DNA of 64,000 nucleotides from Styela clava (lineage: Eukaryota > Chordata > Ascidiacea > Stolidobranchia > Styelidae), in NCBI RefSeq assembly GCF_964204865.1, contig NC_135259.1, positions 11,356,974-11,420,973 of the forward strand, given 5' to 3'. This document shows positions 1 to 64,000 of this stretch, in pieces. The notes under the pieces were generated by a model. That model was not told where the DNA came from. It saw only the letters and a list, made by a program, of their open reading frames with translations, and ran no database searches. Each line of letters begins with the position of its first letter. The stretch's first letter is position 1. Both the position numbers and the translations under genes were made by a program.

Positions 1-2275
1 GCCGCGGGCCGCGCCTAGAAACACTACCTACGAAAACTTGAAAACTGCGTCCGAATATCGCTTTTTGTGTTTATATAGATGCCGAATATATAAAAATATT
101 TGAATTGCATGTGCATGTGCATCACGTTCTCTCTCAGCTGTCATCTTTTGCCACCTCCTCCGACCACTGTCCTTCCATTCTCCGCGGTCTTCGTTTAGTC
201 TAGCCTAGTCAGTCAACGCCAAACGTAAACAAACATGACGTTCCTGGATTTTATTTGGTAGTGCTCTGTTCTTTCTTGTTTTCGTGTATTTGTTACGGGG
301 TTTGACTATTATTATAATTTACACAAATTTGTGGGTTTTTTGGGGGCTTAGAACGGCATTAGGGGATTTACAAATAACTGGCTGGCTGATCCCATATACA
401 ACATGGACTGGCAATCGGACGACAGGCCGTGGTTCGCCATATGATTAAGCCGTCTTGAATATCCGATTTTGCAATGAAATCGTGAACAATATATTTCGAA
501 ATCGACCGAAAACTGATTCTGAATTCATCATTGTCAAATTTCCATAATCAGCAATCTTGGTACTTCCATTATTTTTCACATTTTATCGCGTTATCGCGTT
601 ATATATCTACTAAATTCTCTAGAATTAAAAGTAGAGGCGACAATAGTCGATGTGACAACAATGCATTCTTGTCAACGAGCAACTGTAGCCGCAAGTAATG
701 CACTCCGCCTCGCAATCAGCTCGATCTTTTGCAGCAGTTCTTAACTTTTGCAGGTCTGCCAAACCCCGAATCGCTATTGTGCAAGCTCCCTTTTAATCTC
801 ATCAACGGTTGAAATTAGAAGCGCAAATAAAACGTCACAATAGAGAAGCAAATTTTGTGCATGGTTATAGAAAATGAACATTGTGGTGTAACCTTTGATA
901 TCAATAGGTGCGTGGAAATAGTCATTGTTGTTTGTGTCAATTATTTCCTAAATTCAACCTGTTTCTATAACTGAGCTACAATATATTAGTAGATTAGGAA
1001 TGAGGTGCTGCGCACGCAATAACTTATAACCCCAAGGTTTGTCATAACAACCCAAGGTGATTTCAACGATGACCGTACATTTGAACCCACGTACATTTGA
1101 ACCCATGTGTATATCCACGGGTTCAATCTATATGCGGGTGCTAAAACCCATGGGATAGGGTTAGTATGGGTTTAACTATCCGTGAAACAAAAAAAAATCC
1201 ACAGATACAATTGTCATGGGTTCAAATGTACGTGGGTTCAAATGTAATGGAACCGATTTCAACCTATTTTGTATTCGGGGTCTCATATCTCAACGCAATG
1301 CATTGCTTGTCATATGTGATTTGATAATTACAAGTTTCTACTTGCGTTAATATTTTCTCAACCCATTAAACAATGTAGATTATATCATAAAAAATTTCAA
1401 ATATTTAATCTATTGAAAAAGGAGGACATTTTGATCTTTAAGAGCGTCCTCGGAGGACATGAAATTTTTAACGAAAAATGAGGACAAATTCTACAAAAAG
1501 AGGACGTATGGTCACCCTACCGTTAACCATCTGAAATCGGTTAACCGATTAACCATTCACAGCCCTACATGCATCCCTTGTTTACCTTGTAGGACACATG
1601 TGGTGATCATTAGTTTCTATTACCTGATGTTAGAAGTTAGAACACTGCAGAATACTACAATATTGCTTGGATCTTTTGTAGAAAGCCACTAATGCAAATA
1701 TTTGATATTGGTGAAAAATACCCCCGTCACGTTTTAATTAATGACGAATTAGTAGTTATCCTCTTGGGGTTAAACATTCTGAATTTCCAGCGCAATCTGC
1801 ATTGCTGGTATGTTAGTCGTTGTCCAAACTGAGTAATTACTGATTTTCCTATTTTGAGCGTTAGTGGGTGTATTTTTTTGGTGGGGGCTTTGTACAAAAG
1901 ATCCTATTGCTTTATTGGATGAAAACCCAATAATAACTCAACTCAAAAAACATGAAAACTACTACTGTACTGTCTCAAACTGCCTGTTTAGTGGGTGTGA
2001 TGGGGGTGTGGCTTCATGATTCTGGACTTCGCACCCTCTCGGAATCGGTTCATGTTTGGTCGTGTTGAATCATTCGCTACGTTAACGGTTAACCAAGTGC
2101 TGAGAATTGCTGTATTGATTAATATTCTACATAACTTTTAAGTATCAGGCTATTACGTCGCTTCGCTGCTGCTACGATATTTCTATCTCGCACCAGTATC
2201 ACACGTAAGGTTAAAACGTGAAAAGTTTTGCAAGCTGATTGAGTTGAACTGGTATTATAATCACAAGAGTCCAAA
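1..2275. other. Upstream intergenic region of SCP2
   Basis: No coding exon could be supported here. The first 30 bases are unusually GC-rich and the rest is AT-rich. The region holds the 178-bp inverted-repeat element listed separately. The promoter and 5' UTR of the SCP2 gene must lie in the right-hand part, but I see no convincing TATA box or initiator. Confidence 0.5.
1073..1250. mobile_element. Small inverted-repeat element (MITE-like)
   Basis: About 34 bp at the left end (1073-1107) is the near-perfect reverse complement of the right end (1215-1250). Each end contains the motif ACATTTGAACCCA twice. The interior is AT-rich and non-coding and holds further copies of ACCCATGGG-like sequence. 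The length of about 178 bp, terminal inverted repeats and lack of an ORF fit a non-autonomous DNA transposon. No clean target-site duplication was found, so the superfamily is not assigned. Confidence 0.7.
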
Positions 2276-4442
2276 ATGATTGCCCAAGAAATCAGTGCGA
2301 GCCAAAGGTAAGTCCTGCTATGTGAAATATCCTAATATGTTATACATGTGTCATGATTAATTATTGGTCCTTGACTGCGTCTGCCCTGTCTGCCTGTGGA
2401 ATTTCTGACCGTTGGACTGCTTCAGTGATTGGCAGATTCCCGGGCATTGCATGCTTTGCAGCTTTTGGTTTTCAGTCCTTGTATTCTACCCCTTCTGGCA
2501 GCCTGGAAATAAATATCTGGAACATTCATACTTTTGATTTTTAATTTTGACCATACAGGTATTGATATGTCCAATTTTTTTTTAAAACCACGCCTGATGT
2601 CTGCTGTTAGGGCTGTAGGGTCAATAATCGGATTTATAACCAAATTGTTAGTTTTGCAGTTGTAGTTGACACGACAAATCTTGTGGTAACAAATTTTTTC
2701 ATAATACAGTAATAACAAAAAAGGGTCTAGATCAGGGTGGTCCAAACCCAGGCCCGCCGCTTCATTATCTGTGGCCCGCGTCACATTCGGCATTTTGTGT
2801 TGTTTCGTCCCAAAATTAATCGGAAAAATCTTTTGACATATTGTCATCACTATTGTTACTGAATTAAATAGTGTCATGGATTGCTGGGGAAACTAGGGAA
2901 GTTGAATGATGTGCTTGGCGGTCTAAATTGTTATCTGGCTTAACTTTTTGGTCGGGAATATATGCAAACAATATAGGCATCATGGAAAACTAAAAATCAA
3001 ATGCGGATTCTATTAGCCTAGAATGGCTATGCCTGATAACTATGTGTTTGCACAATGAAGGTGTTTGTTTTGTATTGCACTGTTTACCTATTCTTGGCAC
3101 TATTGTGGCCCGCGAACAATGCAAAAACAATTTTGTGGCCCGCGGAGCCGACAACCTTGGACCACCCTTGTCTAGATAGATTACAAGAGAATATTACCTT
3201 ATTACACAAGGTTCCCTCTTTAACAGTGGCTGGCCCACGGTCTTTTACCTGTTTACAGAATCTGTTCTTTCATTTTGTATGCCGCGCCCATTTTTCTGTA
3301 TTTACATTCTAAAACTTCTAACACTATCATCATTGCAAACTATTTAGTATACCAAAATTTCACACATTTGATTGGCAGTACATGTCTTGCGGAGATGCCC
3401 CAAAAATTGAACCCTTTTGTTAAATACGGCTGTCCAATATACCCTCAAAGGTTATTCAGATGGTTGGCACAATATAGTTGGGTTTATAGGACCATCCCTA
3501 GACCTGACATTTCTGATATTATTTCAGCCATCAACTGGTAATTCAACAAGTTTCATCATTTGAAGAAGCTAAAGATTTCAAGTCAACTGCTTTGTTTGAA
3601 GAAATGAAGAAGCAAGTAGAGAAGGTAGCATATTCTTACAGTGCTCTATTGAGTATATATAATAAATTATATGAGGGAGATAATAATTTATTACTGTATT
3701 TTAATCAGGATGGAAAACAATATGTCAAAAAAGTGAATGGAATAATTGGATTTCGTGTGACGGGACCAGGAGGAAAACAAGTTTTATGGATTGTGGATGC
3801 AAAAAATGGAAACGGATCACTGGAGTTGAATTCTAGCAGTAAGAAATATATTGATAGCCAAAATTAGAAACCTTACAAAAGCTTGAAATCTTACAAGCTA
3901 GGTCTTTGTTGATGTAGGGTTGAACTGAACTTTACCTTGAAAAAAGCTTGATGGAATGAATTAGAGTTAGTCTAGAAAACCTTTGGTTGTAAAATTCTAT
4001 ATTTCTATTTCAGAAAAACCAGACTGCACAATTACTATGAAAGATGATGATTTAGTAGATTTAATGCTGGGAAAATTAAACCCTAATACGGTATGTTTAT
4101 TGTGGTGGAGAATTATATTACTAAAAAAGTGTATATCATACAATATCAACACTCTCATATTTTGTATTTAAGCTGAACAAAACGATTTTATCATATGTGT
4201 ATGTGTTACTAATATCAATCCCAAGCAATTCTAGCTGTGTTACTAAGTCCAAAAACTATATACCCAGATTAAAACTGGGTTCTGGGAACGCTTCTGTTTC
4301 ACTGCCTTTAGTGTCTAGAATTTACTAAACATGCAATTTGTTTTTTTCATAGGCATTCTTCGGAGGAAAATTAAAGATTGCTGGCAACATGGGGCTTGCT
4401 ATGAAAATTCAAACTATAATGCCTGCAAAAGCAAAATTATGA
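2276..4442 (+). CDS. SCP2: SCP2-type sterol/lipid carrier protein, 5 coding exons
   Basis: I join exons 2276-2307, 3528-3624, 3709-3838, 4014-4090 and 4353-4442 into a 141-residue protein with continuous frame and GT-AG borders (GTAAGT, GTAGCA, GTAAGA and GTATGT donors). This is close to the 143 residues of the vertebrate SCP2 precursor. The product matches the SCP2 fold along its length: an N-terminal helix (ALFEEMKKQVEK), the strand region KKVNGIIGFRVTGPGGKQ, WIVDAKNGNGS, then PDCTITMKDDDLVDLMLGK and KLKIAGNMGLAMKIQ. It ends in Ala-Lys-Leu, a canonical PTS1 signal, so it should be imported into peroxisomes. SCP2 domains bind fatty acyl-CoAs and sterols in a hydrophobic tunnel and support peroxisomal beta-oxidation. 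This is a stand-alone SCP2 domain, not the thiolase fusion (SCPx) or the HSD17B4 tail. The ATG has A at -3. A promoter for a longer SCPx form outside the window cannot be excluded. Confidence 0.9.
2733..3170. mobile_element. hAT-like MITE in SCP2 intron 1
   Basis: The ends are inverted repeats, CAGGGTGGTCCAA on the left and GGACCACCCTTG on the right. They are flanked by an exact direct repeat TCTAGAT (2726-2732 and 3171-3177), one base short of the 8 bp expected for hAT elements. The interior contains GC-rich GGCCCGC motifs near both ends and no transposase. At 438 bp it is non-autonomous, and it lies wholly within intron 1 (2308-3527). Confidence 0.85.
3625..3708 (+). other. 84-bp in-frame, stop-free intron of SCP2
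   Basis: The segment starts GTAGCA and ends TTTTAATCAG. It is 84 nt (28 codons) long and has no stop in the SCP2 frame, so it looks like coding sequence in a naive ORF. Removing it restores the uninterrupted SCP2 alignment between the helix ending QVEK and the strand beginning DGKQYVKK. The encoded 28 residues are Tyr/Asn/Leu-rich and have no counterpart in the family. Retention would give a 169-residue protein. Confidence 0.85.
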
Positions 4443-4538
4443 TTTTTTTGTAAGTTATTCGTATCTTTACCTATGCTGCTTATCAGCTGTCAGTCCAAAA
4501 TGCTAATCTAGGAGATGACTAATACACGAAAAATCGCT

Positions 4539-4544
4539 AATAAA
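4539..4544 (+). terminator. AATAAA polyadenylation signal for SCP2
   Basis: This is a canonical AATAAA about 97 nt after the SCP2 stop. A second AATAAA near 5458 could serve a longer 3' UTR. A strong GTAAGT donor also lies just after the stop codon (about 4450), so an intron within the 3' UTR is possible. Confidence 0.5.
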
Positions 4545-4829
4545 GTTATGCTTTTGATAAAAATGCAGGAATCTTCAAACTTGCATAGAATGCCCATGCC
4601 TAATTAAAGAACTTGTAGACTGTTAGCAGCACGGGTGCTGATTATGAGCTCTGATTAAGAGTATTGCATTCCACTATCTGGCAAAGCTTTTATCAATTGT
4701 GAAAATATTTGATACATTCTTATGAAGTACCACAGTCTTTCATTATGGATTTCACTGGTTACCGAGCTTTTTCGTTAAATTTCTCCATTTGCCTATTTTG
4801 GAACTCTTTATTCCTCCCACACTTTATTT

Positions 4830-4938
4830 GGACCTCCTGAAGTATGTGCACCAAGATGGCGATGACCTGAACATAATATGTGTACCAGGTTAGGGTTCAG
4901 GTTATGCGACATCTTGGTGCACATATTTCGGGAGCACC
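4830..4938. repeat. 109-bp palindromic repeat, family copy 1
   Basis: The two ends are inverted copies built on TATGTGCACCAAGATG, with GGACCTCC on one side and GGAGCACC on the other. The centre contains a related, inverted ACCAGGTTAGGGTTCAGGT segment. Related copies lie at 54381-54490 and 60195-60304, which shows a dispersed family of short foldback repeats. There is no coding capacity. Confidence 0.75.
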
Positions 4939-5168
4939 TTTTATTTTATTTATTCAATGTTATATATGCAAATCGCACGCCTGATTTTACTCAGTTTGAA
5001 TAGTTTATAATGTGTGCTATACATTAATAATAATAAAGAACTAAAGAATATTGGTAATATTATAGCAACACAAAGCAAAATTCTTCCTTGGTTGTCACAT
5101 TCTAGCACTAGTGTTGTAAAAATAAATCAGTTGGGTAAGGCGTTTGTAAATGTATCACGTAGGATTAA

Positions 5169-5360
5169 CACAAGCCAAACATTTCAGGTTATGAAGCTTA
5201 TATTACAATTCATCATCATATCATCGCTAATATGACAATTGAAGATGAGAGAAAACAATCTATAGCATCCATGTGTTCCAATATATTACTTCATCAGGGT
5301 ACTATAATATTTGTACGAGTGGCAATAATAATTATATGCATTTTGTTAATTTTTATGTGA
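5169..5360 (+). CDS. Possible terminal exon of an unidentified small gene
   Basis: One frame is open from 5169 to a TGA at 5358-5360. It contains a plausible acceptor (ACATTTCAG ending at 5187), after which it would encode about 57 residues. These include a charged stretch TIEDERKQSIASMC and a hydrophobic C-terminus rich in Ile and Leu. AATAAA follows about 100 nt later, near 5458. No upstream partner exon is convincing and I recognise no family. It may equally be a non-coding 3' UTR exon of SCP2, using the GTAAGT donor just after that gene's stop. Low confidence. Confidence 0.2.
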   Translation, partial: HKPNISGYEAYITIHHHIIANMTIEDERKQSIASMCSNILLHQGTIIFVRVAIIIICILLIFM

Positions 5361-5893
5361 TCCACTTCAAAATATAACATCATGTTTTATATTTGTTTTA
5401 TTGGATTTTGGTAGTACAATTTTGCAGTTGTGAAGATCTAAGCGTTGTTTCTGAATATTAATAAAATTGTTTTAATTGTAAGCCGTGAATTTTATTCTCT
5501 TTCGGAGTATCAGCTATAAACTCGGCCTCTGGTAACAAGCGCAACAACTATCAAAGCTATCTGCGGGATAGCTTCATCTAGGCGAAATATTGGCATAGAT
5601 GACCACAAATTTATGGTTCCAAATGAAAGCACTTATATAGCGGAGGAAGTTTTCTGGCATGAATGGGTCCAGCAATCCTTATAACAATACCATGTCTGAT
5701 TTAGTTTTGTAAATCATGTCACAAAGTTACCAAATGACCTCAGAACATCTGACTGTTGCACCAATGTGTAACCAACCATTAAAGTGCATATTATCTCAAC
5801 AGACTGTAAAACCCTTATTTTCTCCAACAAAAACAAAACTATCTCCATGATTGAATTTGTATTGTAAAACAATGATCAATCGGATAAAAAAAG

Positions 5894-8800
5894 TCATGTG
5901 GTTGATGAAGGTTTAGAAATTGTACTATCTTTTTGGTGCAGAAAGTTGTCTGTTGGTTCCAGTCCATACCCATAAGTTGCATATGTTGCCGCTGAAGCAG
6001 CCACTGCACCAGCTCTTGCACCTTTTAAAAAGAACAAGACTTATTATTAAGGTTTGGAGTAATAAAGTAACTCAACACCAGAGTAAGGAAACAATTCATA
6101 CTATAACACATACGGTTATCAAAGAAGGTACTTAGTATCGCTTACTGACTGGCTAATTTTTTAAATGTGGCAACAAGACGGTATTTTAAATATGACATCT
6201 AAAAGTTCCAATATTCAAAATTTGTTGTGGGGCTCCAAAAATAATAGTCAACCTCTCCACAGGCTCCATAACACTAAATGTTTGAGAACCCTCGCTATAA
6301 CATGGTGAAACGCAAAATATTGTGGCAGGAGTTCTTAACCTTTATTTTCAGAAGTAAAAGTAACCTCCACATTTATTTATATTTTCACTTCTACAAATAA
6401 TGAAACCAGTTTATTTTGTTGTGTAATAAAAATTTCCTAAGGCAGGTCAAATTGGTCCTTGGGACTCCCTAATGCTTAGAATGTACACTATCTAGTAATC
6501 TAATATAGACATAACTGATTCCATATTTAATCTCAGAAGTCAGAAGTATAAAATAGTTATATTACCTGCCATAGCAGCTGCACGGCCAGTGAATATCCTT
6601 TTTGCTCTACTTGCCCTTCGACTCCTAGTTCCTATTCGAGTGGTTGAAGAACGATTATAACTTCGCTTTGGTGCTTCTGGAATCAGCGGTCTGATCCGAG
6701 GCCTTCCTCTTGCCCTGCCAGAGCCACGACCACCTCTGCCCCTAAATGATCTAACATTCGGTGTTCCTATATTGGCCGGTGAATCTAGATCATCAATAAT
6801 GATGAGATCTTCATCTTGATAACGCTGATCACTATTTCCAGAGATTCCACTGGCCGGACTAGTTGGAGCAGAATCAAAAAATGAGCTGGATTTGGAATCC
6901 TCATCTGCAGGTGCTAAAGTTCCAGTTAAAAATTTACTCTCGAATAAGTTATTTGATGGTGAGTTTGACTCGGAGTGAGATATTGTTATATTACATGAAG
7001 GGTCAGTTACTCCTTGTTCTTGCATAAGCTTGATACGTTTTTCTTCTCTTTCAGCATTAGTTTTCCTCCCTCGTTTTTTGCCTTTGTAAGGCAATATATC
7101 TCCCCTGTTTTCGTCCCTCTTCATTTTCAACTTTTGCATGAGTTGTTCATCATCAAGAAGCAGTGATACAACTTCTTTAGGCTTGAGAGCATCAGGCTTA
7201 AAACTACCCCCAGCAATAACCATTCTTTGAATAACATTTTTCTCTTCGGCACGCTGTAAAATTCTTTCATCCACTGTTCCTTGACACACAAGTCTGTATA
7301 CAGTTACCTGCTTTGTTTGTCCAAGTCGATGAGCTCGATCCATAGCTTGCTGATCGACAGTTGGATTCCAATCACTATCATAAAATATCACAGTGTCTGC
7401 AGCAGTCAAGTTGATACCTAAACCTCCTGCTCTGGTACTGAGAAGAAAGGCAAAAATATCTGAACGAGACTGAAAATCAGCAACCATATCTCTACGTTCA
7501 GAAATACGAGATGACCCATCAAGTCGAATATATGTATGTCTACGATACCACATATATTCCTCTAATATATTGATCATTCTAGTCATTTGTGAGTAAATAA
7601 GAACTCGATGTCCCTCAGCTTTCAGTCGTCTTAGTAAAACATCCAATGCATAGAGTTTACCACTATCCATTACCAAGTATTCCTTTTCAGGTATATTGAT
7701 GTTAGACCAACCAGCTGGTGGAGATAGTGCAACAAGACCCGATCCAGTGTTCGCATGCTTCCAGAATATTGTCTGTTTATTTGGGATATTAGGTGGCTGA
7801 CTCAAGCTGTAAAACTCGATATTTTCCACAGATGGGCCATACAGCAATGGAGTCATCATATCCCCAAATGATGGCTGTGATAATTCAATACAAGCATTGG
7901 TATCACAGCAGTAGATATCTTGCACACCAACTGTAATTGCAGGGAAATATAAAGACATCAGAAGCTTCGGCATCGAGATGAATTGATGCCCTTGATAAAC
8001 TGATTGTTGATTTTGATGGTCACTACTTCCATTTCTGCTTTGCAATTTTATAATTTTATTAACATGTGTATAACCATCCATGCAATATGTAGTGAAGACT
8101 AGTTTTTGAAAAGGTGATTCAGGGCAAAACCAATTCAAAAAATTTGTATCAATCAATAAGAAATCTTTTAAATTAAAATTGTTTTTTATGTCTTTTTCGT
8201 AATCATCTGGGGCATCCCGCAATAAATCATCAGAATGAAAAATATGCTTCAGATAGATAGATTTTTTGACAGTGAGCATATTTGCATTTAAAAGCCATCT
8301 AAATTTTGCGCTTGATCCCATTACTTTCCAGTACATTGTGTGTGATACGCACAGTAATCGCAGGAAAGAAAAGTCTGATGACCCATTCTGATAAAACAAT
8401 GATTGCTGAATGTTGTGTGGGTGATGAATATTCAAGTCACAGTATAAAAGTTTCCTTCTTCCTGGAGAGATTCTTGACAATATTCCCTCTCTATAAATAA
8501 GTCTTGGTAAAAAATAGAACGGAATCGGATCTGAATGCAAAGGGGAAGTGATTTCACGTCTTTCAAACAAATCTGGGTGATTGCAAACTTTTCTAAATTG
8601 CATTACAATATTCATGAGTGCTGTTCCTCCAGAGCTTACATAAGTATTTCCAGATGATTTTAAAATATCTTCTAATCTTATATTTTGTTTCACACCATTG
8701 TACAAACTTTGTTGTCGGGGAGTCAAGCTACAATGTACTCGAACCTCAATCTTCTCAGATAACTCATTTTCAACATCACGCTTTATGCGACGCAGCATAA

Positions 8801-10877
8801 AAGGTTTGAGAATCATGTGCAATCTAGAAAGCTGGGTTTCATCAATATTGGATTTATTTTCTATGTGGTTCTCAATGTCTTTTGAAAACCACTCATTGAA
8901 CTCACTGTGGCTATCAAATAAGGAAGGCATAATAAAGTGCAATAAAGCCCACAGCTCAGCCATTGTATTTTGGATTGGTGTTCCTGTTAAAAGTAGTCTG
9001 TTCCTGCAATTAAAATCAAGCAATACTTTCCATCTTGCACTAGAGCTACTTTTTAGCGCTTGAGCCTCATCAAGTACCATATATTGCCATTTTATACGTT
9101 GGAAATATCTCACATCTGATATCACAAGTTGGTAGCTTGTCACCAGGATATGAAAGGGAGCAGAATTCCTATCAGAATGGTATGATGATTTTTGATTCCA
9201 AAATTTACGCAATACCTTTCTATCATTAGGATTACCCCAGTATGGTAATACTTTAAACTCTGGGAAAAATTTTGTAAATTCCTGATGCCAATTATTAAGT
9301 GTAGATGCAGGTGCAACTACTAGAAACGGACCCCAAATATTGATTTTTTCTGCCAGATGTCCGAAAAATGCAATCGTTTGAACGGTTTTACCAAGGCCCA
9401 TTTCATCTGCCAATATTCCGTTAATTCCTTGTTCGTATAGATTAACAAGCCAATTCATACCTTTGAGCTGATAGGATTTTAACAAACCTTTGAACAAAGA
9501 AGGCTGTTTGAGTTCCTCATTGGCAGAAATACTTGGGTTCATAAGGCTGTATGACTCAGAGAATTTATTTGTTTCACTTTCTACAGAATCAAAAGTTGAG
9601 GTTTGACTTTGTTGTTGTTCAATGGCTTTCTTAACATTTTTCATAGCCTTGTCTGAATAATAACTCCCATCATGATCGTCAAAGTCATGTTCGAATGAAG
9701 CATCTTCACTCACAGACACCTGACTATCATTATCGATATAATCTTTTTCAAGAGTGTTCAATATTGATTTAATGCGTTCATCATTCTCAATACCATCATG
9801 TGCTTTACCTAACTTTTTACTGATAAAATGGGCAAAAAGTTCAGTTTGTGATATTAAAAAATTTAATTTTCTTTGTTGCCTTTTCGCTTCTCGCATTTCC
9901 TCGTCAAGTTTAATTTGCTCCAAAGCATGCTTTTCAGCCTTTTTACGATGAACTTTCTCCACTTTGCTATATTTTTTCCAAAAAAGTTGCATTTCTCTTG
10001 TAATGCGCCGAGCTCTGCCCGATTTATCTTTAGATACTTTAAGAGATAGTGCAGCATTCGCTCTCTGCCTTTTCATGGATTCCCGTGAAACTCGTCTCAA
10101 AAGTGCAAGGTTATTACTACGCAGCTGCATTCTCACACGATACGCTTTTGGAATGTCCTTTTTTGCAATGAGCTTCCAATGTCGTTTCCTTATGGTGTCT
10201 ATACTTGGCTGCTTTTTCTTTTTCGTTAAATCTGATTTACCCAGTAGCATCTGGGAATCTGGAGATTTGTAATCTGCGTCACAATATTCTTCTTTAATAT
10301 TTGTAATCCTGCCTACATCATTAGATATTCCTGAAGTAATGATCTGTTTTTGTTCTACTTTTGATTTCTTTTTCTTCTTTATTAAATGTTTTTTAAAATT
10401 CTTTCTGTGTGACGGCCACAGATCACGATTAGTTACATAATCAGAACTGTAGTATTTGTACTTTGCAAGTGCAGGTTCATTTTCCCATTTTATTTTCATT
10501 ACCTTTTTTTTCCTATGAAGTTTCAGCATTTCTCTGTAGTCTTCCTCGGTGACATCATCTTCGTCATCGCTTGTTTCCTCTTCTTCAAATATATTTTTAA
10601 TCCATGATCGAGAGGAATTAGTTTGCTTAAATCCATAAGGATTCGTGAACTTCTTGTCCAAATCTTTAATGTATAATTTATTCCTTTCACGCTCCTCTAT
10701 TCGTGCTCTGAGCTGATCTAAATATTGTCTTTTTAATTCTGCTGCTTTTGCGATTTTGTTTAAAAGCTCTCCAACACCCAGAGCCCTTTTAATACCTTGC
10801 ACATACACAGACTCAGCCATTCCATTTTGCAAAAACTGTTTTCCCTCATGTTGAGTTGCATCAAGAGGTGATTCCAT
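5894..10877 (-). CDS. INO80: INO80 chromatin-remodelling ATPase, 2 coding exons
   Basis: Exon 10877-6566 and exon 6021-5894 join across a 544-bp intron (donor GTAATA) into 1479 residues; the human protein has 1556. Upstream of the ATG the frame meets TGA within 20 nt, which supports this start. Order of parts: acidic tract (about 97-110), Lys-rich segment (about 165-175), DBINO domain (about 225-350, including LDEEMREAKRQQRKLNFLI), SNF2 ATPase lobe 1 with Walker A DEMGLGKT (about 490) and the DEAQ box (about 603), a family-specific insertion of several hundred residues, then helicase lobe 2 (about 1080-1200) with STRAGGLGINL and DRAHRLGQ. The tail has GRGRGR/RPR AT-hook-like sequence and an Ala/Gly/Tyr-rich end split by the intron. 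It is the catalytic nuclear subunit that slides nucleosomes and exchanges H2A.Z. The first 4.3 kb of coding sequence is a single exon, unusual for an animal gene of this size. Confidence 0.95.
6022..6565 (-). other. Sole coding intron of INO80
   Basis: The minus-strand donor GTAATATAAC follows ...ATGGCAG, and the acceptor ends TTAAAAAG just before GTGCAAGAGC. Splicing joins AAAMAG to ARAGAVAASA, which is the conserved Ala-rich C-terminal stretch of animal INO80. Without splicing the frame ends at 6540 after seven unrelated residues. The acceptor lacks a strong pyrimidine tract. Confidence 0.85.
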
Positions 10878-11533
10878 TATCTCGGTACAGCAGTATCATC
10901 AATACGGTACCTGTACCGGAGTCTACTAACAGACTAAGGAGTTACATTATCAATATAAAAACTCATGCTACATAAAAAAATACAAAACAGTTGAAAAGTA
11001 GAGCCATTACACAGTTACGGTACAGTAGGTACTGCAGTAGGTATCAGTACGATATGGTATGAAACGGACATGGTGGGATTCAAACTTTATGTCAAAGGTT
11101 CCATCACAAAAGTCATATTTTTCGACCGGTTCTGTTACACAGTTACATGTTTTTTTTAGTAATGCAATGCTAACCGGTTCGCTAAACTCATGAAATTCCG
11201 GGGGACGGTTCCATAGAACCGGCTGAATCCCCCCACTGGATACGAACCCGACTATAAAGGTAGGTACGATACCGGTATCACATGTACCGTATCCTGTGTA
11301 TCAGTCACTTAAAAGGTAGGTCAGTAGGTATAAAAACTGGAGAGGTACCGTAGGTATCAGTAGTAGCTACCTAGATGACTAAAAGGCTAGGGTTACATGG
11401 GTTAAGGTATCATTAAGTTACTGCTGTACTGACAGACTGATAGTAGGCCTAACCCTACCTTTATTAGTCATCTACTAGATCTACTGATACCTATCACTTT
11501 AGTCAATGATACCTGTGATACCTACCTTTTTTT
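10878..11533. repeat. INO80 upstream region with degenerate GTACCGGTA-like repeats
   Basis: This is the presumed INO80 promoter. It is rich in short, imperfect words such as GGTACCGTA, GGTATCAGTA and CAGTAGGTA in both orientations, mainly at 10,890-11,060 and 11,255-11,525. A GC-richer patch at 11,200-11,235 (ACGGTTCCATAGAACCGG and flank) is shared with the tandem duplication at 43,823-44,552. No ORF is present. Confidence 0.5.
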
Positions 11534-11955
11534 ACCACTGTGAATCGAGAGGAATTTCAGCGGAAAAATATTCTGCAGTATTCAACCGTTCCCATGCGGA
11601 AAATAATCTCTTATTACAATATTTATAAGGGATAAATGGATCCTATTTGAAATAATATGTTCCGAAGGAAACAACTCAGACCAAAATATAAGTTTAAGCA
11701 CATTTAGCTGGTAGTGGTAATTACAACATACATACCTGTATATATTACATAAAACTAAAACGTATTAAAATATATTTGCAGAATGAAAAAAAAATACAAA
11801 ATAAAAATAGGCTACAGTTGTTGGGAACACAAAAATATCGGAAAATATTTTTTTCAATGTTACATGCAAACTCTAGGGTTCGAGACCAAATGCGAATATG
11901 ATCCGCAAAGTTCCGACAATTTTTAACAGTAATTTTGAATAGTACCAATATTGAT
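11534..11955 (+). repeat. Left terminal inverted repeat, non-satellite part
   Basis: This segment is the reverse complement, with few mismatches, of 29285-29699. Shared landmarks include ATTCTGCAGT, GGTAGTGGTAATTACAAC, GGCTACAGTTGTTGGGAAC and CTCTAGGGTTCGAGACC. The left copy carries an extra 11 bp just inside the terminus (11543-11553). No coding potential. Confidence 0.9.
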
Positions 11956-13440
11956 AAGTATTATATATAAAAGTTGAAGGAAACAAAGCGGACTTTATGA
12001 TTTATGGGGTTTCAAATACAGGCCAAAAACAAGATTTTCTGAAATTTGATGCGTACTCGGTATATCGAGGCCGAATTCGAATATGTTGCTTTATATGCCG
12101 ACAACTTTCGGCAACGATTTCGATCACATGTACAAGTCAAGTGTCTAACACCAAAGTATGATTACCAGCGGAACAAAACTTAACAAAATATGGCCCTTCA
12201 AAAATTGACAAAAAATCAGATTTTGCTATATTTCGTACGAACTCAATGATTCGATGCCGAATTCGAATATGATCCGCAAAGTGCCGACAACTTTTCACAG
12301 TAATTTTGAATAGTACCAATAGTGACAAATATTATATATAAAAGTTGAGGGGAACAAAGCGGGACTTTATGATTATTGGGGCTTCAAATACAGGCCAAAA
12401 ACAAGATTTTCTGAAATTTGATGCGTACTCGACATATCGATATCGAATTCGAATATGATCCGCAAAGTGCCGACAACTTTTAACAGTAATTTTGAATAGT
12501 ACAAATAATGAAAAGTATTATATATAAAAGTTGAAGGGAGCAAAGCGGGACTTTATGATTTATGGGGCTTCAAATACAGGCCAAAAACGAGATTTTCTGA
12601 AATTTGATGCGTACTCGGTATATCGAGGCAAAATTCGAATATGTTGCTTTATATGCCGACAACTTTTGACAACGATTTCGATGACATGTACAAGTCAAGT
12701 GTCTAACACCAAAGTATGATCATCAGCAGAACTAAACTTAACAAAATATGGGCCTTCAAATATTGACGAAAAATCAGATTTTGCTGTATTTTGTGCGAAC
12801 TCAATGATTCGATGCCGAATTCGAATATGTTATTTTATTTTACGACAACTTTTGACAAGATTTCGTTTACACGTATAACCTAAGTATCAAACAACAAAGT
12901 ATGATTACCAGCGGAATGAAAATTAAAAAAATAATGCCTTTCAAAATTGATGAAAATCAGATTTTGTCATATTTATTGCGATATCAACTATTCGACCCCG
13001 AATTCGAATATGTTATTTTATTTTCCGACAATTTTTGACTATGATTTCGTTTATATGTATACCTCAAGTCTACAACAACAAAGTATGATGACCAGCGGAA
13101 TTAAAATTGAATAATTATGGGCCTTCAAAAATTGATAAAAATCTGAATTTGTCATATTTGGTGCGAGATTCGACGCCAACTTCGAATATGTTATTCTATT
13201 TTCCGACAACTTTTGACAACGATTTCGAAAACATGTATAACTAAAGTGTCCACCAACAAAGTATGATCACCAGCAGAATGAAAATCAAAAAAATATGGGC
13301 CTTCAATAGTTGTATGAAAATCAAATTTTGTCATATTTGGTGCGATATCGATTTTTCGACGCCAAATTCAAATATGTTATTCTATTTTCCGAAAAATTTT
13401 GACAATGATTTCCTATGGCATGTATATATAATTCTAGAGT
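11956..13440 (-). repeat. Left satellite arm (reverse orientation)
   Basis: There are roughly eight 186-bp monomers in the reverse orientation. The outer ones (to about 12,720) match the outer end of the right arm down to rare variants. The inner four (about 12,720-13,440) are much more diverged: the landmark AAAGTATGAT recurs at 12711, 12896, 13080 and 13258, spaced 178-185 bp. These inner units do not show the A/B dimer alternation, so they look like old, unhomogenised monomers. Confidence 0.85.
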
Positions 13441-13745
13441 GTTAACGGATTAAGCCGTTATTTCAAAATATCAGTCAGCTGTGGGCTCGGTGATGTTCGC
13501 CTGGGATAGATTTATAATTGATAATTACACGGAAGCAGAATCTGAATTATTTAAATATGAATGAGTAACTTCTTAGTATATATTTTTATATATTATATTA
13601 GTATATTAGGTAAAAAGAAAGAACATTTGTAGTTTTCAAGCGGATTTTAGAAGCATACTATGTCGCTATTTGTTCTGCTAATTCTTTTCCGCATTTGTAT
13701 TAAAAGGTTCATGATGAGTAAAACAACATAAAAATTCAAAGTCGC
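13441..13745. other. Central spacer between the divergent satellite arms
   Basis: This is the only non-satellite DNA inside the 18-kb block. It is AT-rich, with TATATTTTTATATATTATATTAG-like low complexity around 13,580-13,610, and has no ORF of note. In a foldback or DNA transposon this is where a transposase would sit; at 305 bp it is too short to encode one. Confidence 0.7.
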
Positions 13746-16700
13746 TGTATGAATCGAATCATCGAGTTCGCACGAAATTCATCAAAATCTGATTTTTCGT
13801 CAATTTTTGAAGGGCCATATTTTGTTAAGTTTTGTTTCGCTGTTGATCATACTTTGTTGTTAGACACTTGACTTTTACATGTGATCGAAATCGTTGTCAA
13901 AAGTTGTCGGCATATAAAGCAACATATTCGAATTCGGCCTCGATACATCGAGTTCGCATCAAATTTCAGAAATCTTGTTTTTGGCCTGTATTTGAAGCCC
14001 CATAAATCATAAAGTCCCGCTTTGTTCCCTTCAACTTTTATATATATTACTTTTCACTATTGGTAATATTCAAAATTACTGTTAAAATTTGTCGGCACTT
14101 TGCGGATCATATTCGAATTCGGCATCGAATCATTGAGTTCGCACGAAATACAGCAAAATCTGATTTTTCGTCAATTTTTGAAATGCCATATTTTGTTAGG
14201 TTTTGTTCCGCTGTTGATCATACTTTGGTGTTAGACACTTGACTTGTACATGTCATCAAAATCGTTGTCAAAAGTTGTCGGCAAATGAAGCAACATGTTC
14301 GAATTCGGCCTCGATGTATCGAGTTCGCATCAAATTTCGGAAAATCTTGTTTTTGGCCTGTATTTGAAGCCTCATAAATCATAAAGTCGCGCTTTGTTTC
14401 CTTCAACTTTTATATATAATACTTTTCACTATTGGTACTATTCAAAATTACTGTTAAAATTTGTCGGCACTTTGCGGATCATATTCGAATTCGGCATCGA
14501 GTCATTGAGTTCGCACTAAATACATCAAAATCTGATTTTTCGTCAATTTTTGAAGGGCCACATTTTGTTAGGTTTTGTTCCGCTGTTGATCATACTTTGG
14601 TGTTAGACACTTGACTTATACATGTGATCGAAATCGTTGTCAAAAGTTGACGGTATATAAAGCAACATATTCGAATTCGGCCTCGGTATATCGAGTACGC
14701 ATCAAATTTCAGAAAATTTTGTTTTTGGCCTGTATTTGAAGCCCCATAAATCATAAAGTCCCGCTTTGTTCCCTTCAAATTTTATATATAATACTTTTCA
14801 CTACTGGTACTATTCAAAATTACTGTTAAAAGTTGTCGGCACTTTGCGGATCATATTCGTATTTGGCATCGAATTATTAAGTTCGCACGAAATATAGCAA
14901 ATTATGATTTTTTGTCAATATTTGAAGGGCCATATTTTGTTAAGTTTTGTTCCGCTGTTGATAATACTTTGGTGTTAGACACTTGACTTGTACTTGTCAT
15001 CGAAATCGTTGTCAAAGCTTGTCGGCAAATAAAGCAACAAGTTCGAATTCGGCCTCGATATATCGAGTTCGCATCAAATTTCGGAAAATCTTGTTTTTGA
15101 CCTGTATTTGAAACCCCATAAATCATAAAGTCCAGCTTTGTTCCCTTCAACTTTTATATATAATACTTTTCCCTATTGGTACTATTCCAAATTACTGTTA
15201 AAAGTTGTCGGCACTTTGCGGATCATATTCGAATTCGGCATCGAGTCATTGAGTTCGCACGAAATACATCATAATATGATTTTTCGTTAATTTTTGAAGG
15301 GCCATATTTTGTTAAGTTTTGTTCCGCTGTTGATCATACTTTGGTGTTAGACACTTGACTTATACATGTGATCGAAATCGTTGTCAAAAATTGTCGGCAT
15401 ATAAAGCAACATATTCGAATTCGGCCTCGGTATATCGAGTACGCATCAAATTTCAGAAAATCTTGTTTTTGGCCTGTATTTGAAGCCCCATAAATCATAA
15501 ACTCCCGCTTTGTTCCCTTCAACTTTTATATATAATACTTTTCACTATTGGTACTATTTATAATTACTGTTAAAAGTTGTCGGCACTTTGCGGATCATAT
15601 TTGTATTTGGCATCGAATTATTAAGTTCGCACGAAATATAGCAAATTATGATTTTTTGTCAACTTTTGAAGGGCCATATTTTGGTAAGTTTTGTTCCGCT
15701 GTTGATCATACTTTGCTGTTAGACACTTGACTTGTACATGTCAGCAAAATCGTTGTCAAAATTTGTCGGCAAATGAAGCAACAAGTTCGAATTTGGCCTG
15801 GATGTATCGAGTTCGCATCAAATTTCGGAAAATCTTGTTTTTGGCCTGTAGTTGAAGCCCCATAAATCATAAAGTCCCGCTTTGTTTCCTTCAACTTTTA
15901 TATATAATACTTTTCATTATTGGTACTATTCAAAATTACTATTAAAAGTTGTCGTGACTTTGCGGATCATATTCGAATTCGGCATCGAATGATTGAGTTC
16001 GCTCGAAATATAGCAAAATCTGATTTTTCGTCAATGTTTGAAGGGCCATACTTTGTTAAGTTTTGTTCCGCTGTTGATCATACTCTGGTGTTAGACACTT
16101 GACTTATACATGTGATCGAAATCGTTTTCAAAAGTTGTCGGCATATAAAGCAACATGTTCGAATTCGGCCTCGATATATCGAGTACGCATCAAATTTTAG
16201 AAAATCTTGTTTTTGGCCTGTATTTGAAGCCCCATAAATCATAAAATCCCGCTTTGTTCCCTTCAACTTTTATATATAATACTTTTAACTATTGGTACTA
16301 TTCACAATTACTGTTAAAAGTTGTCGGCACTTTGCGGATCATATTTGTATTTGGCATCGAATTATTAGGTTCGCACGAAATATAGCAAATTATGATTTTT
16401 TGTCAATTTTTGAAGGGCCATATTTTGGTAAGTTTTGTTCCGCTGTTGATCATACTTTGGTGTTAGACACTTGACTTGTACATGTCAGCGAAATCGTTGT
16501 CAAAATTTGTAGGGCAAATGAAGCAACAAGGTCGAATTTGGCCTGGATGTATCGAGTTCGCATCAAATTTCGGAAAATCTTGTTTTTGGCCTGTAGTTGA
16601 AGCCCCATAAATCATAAAGTCCCGCTTTGTTCCCTTCAACTTTTATATATAATACTTTTCACTATTGGTACTATTCAAAATTACTATTAAAAGTTGTCGT

Positions 16701-19700
16701 GACCTTGCGGATCATATTCGAATTCGGCATCGAATGATTGAGTTCGCTCGAAATATAGCAAAATCTGATTTTTCGTCAATGTTTGAAGGGCCATACTTTG
16801 TTAAGTTTTGTTCCGCTGTTGATCATACTCTGGTGTTAGACACTTGACTTATATATGTGATCGAAATCGTTGTCAAAAGTTGTCGGCATATAAAGCAACA
16901 TGTTCGAATTCGGCCTCGATATATCGAGTACGCATCAAATTTCAGAAAATCTTGTTTTTGGCCTGTATTTGAAGCCCCATAGATCATAAAGTCCCGCTTT
17001 GTTCCCTTCAACTTTTATATATAATACTTTTCACTATTGGTACTATTCAAAATTACTGGTAAAAGTTGCCGGCATATTGCGGATCATATTCGTATTCGGC
17101 ATCGAATTATTAAGTTCGCTCGAAATATAGCAAATTATGATTTTTTGTCAATTTTGGAAGGGCAATATTTTGTTAAGTTTTGTTCCGATGTTGATCATAC
17201 TTCGGTGTTAGACACTTGACTTGTACATGTCATCGAAATCATTGTCAAAAATTGTCGGCAAATAAAGCAACATGTTAGAATTTGGCCTCGATGTATCGAG
17301 TTCGCATCAAATTTCGGAAAATCTTGTTTTTGACCTGTATTTGAAGCCCTATAAATCATAAAGTCCCGCTTTGTTCCCTTCAACTATTATATATAATACT
17401 TTTCACTATTGGTACTATTCAAAATTACTATTAAAAGTTGTCGTGACTTTGCGGATCATATTCGAATTTGGCATCGAATGATTGAGTTCGCTCGAAATAC
17501 AGCAAAATCTGATTTTTCGTCAATGTTTGAAGGGTCATACTTTGTTAAGTTTTGTTCCGCTGTTGATCATACTTTGGTGTTAGACACTTGACTTATACAT
17601 GTGATCGAAATCGTTGTCAAAAGTTGTCGGCATATAAAGCAACATATTCGAATTCGGCCTCGATATATCGAGTACGCATCAAATTTCAGAAAGTCTTGTT
17701 TTGGGCCTGTATTTGAAGCCCCATAAATCATAAAGTCCCGCTTTGTTTCCTTCAACTTTTATATATAATACTTTTCACTATTGGTACTCTTCAAAATTAC
17801 TGGTAAAAGTTGTCGTGACTTTGCGGATCATATTCGAATTCGGCATCGAATGATTGAGTTCGCTCGAAATACAGCAAAATCTGATTTTTCGTCAATGTTT
17901 GAAGGGCCATACTTTGTTAAGTTTTGTTCCGCTGTTGATCATACTTTGGTGTTGAACACTTGACTTATACATGTGATCGAAATCGTTGTCAAAAGTTGTC
18001 GGCATATAAAGCAACATATTCGAATTCGGCATCGATTTATCGAGTACGCATCAAATTTCAGAAAATCTTGTTTTTGGCCTGTATTTGAAGCCCCATAAAT
18101 CATAAAGTCCCGCTTTGTTCCCTTCAACTTTTATATATAATACTTTTCACTATTGGTACTATTTAAAATTACTATTAAAAGTTGTCGTGACTTTGCGGAT
18201 CATATTCGAATTCGGCATCGAATGATTGAGTTCGCTCGAAATAGAGCAAAATCTGATTTTTCGTCAATGTTTGAAGGGCCATATTTTGGTAAGTTTTGTT
18301 CCGGTGTTGATCATACTTTGGTGTTAGACACTTGACTTGTACATGTCATTGAAATCATTGTCAAAAATTGTCGGCAAATAAAGCAACATGTTAGAATTTG
18401 GCCTCGATGTATCGAGTTCGCATCAAATTTCGGAAAATCTTGTTTTTGACCTGTATTTGAAGCCCTATAAATCATAAAGTCCCGCTTTGTTCCCTTCAAC
18501 TTTTATATATAATACTTTTCACTATTGGTACTATTCAAAATTACTATTAAAAGTTGTCGTGACTTTGCGGATCATATTCGAATTCGGCATCGAATGATTG
18601 AGTTCGCTCGAAATACAGCAAAATCTGATTTTTCGTCAATGTTTGAAGGGCCATACTTTGTTAAGTTTTGTACCGCTGTTGATCATACTTTGGTGTTAGA
18701 CACTTGACTTATACATGTGATCGAAATCGTTGTCAAAAGTTGTCGGCATATAAAGCAACATATTCGAATTCGGCATCGATATGTCGAGTACGCATTGAAT
18801 TTCAGAAAATCTTGTTTTTGGCCTGTATTTGAAGCCCCAATAATCATAAAGTCCCGCTTTGTTCCCCTCAACTTTTATATATAATACTTGTCACTATTGA
18901 GACTATTCAAAATTACTGGTAAAAGTTGTCGGCATTTTGTGGATCATATTCGAATTCGGCATCGAATCATTGAGTTCGTACGAAATATAGCAAAATCTGA
19001 TTTTTTGTCAATTTTTGAAGGGCCATATTTTGTCAAGTTTTGTTCCGCTGATAATCATACTTTGGTGTTAGACACTTGTCTTATACATGTGATTGAAATC
19101 GTTGTCAAAAGTTGTCGGAATATAGAGCAACATATTCGAATTCGGCCTCGATATATCGAGTACGCATCAAATTTCGGAAAATCTTGTTTTTGGCCTGTAT
19201 TTGAAGCCCCATAAATCATAAAGTCCCGCTTTGTTCCCTTCAACTTTCATATATAATGCTTTCCACTAGTGGTACTATTCAAAATTACTGTTAAAAGTTG
19301 TCGGCACTTTGCGGATCATATTTGTATTTGGCATCGAATTATTAAGTTCGCACAAAATATAGCAAATTATGATTTTTTGTCAATTTTTGAAGGGCCCTAT
19401 TTTGGTAAGTTTTGTTCCGCTGTTGGTCATACTTTGGTGTTAGACACTTGACTTGTACATGTCATCGAAATCGTTGTCTAAATTTGTCGGCAAATAAAGC
19501 AACAAGTTCGAATTTGGCCTGAATGTATCGAGTTCGCATCAAATTTCGGAAAATCTTGTTTTTGGCCTGTAGTTGAAGCCGCATAAATCATAAAGTCCCG
19601 CTTTGTTCCCTTCAACTTTTATATATAATATTTTTCACTATTGGTACTATTCAAAATTACTATTAAAAGTTGTCGTGACTTTACGGATCATATTCGAATT

Positions 19701-22700
19701 CGGCATCGAATGATTGAGTTCGCTCGGAATACAGCAAAATCTGATTTTTTGTCAATATTTGAAGGGCCATATTTTGGTAAGTTTTGTTCCGCTGTTGATC
19801 ATACTTTGGTGTTAGACACCTGACTTGTACATGTCATCGAATTGTCGGCAAATAAAGCAACAAGTTCGAATTTGGCCTGGATGTATCGAGTTCGCATCAA
19901 ATTTCGGAAAATCTTGTTTTGGCCTGTAGTTGAAGCCCCATAAATCATAAAGTCCCGCTTTGTTCCCTTCAACTTTTATATATAATACTTTTCACTATTG
20001 GTACTATTCAAAATCACTATTAAAAGTCGTCGTGACTTTGCGGATCATATTCGAATTCGGCATCGAATGATTGAGTACGCTCGGAATACAGCAAAATCTG
20101 ATTTTTCTTCAATGTTTGAAGGGCCATACTTTGTTAGGTTTTGTTCCGCTGTTGATCATACTTTGGTGTTAGACACTTGACTTATACATGTGATCGAAAT
20201 CGTTGTCAAAAGTTGTCGGCATATAAAGCAACATATTCGAATTCGGCCTCGATATATCGAGTACGCATCAAATTTCAGAAAATCTTGTTTTTGGCCTGTA
20301 TTTGAAGCCCCATAAATCATAAAGTCCCGCTTTGTTCCCTTCAACTTTTATATATAATACTTTTCACTATTGGTACTATTCAAAATTACTGGTAAAAGTT
20401 GTCTGCATATTGCGGATCATATTCGTATTCGGCATCGAATTATTAAGTTCGCTCGAAATATAGCAAATTATGATTTTTTGTCAATTTTTGAAGGGCCATA
20501 TTTTGTTAGGTTTTGTTCCGCTGTTGATCATACTTCGGTGTTAGACACTTGACTTGTATATGTCATCGAAATCATTGTTAAAAATTGTCGGCAAATAAAG
20601 CAACATGTTCGAATTTGGCCTCGATGTATCGAGTTCGCATCAAATTTCGGAAAATCTTGTTTTTGACCTGTATTTGAAGTCCTATAAATCATAAAGTCCC
20701 GCTTTGTTCCCTTCAACTTTTATATATAATACTTTTCACTATTGGTACTATTCAAAATTAATATTAAAAGTTGTCGTGACTCTGCGGATCATATTCGAAT
20801 TCGGCATCGAATGATTGAACTCGCTCGATATAGAGCAAAATCTGATTTTTCGTCAATGTTTGAAGGGCCATACTTTGTTAAGTTTTGTTCCGCTGTTGAT
20901 CATACTTTGGTGTTAGACACTTGACTTATACATGTGATCGAAATCGTTGTCAAAAGTTGTCGGCATATAAAGCAACATGTTCGAATTCGGTCTCGATATA
21001 TCGAGTACGCATCAAATTTCAGAAAATCTTGTTTTTGGCCTGTATTTGAAGCCCCATAAATCATAAAGTCCCGCTTTGTTCCCTTCAACTTTTATATATA
21101 ATACTTTTCACTATTGGTACTATTCAAAATTACTGGTAAAAGTTGTCGGCATATTGCGGATCATATTCGTATTCGGCATCGAATTATTAAGTTCGCTCGA
21201 AATATAGCAAATTATGATTTTTTGTCAATTTTTGAAGGGCCATATTTTGTTAAGTTTTGTTCCGCTGTTGATCATACTTCGGTGTTAGACACTTGACTTG
21301 AACATGTCTTCGAAATCTTTGTCAAAAATTGTCGACAAATAAAGCAACATGATCGAATTTGACCTCGATGTATCGAGTTCGCATCAATTTTCGGAAAATC
21401 TTGTTTTTGACCTGTATTTGGAGCCCTATAAATCATAAAGTCCCGCTTTGTTCCCTTCAACTTTTATATATAATACTTTTCACTATTGGTACTATTCAAA
21501 ATTACTATTAAAAGTTGTCGTGACTCTGCGGATCATATTCGAATTCGGCATCGAATGATTGAGTTCGCTCGAAATACAGCAAAATCTGATTTTTCGTCAA
21601 TGTTTGAAGGGCCATACTTTGTTAAGTTTTGTTCCGCTGTTGATCATACTTTGGTGTTAGACACTTGACTTGTACATGTCATCGGAATCATTGTCAAAAA
21701 TTGTCGGCAAATAAAGCAACATGTTCGAATTTGGCCTCGATGTATCGAGTTCGCATCAAATTTCGGAAAATCTTTTTTTTGACCTGTATTTGAAGCCCTC
21801 TAAATCATAAAGTCCCGCTTTGTTCCCTTCAACTTTTATATATAATACTTTTCACTATTGGTACTATTCAAAATTACTGGTAAAAGTTGTCGGCATATTG
21901 CGGATCATATTCGTATTCGGCATCGAAATATTAAGTTCGCTGGAAATATAGCAAATTATGATTTTTTGTCAATTTTTGAAGGGCCATATTTTGTTGAGTT
22001 TTGTTCCGCTGTTGATCATACTTTGGTGTTAGACACTTGACTTGTACATGTCATCGAAATCATTGTCAAAAATTGTCGGCATATAAAGCAACATGTTCGA
22101 ATTTGGCCTCGATGTATCGAGTTCGCATCAAATTTCCGAAAATCTTGTTTTTGACCTGTATTTGAAGCCCTATAAATCATAAAGTCCCGCTTTGTTCCCT
22201 TCAACTTTTATATATAATACTTTTCACTATTGGTACTATTTAAAATTACTATTAAAAGTTGTCGTGACTTTGCGGATCATATTCGAATTCGGCATCGAAT
22301 GATTGAGTTCGCTCGAAATACAGCAAAATCTGATTTTTCGTCAATGTTTGAAGGGCCATAATTTGTTAAGTTTTGTTCCGCTGTTGATCATACTTTGGTG
22401 TTAGACACTTGACTTATACATGTGATCGAAATCGTTGTCAAAAGTTGTCGGCATATAAAGCAACATATTCGAATTCGGCATCGATATGTCGAGTACGCAT
22501 TGAATTTCAGAAAATCTTGTTTTTGGCCTGTATTTGAAGCCCCAATAATCATAAACTCCCGCTTTGTTCCCTTCAACTTTTATATATAATACTTTTCACT
22601 ATTGGTACTATTCAAAATTACTGGTAAAAGTTGTCGGCACTTTGCGGATCATATTTCTATTTGGCATCGAATTATTAAGTTCGCACAAAATATAACAAAT

Positions 22701-25700
22701 TATGATTTTTTGTCAATTTTTGAAGGGCCCTATTTTGGTAAGTTTTGTTCCGCTGTTGGTCATACTTTGGTGTTAGACACTTGACTTGTACATGTCATCG
22801 AAATCGTTGTCTAAATTTGTCGGCAAATAAAGCAACAAGTTCGAATTTGGCCTGAATGTATCGAGTTCGCATCAAATTTCGGAAAATCTTGTCTTCTGGC
22901 CTGTAGTTGAAGCCGCATAAATCATAAAGTCCCGCTTTGTTCCCTTCAACTTTTATATATAATATTTTTCACTATTGGTACTATTCAAAATTACTATTAA
23001 AAGTTGTCGTGACTTTACGGATCATATTCGAATTCGGCATCGAATGATTGAGTTCGCTCGAAATACAGCATAATCTGATTTTTTGTCAATTTTTGAAGGG
23101 CCATATTTTGGTAAGTTTTGTTCCGCTGTTGATCATACTTTGGTGTTAGACACTTGACTTATACATGTGATCAAAATCGTTGTCAAAAGTTGTCGGCATA
23201 TAAAGCAACATATTCGAATTCGGCCTCGATATATCGAGTACGCATCAAATTTCAGAAAATCTTGTTTTTGGCCTGTATTTGAAGCCCCATAAATCATAAA
23301 GTCCCGCTTTGTTCCCTTCAACTTTTATATATAATACTTTTCACTATTGGTACTATTCAAAATTACTGGTAAAAGTTGTCGGCATATTGCGGATCATATT
23401 CGTATTCGGCATCGAATTATTAAGTTCGCTCGAAATATAGCAAATTATGATTTTTTGTCAATTTTTGAAGGGCCATATTTTGTTAAGTTTTGTTCCGCTG
23501 TTGATCATACTTCGGTGTTAGACACTTGACTTGTACATGTCATGAAATCATTGTTAAAAATTGTCGGCAAATAAAGCAACATGTTCGAATTTGGCCTCGA
23601 TATATCGAGTTCGCATCAAATTTCGGAAAATCTTGTTTTTGACCTGTATTTGAAGCCCTATAAATCATAAAGTCCCGCTTTGTTCCCTTCAACTTTTATA
23701 TATAATATTTTTCACTATTGGTACTATTCAAAATTGATATTAAAAGTTGTCGTGACTCTGCGGATCATATTCGAATTCGGCATCGAATGATTGAGTTCGC
23801 TCGAAATACAGCAAAATCTGATTTTTCGTCAATGTTTGAAGGGCCATACTTTGTTAAGTTTTGTTCCGCTGTTGATCATACTTTGGTGTTAGACACTTGA
23901 CTTATACATGTGATCGAAATCGTTGTCAAAAGTTGTCGGCATATAAAGCAACATGTTCGAATTCGGCCTCGATATATCGAGTACGCATCAAATTTCAGAA
24001 AATCTTGTTTTTGGCCTGTATTTGAAGCCCCATAAATCATAAAGTCCCGCTTTGTTCCCTTCAACTTTTATATATAATACTTTTCACTTTTGGTACTATT
24101 CAAAATTACTGGTAAAAGTTGTCGGCATATTGCGGATCATATTCGTATTCGGCATCGAATTATTAAGTTCGCTCGAAATATAGCAAATTATGATTTTTTG
24201 TCAATTTTTGAAGGGCCATATTTTGTTAAGTTTTGTTCCGCTGTTGATCATACTTCGGTGTTAGACACTTGACTTGAACATGTCTTCGAAATCATTGTCA
24301 AAAATTGTCGGCAAATAAAGCAACATGTTCGAATTTGACCTCGATGTATCGAGTTCGCATCAATTTTCGGAAAATCTTGTTTTTGACCTGTATTTGGAGC
24401 CCTATAAATCATAAAGTCCCGCTTTGTTCCCTTCAACTTTTATATATAATACTTTTCACTATTGGTACTATTCAAAATTACTATTAAAAGTTGTCGTGAC
24501 TCTGCGGATCATATTCGAATTCGGCATCGAATGATTGAGTTCGCTCGAAATACAGCAAAATCTGATTTTTCGTCAATGTTTGAAGGGCCATACCTTGTTA
24601 AGTTTTGTTCCGCTGTTGATCATACTTTGGTGTTAGACACTTGACTTGTACATGTCATCGAAATCATTGTCAAAAATTGTCGGCAAATAAAGCAACAAGT
24701 TCGACTTTGGCCTCGATGTATCGAGTTCGCATCAAATTTCGGAAAATCTTTTTTTTGACCTGTATTTGAAGCCCTATAAATCATAAAGTCCCGCTTTGTT
24801 CCCTTCAACTTTTATATATAATACTTTTCACTATTGGTACTATTCAAAATTACTGGTAAAAGTTGTCGGCATATTGCGGATCATATTCGTATTCGGCATC
24901 GAATTATTAAGTTCGCTGGAAATATAGCAAATTATGATTTTTTGTCAATTTTTGAAGGGCCATATTTTGTTGAGTTTTGTTCCGCTGTTGATCATACTTT
25001 GGTGTTAGACACTTGACTTGTACATGTCTTCGAAATCATTGTCAAAAATTGTCGGCAAATAAAGCAACATGTTCGAATTTGGCCTCGATGTATCGAGTTC
25101 GCATCAAATTTCAGAAAATCTTGTTTTTGACCTGTATTTGAAGCCCTATAAATCATAAAGTCCCGCTTTGTTCCCTTCAACTTTTATATATAATATTTTT
25201 CACTATTGGTACTATTCAAAATTGATATTAAAAGTTGTCGTGACTCTGCGGATCATATTCGAATTCGGCATCGAATGATTGAGTTCGCTCGAAATACAGC
25301 AAAATCTGATTTTTCGTCAATGTTTGAAGGGCCATACTTTGTTAAGTTTTGTTCCGCTGTTGATCATACTTTGGTGTTAGACACTTAACTTATACATGTG
25401 ATCGAAATCGTTGTCAAAAGTTGTCGGCATATAAAGCAACATGTTCGAATTCGGCCTCGATATATCGAGTACGCATCAAATTTCAGAAAATCTTGTTTTT
25501 GGCCTGTATTTGAAGCCCCATAAATCATAAAGTCCCGCTTTGTTCCCTTCAACTTTTATATATAATACTTTTCACTTTTGGTACTATTCAAAATTACTGG
25601 TAAAAGTTGTCGGCATATTGCGGATCATATTCGTATTCGGCATCGAATTATTAAGTTCGCTCGAAATATAGCAAATTATGATTTTTTGTCAATTTTTGAA

Positions 25701-28700
25701 GGGCCATATTTTGTTAAGTTTTGTTCCGCTGTTGATCATACTTCGGTGTCAGACACTTGACTTAAACATGTCTTCGAAATCATTGTCAAAAATTGTCGGC
25801 AAATAAAGCAACATGTTCGAATTTGACCTCGATGTATCGAGTTCGCATCAATTTTCGGAAAATCTTGTTTTTGACCTGTATTTGGAGCCCTATAAATCAT
25901 AAAGTCCCGCTTTGTTCCCTTCAACTTTTATATATAATACTTTTCACTATTGGTACTATTCAAAATTACTATTAAAAGTTGTCGTGACTCTGCGGATCAT
26001 ATTCGAATTCGGCATCGAATGATTGAGTTCGCTCGAAATACAGCAAAATCTGATTTCTCGTCAATGTTTGAAGGGCCATACTTTGTTAAGTTTTGTTCCG
26101 CTGTTGATCATACTTTGGTGTTAGACACTTGACTTGTACATGTCATCGAAATCATTGTCAAAAATTGTCGGCAAATAAAGCAACATGTTCGACTTTGGCC
26201 TCGATGTATCGAGTTCGCATCAAATTTCGGAAAATCTTTTTTTTGACCTGTATTTGAAGCCCTATAAATCATAAAGTCCCGCTTTGTTCCCTTCAACTTT
26301 TATATATAATACTTTTCACTATTGGTACTATTCAAAATTACTGGTAAAAGTTGTCGGCATATTGCGGATCATATTCGTATTCGGCATCGAATTATTAAGT
26401 TCGCTGGAAATATAGCAAATTATGATTTTTTGTTAATTTTTGAAGGGCCATATTTTGTTGAGTTTTGTTCCGCTGTTGATCATACTTTGGTGTTGGACAC
26501 TTGACTTGTACATGTCTTCGAAATCATTGTCAAAAATTGTCGGCAAATAAAGCAACATGTTCGAATTTGGCCTCGATGTATCGAGTTCGCATCAAATTTC
26601 AGAAAATCTTGTTTTTGACCTGTATTTGAAGCCCTATAAATCATAAAGTCCCGCTTTGTTCCCTTCAACTTTTATATATATTACTTTTCACTATTGGTAC
26701 TATTCAAAATTACTATTAAAAGTTGTCGTGACTTTGCGGATCATATTCGAATTCGGCATCGAATGATTGAGTTCGCTCGAAATACAGCAAAATCTGGTTT
26801 TTCGTCAATGTTTGAAGGGCCATACTTTGTTAAGTTTTGTTCCGCTGTTGATCATACTTTGGTGTTGGACACTTGACTTATACATGTGATCGAAATCGTT
26901 GTCAAAAGTTGTCGGCATATAAAGCAACATATTCGAATTCGGCATCGATTTATCGAGTACGCATCAAATTTCAGAAAATCTTGTTTTTGGCCTGTATTTG
27001 AAGCCCCATAAATCATAAAGTCCCGCTTTGTTCCCTTCAACTTTATATATAATACTTTTCACTATTAGTACTATTCAAAATTACTATTAAAAGTTGTCGT
27101 GACTCTGCGGATCATATTTGTATTCGGCATCGAATTATTAAGTTCGCTCGAAATATAGCAAATTATGATTTTTTGTCAATTTTGAAGGGCCATATTTTGT
27201 TAAGTTTTGTTCCGCTGTTGATCATACTTTGTTGTTAGACACTTGACTTGTTTATGTCATCGAAATCGTTGTCAAAAGTTGTCGGCAAATAAAGCAACAT
27301 GTTCGAACTTGGCCTCGATATACCGAGTACGCATCAAATTTCAGAAAATCTTGTTTTTGGCCTGTATTTGAAGCCCCATAAATCATAAAGTCCAGCATTG
27401 CTCCCTTCAACTTTTATATATAATACTTTTTCACTATTTGTACTATTCAAAATTACTGTTAAAAGTTGTCGGCACTTTGCGGATCATATTCGAATTCGGC
27501 ATCGAATCATTCAGTTCGCACGAAATACAGCAAAATCTGATTTTCCGTCAATTTTTGAAGGGCCATATTTTGTTAAGTTTTGTTCCGCTGTTGATCATAC
27601 TTTGGTGTTAGACACTTGTCTTATACATGTGATTGAAATCGTTGTCAAAAGTTGTCGGAATATAAAGCAACATATTCGAATTCGGCCTCGATATATCGAG
27701 TACGCATCAAGTTTCAAAAAATCTTGTTTTTGGCCTGTATTTGAAGCCCCATAAATCATAAAGTCCCGCTTTGTTCCCTTCAACTTTTATATATAATGCT
27801 TTCCACTATTGGTACTATTCAAAATTACTGTTAAAAATTGTCGGCACTTTGCGGATCATATTCGAATTCGGCCTCGATATATCGAGTACGCATCAAATTT
27901 CAGAAAATTTTGTTTTTGGCCTGTATTTGAAGCCCCATAAATCATAAAGTCCCGCTTTGGTCCCTTCAACTTTTTTATATAATACTTTTCACTATTGGTA
28001 ATATTCAAAATTACTGTTAAAAGTTGTCGGCACTTTGCGGATCATATTCGAATTCGGCATCGAATCATTGAGTTCGCACGAAATACAGCAAAATCTGATT
28101 TTTTGTCAAATTTGAAGGGCCATATTTTGTTAAGTTTTGTTCCGCTGTTGATCATACTTTGGTGTTAGACACTTGACTTGTACATTTCATCGAAATCGTT
28201 GTCAAAAGTTGTTTGCAAATAAAGCAACATGTTCGAATTTGGCTTCGATATATCGAGTTCGCATCAAATTTCGGAAAATCTTGTTTTTGGCCTGTATTTG
28301 AAGCCCCATAAATCATAAAGTCCCGCTTTGTTCCCTTCAACTTTTATATATAATGCTTTTCACTATTGGTACTATTCAAAATTACTGTGAAAAGTTGTTG
28401 GCTCTTTGCGGATCATATTCGAATTTGTCATCGAATCATTGAGTTCGCACGAAATACAGCAAAATCTGATTTTTCGTCAATTTTTGATGGGCCATATTTT
28501 GTTGAGTTTTGTTCCGCTGTTGATCATACTTTGGTGTTAGACACTTGACTTGTTCATGTCATCGAAATCGTTGTCAAAAGTTGTCGGCAAATAAAGCAAC
28601 ATGTTCGAATTTGGCCTCGATATACCGAGTACGCATCAAATTTCAGAAAATCTTGTTTTTGGCCTGTATTTGAAGCCCCATAAATCATAAAGTCCAGCTT

Positions 28701-29290
28701 TGCTCCCTTCAACTTTTTTATATAATACTTTTCACTATTTGTACTATTCAAAATTACTGTTAAAAGTTGTCGGCACTTTGCGGATCATATTCGAATTCGA
28801 TATCGATATGTCGAGTACGCATCAAATTTCAGAAAATCTTGTTTTTGGCCTGTATTTGAAGCCCCAATAATCATAAAGTCCCGCTTTGTTCCCCTCAACT
28901 TTTATATATATTACTTGTCACTATTGGTACTATTCCAAATTACTGTGAAAAGTTGTCGGCACTTTGCGGATCATATTCGAATTCGGCATCGAATCATTGA
29001 GTTCGTACGAAATATAGCAAAATCTGATTTTTTGTCAATTTTTGAAGGGCCATATTTTGTTAAGTTTTGTTCCGCTGGTAATCATACTTTGGTGTTAGAC
29101 ACTTGACTTGTACATGTGATCGAAATCGTTGCCGAAAGTTGTCGGCATATAAAGCAACATATTCGAATTCGGCCTCGATATACCGAGTACGCATCAAATT
29201 TCAGAAAATCTTGTTTTTGGCCTGTATTTGAAACCCCATAAATCATAAAGTCCCGCTTTGTTCCCTTCAACTTTTATATATAATACTTAT
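13746..29290 (+). repeat. Right satellite arm, about 42 copies of a 372-bp unit
   Basis: The unit is 372 bp, a diverged dimer of two 186-bp monomers. A contains TTGCGGATCATATTCG and B contains AAAGCAACATRTTCGAA; both share GTTGTCGGCA, TCGAATT(C/T)GGC, TCGAGT and TTTGAAG landmarks, and TTGTCGGC recurs 186 bp apart (14833, 15019). Successive units start near 14060, 14432, 15548, 15920, 16292 and so on, with rare phase slips (373 bp at 16292-16665, 357 bp at 19641-19998). B monomers often carry the perfect palindrome CTCGATATATCGAG. Larger blocks repeat too, at 1488 bp (23718/25206, 24248/25736, 24620/26108). The 60- and 62-codon open frames on both strands recur only because 372 is divisible by three. 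The array looks non-coding. Confidence 0.95.
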
Positions 29291-29699
29291 CAATATTGGT
29301 ACTATTCAAAATTACTGTTAAAAATTGTCGGAACTTTGCGGATCATATTCGCATTTGGTCTCGAACCCTAGAGTTTGCATGTAACATTGAAAAAAATATT
29401 TTCCGATATTTTTGTGTTCCCAACAACTGTAGCCTATTTTTATTTTGTATTTTTTTTCATTCTGCAAATATATTTTAATACGTTTTAGTTTTATGTAATA
29501 TATACAGTTATGTATGTTGTAATTACCACTACCAGCTAAATGTGCTTAAACTTATATTTTGGTCTGAGTTGTTTCCTTCGGAACATATTATTCCAAATAG
29601 GATCCATTTATCTCTCATAAATATTGTAATAAGAGATTATTTTCAGCATGGGAACCGGTTGAAAACTGCAGAATATTTTTCCGCTGAAATCACAGTGGT
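29285..29699 (-). repeat. Right terminal inverted repeat, non-satellite part
   Basis: Inverted partner of 11534-11955. It ends CTGCAGAATATTTTTCCGCTGAAATCACAGTGGT-like (final motif CACAGTGGT) and is followed directly by CTTTTTTT. Mismatches against the left copy are scattered single bases plus the 11-bp indel near the tip. Confidence 0.9.
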
Positions 29700-29707
29700 C
29701 TTTTTTT

Positions 29708-30215
29708 GGGGCAACCCTAAAATGCGGGAAACCGGAACGACAGGAAATGCACTAAAATGCGGGAACTGCGGGAAAGACGGGAAATCGCGAAAACTAAAAT
29801 GCGGGAACTACGGGAATGACGGGAACTACGGGAATGACGGGATCTACGGGAAATTTCACTAAAAAGCGGGAAATTTCACAAAACGCGAGAATGACGGGAA
29901 ATCGCTTTAAGGTACGGGAAATATTCATTTTGGGGTATGTTTAGAGGAAATTGTTCCAGAAAGCGAAAGCAACGGTAAATATACGCTTGGGCGTGTATGT
30001 ACGTGAAAATTTATCTAAAATGCGGGAATGACGGCAAATCGCTTTAAATCACGGGAAATACTCATTTCAGAGTATGTTTATAAGAAATTGCACTAGAAAA
30101 CGGAAGCAACGGGAAATATACGCTTGGGTTGTGTGGATACGGAAATTTCACTAAAAAGCGAAAAATTTCACAAAGAGTGGGAGCGACGGAAATCGCTCTA
30201 AGATTCGGATAATAT
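29708..30215. repeat. Degenerate GCGGGAAnnACGGGAA minisatellite
   Basis: Short purine-rich words (GCGGGAACTACGGGAATGAC and variants) repeat from 29,725 to 29,880. A longer unit of about 137 bp follows: ATGACGGNAAATCGCTTTAA at 29,890 and 30,028, with a weaker third copy near 30,183. It directly abuts the right end of the giant element. The + strand is open for about 100 codons across it, but the product would be low-complexity Gly/Lys/Asn repeats and is not treated as a gene. Confidence 0.75.
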
Positions 30216-30296
30216 GTATGTTAGTACAATTACCCCGTACATGCACACTCAAGTATAAACCTATAAGTTAGAATTCCAGCACCAGTTAGAGGTAAT

Positions 30297-30620
30297 ATCG
30301 GGCCCAAAAGTTCCGACCCAGGCCCGTGGGTATAGAACCCGACCCATCCCGAGCCCGACTAATTAACGGGATTCGCAGGTCCGAGCCCGAAGCAAACCCG
30401 AAATTTCATATTTTATTCAGGAGTTTTTCGAATTGTCATTACAAGAGCAAGTAGAGTATGCGCTGATGAGGCAACTTCTGTTTTTTTGCAGACCACGGTT
30501 TCTCGTGGCCAAAACACGGCCGAAACAGCGCACAGCGCAGCGTGAGGCCCGACCCGAACGTAATAATTGGCATTTCAGGCCCGAAATTCGGGTCGGGCTC
30601 GGGCTTCAGATCTTAGCTCT
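30297..30620. repeat. GC-rich inverted repeat of GGCCCGA/CGGGC words
   Basis: The region starts with ATCGGGCCCAAAAGTTCCGACCC and ends with GCCCGAAATTCGGGTCGGGC-like sequence; both halves are rich in CCCGA and TCGGG words in inverse orientation. It resembles the ends of a decayed inverted-repeat DNA element. No target-site duplication was found. Confidence 0.4.
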
Positions 30621-31479
30621 ACAAACAGTGCAGTGTGTTTATGTTACACAAATTAGACGCCCGAATAATACACGTTCGTGTTTTTTTTATCTTTCTTTAT
30701 ACATGTTTGTATGGTGTAAGGTGGGTAAACTGGCACATGTATTTCTGCGTGTTTTAAATTTAATGAAAGGTTTTCCATATTCTCCAAAACTTTTGTGTGT
30801 TCATTGTTTTGTGTATGTTTTTTCAAGGAAATCAAAATAAACTTATATTTGACTACACCGGCAACTCGATTACAGAGACAGGACTATTAAAGTTGTCCGT
30901 TTTTCGCATTTTCCATGGCGACGTTTCGAGACTATAGTGGTGTAATTTTTATCTTTTCCAGGCTCTAATGACGAGTAAAATTGATTGATGATTTGATTTA
31001 TATATCAGTTATTTCTATCTAATATGACAGAATTGTGTCAAATTACTTTCTGTGATATTTCTGCTATATTTTGCGGTTGGTTCCTTTTTAAGCCAATTTG
31101 TTTGAATGAGTTGATAATACTAGTATAAAATTTCGGTATTTTTATATTATTGAAGTTAAAATACAACATTGTAAGTTACCTTTTGATACCACATTAAAAT
31201 AGTTATTTACAAAAAACTTTGCTCTGAGAGATTTTCCAATGTTCGTCATTCTCCCCTTCAAAAAATTCCAATTCCCAACGATGGCAAGATTTCGTCATAT
31301 CCAAATGTTTACTATTTTTTGAACATTTGACCAATTTTCATCCCCAGACTTGTAGTTGTTTCCTATATATACTCTTAATATTTTGATATCCTTTCTTTTG
31401 ACAGTAATATTCTTGTAAATGTTTTATATTGGCCAGATTCGAGCGGATCTACACAATAGCATTGTGCATTTATTCCCAT
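30621..31479. other. Intergenic, nothing recognised
   Basis: AT-rich sequence without a supported ORF, RNA gene or clear repeat. It may include the untranslated 3' end of the minus-strand LINE that begins at about 31,480. Confidence 0.4.
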
Positions 31480-32714
31480 TTATTTTTTGACCTGCGCCAC
31501 GTTGCAATGACTCCATTAATTCCAATACTGAGTATGCAGATGACAATGACTCAGGCATGAGTGTTGTTATGTCATCTGCAAATCTCGGTTACATCTGATA
31601 TTCAATAATATCAATTCCGAAACAAATGAATAAAACAATGGACAAAGTGGACAGCCCTGCGTTACTCCCCGCAATTGATATTGAAATTTTTTCTGATAAA
31701 TATCCATTTACATTTTTCCAGATAAGTTGTTATCATATAAAGTAATTATCCAAATAATGAGGTATTTTTAAAATCCAGATTTTTTCAATAATTTATCAAG
31801 TATATCCCTATCTACCATATCATATGCTTTTTGTTGATCTATTGGAAAAATAAGTACTGGCAAATTTGCCCAAAATTTATCACCCCTAACAGAAAGAAGA
31901 TTTTTATGGATTGATCGTCCAGGAACGAACGCAGTTTGATTAATGTCAATTAGGTCTGGTAATATAGTTTCTATTCTATTTGCTATAATTTTCGTTATTA
32001 ATCCGTAATCGAAATTTAGTAACGTAATAGGCCGCCAATTATTTTAGTCTTTCTTTTTTCTCCATCTTTATAAATTAAAGTTAGGATTCCCGTTATAGTG
32101 TCCCGGGGCATTTCTCCTAGTTGGTGATAATTTTTATATAGCATCAGTAATAAGGATTTTAATTTGTTCCAACATTCAGAATAAAATTCTTTTGTTAATC
32201 CATCCAAAACAAGAAACTTTATTTAATTTGAGTTCTTTCATGGCATGTTCGAGTTCACCATCCGTTATATCATTTTCTAAATAATCTATTTGGTCATCTG
32301 TTATTTGTTTCTTATAATTCTCAATTACCCTTCCTTGTACAATAAAATCTAATTCAGTAGGCTATCCATGTGATAGATCGCGATAATTGTTAGCGAGAAT
32401 TATAACGTGTTTCTATTTTGATGACGTTTATCGTTGTTACGCAGAAGTTGCAAACTTATCGCATTATTTCGACATAGTCTTCTTTAAGAAGATTCTCGAT
32501 TAATCCCGGGAATTCTAAATTATCGCCACGCTGCTTCGATGAGTTGGCACCTTCTGTCTTGTATCCCGTGTAATCTATTGCGCTAGGAGTTTATCGTGTT
32601 TAATATTGAGTTTACTATTTGCGGTTAAACAATTTGGATTGAAGTTAATAATTAGGTTTAAACAGGAGTTGCAATATAATGTAGGGATAGGGTTGTATTA
32701 TAGTCCAAATAGAA

Positions 32715-34153
32715 CAGTGGTTCTCAACCTTTTACTGACCGCGTACCACTTTACTGTTTTTACTATGGCCGCGTACCACCGACAAAGCTCCTTTCTTGGG
32801 GGTGGGAAAAAGACACAAGAAACGTGCTATGGGAGTATTTTATAATGTGGACTATATCCCTTGTGGCGTAACACGCAAAACGGACTAAAACATGCCCATA
32901 TCGCTTCATTTAAGGTGGGCAATAGCGGGCGAGGGTGATCTCTAAAGACAAGGACTGAAAGCGCACCAGCGCTATGAACGTTTCCCCATCCATTGACTCC
33001 AGAAAATTTTCACTATACTTTACAATTGTCAACTCCATGCTCATTCTGAGAGTGTTTTGATGTGTTGGCGCATATAAAGTGGTTTACGTGTTTAAATCCA
33101 TCATTTTTATTAAAATTAATCAACCATATGTGCCGTTTGCAGGTATTGATATAGCCAGGCCTGCCATAACGTCCTTATTTCTACGATTTGTCCTTATTTC
33201 TACGATTTGTCCTTATTTGGAAGGTATTTGTCTTCGAAAATAATTTTGTTCTCATTTCTAAGAAACGTCCTTATTTCGACATGTGTCTTTATTTTTGTCC
33301 TTATTTTATGGGTAGAGGACTAGAGGTTCTAATATCAGGCACTCAGATTTGTCAAATCGAATGATTGATTTGCTAGAAATGATCTTTTACAATCTCATTG
33401 GTTGCTACGTGCATTCATTACGTAATAACAGCAAATTAATTGACACAGTGACAAAACAATAGCCTACCGACCAAAATCACTGCGTGTAACTTGAATCAAA
33501 ATACAACTTAAAAGTGAGATGAAACAGATTGTTTCTAAGAATAAAAAACTGCTGGATCAAATCCTTTGAAAATATGATTAGTCACGGATTGCACCAGCAT
33601 GAATACATTTTGTTTATTACATTTCGTTCTTTGTTATTCTAATATTATGTTTCACTGATGTCCTTATTGTTGGGTTGATGTCGATGGCAGCCCTGAATAT
33701 AACTAAGTTTAGCTTTGTCCATAGTAGCATTTACGAGATTTAATTTCGATTACTGCAGCTGAAGTAAAGATCCGCGGAAGACATAATGACAATTAAGTTA
33801 ATTAATTCACAAATATTTTTTTGAAATACAACTGAAAAATATCACTCAAAACTACAAAAACGAGGCAATGTTTGCAACCATGCTTGAATATCTGTTTGAG
33901 CGACAAAAGTGTCTGATCGGCTGGGTGCGAAATTGCAATTGTTAAGAGTTGCGTCATTATTGAATTAATGCTGATTGGTTATAGTTACTGAAATAGACAA
34001 GGAAACTGATGCTTGGGGAAACCTTCATAAACGCTGTTCGGCGAATACATACAGTAAGGAAGATAAAGCGTCGTCGGCATATTTTAGACAACTGAAAGGT
34101 TAATTGTTGCAATAATTAAAATCTGCTCGCGTACCACAGGTTGAGAACCACTG
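32715..34153. mobile_element. Non-autonomous hAT-type element, 1.44 kb
   Basis: It starts CAGTGGTTCTCAACC and ends GGTTGAGAACCACTG, a perfect 15-bp terminal inverted repeat. The flanks are AAATAGAA (32707-32714) and ATATAGAA (34154-34161), an 8-bp target-site duplication with one mismatch. The subterminal GCGTACCAC motif also recurs inverted (32,742 and 34,131). No transposase frame is present. A short direct repeat of TCCTTATTTCTACGATTTG lies near 33,180-33,220. Confidence 0.9.
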
Positions 34154-34161
34154 ATATAGAA

Positions 34162-34849
34162 TGATAACTGCTGTTCTTTACATTTAGTCACATAAGTTAA
34201 GTTGTATTTTCGTTGGATCATAATTTATTGAATTGAGTTGCCTGAAAATCCTAAACATTCGGTATGTAAATATTGTTTTATCTTGTATGATTTTATTAAA
34301 TAAAATTAAATTTTATTTAATCTGTATATAAATCGGACATATGGTCATCTGCTAATTGCTGTGAATTGTTAATGCTTGTAAAATGGTAACACTGTTATAT
34401 TTGATTAATTGTGCCATATATAAAATATTTAGTTCTATCTATTATTTTGGCAGAAAATCGTTCCTTTACGTTCCGTTTCTCGTACCCAGCACGTTATATT
34501 TTCCTGATTCATGTTTGAGATTTGAGTTAAAGTGTTTGTTGATTGTTATTGAAGATATTCACCGATTTCAAGTTGAATTATATTGGGCAGCACTTGGAAG
34601 GCACAGAAGAATCTGGGGGCACTTTGACCGCTGTTTTCAGAGACTTTAATTGCTTGAAAGCACGGACTAGTTATAACAATAAACCCATCAGGACTGGGTT
34701 ATTGGAACGCGTTTTTAAAGTCTCCAATCTCTTAATGTGCGTGAGAAGTAACCAGGCTACATAGAATCGAGCGCAACAATAATGTTTGACAATCTCATTC
34801 TGAATTTCCGCATGCTAAATCATCACATTTTTTTATTGATTCAATCATT
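34162..34849. other. Right part of the DNA that interrupts the LINE
   Basis: AT-rich; it lies between the hAT element and the resumed LINE linker at about 34,850. Open frames of 88 and 73 codons overlap here, but neither resembles a known protein. Together with 32,345-32,714 it probably belongs to an older insertion that the hAT element later entered. Confidence 0.35.
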
Positions 34850-37604
34850 TTAGCTTTAGCTCTTATTTTTTTCAGATTCAAAAAACATTTTGTAAATTTC
34901 TCCCCCTCCTCTGCCCATTTAATCCTAGACCAAATTATTGACCCTCTCGTTTCTGTTTATGTGCTGATATAATTCAGCTTCAGCATCTTGTAATTTGTTT
35001 TAATTTCTTCATCCTCCGCATATCTTTTCTACCTTGGAAGCATTCCCTACAATGATTCGGTAATAAATTGGCTTTTTTGTTTTCCTCATATTTTTTTCAA
35101 TTTAGAACAATAAATAGCCCAATTCTTAATTTTCCTTTTGCAATTATCCCAGAAATAACCTCTTCCAATTTCATCCAGATTTTTGATATCAAAATGCCAC
35201 TTTTTTAATATTGCTTTTTTCCTAGTCAAAGTATTCATAATCATTTAACTGAGAATTATATTCCAGTACCCAAGTCCATGTTCTAAACAGGTCATTAATT
35301 TTTAGATATACCGGATGATGATCAGACATGACAGCTTCCTGAATTTCATTCATGGCATTTCGAAATGTACCATCTATCTAATCTACTTTTTGAAATAAAA
35401 TTTTGCATATTATTGCTTTTTTGGCGCCATGTGTATAGCTTTTTTGTATTATTACTATTTCTACAGATATACCATATCAAATGTTATTTGTTTTTACTCT
35501 ATTGTCTACTTTTTATCTAACACTAGGGTATTTATCTACTTTGTTTAAAACACAGTTGAAGTCACCTCCAACATAAATATGATACTGTGGATTAGGATTT
35601 TGGTTTATATTCTATTCTATCTTGCAATGCTAAAAATAATTCACTTCTTTCTCTATATTTATTTGGGGCCTATATATTTGGTAAGGTAAAACGTTCATCG
35701 GAAGACTTACACCTCACAAGTATATATCTACCAAATTCATCTATTTGAACGTCATCGTCTATTTTATTCGATTGCAGTATCTCCATCGCACTAGAAAAAG
35801 TTGTCCTAATTGCATTGCTTCTACATTCTTTTGTCCGTTTTTTGCATCGGTTTCACTGCCACAATGGATTTCTTGAATAAATGCTATGTTTGTTCCTATA
35901 TTCCTTATGTAATCCAAAATGGATTTGCGTTTTTGAAGTTCCTCATTCTATTTTGCATCAACAGGTTGAAAGAGCAGTGTAGCTGGTTAAATTCATAAAG
36001 CGTCACCACTAATAATTCCACAATATCTCCCTACCCCAAATTTGCCCCCGCTTCAGAAAATTTTCGCAAAAGTACAAACTATCCTGATAGTTCCATGTCA
36101 CAGGTTTACCGGTATTTTTGTTTGTCTTGCCCTACGACGTTATTGTCCTGTATATATAATTATGTTGAATTGTGCGATATCTTGCTGATTCGGATGGTGT
36201 GGATTTGTTATTTTCTTGTTCTTTATTCTTCTGCTTGGTTGTTTGAGTAGGGCTTTTCTCGTGATGTATTTTGAGGTTAATACCGTTTCCTGCTCCGCAG
36301 ATATTGACCTCCCTAATATTCTGTTCTAGTACTATGGTGACACCCTCATCCCTCGGATGAATCATGTCACCTTCAATTCTTCGACACTATGCCACATAAA
36401 TAGACATATATATTTTGAGACTTCTTTTGGTTTTTCAATTACACCTCTAACGAATTTCTTATATTATCATAGGGCACTCGAGATATATCGTTTGTACCGG
36501 CGTAAATCACCAAGTCTTTTTATGTTCCTTCTCGTGTTTTTTTAGAAAACATTTTTAAATTTGAAAACATGCCTTTCCAAGATGAGTTTACTCTCATCAT
36601 TACAGTATTTGCATTTCCGACTTCTTGGTCATTGCTCAACGTCATGCTCAACGACACACATGGAAAATATACCACCAATGCTCGAATTTTCTCATGTTCC
36701 TTGGCCTTGTCGGATACTATATGAATATCGTTTCACACCCCATTTTCCACTTCATCATCATCCAACATTCGTTTTATGGTTTTTACCTCTCCAAAATTGG
36801 AAAATATTCTTAAAACTCTTCTGTCTGGTATTTCTTCCCGCGTTTTACTTATTGTTACATTTGTAACATTCGAGAAAACTTGTTCGGCTTCAGCTTTATA
36901 TTCTACTTCGTTGCGTTTATATTTTATCCCTTCCTTAATTGACTTTTGGTAAGATTCTTCATTTTTGAATTTTACTCTCCATACTCTGTTGTCGAGAATA
37001 TACATACTTTTTATGGTCCCATGGCCAATTTGGTTATATATTAAATATTTTATTTGTTCTCGTTCCAGCCAATGAGCATATATACGCTCTTTGTTCCAGC
37101 ATACGGCTGTTATTGAATCTTATAATCACATGTGTTGTTGTCACATACATATGCTGTTTCACACATTCATTTTCGTCATCGTCTGACTCTTTATTCATTA
37201 TTGCACACCACTAACTACAAGTATTACTAAGGTATTAGCCTACAATGCTAGCCGGCTACCCATCATAATTTTCTTTCGGATCACAAAGTTGCAATATTAC
37301 CTCTCGCTAAGTTTCATTGGCAACTGTATTTGGTTGTAGTGTTGGTGTCCAACCTTAGACTGAAACCTTCACTACCAGACCCACCGCAAAACAATTTTTT
37401 TTTTGATAGGATCGTATTGAAGTTGCTTTCGTTCAAGCACAATGGACACTTTTCTCCACCAATCCACAGTAATCACAAGTTACTTTGTCATTACGATAAG
37501 CATCAATAAATGGATACTGAGGATTAATTATCAAGTCACGCAATCCTATAGTGATTAGTTATCGCTACACATAGATTGTTTATAGATTGGTCTGGTTTGT
37601 GTAT

Positions 37605-39098
37605 TGTAACCCCAGCATTGACTGACAATAATTTTGTCTTGCGTTCGTTAACTCGAACTGTCTATCTGTCGATAGCCTTCGGCTGTAGTAAGGAGACGTT
37701 TGAAAACACCTTATGAGTTTATTGCAATTCCGACAATATATACAGAAATACAATCTACACACAATTAGATCAAATCTAGTTTGATTAACACAAAACACAT
37801 TGCTGAATATATAGCTTTCTGCCAAGTAATTAAAATAGAATAAAGAAACAGATTTTTACATTAACAATAAAAGAATCACGCGTCATTCCGGTTTCTGGTT
37901 AGCTTTCGGTTCACTATAATCAAACATTATTAAAAGTGTTTTCTTAAAGTTCATTACTAGCAATTAACTTGTTATTGCCAAGTCATGGTGTTCCTGGTCA
38001 CGTACTTACTCCAATTATGAGATGTAAAAAGTTGTTCTCAAGTGGATAATTTGGTTTTAACAAAATATTTAAATTTACGTCATTGGAATATTACTAGAAA
38101 TAAATTTTATTTTTACATGGGATGGCACTGAAAGGCTATTAAATCTTGAAAATGGATTTTGAGAAATTGATAATTGCTATAACGGGAATAATTAATTCTG
38201 TTTTTCATGAGTTTCTCACGAATTGGGCCAATTTGGTGTAGTTTTGTAGTTACATAACAACTAGTTGGCTACATAACTCCCCCGCAGGAGTTCGGAGAAT
38301 TCTAAGGATGCAATTTAGGTTAAGAAGGCGGAAATGACGTGCTGTTTTCAAGAAATTCAACTAAAAATAACGAATAATATTTAAGCTGTATAAAGGTAGA
38401 GTAAATATAGTTAATCCTGAGATAGTTATACATGAGGTATATTATTGTCATAGGTATTGATGTAAATGCACAAAGTATTTCTTTGTAAAACAAATGGTAA
38501 AAAGAAATCATGTTAAAATATATTATGTACAATATGAGGATTGCTATTCGACTAGTCTGCCAGACTAGGGTATAAGTTCGAATTGGATCTATTATTGGGA
38601 TTTGGTCTAGGTTGATAGATTTGACCTCCTTGATCTTGTCTATTGTTTTGCACAAGAGGATGAGGTGGTTTAACAGGGTTCACTTGTTCCCTGCGAGCAG
38701 CCAAGTATTGCCGAAGCCGTTGTATTCTAGGAAGTCCTTCATCTCTCAGTTTTGGGCAAAGTTTTTTGATAAAACAAACGGTCCAAATAGTGGCCCAAAT
38801 GAGAGATGAATGGAATAAGAGCATATAAATACCTGATAAAATTGACGTCTTAATGAAGGAGAGGGCATGAACAAAAGTGTCTTGCACTTCATGTGAGATA
38901 GCATCAGTATCAGTGTCTGATGTGCTATCGGCATTAGGTAGGGTTTGCTCACTTAATATTCGTTCTCGAAATTGGATTTTGAGAAATTGATTTTATAATT
39001 GCTATAACGGGAATAATTAATTCTGTTTTTGATGATTTTCTCACGAATTGGGCCAATTTGGTGTAGTTTTGTAGTTACATAACAACTAATTGGCTACA
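37605..39098 (-). mobile_element. Internally deleted LTR element remnant with env-like tail
   Basis: On the minus strand an LTR runs from 38273 to 37605 (669 bp), starting TGTAGCC and ending GGTTACA, preceded by a purine tract (complement of 38277-38286). A second copy of only its first 125 or so bp lies at 39098-38970. Between them sits about 690 bp. This encodes, on the minus strand (38887-38552 and upstream), a protein C-terminus with one strong transmembrane segment, a basic stretch and a Pro/Asn/Gln-rich tail, as in retroviral-type envelope ends. Gag, pol, most of env and the rest of the 5' LTR are missing, so the element is dead. No target-site duplication is visible. The envelope assignment is by architecture only. 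Confidence 0.55.
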
Positions 39099-40417
39099 AG
39101 CTGAGGTCTTGTGCCACTGTGGTTTTGTTGCAACTTGTACTTTGCCATCCATCTATTTCATGGTCGCATCCATATCTGTAAGATAATGGATACAGATTCA
39201 TTCGATATCATGATCATGCACTAGCTTTGTAATAATTGTAGAGTTTTCATGAAATCCAACGATCAAGTGGTCCATATTCCTCCACAAACACTAGTCGTAA
39301 ATGAAATACACTAGTAAATGACACCAAGCAGTCCTGCCAACAGATGATATCCACATTGCGCGACGTTCCGGATCTTTTGAAAACAGTGGAATATGACTAA
39401 AGATCCATTCCGTTGTCTATGCTATGCGTACAGCCAACGGAACAATACGAAATAACCATTTTCAACAGCCAAACAAAACGGAAACGTATAATCCGACTTG
39501 CAACTGACAGGAGCCAAATGGACGTTTTTGTTTTTTGCCGTCCAGTAAACAAAGTCACGTGACCCGTGCAAGTCCCCTATACTTTTGGGTGAGCGAACAC
39601 GTACTACTTCTTTTATCAATACCTTTCCATCTAAAACCTGTACGCTTCAAACCTTGCTTGAGGTTTTGTTTGCTCTCCCGATTCTATATTCATTTTTTTT
39701 TATCTATTATTTTATCGTCTACTGCTGAATAAGAATTCGAAATAAACTTAATACTTATCAATCAATATATTATTATTGTTGCAATGCTCGTTTTTCTGAT
39801 TGACGAAAAAAATAAATCTCTCCCTCCTTTTCAGTACTGTAGTCTTGAAAACGTCGTTGCAAAAAATGCAAAAAGACGGACAACTCAGCAGCCCTCAGAC
39901 GAGTTGTCTCGGATGAGTTATCCGCCTCCGGTGTTAAGCAGTTGCCGATATGCTGGAAGACTAGTCGCTAGCTTTTTTACCAAGGCGTTACAAGATACGG
40001 TCAGCTTCATTTCTGTATTTGGCATAAGCGAATTTTTAAATAGTGATCACATATTAGTACGATCAGGAAAATACTATATGTGGGGTCATTCCAATCTTAC
40101 TAGCCTATGATATAGATGAAATCCTAGCTTTATCACTATTTGTTCGATATGTTTAGTAGAAAATTGGTTCATCTTGCTTTGACCTGTTGACAGAGTACAG
40201 GAGTACCGTACCGGTACTTATGTTAAACTAGATACCGGTAGTCTATGATGAATTTACATAGTTGGTAGTATCGGTACTTGATCAAAGTCTATTCAAACCT
40301 AGGTTTTTGTAAAATCATTAAAGCATGCTACTCTATTAATTTTTTTCTTTTATACTGATGTGTTATAGCCTACTAAATAAGTCTTTTGCTTTGCATTGAT
40401 TCTCATAATTTGCCAGA
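39099..40417. other. Intergenic region upstream of calcineurin B
   Basis: No supported gene. An open frame of 108 codons (39784-40110, +) has no recognisable features and could overlap a 5' untranslated exon of the next gene. Degenerate TACCGGTA words occur at 40,200-40,270, as in the INO80 upstream region. Confidence 0.4.
40402..40416 (+). promoter_or_regulatory. Possible 3' splice site just before the calcineurin B ATG
   Basis: The sequence ends ATTTGCCAG, two bases before ATGGGGAATG. It could close a 5' UTR intron or be a spliced-leader acceptor, as used by many tunicate genes. The upstream pyrimidine tract is weak and no donor was located. Confidence 0.3.
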
Positions 40418-40930
40418 ATGGGGAATGACTTGTCTATTCCGATGGAAATGTGTTCGCATTTTGACCCTGAGGAGATTGCACGTCTTGGGAAGCGTTTCCG
40501 TAAACTTGATCTCGACAACTCTGGTTCATTGAGCGTTGAGGAGTTCATGACATTACCAGAACTCCAGCAAAATCCTTTGGTTAAAAGAGTTATTGATATA
40601 TTTGACCAAGATGGCAATGGGGAAGTTGATTTTCAAGAATTCATTGAAGGTGTTTCACAATTTAGTGTGAAGGGTGACAAAATTTCAAAGTTGAAATTTG
40701 CTTTTCGGATTTATGATATGGATCATGATGGATTTATCTCTAACGGAGAATTATTTCAGGTTCTGAAAATGATGGTTGGCAGCAATTTAAAAGACGCTCA
40801 GCTTCAGCAAATTGTGGATAAAACCATCATTTATGCTGACTTAGATGGTGATGGCAAAATATCTTTTGATGAGTTTTGTGCAATGGTTGACACTTTGGAT
40901 GTGCACAAGAAAATGGTTGTTGATGTTTAA
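40418..40930 (+). CDS. PPP3R1: Calcineurin B regulatory subunit, intronless
   Basis: The 170-residue protein has the same length as vertebrate calcineurin B and matches it throughout. It begins Met-Gly-Asn, a myristoylation context, and has four EF-hands with complete loops: [12 protein letters not shown] (31-42), [12 protein letters not shown] (63-74), [12 protein letters not shown] (about 100-111) and [12 protein letters not shown] (about 141-152). It ends HKKMVVDV. It binds calcium and the catalytic A subunit, activating the calcineurin phosphatase that dephosphorylates NFAT-type targets. The single coding exon is unusual, since vertebrate homologues are split, but the protein is intact and conserved, so this is either a functional retrocopy or a lineage that lost introns. 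The sequence ATTTGCCAG just before the ATG resembles a splice acceptor. Confidence 0.95.
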
Positions 40931-43520
40931 ATGTGATATAAATGTATTTTTTTTATTCAGAATTTAGGATTATTTTTGTTTCTTTTCCTATTTCATTTAT
41001 ATCAATTAGCATCAGAGGAGTCTGACTATGGGTTAACATGAATTTCGATTTCATATTTTTACTGGAAAACCTGACTGAATTCATTGCTTTTTGAGAGTTT
41101 AAAAACTATCGTACTGCTGTGTCTCCCAAATGCCCCTATCCAACTGATTTTGTCGGTAATATTCTCATGTTAGTCAAACATGTGTTCAATTTTTATGATT
41201 TAGTTAGTATTTGGAAACATGGTGCTTGTCCAGTCTAAAAAGTTAACGATCAGAGCATTAACAATCACATTTTTGCGCGATTATGTACTAACGTTGGGTG
41301 AAGTGAAAAATCTAAAATCATTGGTTAAGCATTACTCTTTTTATCGTTGTTGGTCCCATGTTAATTTAATAATACAATTTTTTCCTTCAATAAACAATTT
41401 AGTTTTATCAAACTTTATTTTTCTTTTGTACAATTCTTGTGAGATTATCTTATCAATGCAATTTATCAGCGTTCTGTAGAGTTTAATAATCAAATATATT
41501 TAAATCCAAGTAATATTTCACTTTCCAATTTATTCATTTTAAGTGCATATAGGGACACATATATTAGAATTAACATATTTCAAAAGAATTTCGAATTTGA
41601 CGATGGAATTGTTTTTAATTTTCAGATCAGTTTTTTTTATTCATAACTGATAGTTAAATAAATATCTGCAATGAAAAACTCTTGTTTCTGTTAGTGATAA
41701 TAGAACATAAATCCGGGTGTATCATAAGGGAAATAATATATGGCCTACATGAATTTCCTTGAATCATATTTACTCCTTTACACAATTAAAAAGAATAAAT
41801 GGAATGAAAAATTTGTTCATTCATCAAGTTTTATCTTGTTTTCCAACAATAATTTAGCCTCAAATCATACATTACTCCATTTTTTTTAAATTTGGAAGTT
41901 ACATCCTCAACTTTTTGCATATTTTTTTAATGCATGTATAAGTAAAGTTAATAATTTATTAGTTGTAGTTGGTCTGGTAAATATATTGATATCTTGTTTG
42001 TGTCTGTTTTTATGCCAACACTTTAAATATCACATTCAATATCCAGATTGCATCATGAACTGTTTTCAATAGCCTTAGAACATATATGACTCATGAATGT
42101 GAATTGGCTGATCAACTACCCCAACAAGAATATTGTGTTCTAATTAATCAATAGGGTTTATCAATCAATACACATTAATAATAGATCAAATATTCAAATG
42201 AAAATCAATCAGAAGCATCATCACTCATGTTGCCAGGGTGTTTGTTACGCATGACTCTAATTTAATATTCTATTATAAATACTTTCAAATTTCCAGTTGT
42301 TGATAAACACCTCAAATTATTTTTGTTTTTTAGATATACCAGGGTAATCAATTTCCCAATGAACATGAATACTCCTAACGATGGCAGATTCATAGCAAAA
42401 ATATAGTAATTTGCATTGTTGTGGACTTGTGTTTCTAGAATTTTCCAACATAACTACAGTCGTTCCAATTCTTATAGAAAATATTTAGATCATCACTTAT
42501 TTTTCTGCTTTTTTTGGATTTAAATTTAGTAGTGTAAAGTTTGTGGGATATAGTATACTTTTGTTTAACAATTCATCAATTTAGGAATCGTTTTTCTGAA
42601 TGAAAAGGTGATAGCGTAAATGAATTTGAATTTCAAAATCCCTATCTAGTCAAATATTGATATTTTTTTCAATTTCCCCCAATGTCTATTTTTGTATAGC
42701 CTATATAGATATTATTATGGCGTATTTGTATTTTGAAATAATCTGTTCAGTCACTTTTCCCTTTGTGTAATCCACTCTTTCATAATCTTTGTATTTTAGC
42801 TTTGACAGCTGGTAGGTATATTAAGCTATGATATACGGTAGATATGTCATCACATGTCTCATAATTTTATCACCTGTATTAATCTACTTGTTAAAATCAT
42901 ACACAGAATTAGCATGCAGTTAAGCATGGATCATACAACGCCCAGTTGAGACATGTGAATAATGTATAATAATTTCATCCATTCAATAGCCTGATATTTT
43001 GTCTATGTGTTATCATGTATGATGGTTCAACACATAATACAGGTTGTTTGTTGCCCCTTTAGATACAGTAAATATTAGGATCAGTAGATTCTATCAAGTT
43101 TCAACACTGTGAAAAGTCCCTGAGATTTACAATTTTGGCTGTTCTTGATTTAGGTTGACCGTTTTTTAAGTGAGATACAATATATTAAAATACCATGTAA
43201 GTTCGGCATGCAAAACCTTTTTATCTTTTGTGTGATATCATCCACGACCAAATATGGTCCATAGCTGGTGAGCCGTTGCTTATTCATTGCATAAAACTGT
43301 CCCGTACGTGAACATAATTTACAATAATCTTGTTGGCTAATAAATATTACTTTTTCACGAGACTTACAAGCCGTTTACGTGCGATTGCAGATATTATGTA
43401 AAAAAATCGATTGCAATTTGTCAAACAGGTCACGGCATATGAAATGTGGCAGGCGCAGAGAGAGAGAACCGAAACGTTGTGCGTTTATCGATCGCGTTTC
43501 CGACCTCCTCTTCGATGTTC
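40931..43520. other. Calcineurin B 3' UTR and AT-rich intergenic region
   Basis: AATAAA at 41389-41394 is the likely polyadenylation signal of calcineurin B and gives a 3' UTR of about 480 nt. The remaining 2.1 kb is AT-rich. I see no exon, RNA gene or clear transposon in it. Confidence 0.5.
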
Positions 43521-43770
43521 TACCGTGTTTCCCCGAAAATAAGACTGGGTCTTATTACTTATCGATTTTAATCGGTAAGTATGTTGATAGGTATTTGTCT
43601 GTCTGTTAGATGCACGCGATATCTCACGAAAGCGAGATTGAATCTGCTCCAGATTTTGCACGTGCAATCATAGGTCTTATTTTAAAGGAAGGGCTTATAT
43701 TAAAATCAATTTTAAAATTCGGACTAGGTCTTATTTTCAGGGTAGGTCTTATTTTCGAATAAACACGGTA
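43521..43770. mobile_element. 250-bp Tc1/mariner-like MITE with TA ends
   Basis: It starts TACCGTGTTTCCCCGAAAAT and ends with the imperfect inverse, ATAAACACGGTA. The outer TA on each side fits a TA target duplication. Inner copies of GGTCTTATTTT flank the middle. The middle (about 43,553-43,665) is shared with 55,748-55,868, so either another repeat inserted into this element or both loci descend from the same composite. Confidence 0.75.
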
Positions 43771-43822
43771 GTTTCACGGTAGCCGCAGTTTTCTTTGTGT
43801 TCAGGTTTTCGTTGAGGAGGTT

Positions 43823-44552
43823 CCGAATAATGTTGTAAAAACCGTCCCAAGTACAAATGATTAAAATCATCTGACAAAATTTCAACCTATTATGCCTTCT
43901 ATGAACGAAGCGTAGAAAACAAAGAATACCTTTTTTCTGACAGTGGTGAAGTAACCAGAGTATTTCGAATTCGTGGCATTATGCCATGTTTCTTTTGGTC
44001 TCGACCTCGATTCCAATATGCCGCAAATAAAAAGATTGACTGCTAAAAAATCTTCCGCAGACGAATTGGCACAGTTATGGACAAACCTAGTTTTGAACTT
44101 TTATCGTAATGGGCGCTTCGTTATTGCATGAATAATTGTTTTTCCCCGCCGACGGTTCTATAGAACCGGTGCGAACCGGCTGAATCCCCGAATAATGTTG
44201 TAAAAACCGTCCCAAGTACAAATGATTAAAATCATCTGACAAAATTTCAACCTATTATGCCTTCTATGAACGAAGCGTAGAAAACAAAGAATACCTTTTT
44301 TCTGACAGTGGTGAAGTAACCAGAGTATTTCGAATTCGTGGCATTATGCCATGTTTCTTTTGGTCTCGACCTCGATTCCAATATGCCGCAAATAAAAAGA
44401 TTGACTGCTAAAAAATCTTCCGCAGACGAATTGGCACAGTTATGGACAAACCTAGTTTTGAACTTTTATCGTAATGGGCGCTTCGTTATTGCATAAATAA
44501 TTGTTTTTCCCCGCCGACGGTTCTATAGAACCGGTGCGAACCGGCTGAATCC
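43823..44552. repeat. Recent tandem duplication, 2 x 365 bp
   Basis: 43823-44187 is repeated at 44188-44552, apparently differing at a single base in the GCATGAATAATTG / GCATAAATAATTG segment plus the junctions. Each unit ends with the palindrome-containing GACGGTTCTATAGAACCGG and CCGGCTGAATCCC, also present at 11,200-11,235. The near identity indicates a very recent event, or an assembly artefact. Confidence 0.9.
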
Positions 44553-45081
44553 CATCGCTGTATTATAAATATTCTACAGCTAAATTACTTTGGACGTTTC
44601 AGAATATCAATGGGAAAATGGTAGGTAACGAAGGTATGTAGTGATCTTGTTGAGTTGTAATTACCTTTGAATATTGGTCAATAATTGCCGCTGCCAACGC
44701 GACAGATTCCATAATTGGTATAGTTAGTTTCATGTTTGGCGTAAAGCGATAGATGGATGTGAAAAAAATCACCAATAGCCACTTCAAAACGAAAAGGGTA
44801 AAACCTAATTTAAAACAAATCCCTTGCAGTACCAATAGGCGGTGCGATAGCAAGCGTGTCTCTAACCCTATATTGGTCTATTGTAGTATTATGTACTTCT
44901 TTTAGGGCAGACGTTCCCAAACTGAGTTCCACCAAAGTGTGCCGAGAACATAATGTGCTTTATGCAATCTAAACTTATATTGTCCATTGTCTGAAATGTT
45001 TCTGTATTTGTTTAAAAACGAAAGATATCTGGACTCAGAAACGCGTAGGATAAAGTTGGTGTTTCAGTCAACCGCATGGCT
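44553..45081. other. Intergenic, with a hAT-like terminus fragment
   Basis: No gene is supported. GCAGACGTTCCCAAACTGAG at about 44,908 resembles the start of a hAT terminal repeat, but I see no matching opposite end; the copia element at 45,087 may have separated them. Confidence 0.35.
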
Positions 45082-45086
45082 ATGAT

Positions 45087-45289
45087 TGTTATATTTTTGT
45101 ATATCGTATAATTGGAATTTCTGGCAACCCTCTTTTGGGCTTACTTTTTCCCCTTCCGTTTTGTTTTCTGCTTTTAAGGCTGCGTGTGTTTTTCGCTCTG
45201 TTCGAGTTATGTATTAAAGTTTACTGTTACTATACTCTTTTGGTGCTTTGCTGTTACTGGTTGGGGAGGTCGAAAGATTATTTTCAACA
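45087..45289 (+). repeat. 5' LTR of the copia element
   Basis: 203 bp, TG...CA, apparently identical to 49039-49241. It contains no obvious TATA box beyond TATATCGTATAAT near its start. It carries the promoter in intact elements. Confidence 0.95.
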
Positions 45290-45319
45290 GGTTATGGGCC
45301 CAGCACGCTTCCGCTGCGC
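45290..45319 (+). promoter_or_regulatory. Primer-binding site: internal initiator-tRNA complement
   Basis: The 30 nt following the LTR, beginning GGTTATGGGCCCAGCACG, are complementary to the anticodon-stem/loop and D-arm side of animal initiator methionine tRNA rather than its 3' end. Drosophila copia is known to be primed by such a 5' half of tRNA-iMet. The match is judged against the tRNA sequence from memory. Confidence 0.8.
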
Positions 45320-45407
45320 TGAAAGACTGAAAAGTAACCAGTGACTTTTGCTGCTGATTTTGAACTGAATATTGTTGTCGGTCGTTGACTGGTTCTAATC
45401 GGGTTCA

Positions 45408-48400
45408 ATGGAGGACAAATGGTCTATTGATAGATTGGATGGGTCAAATTGGACAACATGGAAATTTCAGGTGCGTCATGTTTTGCTTGCAAAGGAGCTG
45501 TGGAGATATGTTGATGGCTCGGTTACGCTTACTGAAGACGCTGGTGAAGCAGCAGTGCTCGAATTCAACAAAAAGTCGCAAAAGGCATTGTCAACAATTG
45601 TTTTGTCTATCGATCCGTCACAGTTATATCTGGTAACTTCTTTTGATAAACCAAAGGCGGCTTGGGATGCATTGCGTAATCATTTTGAACGGGATACGTT
45701 GGCAAACAAGCTATTTTTAAAGAAGCAGTATTTTCGTGCGGAGATGGAAAAGGGAATGCGGATGGATGATCACTTGAAGCGGATGAAAGAAATTACAGAT
45801 AGGCTGGCAGCTATTGGGGCGCCTATCAGTGAAGAAGATCAAGTTGTAACATTGCTTGGAAGTCTTCCACAGAGCTATTCAACTCTGGTAACTGCTCTGG
45901 AATCGCGTGTAGATGGAATTAGCCTAGGATTTGTTCAACAGGCGCTTTTACACGAAGAGCAAAAGATGAATGGTCGCTCTGGAAATGGGAAGAATAGCAA
46001 TCAAGACGAGTCAGCTTTGGTCGGTTTCGACAAGAAACGTACGTGCTATCGATGTGGGCAAAAGGGGCATATTCGGCGAAATTGCCCCCGTAAAATGAAG
46101 AAAAAGTATGTGCCCACTGGATACCATAAAGCGGAAACTATGACTCCCATGCCTGAACCAGAATCCAGTGAAGATGATGATTCAGCAATGATCGGTTCAT
46201 CTAACAGTGCCCATGGATCGGAGTGGCTGGTGGATTCTGGGGCGTCGCGTCACATGTCTAAAGAAAATGAATTTCTGGTAAACTATAGAAAATTCAGTGT
46301 TCCGGAAAAAGTGGAACTTGGAGATGGCAGAACAGTGGAAGCACTTGGTGTAGGAAATGTTCACCTTGTGATGCTGTTTCACGGAAAAAAGTCGAAGCGA
46401 AGTACTTTATATGACGTTCTGTATGTTCCGAAACTGGCGTGTAATCTGTTTTCAGTACATTCAGCAGCAAGCAAAGGAAATATCTTGAAATTTGATCGGT
46501 CGACTTGCTGGATCTACGGTGAAAATGGAATTGTACGTGGAATGGGAACATTGAATGGAAAATTGTATCAGTTAAATTCTCGACCAAACCTGGAACATAA
46601 GGGAATGCTGGTTGACGGAAAGAAATCTGATCTGGATTTATGGCATCAAAGATTGGGTCATCTTGGTGGTCAGCAATTAAAGGAAGCTGTACGGAAAGGC
46701 CATGTTCTGAATGTGAAAATTCCAGATGATGCAAAACTGTCATTTTGTGAAGCTTGTGTAGAGGGAAAAATTCAACGAAAGCCGCTTAGGGCGGTTGGTG
46801 AAATTCGGTCTACACGGAAACTTCAACTTATACACAGTGACGTTTGTGGGCCAATGAAAGTCGAGTCAATTGGCGGACGAAGGTATTTTGTCACTTTTAT
46901 TGATGATTACTCACGGTTTTGTGCGGTTTATTTCATGGAGCACAAATATGAGGTATTTGACAAGTTCAAAGAATTTGAAACCCTGATGACAAATAATGCT
47001 GGTGTTAAAATTGGAACTTTGAGAACTGATAATGGTGGTGAATACGTCTCAAAGAATTTTGAAGCATATTTGCGGAAAGGGGGCATAAAACATGAACTGT
47101 CAGTTGCTCACACACCGGCTCAGAATGGTGTGGCGGAGAGGATGAATAGAACGTTGATGGAGTCGGCAAGATCAATGATATGCTATGCCGGAATGAAAAA
47201 GGGAATATGGGCTGAAGCTGTCTACGCAGCAGCATATATCAGAAATCGGGTGCCGACATCTGCCATCAAGGGAAACAGATCGCCTTACGAACTTTGGTAT
47301 GGAAGAAAACCGAATGTAAGTCATTTTCGTGTTTTTGGATGTGTGGCTTATGCTCATGTACCAGATTGTAGGCGGAAAAAGCTGGATAAAAAAGCTGAAA
47401 AATTGAGATTCGTTGGCTACGATTTGCGGTCAAAAGGTTACAGACTACTGGTGGAAGGATCTGGTGGAAAGGTTTTTATTCGGAGAGATGTTGTATTCAA
47501 TGAAAGTGATTTTGGTCAAGGAAAATTTGATACAACTGTAAAACGTTCCGATACAAAAGCTGAAAAATCTGCACCAAGGGAAATAGAAGTAGATATTGAT
47601 GCAGTGGGAGTCAACGAATCAAATGAGGAAATGCCTCGGAGATCTAGTCGACAAGTGAATCCACCAATTAGGTTTGGCTATGATGAATATGTAGATGTTG
47701 CCTTGCACGATAAATCATATCATGTTGCGTATCTTGCTAGTCAAATTGCAGAGCCGAAAACTCTGGAAGATGCGTTGAATTCTGAGTGTGCAAGACAATG
47801 GGAATCTGCAGCGGAAAATGAGTACAAATCCTTGATGGAAAATGAAACTTGGGATCTTGTAAAATTACCAGCCGGTAGAAAACCTATTGGGTGTCGTTGG
47901 CTATTCAAAACGAAGTATACTAGTGATGGCAAAATTGAAAGATTCAAGGCTCGGCTGGTCGCTAAGGGATATACTCAGAGGTATGGCATTGACTATGATG
48001 AAATTTTTTCTCCAGTTGTCAAATTTTCATCTATCAGAACTGTGCTTGCTGTAGCACTAGAAAAGAATATGTTGATCCATCAAATGGATGTTGAAACTGC
48101 ATTTCTAAATGGGAAACTGGAGGAAGAGATTTATATGGTGCAACCTGAAGGCTATGTTGCACAGGGCAAAGAAGATTTTGTATGCAAATTGAAAAAATCA
48201 TTATATGGACTTAAGCAGTCACCACGGTGCTGGAATAGTGTTCTGAGTACGTTTTTGAAGTCCATGGATTTTCTGCAAAGTTCTGCTGATCCTTGTGTTT
48301 ATGTACGTATAACCGATTCAATAACAATTGTTGCAGTGTATGTGGATGATATTATCATAGCTGCGGAATCGGTGTTTGAACTGACAAAATTGAAGGAAAG

Positions 48401-49006
48401 TTTTTCTACTCGATTCAAGATGAAAGACTTGGGTGAGCTTCATTATTGTTTGGGGGTCAGCATCGAACAAGATACTGAAAATAATTGCATACAATTACAC
48501 CAGACTTTGGCTTGAAATATGTGAAGTCTGGAAATGATCTAATGGGATATTCAGATGCAGATTGGGCTGGTGATCAAGATGATAGACATTCTACAAGTGG
48601 AAACCTCTTCATGCTTGCCGGTGGTGCCATTAGTTGGCTCAGCAAGAAACAACCCATTGTTGCTCTATCAATTGCAGAGGCAGAATATGTTGCATTGAGT
48701 TCTGCCACACAAGAAGTTATTTGGCTGAGGAAATTGCTTGCTGAACTTGGAATGGTACAGAATTATCCCACAATTATTAGGGAAGACAGCCAGGGGGCAA
48801 TTGCTATTGCAAAGAATCCTGTTTCGCATGGTAGAACTAAACATATTGATATACGTTATCATTTTATTAGGGAGGCAATTGACAATGGGGTTCTTGAACT
48901 TGAATATTGTCCTACTGAAAATATGCTTGCTGATATATTCACTAAGAGTCTTCCTAGGGATCGTTTTGAAAGATTACGTAATTGTATGGGCATTAAAAAT
49001 GTTTAG
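45408..49006 (+). pseudogene. Copia gag-pol polyprotein, frame broken by internal deletion
   Basis: The first open part (45408-48515, 1035 codons) contains a gag region, a CCHC knuckle (CYRCGQKGHIRRNC, about 211), the aspartic protease site WLVDSGASRH (about 272), the integrase HHCC and DDE residues (about 411-571; IHSDVCGP, RTDNGGEY, AQNGVAERMNRT) and the reverse transcriptase (about 813-990; YVDDIIIA). Soon after the RT motif LGELHYCLGV the frame meets RNase H sequence shifted by one frame (from about 48,500: YSDADWAGD, then KHIDIRYHFIREA) and ends at 49006. Copia proteins normally have well over 100 residues between those two motifs, so several hundred bp are missing and RNase H is out of frame. 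Upstream domains are intact. Confidence 0.93.
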
Positions 49007-49038
49007 CCTAATTCGGAGAAATTTCAATTAAGTGGGAG

Positions 49039-49241
49039 TGTTATATTTTTGTATATCGTATAATTGGAATTTCTGGCAACCCTCTTTTGGGCTTACTTTT
49101 TCCCCTTCCGTTTTGTTTTCTGCTTTTAAGGCTGCGTGTGTTTTTCGCTCTGTTCGAGTTATGTATTAAAGTTTACTGTTACTATACTCTTTTGGTGCTT
49201 TGCTGTTACTGGTTGGGGAGGTCGAAAGATTATTTTCAACA
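49039..49241 (+). repeat. 3' LTR of the copia element
   Basis: Apparently identical in sequence to 45087-45289 over 203 bp. It is followed directly by the ATGAT target duplication. Confidence 0.95.
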
Positions 49242-49417
49242 ATGATATCAGATGGAATCATCAAGATGATATAAAATGCCATCATCCATATTTTTCATAC
49301 TAATTTTCAGATATAGTTTATCTTTCATGCACAATTGCATTTAACCCATAGATTAGGGTGAACTGTACATATAAAATACCTCGTTAAATGAGGCCGTTAA
49401 CACACTATGAGCTAAAC

Positions 49418-50166
49418 CAGGGCTACTCAACTATTTTCACCAAAGGTCCGTTTAAAAAACTCCAAAAATACTGGGGTCGGGACATTACAGAAATTTTATT
49501 TCATCAAATAAGCAAAACTTCAAATGCATTATTATTATTTAAATACAAGAGCAATGAATGGTTCACAACTATGGATACACATGCGCACATCGGCACCACT
49601 ACGGCAACTGTATGGACGTTTCCCCGAGCATCGTTTTCTTCGTTTATTTCCGTAACAATGACCAATCAGCAAAAAGTCAACGATGACGTGAAACAATTGA
49701 ATTTTTCGAAGTCGCTCAGACAGTTCGTTTGCTCAGACAGATATTCGAGTTTTTACGGATTCGCGTGTTATTTGTCAGTTTTGATTGTGTACTTTTATTT
49801 TTTGCTATGGCGTCATCAAAATTATGTGGTGCTACGTGTCCACATATTTGAGCATAGCTATCTTGTTATAAAAATAATGGTTTTGAGCATGTAAATCAGT
49901 TTGTAAATGTCAACACTCTGAAACGCTTGCAAAGTACGCATCCAAAATTTTGCAATAACAAAGGATAGGGAAAACGTTTCTGAGGTCAAAGGTCAGAGGA
50001 ACATCCTATGGATCTCTCCATATTGTGTATGTAAATAGTATCAAAATCATCTGAAACTATAAAACGATACTTGTGCTGTCAAAATAAACAAGCAGACGCG
50101 GTCTAAATTGAATGGTCAAAAGGTCCGGATTCGGACCGCGGTCCGCCAGTTAGTTGAGTAGCCCAG
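49418..50166. mobile_element. hAT-like non-autonomous element, 749 bp
   Basis: The left end CAGGGCTACTCAACTA is matched inversely by TAGTTGAGTAGCCCAG at the right, with one mismatch. GGTCCG-type subterminal motifs occur inside both ends (GGTCCGTTT near 49,445; TTCGGACCGCGGTCCGCC near 50,130). The flanks AGCTAAAC and CTGTAAAC are a poor match for an 8-bp duplication. A 168-codon open frame (49388-49894) crosses the left end and is not a transposase. Confidence 0.8.
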
Positions 50167-50591
50167 CTGTAAACTATATATACATTCGACAGGAATGTCA
50201 GTAGCCTACATAGCTGTTGGCACCATTCTCGAAACAATCATAACAACACTGCCGGGATAATAACTAGGCGAATTCCACAATCTGCGTTTTCTGCAAATAA
50301 CTCCAGGGCAACGTATTAAATTGTCTTAGTGATGAAAGCCAAGAATATATTATTGATAACATTAGCTCTGTCTTGCAAGCCTTACTTGAATTTTGATTTA
50401 CCCCAAAGAATAATTAAAAACCTATCGGGTCTTGATATTCAATTTTATTTATATTATACATTTTTTTTTTAAATAAAAGTTAAGAGTTGCAAATATTCAT
50501 AACAACAAGTTGAAAACGTTTTGCATCTTAATCATAGTTTTACCAAGACCAGAAAGATATATATATACTTTGTGTTTGACATCAACTCTAC
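50167..50591. other. Intergenic, nothing recognised
   Basis: AT-rich DNA between the hAT-like element and the left breakpoint of the segmental duplication. It contains an A/T homopolymer near 50,460. Confidence 0.4.
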
Positions 50592-53500
50592 AAATTTTGC
50601 GATGTGCGACAAGATGCGTGAGATATATGAAGTGGAGAAATTAAGCCCAAAACGTCTGTAATATACTCTTCCAGTCGCTCAGTATTAGGAATATGGAAAT
50701 CTGGTTTACACAAGCATTTATTTCGAACACTGTTAAATAAACGTGAATACCCAACAGTGCATTTCGAAATAGTTTTCGGATGACAAATATTATCGCAAAG
50801 GCAGCAATGTCGCTGAGAGCACAAAATACAGATAAAACAGTAGATCGTATGAGAACTGCTGTGAGAGATCTTCTGGGTTGACTTTTCCTCGTTTGCGCTA
50901 CTTCTTTATTTTTTTCACCAAGTTCCTCAGTTTTTTCAGCGGCTACAGTACTCGGCAAATCTCCGGTAATTTGCTTCGACACAACACTTTTAGAAACTGA
51001 TTCCAGGGGCACAGAACATTTTCGTATAGACCTATTTGTTTGAATCTGCTTGTATATTGGATATGAAAACAATAGGACAAGCACAGTGTGGCTGATGACC
51101 GTCACCACCAATTTGCCTAAATGCAATATTTGACCTAATTTCACAGATTCAGATTCAGATTTTTATTTTCGTCGTGCATGAAATATTGTACAAACAAAAT
51201 TGATCAAAATATATAACAAAACATCAATTAAAATATACTGGAATACAATATTTGCGCCATTGACGAGGAACCGCGAGAGACTACTAAAGTCATCGTGTCA
51301 GCGACACCGTGTTTGCTAAGATAAGCAGAAGACGTCAATAACATGAAATAATTAATTTTTGAAAATAGAGTGAATACAATTTGGGAAATACAAATCAAAA
51401 CGAGAGAATCAGTAAAGCGAGCAGTCGAGTAACATGAAATGAAATAAACAAAACGAGAGAATCACTCAAGCGAATAGAATTGGATAAATCATTTGCGCGT
51501 ATTAATGTCATGCTCAAATGAGCACAGGAACAACAAAGAAAAATGATAAATAACATGACGCGGCAGAGCTGTGACAACTCGAGGGGAATTCCCAACAACC
51601 ACAAAAGGAAAATACAATAGTAGTTTACAAATCTTGGGTAAGTCACTAATATTCGGGTGAAAGCGAAAAGAATATCGAAGATTTTGTTGAAATAAGTCAC
51701 ATTAGGAACAATTTAAGCAGTGAGGCAAATTTAATAATGCGAATTAATCAGCAAATATACTTGTTGGTACCGGTACCGGTATAGCACTTATGTTCTAGTA
51801 TATGCTAGGACTTACAACAAAGAAATAGCCATACGAAAATTGTATGCTTATATTACTCAACATTAAGCATAGACAAATAATTATAATGACAATGCCATTA
51901 GCATTGACTATATATTACAGCAATGAAGCAAAAGGAAACAAATGTTACCAATAAATTTTTTTTTTACAGTATTCATCTTATCGACAGTCCAGCAGTCAGA
52001 GAGACAGTCCTAACAGCTCGAAAATTACTGACAAATGTAAGCATCAAGGTGAAAAAATTTTAAAGCTTTTTTGAAAAAATTATAGTTTTTCAATCGAATC
52101 AGTAAGTGTGTTCCATAGTTTTACACCCATGTATTTGATAGTGCTTTGCGAACGATTGGTAGCATAGCGAGGCACATAGTAAGAATTATTGGCAGCTGAA
52201 CGAGTTGCATAGGAGTGGACGCTCATTTGTTTAACAAAATAGTCAGTAAAAGCCGATGGAAGTTTATTATTATGATGTTGGTGCATCAGTTTTAAAACCT
52301 CAATTTTATAAATATCAGCCATTTTGATTATTCGCATTTTATGGTACAGGGGGTCTAGTCTCGACCTTGGACCAGCATAAGTAATGGCACGGATAGCTCT
52401 ATTTTGTATAATTACGATGCGATTTAACAAGGTTTTGTTAGCGGAACCCCAAGCTATAATACCATACTGCAAATAAGACTGAAACAAGGCGTGATATACC
52501 ATGCGTAAAGTAGACATTGAAGTATAAGATCTAAGCCGATATAGCATTCCTACCGCCCTAGATAATTTAACAGCAGTGTTTGTTATTTGAATGTTCCACT
52601 GCATGTTGTTGTCAATGTGAATGCCGAGATATTTATATGAGCTAACATTTTCAAGAATACTACTTTCAATCTTAATTTTTAAAGCTGTCTTTGGCTTGGA
52701 TTTGTGGGGAGCTAATAGCATAGTTTTTGATTTGTCTACATTCAAAGTTAATTTATTGAGTTTCATCCAATTCGCAACTTTCCTAATTTCAGTGTTCACT
52801 CTGGACTGAAGAACACCGGGGGACTTGTCACTATCTAGAAGGTTGGTATCATCAGCGAACAATTTTGAGAATAATGTTGAGCTGTGAGCAAGGTCATTGA
52901 TGTAGATTAAAAAAAGAGTCGGGCCCAAACAAGACCCCTGGGGGACCCCGTGGGTCACAGGCAAAGAAGGGGAACAATGTGAGCCTATTTGAACATATTG
53001 CGTTCTATTGGTTAAGTAATTAGCCAGGAGTTGGTTTGGTACTCCTCTAATTCCATAATGCCACAGCTTGTATATTAAAATTTGATGATTGACGGTATCA
53101 AAAGCTTTCTTGAGATCTAAAAATGTTGCACTGACATATTCCTTCTTCTCTAATTTTTCGTAGATATGAGATATTGTATCTAGAATCGCATGTGAATCAC
53201 ATTCACCATCTCTTTACAGCCAAGTTGCGATGCCATTGTACTGATAGGTGCAATGTGGTGAATCAATCCTACAGCATTGGATAGAAAGATAAGGCATATT
53301 GAGATATACTGTAGTTTCCGAAACCAGCCTTGTATAAGTTCTTTGTAGGTCGGGCGATTGTACAACAACCATTGTCGCCACCACCAAGTGCATAAACACC
53401 AAACTGATTTATATTATATAACCCTTTGAAGCTGAACATATTGCAGACCAAGTCGTTGGTTTAATAAACAAATGATGCTATAATTGTTTGCAATGCAGCT

Positions 53501-53739
53501 GACCGCGGTAGTGAGGTAGCGATAACAAAAAATATCATGGTATATATGCTTCCATTCTTCTGATTAATTCTCATCATGCAGAAAAACTTTTTGTGTTTCA
53601 ACACGTAGTGTATAAGCGAAATTGTGATCCAAATTGAGAACAATAAACACAGAGAAAAGACCGATTCCGTAATTATCCAGTTTCGTTTGTGTGATTCTGA
53701 AAGAAGTCCAGTTTCTATGCCGTTTGTGAAATTTTTCAT
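50592..53739 (-). pseudogene. Broken copy of the orphan multi-pass membrane protein
   Basis: This is the left duplicate of the intact gene at 58160-59482. It starts with the same Met (53739) and matches closely for 92 codons. A CAA-to-TAA change then creates a stop (53461-53463). Further damage includes a 6-bp deletion near 53,440, a single-base deletion near 53,385 that shifts the frame, and a LINE of about 2 kb splitting the segment between CKEMVNV and KLGQILHL. The duplication also ends before the last 75 or so codons of the parent. It cannot encode the full protein. Confidence 0.9.
51145..53197 (-). mobile_element. 5'-truncated CR1/L2-like LINE inside the pseudogene
   Basis: On the minus strand an open frame of about 370 codons runs from the insertion edge (about 53,197) to 52080. 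It begins within the reverse transcriptase: FLDLKKAFDTVNH (motif A), GVPQGSCLGPTLFLIYINDL (motif B), FADDTNL (motif C) and the C-terminal thumb region. About 930 bp of 3' UTR follows and ends in short tandem AATCTG repeats (51145-51163), not poly(A), as in CR1/L2-type elements. The host sequence resumes on each side at the point where the intact paralogue is continuous, with a short TCAC repeat at both edges. The uninterrupted frame suggests a young insertion. Confidence 0.9.
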
Positions 53740-54380
53740 ATTATACCAATTTGACTTAATATTTTAAAGTGCTTTGATGTTTGAATTTTTATAATATGGA
53801 AATAAAGAAGAAAAATCTATCCAATTGAACGAATAGTTTTGTTCAAAGATGAGAACTTACCGATATTGTAGTTTTCAATGCTACTCACATAACCCAATTA
53901 GCCTACTGGTAAATAAAAAATTAGTGATAAAGAAAATTATCATTAAATTCGTTGTTGCCTTGATAAGTTTGTATATCTTATATCGATATTTTGTTATTTT
54001 TCTCATAGGATGAAGGCATTGTTAGGGTGAAATCTGTTCAATTAATTAAAATAAGTATATTTTGTAAATGGCTTGGCTAATGGTAAATACGACCTCGGCG
54101 CCCACAAATCCGGCATCGCATCACGGTTTTGGCATAGTTCTACCACGGTTAAACGAATTCATTGATGTTGGTGACACTAAGTGCTCTGTAACCTCTTTTT
54201 TATTTCAACCTTGAGTGAGAAAGAAGACGATGTATACCAGGGTGGCCAACCTGATTTCGACTGCGATCGACTTATAGCTTTGAAATAGCTCGCGATCGAC
54301 TAATTGGTAATAAGGGCTTACACAAAAAGGAATGAGTACTGAATATGCAGATAACCACACACTCGCATACAAAAAATCCC

Positions 54381-54490
54381 GGAGCGCCAGAAGTATGTGC
54401 ACCAAGATGGCGCACATACTGAATATAGTCAGTGTACCAGGATAGGGTACAGGTTGTGCGATATCTGGGTGCACATACTTCGGGAGCGCC
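54381..54490. repeat. Palindromic repeat, family copy 2
   Basis: 110 bp starting GGAGCGCCAGAAGTATGTGC and ending with the inverse GTGCACATACTTCGGGAGCGCC-like arm. Related to 4830-4938 and duplicated with its surroundings at 60195-60304. Confidence 0.8.
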
Positions 54491-55150
54491 AAAATTCCAC
54501 CGCTGCCAATAAGCTTGGATTTGTGGACGCATGAAATCAACACATAATTTTTTTTCATGTTCCATAAAAGTTGTTAATCTGATTATGGAATTGTACCCGA
54601 GATAAATATTTCATCTTTTATTCAAATCACACAATTCAGATATGATGACTGCCTAGATTTCCTTCGTAAGCGTTGAAAATTCTTCAATAAACCTTGCCAA
54701 GTATTCATGTATTATATAAAGTCTAAACAGTTAAAAATGAAAATTCTCAAACCATAAATGTTACATGAATGGTCAAGCTCCAGTATCCAATTTACAATTT
54801 CCTTTCAGTGCGATTCTTTGCTCGCTTGGATTTAGAAAAAATGGGCATTATGATGCCACTGCTAATAGTGCTAATAAAATATATCACTAATCTCGGAGTC
54901 AGACAATAACTTTCGCATACTGCAAAATTCATTGTAGGATCGTTTTCCAGTCGAGCCACGCGATATTCGGCACTTCATTTTTGAACCTTGGCACGGCGAA
55001 ACTTACATTAGTTACCCAATAATACGCTATTTCGGGCTTGCCCAGGCTCAAATACTGTATTTGTATATCGTATTTTGCGCATGGACAGTACTGTATTCTT
55101 TCTGTTTTAAAACACACGACATTTGATCTGGGTTTCAAAGCTGTATATAT

Positions 55151-57679
55151 ACCTGTTTTAGTTTTGGTTTGAGGTGATACTGCATTATTTCCATTCCTAG
55201 GTACGACTGTTGGAACCAATGCTAAGATGCGATTTGAAGAATCAAAACGACATTTTTAGACGGAAGTCTACATAAACCTTATATTAAAAGTAGTTTTTAA
55301 CACCTTGGGCAAACATCCTCGAGTGTATCACGCGAAATCTGGTAAACAGCTTGTACTCAATAAATATATATATATATAAAGAGATAGATAAATGCTTAAA
55401 TCAATCGAGTCATCAATTTATTTTAGTTTTTGTTGATTGTTCCATCATATGTATGTATTTATATTGAAAGACCTATTATATCATTGCAGATATAATAACA
55501 TTAGAAACTGATTGCTTACCTACATTGCGGTCGAAATGATAATGCAAGATCCTATTCATAATGTGATAAAGTAATCTGGCCTTGCTACTGAATAGAATAA
55601 TTGGTCATTATGTAATATTTAATCTATTTATGTACTAGAACAGCGGTTCCTAAATTTTTTGTTCGAGCGTTTGATGTGGACGACGGGCGCATCATGTTGG
55701 TCTGAGGTTTCGCAGATTCGAATAGTGTCCGAATATTTAGATCTTCGTTATTACTTATCGACCTTGATCGGTAAGTATGTTGATAGGTATTTGTCTGTCT
55801 GTATGTCTGTGTGTTAGATGCACGCGATATCTCACGAAAGCGAGGTTCAAATTTTGCATGTGCATTCATCTTAGCTCGGATCAGAAGCCTATTGATTTTG
55901 GATGGATTATGTCGTATAATTAGCGAGTTAATAATTAATTAGTGATGGACACACGGTGTCACTATGGAGTAAGACCACTGTTTTGGGGGATCCCTAACCT
56001 TCGATAGATAAGTCTTCGGTTTCCAACCGAATTCTAGTTTTTGGTATTAACGAAAAACAGAATTAAAATATTGACGTGACAATTGAACGTTTAGCAGTAT
56101 ATTATGCACAATTAGCATTCTGAAAAAAGAGAGATGAGTATATCGTTTTGGTACGGATTGGTTCCCATGTTCGAGTTTTTATCGACATAAGACATATTAC
56201 AAAGAACTGCAGTAACTTTTAAACTGTTTTACTTTTGTTCAAGGAAGCAAATTAGGATTGCAAAATCGATTGGTTATATAGGCGAAAGTGACCAATCGAC
56301 ACAATCAGTTATGGCCTCTTTCGGCAAGCAAAGCCTGATGTGTTCTCGTCGGAGAATTTTTTTTAAACGCGAACATCTAGCAAAACACGCAGTAAAAGTA
56401 AATCATTCACTACTATATCGCAGACCAGAAATCTATTTGGTGTTACATAAATTTATGCATATCTATACTGAAAGCGATAAAATGTTGTTAAATGACAGGG
56501 GGCATTGAGAACAATAATATTATAATCTTTTGCATATTCCTTACGATAACAATTATATTTCAAATATTAATCTATATATACAATCAAACATCCGCAATTA
56601 CATCCATTGTTTTGGGTTGTTGACATTAAATACACATACTTTTATCAAGCGATCGCAATATAGTATTTTTCATATCAAATTATCCACTCCATTAAATTAT
56701 CCCATAATAAGCAAGTATTGATATTTATGTAACATACGATTAAAAATATCGGACAAATTTCAACTTGCGGTAATAATCTACTCATGATGGTACATGGTAG
56801 TGTGAGTTTTGCAATGAAAACAAAACAGCGACATCAAAAATTCATTGCTAATACAGTATATTGGATTTTCATTACCCAAATTCAAAGCCTTATTCATTTG
56901 AACTGCTGTTCCTCGGTGCTTGATTAACCTTGAAATTATGCTAAATAGAATGAATTCTAACAATTTTATTGTTCCTATTGGATTTGCGGCTAAAATTTTG
57001 CTTTGTATGATCCTATTTCCCTTCCAAACTACAGCTTTGAATTATAACCTGCAAGTAAACCGACACAAATCGATGTTTTTTTTTTGCGATGTGCAATTTT
57101 ACATGAATGAATATAATAATTATTTTCACAGATTATTACTTCACAACCAATCAAAGATCTTTATATTCCTTTGTTTCAACAAAAGAAAGGCTGGTATGTG
57201 ATTAGAGTCAAATTATAATTTTTCCAAAACAGAAGTTGCATGTGACAGTTTATAATTTGATTATATAATCATATATATATTAGGAAGATATAAAAGTCAG
57301 ATTACCTTACGACTCATATAATTTAAAAAGGAAGGCTCGTATGTGATTACAGTCAAATTATAATTTTTTCAAATACAAACATAAGCCATATAATACAAGA
57401 CAAATAATCTACTATTCTGAATGCATTCTAAAATAATGTTTTCGAATATTGAAAGCGCGATGTTCATTGAAATAGAGGTGAATTTCAGGTAGGAACTCTT
57501 TCAAAAATTCGATATTTGAACTACATTATTCTAGACTAGACTAAAACTGAAAGAGAACAAGAGGATTTTACTTCACACACAATGTCCAAGGCAAAAAATT
57601 CCTCAAACTTGTAACATGGCCAAATTGTTTTTCCAAATTGCAAGTGAGGACACAGTTCGGCTCAAAGGATGATAAAAGA
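55151..57679. other. DNA between the two duplication copies
   Basis: Mostly AT-rich and non-coding. It contains the dispersed repeat at 55748-55868 and a hAT-like terminus (CAGCGGTTCCTAAA near 55,643) without a partner. Several open frames of 60-95 codons occur but none has recognisable features. A short repeated motif (GGCTGGTATGTGATTAGAGTC / GGCTCGTATGTGATTACAGTC, near 57,190 and 57,334) is followed by similar AATTATAATTTTT sequence, so a second small duplication is present. Confidence 0.45.
55748..55868. repeat. Dispersed repeat shared with 43553-43665
   Basis: Shares TTACTTATCGA, GGTAAGTATGTTGATAGG, TTTGTCTGTCTG and GATGCACGCGATATCTCACG with the middle of the MITE at 43521-43770. This copy has an extra TGTCTGTG-type expansion. 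The GATAGG/TCTG words look like microsatellite seeds. Confidence 0.8.
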
Positions 57680-58110
57680 AAATTAACCAAAAAACAAGGG
57701 TTTCTTGGGCCTTGAAAAAGCTTTTGATACTGCCAAACTAACTACCAAATTTTATCAGGAAAATCACTCCATTATGGCTTCCGAGGAAACATATAAATCG
57801 CATCGCACGGTATTCACACGGACGCCGGAAAAATACGCAGCAAATTTCTGAAATCGGCCGCATCGAATGCCGAGTTCCACAGGCCTCCGCGATTGACCCG
57901 CTACTCTTTTCTTTATATAACTGTATATAAAAATGATCTACCATCTGTATCTGCTATTATTTGCAGATGATACCTCTTCTCTGAAAGTAACTCCCCGTGT
58001 CATAACTACAGTGAATTTTGATCCCCAGATGGTTGACAATTCTCTGAATAAAAATAAGCAATGGCTTGAACACAGCAACGAAGTTTTTACGCTGACCAAA
58101 TCTGCAAAAT
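57680..58110 (+). pseudogene. Fragment of LINE reverse transcriptase
   Basis: On the + strand, decayed reverse-transcriptase motifs occur in order across shifting frames: GLEKAFDT (motif A), then ISEIGRIEC with a PLLFSLY-like motif B, NDLPSV and ADDTSSLKV (motif C), followed by a thumb-like stretch. Several stops and frameshifts interrupt it. It is distinct from the LINE at 51145-53197. Confidence 0.65.
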
Positions 58111-58159
58111 AGTTTTTATTTTTGTACTATGTCGTCAGTTGTACCGCCATCATGAAGTC

Positions 58160-59482
58160 TTACAGCTGTCGGAAGTTAATATGGCCTGGTTCCTCCTCTG
58201 TTTTAGCGCAGTTTTTAATGACTCCCCCTACGAATAATCGGAGCATTTCGACGATTACAAATATATATTCTGGTAAGACAAGTTCATTGACTACATATGC
58301 AAACACATACAAGAATAAATGAATACATGAACCTGCCATGCAAGCCATAAGAATAAAACCACATTTAATCAAAGTGGCAGCACAATTTTCCAATGAGTAA
58401 AACGATGTGTGAGATATATGAAGAGGAGAAATTAAGTCCAAAACGTCTGTAAGATACCCATTCCAGTCGCTCAGTATTAGAAATATGGAAATCTGGTTTA
58501 CACAAGCATTTATTTCGAACACTGTTAAATAAACGTGAATACCCAACAGTGTATTTCGAAATAGTTTTCGGATGCCAAATATTATCGCAAAGGCAGCGAT
58601 GTCGCTGAGAGCACAAAATACAGATAAAATAGTAGATCGTATGAGAACTGCTGTGAGAGATCTTCTGGGTTGACTTTTCCTCGTTTGCACTACTTCTTTA
58701 TTTTTTTCACCAAGTTCCTCAGTTTTTTCAGCGGCTACAGTACTCGGCGAATCTCCAGTTATTTGCCTCGACACAACACTTTTAGAAACTGATTGCAGGG
58801 GCACAGAACATTTTCGTATAGACCTATTTGTTTGAATCTGCTTGTATATTGGATATGAAAATAATAGGACTAGTACAGTGTGGCTGATGACCGTCACCAC
58901 CAATTTGCCTAAATGCAATATTTGACCTAATTTTACATTCACCATCTCTTTACAGCCAAGTTGCGATGCCTTTGTACTGATAGATGCAATGTGGTGAATC
59001 AATCCTACAGCGTTGGATAGAAAGATATGGCATATTGAGATATACTGTAGTTTCCGAAACCAGCCTTCTATAAGTTCTTTGTAGATCGGGCGATTGTACA
59101 ACAACCATTGTCGCCACCATAAAAGTGCATAAACACCAAACTGATTTATATTATATAACACTTTGAAACTGAACAATCCAATATTGCAGACCAAGTCGTT
59201 GGTTTGATAAACAAATGATGCTATAATTGTTTGCAATGCAGCTGACCGAGGTAATGAGGTAGCGATAACAAAAAATATCATGGTATATATGCTTCCATTC
59301 TTCTGATTAGTTCTCATCATGCAGAAAAAATTTTTGAGTTTCAACCCGTAGTGTATAAGCGAAATTGTGATCCAAATTGAGGACAATAAACACAGAGAAA
59401 AGACCGATTCCGTAATTATCCAGTTTCGTTTGTGTGATTCTGAAAGAAGTCCAGTTTCTGTGCCGTTTGTAAAATTTTTCAT
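58160..59482 (-). CDS. Orphan multi-pass (about 7-9 TM) membrane protein, single exon
   Basis: The 440-residue open frame has an N-terminal NFT glycosylation site and hydrophobic helices near residues 27-48, 66-92, 104-127, 143-166, 185-212, 271-300 and 309-334. A charged loop (about 213-270, KTEELGEKNKEV) separates helices 5 and 6, as in a receptor with a long third intracellular loop. One or two further hydrophobic stretches (about 375-425) follow, so seven is not certain. I recognise no family signature: there is no DRY or NPxxY motif. An extracellular N-terminus with a large loop 3 suggests an orphan receptor or channel-like protein, which is inference. It is the intact member of a tandem pair; the left copy is a pseudogene. 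The last 75 or so codons lie outside the duplicated segment. Confidence 0.65.
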   Translation of the reverse strand: MKNFTNGTETGLLSESHKRNWIITESVFSLCLLSSIWITISLIHYGLKLKNFFCMMRTNQKNGSIYTMIFFVIATSLPRSAALQTIIASFVYQTNDLVCNIGLFSFKVLYNINQFGVYALLWWRQWLLYNRPIYKELIEGWFRKLQYISICHIFLSNAVGLIHHIASISTKASQLGCKEMVNVKLGQILHLGKLVVTVISHTVLVLLFSYPIYKQIQTNRSIRKCSVPLQSVSKSVVSRQITGDSPSTVAAEKTEELGEKNKEVVQTRKSQPRRSLTAVLIRSTILSVFCALSDIAAFAIIFGIRKLFRNTLLGIHVYLTVFEINACVNQISIFLILSDWNGYLTDVLDLISPLHISHTSFYSLENCAATLIKCGFILMACMAGSCIHLFLYVFAYVVNELVLPEYIFVIVEMLRLFVGGVIKNCAKTEEEPGHINFRQL

Positions 59483-60954
59483 TTCATACCAATTTGACTT
59501 AATATTTTTAGGTGCTTTGATGTTTGAATTACTATAATATGGAAATAAAGAAGAAAGATCTATCCAATTGTACGGGTAGTTTTGTTCAAATATGAGAACT
59601 TACCAATATTGTAGTTTTCAATGCTACTCACATAGATTAGCCTACTGGTAAATAAAAAAATTAGTGATAAATAAAATTATCATTTAATTCGTTGTTGCCT
59701 TGATGAGTTGGTATAGCTTATATCGATATTTTGTTATTTTTCTCAAAGGATAAAGGCATTGTTAGGATGAAAACTGTTCAATTAATTGAGATAAGTATAT
59801 TTTGTTTTTAAAGTTAAATGGGTAGAGTTCTTCAAATTTAGACTAATTCCCATAAGGCTTGAGGCCCGTAGGCTTTAGCCTACCTTGGCTAATGGTAAAT
59901 ACGACCTCGGCGCCCACAAATCCGGCATCGCATCTCGGTTTTGGCATAGTTCTACCACGGTTTTTAACGAATTTATTGATGTTGGTGACACTAAGTGCTC
60001 TATAACCTCTTTTTTATTTCAACCTTGAGTGAGAAAGGAGACGATGTATACCAGGGTGGCCAACCTGATTTTGACCGCGATCGACTTATAGCTTTGAAAT
60101 AGCTCGCGATCGACTAATTGGTAATAAGGGCTTACACAAAAAGGAATGAGTACTGAATATGCAGATAACCACACACTTGCATACAAAAAATCCCGGAGCG
60201 CCAGAAGTATGTGCACCAAGATGGCGCACATACTGAATATAGTCAGTGTACCAGGATAGGGTACAGGTTGTGCAATATCTGGGTGCACATACTTCGGGAG
60301 CGCCAAAATTCCACCGCTGCCAATAAGCTTGGATTTATGAACGCATGAAATCAACACATAATTTTTTTTCATGTTCCATAAAAGTTGTTAATTTGATTAT
60401 GGAACTGTACCCGAGATAAATATTTCATCATTTATTCAAATCACACAATTCAGATATGATGCCTGCCTAGATTTCATTCGTAAGCGTTAAAAATTCTTTA
60501 ATAAACCTTGCCAAGTATTCATGTATTATATAAAGTCTAAACAGTTAAAAATGAAAATTCTCAAACCATAAATGTTACATGACTGCTCAAACTTCAGTAT
60601 CCAATTTACGATTTCCTCTAAGTGCGATTCTTTGCTCGCTTGGATTTAGAAAAAATGGGCATTATGATGCCACTGCTAATATTGCTAATAAAATATATCA
60701 CTACTCTCGGAGTCAGACAATAACTTTCGCATACTGCAAAATTCATTGTAGGATCGTTTTCCAGTCGAGCCACGCGATATTCGGCACTTCATTTTTGAAC
60801 TTTGGCACGGCGAAACTTACATTAGTTACCCAATAATACGCTATTTCGGGCTTGCCCAGGCTCAAATACTGTATGTGTATATCGTATTTTGCGCATGGAC
60901 AGTACTGTATTCTTTCTGTTTTAAAACACACGACATTTGATCCGGGTTTCAAAG

Positions 60955-60965
<11 letters not shown>
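58383..60965. repeat. Segmental duplication, right copy
   Basis: Direct-orientation partner of 50592-55150, with high identity by eye. It carries the intact membrane-protein frame, about 80 bp (59807-59884) absent from the left copy, and the palindromic repeat. It ends in a TA microsatellite. Confidence 0.93.
60195..60304. repeat. Palindromic repeat, family copy 3
   Basis: Duplicate of 54381-54490 with one or two substitutions. The inverted arms centre on GTATGTGCACC. Confidence 0.8.

Positions 60966-60987
<22 letters not shown>
60958..60987. repeat. (TA)n microsatellite at the duplication breakpoint
   Basis: About 15 TA units. The left copy has only TATATATA at this point before diverging, so the microsatellite marks the end of homology. 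Confidence 0.95.
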
Positions 60988-60988
<1 letters not shown>

Positions 60989-63079
60989 AATACGGTAGTT
61001 AAGTAGACATACCGTGCTAAAAAAGCGACAGTTATGTAGACGGAAAAATTGGGTAGACATTTTCCTGTCCGCTTAATTATTCCACGTTCCATAATTAAAA
61101 CGTTTTGCGATATTTTGCTGAAATCTCTTTTCTCTGATAAAACAGTATCAAAAATAATATGTTCTTTCAAAATTTTTTAAATAATTGCACATTTTCGCCA
61201 ACTTTAATGGGACAGTAGTTCTGCTGGTTTATAATCAACGTGTTTAATTTTCGTACATAAAGTGGACATTTTATTTATGCAAAAATCTTTTAATTTTTCG
61301 GTATATGTTTTTACGATTTTTGGAGAGTAGTTTTGATAATTTTGATACAATAACCAGGCAGAACATGAAGATCGACCGTTCTGTTTTTTGCAATATAAGC
61401 TCAATAAACTGAAAAGGACCTCAATTCACAACTCCGTACTAAAGAGGCTTTGTGTCGCAATAGTAAAACTGTTGGGTTCGCCGAGAACTTTACCACGTTT
61501 GCCGTTTTGTTCGCAAGTAACCTGGGCGCCGTGAGGGGATTGGGATCTTCATGAGTGCGTGATTGCCGAAATTTAGATAAAATAGAACAGTTGTGTTTGG
61601 AGAAGCGAATCCAAGTCTTTTGTGTCAGGTGTTATCAGTTACCCAGTGAGTTGAAGTCGAGTCATAATAAGCAAGGATTTCAACGTCACCGAGGAATGCT
61701 GCTGGAAATCATCACTCATCGGATAAGGTGATTAGTCATAACGATTTTTAATATTAGGGTTACTATATTTTTGGTGTTGAGATTTTTCACGTAATCCAGA
61801 TTATCAAAATATAGACTACTGATACTGTTATGCTTTTACTGGTCGTAGTTCTGATCTGACCATCAAAATAATGCTACGACTGGGTTTGCGTTTGTAAGAG
61901 TGTGTAAATCAGAAGGATTTATAAATCCAGATGAAAATACAAACGAAGATTGTGGAAATTCAATGAATTCAATTTTTTGTCGAAACAGAAGGATATACGA
62001 GAAGCGAGTAGTTGACGTTTGTATAGCTTGGTGTAAATAAAAATATCTATATATACCGCTTCATATTAGATTATAATATTTCATCTTTGGAAAACAGTTT
62101 TGAAGAATTGCATTGTCAATTTTGTTTTGTGATTTGGCACATGTCCCTGTGTTATTTTACCATCTTCATCTAGTTATTCACTGGGCTGTATTTTTTGTTC
62201 ACATGTAGGTGTCTCTCCAACGAGATGGCCTACGTTTCAGAACTTGGCAGACGGAAATGCGGGTAGTGATTCGGAGAAAGCTGTGCCAGGAAGTGACTAA
62301 ATGAGTTTGCTATGCTAGTTTTTTTTTATTAAATACAGTATCGTAAATTGATACCAATGAATGGTAATAAACCAAATCATAATATCATTTGTAGCCTATC
62401 ACAAATAGCGCAGCTATCTACGAATAATTGTAGTGCAACGTTTAGAAACTCTGGTTTATTTGAGTAATAATGCAATTATCCATTTCAAATATTTCGTTTG
62501 TTTGATCAATCAAGAGTAGCGTAATTCTGAATTGGATTAAAACACTGTGATGATGTTTTGTGACTTATGCATGTATTTTTGACCAAAGTTTCAGATAAGT
62601 CAACAGACTATACCGCACCATCTTCAGAATCACTTTCAATAAGCAATTTAAGTGATTTCAAAGAAAACCATATATATGGAAAAGAAAAAGGCTGTAAATC
62701 AATTCAAAAAAAAGCTTCTAAACAAACGCGAACCAGAAAAGAAACGACGAAAAGAAAAATAATTGCACGGATTGGTATATCTTGCGAGAAGTTTATTGTA
62801 AAGCGTTAAGACATCTCTGTATAATTCATAAAGATGAACCGGCAGTGAGCATAATCTTGTCTCTCCTCAACAACTTAACCTAGTGAGCATATCCACATTC
62901 GTATACATACTTGGCATACATTTTTACTATTTAATTATAAATTCAAAATAACAATCATGTTTTTGTTTTCCGAGTTGGTGCAAAAATTTTAAATAAATTG
63001 TGCAAGGTTCTAAATTGATATTGAGGTTCAATAATTTCATTTTGATCGCTTGTATAGTTGACTGTGTAATCAATCACTG
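60988..63079. other. Intergenic; possible short exon near 62,210
   Basis: No gene is established. A GC-richer island at 62,208-62,300 follows a plausible acceptor (TTTGTTCACATGTAG). In one frame it reads VSPTRWPTFQNLADGNAGSD and onward to a stop, like the tail of a protein, but no upstream coding exon could be linked. An 80-codon Lys/Thr/Ser-rich open frame (62567-62809, +) is probably fortuitous. Confidence 0.3.
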
Positions 63080-64000
63080 CTATAATTAGGCGCCCTGATA
63101 GGTGAACATTTGAGTTATATTTGGTGTAATGTTTCTCATTTTAGTTGACATGGCAAAATTTCGTTTCGCATTTATAGGCCCCACTGAAAACGTCACTTTA
63201 TTGAACATTTGAAATATGTTGTGTATAATGTTTCTCGATATTTTATTCAGAATTTCGTGTTTTAATTATATACCTTCTGAAGTGGTCGAATGGTTGAAAT
63301 TTTTTTTGAATGCTTCTCAATATTATTGCCATTCCAAAATATCATTTTGCATTTACATGACACACTTACGTAGCTGAGTAGATGACGATTTGCGATTAAT
63401 TTTCTGTTTTGTTTTTCAATACGGTTTCAAAATTTTGTTTTATAATATTTGTCACTCTCAAGTTATCGGATAGGTAAACATTAGAGATAAATTCTGAGCA
63501 ATTTTCCACAACATCAAAATATGATTAGTATTCGAAATTTCGTATTTCAGTTAAATTTCACACACTTAAGTGTGTGAGATCTGTTTTGTGTAAGATTTCT
63601 CAATACGATTCCAGAATTTTGTTTCGATAGTTGTATGCCACACTTAGGTGGTCGGATATGCGGACATTTGAGATATATATTTTGTGTAATGTTTCTCAAT
63701 ATTATTTCAGAATTTTCATTTCAATTTTTGTATACCCCACTTAGGTGGTCGGATAGGTGGACATTTGAGATATACTTTGTGTAATGTTTCTCAATATGAT
63801 TTCAGAATTTTCATTTCAATTCTTGTATGCCACACTTAGGTGACCGGATAGGTGGACATTTGAGATATACTTTGTGTAATGTTTCTCAATATGACTTCAG
63901 AATTTTCATTTCAATTCTTGTATGCCACACTTAGGTGGCCGGATAGGTGGACATTTGAGATATATATTTTGTGTAATGTTTCTCAATATTATTTCAGAAT
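63080..64000. repeat. Edge of a tandem array, unit about 95 bp
   Basis: Landmarks such as GGATAGGTGGACATTTGAGA, GTGTAATGTTTCTCAATAT and TTCAGAATTTTCATTTCAAT recur. The CAG of TTTCAGAATTTT falls at 63612 (variant), 63708, 63803, 63898 and 63995, spaced 95-97 bp. Units left of about 63,600 are recognisable but strongly diverged; those on the right are nearly identical. The array continues past the window end. Confidence 0.9.

Follow-up and report, generated by a model that had tools for sequence, protein, structure and literature searches.

That the arms of foldback transposons are linked to emerging satellite DNA is already known from Tetris of Drosophila virilis, which is described as a non-coding element of foldback type that has an outer unique domain, terminal inverted repeats (TIRs) that contain ~220-bp tandem repeats and a middle domain, and whose repeats also occur in satellite-like arrays of up to 66 copies (PMC4079207). 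Tetris is flanked by duplications of 8–10 bp, its TIRs reach 1,735 bp, only three structurally complete copies and no transposase were reported, and its authors suggested that larger arrays may disrupt transposition (PMC4079207). Galileo of Drosophila, a member of the P superfamily, is foldback-like with long and internally repetitive inverted repeats (PMC3688188, PMC3573991). A binding site of the Galileo transposase was located by footprinting, further sites were identified in the tandem arm repeats (PMC3688188), and sequences are exchanged among the copies (PMC3688188, PMC3573991). Tm1, a Mutator/Foldback element of root-knot nematodes, possesses variable composite TIRs, gene-bearing as well as MITE-like members, 9-bp duplications and a Phantom-type putative transposase of 496 aa (PMC3169594), and 8-bp duplications are also described for Zisupton (PMC12730594). 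The open-licence literature on transposons and satellites of Styela clava held, among the matches listed, no report on the element analyzed here.

The window, i.e., the whole stretch of 64,000 nucleotides that was analyzed, corresponds to C13:11356974-11420973 of the 376.6-Mb genome of the ascidian Styela clava. The element in it, designated E01, spans 11534-29699, with exact borders according to end comparison, and is flanked by the exact 8-bp direct repeat CTTTTTTT that the initial annotation had noticed (Table 1). This repeat is of low complexity and therefore weak evidence by itself, and it becomes convincing through the rest of the family. The start of E01 is 657 bp from the start of an INO80 open frame (6540-10877) that matches a Styela clava protein at 100% identity. 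As this database protein exceeds the frame by 34 residues, the gene itself may start elsewhere.

Table 1. Coordinates of the features of E01 and its flanks, given as positions in the window.
Feature	Position	Strand	Evidence
Left TSD copy, CTTTTTTT	11526..11533	.	direct sequence reading
Left unique terminal domain, ~346 bp, tip ACCACTGTG	11534..11879	+	end comparison, tip inventory
Left satellite arm, 1.5 kb, 186-bp monomers	11879..13426	-	satellite coverage, monomer string
Non-satellite core, 326 bp	13427..13752	.	core comparison
Right satellite arm, 15.6 kb, 372-bp A-B dimers	13753..29365	+	satellite coverage, monomer string
Right unique terminal domain, ~335 bp, inverted copy of the left one	29365..29699	-	end alignment
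Right TSD copy, CTTTTTTT	29700..29707	.	flank comparison

The family to which E01 belongs has a common layout, consisting of a unique end of ~340 bp, a satellite arm, a short core, an inverted satellite arm and a second end. The termini of E01 are inverted and non-satellite as originally annotated, and they are shorter than the ~420 bp given there. Its left and right terminal domains are identical at 326 of 334 aligned bases (13 gap columns) and the outer ~1.3 kb of both ends at 1254 of 1285 (26 gap columns), the inverted identity running past the unique ends into the satellite. The arms are opposite in satellite orientation, left minus and right plus, as had been noted before, and are very unequal in length. 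At the left end, a single tip motif is intact (CAGCGGAA) and the outer motif is altered (GAGAGGAA); the right end has a single motif (TTCCGCTG), a short deletion having removed the outer one.

The 347-bp left end, used as a query against the genome, gave at least 41 matches (40 of 57 candidates were scored), which were grouped into 23 loci, E01-E23; the 22 loci besides the window were fetched and their ends were read. A tip pattern that allowed up to 3 mismatches found 42 tips in the genome (25 plus and 17 minus), and the reversed control pattern found none. Eighteen of the 23 loci contain the satellite in both orientations; within the stretches read, E08, E17, E19 and E23 have a single orientation and E21 has no satellite. 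The E08 arm then runs into a different, unrelated repeat. Exact 8-bp target site duplications (TSDs) at differing sites flank 12 of the 19 two-ended copies, a count that excludes E08, E19, E20, E21 and E23 with one tip each. The duplication of E13 is 9 bp, the flanks of E18 and E22 (6/8 each) and E14 (4/8) are imperfect, and E17, whose tips lie inside an inverted duplication of its own flanks, is rearranged and was scored as a TSD miss. When left and right flanks were paired across different copies (n=399), a full 8/8 match was found only in the reciprocal pairs of E04 and E05. The ten elements measured are 2649-18166 bp long, E01 being the longest. The further copies with differing flanks, 8-bp duplications and array lengths that the initial annotation asked about are present. 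Since tips, arms and duplications are found again at many loci, chance and a local artefact were rejected as explanations. Long TIRs of tandem repeats that vary in length between copies and TSDs at independent sites are the features of the foldback class, and the dispersed family supports the original reading of E01 as a foldback-like element with higher-order satellite arms. As judged by sequence, the E01 family is mobile.

The flanks of E04 and E05, both on C2, are reciprocally swapped (ACCACCAA...TACTATTC vs. TACTATTC...ACCACCAA). The two elements are 137 kb apart in direct orientation and are close kin, with cores 99.45% identical and the tip variant CGCAGTGG common to both. The swap would fit circle integration, exchange or alternative transposition; a simple inversion between them was rejected because the swapped flanks are direct and not inverted.

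The arms have the long tandem arrays with higher-order registers that characterize satellite DNA. In E01, 13753-29355 of the right arm equals 42.0 copies of 372 bp, a unit formed by nearly strict alternation of ~186-bp monomers A and B, while the left arm consists of runs of A and runs of B monomers. The mean identity of the A monomers in the right arm is 0.937 at a spacing of 2 × 372 bp (744 bp) vs. 0.909 at 1 × 372 bp, and even spacings are more alike than odd ones, which gives a second-order register of 744 bp. Registers vary by arm: 2 × 372 bp in the right arm of E01, 3 × in the right arm of E04, the left arms of E07 (slightly) and E15 and in E17, and 4 × in the left arm of E10; of the 15 arms tested, 9 show no clear higher register. 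These comparisons are descriptive and use mean identities by spacing.

Three subfamilies were set by tips and end similarity: S1 (E01-E14 and E16), S2 (E15 and E17-E20) and S3 (a gene-bearing element on C1, E22 and E23). S1 A monomers have a mean identity of 0.933 when taken from a single arm, 0.941 when taken from the two arms of one element and 0.925 when taken from different elements, and the corresponding values for S1 B monomers are 0.939, 0.936 and 0.929. The A monomers of E07, E11 and E13 are homogenized across both arms (0.95-0.97 vs. ~0.935 to others), and 103 of 233 S1 A monomers have their closest relative in a different element. The arms may have grown through unequal exchange that amplified the repeats locally, together with a degree of exchange from one arm to the other. 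The S3 arms are made of A-like monomers, a B-like one adjoining the tip in E22 and E23, from which it follows that the A-B dimer probably arose later. A genome search with the satellite gave 348 matches, and all 150 of those listed fall in known element loci, as checked by eye, with the query's own copy absent among these 150. The satellite motif TTCYGCTGNTGATCATACTTTG, with at most one mismatch, has 327 sites in the fetched loci and the window.

Right tips typically end in ...TTCCGCTGAAATTCCGCTGGATTCACAGTGGT in S1, whose tips are of the CCG type, and in ...TTCTGCTGAAATTCTGCTGGATTCACAGTGGT in S2 and S3. The 8-bp tip motif (TTCCGCTG or TTCTGCTG) is also found in the satellite, where either all monomers or alternate ones carry it, with its orientation relative to the tip preserved. 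Among full A-type monomers, TTCCGCTG occurs in 199 of 233 in S1, 0 of 38 in S2 and 0 of 13 in S3, and TTCTGCTG in 12 of 233, 33 of 38 and 12 of 13, respectively. S1 B monomers are without the motif, the outer tip motifs of E02 and E12 are altered, and E01 retains one intact motif per tip. The varying base is a C/T transition at CpG. An exact 8-mer common to tip and satellite is not rare on its own. With one end per subfamily, a shared variable 8-column window appeared in 20 of 5000 trials in which the satellite columns were shuffled, compared with two windows observed, and no 9-column window was shared by tip and satellite. Representative ends of S1 and S3, the two subfamilies farthest apart, agree at 51 of 54 positions in the outer 54 bp, with the tip motif accounting for two of the three differences, and at 200 of 286 in the remainder. 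The satellite consensus sequences of S1 and S2 are 96% identical and that of S3 stands at 81% to both. S3 is therefore the likely outgroup, and CCG is likely the derived state in tip and satellite alike. One protein that binds both tips and arms would be the simplest reading of a motif that is shared and co-varies. These results suggest that the satellite arms are putative transposase-binding arrays, with the 8-bp motif as a candidate binding site.

The gene-bearing relative is a 19.4-kb element at C1:17316814-17336239, with tips at both coordinates and the duplication ATTGTATC on both sides. Between its inverted satellite arms, which were read except for C1:17316861-17317999 and 17333501-17336189 adjoining the tips, lies a broken gene in which PHD, DDE-like, Ulp1-like and ubiquitin-hydrolase (UCH) parts are combined. 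This gene is split into several open pieces, and the same-family copies on C1, C6 and C18 are all interrupted, so that none of the three encodes an intact transposase. The C6 copy has a family tip ~8 kb off and no satellite within the 13.5 kb read around the gene; the C18 copy belongs to E23, which was read with one tip only. The initial annotation had proposed to look for an autonomous relative with a transposase of P, hAT or Merlin type. A gene-bearing element has indeed been found, yet its gene is broken and shows no THAP or hAT dimerization domain by sequence.

The core of E01 is shared by E02, E03 (in part), E04, E05, E09, E13 and E14 at 95-98% identity, the values being 95-97% for the 364-366-bp cores of E02, E04, E05 and E09. 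Beside its right arm, the C1 element matches the common 366-bp core in two short pieces of 87 columns (70%) and 63 columns (83%). Among the matches listed, the 3′ end of the C1 gene aligns with the long cores of E07 and E12 at ~79%, and the long cores of E07, E12, E15, E18 and E20 are 89-98% identical to one another. Because longer cores contain 3′ remnants of the gene, E01 probably derives from a gene-bearing ancestor by internal deletion; given the core pieces and gene remnants, the small copies likewise look like internal deletions that kept the arms.

Pfam detected PHD in the C18 copy and UCH in two pieces of the C1 gene; of the 16 sequences scanned, 5 had a Peptidase_C48 match. L037, a paralogue, has a SENP1-like stretch (E 0.0015) and a PHD match just below the curated cut-off. 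Zisupton/KDZ transposons carry an accessory Ulp1-type protease; no KDZ model was among the Pfam matches listed. Pfam recognized no DDE family in the 16 sequences, in which D206, E539, C326 and H329 are invariant and D280 is nearly so. The best solved matches to a structural model of the L037 DDE region are ISCth4, the P element, Hermes and retroviral integrases, and ISCth4 and Hermes were likewise at the top with an earlier, poorer model (mean pLDDT 61). Non-DDE structural matches (Argonautes, MutS, RNase H and affimers), some of them reaching a high Foldseek probability across ~100 columns, were set aside. The paralogues are ~42% identical and have open frames of up to 1950 aa; by hand count, in 22 of 102 rows the frame is open over 1200 aa or more and the match contains no stop. 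Neither tips nor satellite of the E01 family were found in the 8 kb read at the L037 locus. We infer that the PHD/DDE/Ulp1-like/UCH protein is the transposase of the E01 family. The Mutator superfamily has target duplications of 8-11 bp and long inverted repeats, and the 8-9-bp TSDs and long inverted repeats of the E01 family are Mutator-like traits that other superfamilies share. THAP domains or P-type transposases were not found by the Pfam scans, from which assignment to P, hAT or Mutator by sequence was not possible. No report of a PHD/Ulp1/ubiquitin-hydrolase transposon or of a PHD foldback transposon was found in the open-licence literature.

Mobility, anatomy, the gene-bearing relative, the gene remnants, the covariation and the differing registers can all be read from the assembled sequence, and from them we propose, with high confidence, that E01 is a non-autonomous foldback transposon of the cut-and-paste type, which lost its gene, kept its arms as arrays of binding sites and is moved by a DDE transposase supplied in trans. 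A trans-acting DDE-type transposase from gene-bearing relatives would recognize the tips and the outer ~54 bp, and insertion would create the 8-bp target duplication. The ancestor would have been gene-bearing with inverted satellite arms already in place, and internal deletion would have removed nearly the whole gene and spared the arms. The ~186-bp units, each or alternately carrying the tip motif, would most likely serve as extra transposase-binding sites. After insertion, local unequal exchange would lengthen or shorten the arms, giving rise to copy-specific registers (372, 744, 1116 and 1488 bp) and, in some elements, partial homogenization between arms.

The satellite might instead be an unrelated genomic repeat that was captured by the transposon or grew beside it and plays no role in transposition, so that the shared motif would reflect chance and CpG change. 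The shortness of the 8-bp match, a variable base that is a C/T transition in CpG context and the absence of the motif from S1 B-type monomers are in keeping with such a capture, which we nevertheless regard as rather unlikely: each of the three subfamilies has homologous inverted arms, the gene-bearing subfamily among them, the listed satellite matches all lie inside known element loci, and tip and satellite both carry TTCTGCTG in S2 and S3 and both carry TTCCGCTG in S1, although the S1 and S2 satellites are nearly identical. It is similarly improbable, in our judgment, that E01 was moved by some other transposase, e.g., that of a long-open-frame paralogue, with the C1 element merely a fellow passenger. 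The paralogues, at ~42% identity, are open over long stretches and the same-family gene is broken, as this explanation would predict, but the gene copies on C1, C6 and C18 adjoin family tips or arms, whereas L037, the sole other gene place read, does not.

Spread of the arrays by recombination, through circle reintegration or ectopic exchange, rather than mainly by a transposase would account for the reciprocal flank swap of E04 and E05 and for the elements homogenized over both arms. It explains rearranged copies, however, and not dispersal, for which the precise shared tips and the exact 8-bp TSDs bear the signature of transposase insertion, and we consider it very unlikely as the principal route. 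Still less credible is that the 18-kb structure arose from collapsed or misjoined repeats during assembly. Such arrays are difficult to assemble and the structure is known here from the assembly, but inverted arms recur at most loci with independent flanks and duplications and with registers specific to each locus. A transposon moved in trans by the transposase of its gene-bearing relatives is therefore our preferred reading.

How satellites are born, dispersed and organized into higher-order structures is a long-standing question. Several stages can be seen in one genome, from a gene-bearing type with monomeric arms to derivatives with dimeric arms and insertions with registers of their own (744 to 1488 bp), which would offer a concrete route for mobile DNA to make and spread satellite DNA. 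The covariation narrows the idea that foldback arms seed satellites to one 8-bp motif that is open to a binding test. A further possibility, which we put forward tentatively and hold to be somewhat doubtful, is that the satellite is a working part of the transposon, i.e., co-evolving tandem binding sites amplified in place after each jump. If so, cut-and-paste transposition by a PHD/DDE/Ulp1/UCH transposase lineage, with a catalytic core that matched no model in these Pfam scans, would itself generate and distribute higher-order satellite arrays. The unusual set of PHD, DDE-type core, Ulp1-like and UCH domains, together with the long-open paralogues, may also aid in classifying animal DNA transposons.

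The novel features are very long arms in copies bounded by TSDs, locus-specific higher registers, a gene-bearing partner and a covarying motif. Compared by description, the E01 family shares 8-bp TSDs with Zisupton and differs from Zisupton/KDZ elements in the absence of a KDZ family among the Pfam matches listed. It resembles Tm1 in composite, variable TIRs and in having both gene-bearing and reduced members, whereas the putative transposase of Tm1 is of Phantom type and its published abstract mentions no satellite-sized higher-order arms. With Galileo, as described in the sources cited above, it has in common the repetitive long TIRs, transposase sites in arm repeats, here putative, and exchange between copies; Galileo has a THAP/P-type transposase, in contrast to the PHD, Ulp1-like and UCH parts and the multi-kilobase higher-order arms in Styela. 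Judged from its published description, Tetris is the closest known element, with the same outer unique domain, repeats in the TIRs, middle domain and similar TSDs. Relative to that description, the Styela family is distinguished by arms of up to 15.6 kb in TSD-bounded copies, a dimeric higher-order repeat and a gene-bearing partner.

The two close-relative element copies on contig C2, E04 and E05, lie in direct orientation 137 kb apart and have reciprocally exchanged their 8-bp flanks, ACCACCAA and TACTATTC, a swap of the kind left by recombination, by the integration of a circle or by alternative transposition. At E17, a family copy on contig C4, the flanking DNA is duplicated in inverted orientation and encloses the tips; the inverted matching stretches, counting flank and end jointly, are ~1.16 kb long and 94.3% identical and extend to the limit of the stretch read. 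A further repeat, of CAACCC...CGGG type, was recognized by eye both to the right of the window copy (29708-29891) and in the left flank of the copy E15 (L025), and because the flanks share this repeat, the two copies seem to have been inserted next to the same kind of repeat.

Locations of the features discussed
Feature	Location	Strand	Remark
E04	C2:23790138-23800506 (L011+L012)		close relative
E05	C2:23937739-23942012 (L013)		close relative
E17	C4:10620900-10633800 (L027+L028)		
Copia-like retrotransposon	window 45084-49241		named by eye from open frame
Duplicated segments	window 50593-55151 and 58384-60965		93.6-97% identical
Membrane-protein-like gene within duplicated segments	window 58160-59482	-	unnamed; 440-aa frame
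Transposase-like gene (example)	L037:522-6203	-	

Elsewhere in the window, the Copia-like retrotransposon is bounded by 206-bp terminal repeats that are 99.5% identical (45084-45289 and 49036-49241), and a 365-bp unit forms a tandem pair with 99.7% identity (43823-44553). An array of ~95-bp repeats (63573-64000) continues past the window end.

Genome matches revealed a large family of transposase-like genes in the searched genome that are related to the gene combining PHD, DDE-type, Ulp1-like and ubiquitin-hydrolase parts. In 22 of the 102 rows of this family, counted by hand, the match is uninterrupted and its frame is 1200-1950 aa long. A fish relative possesses a macro domain.
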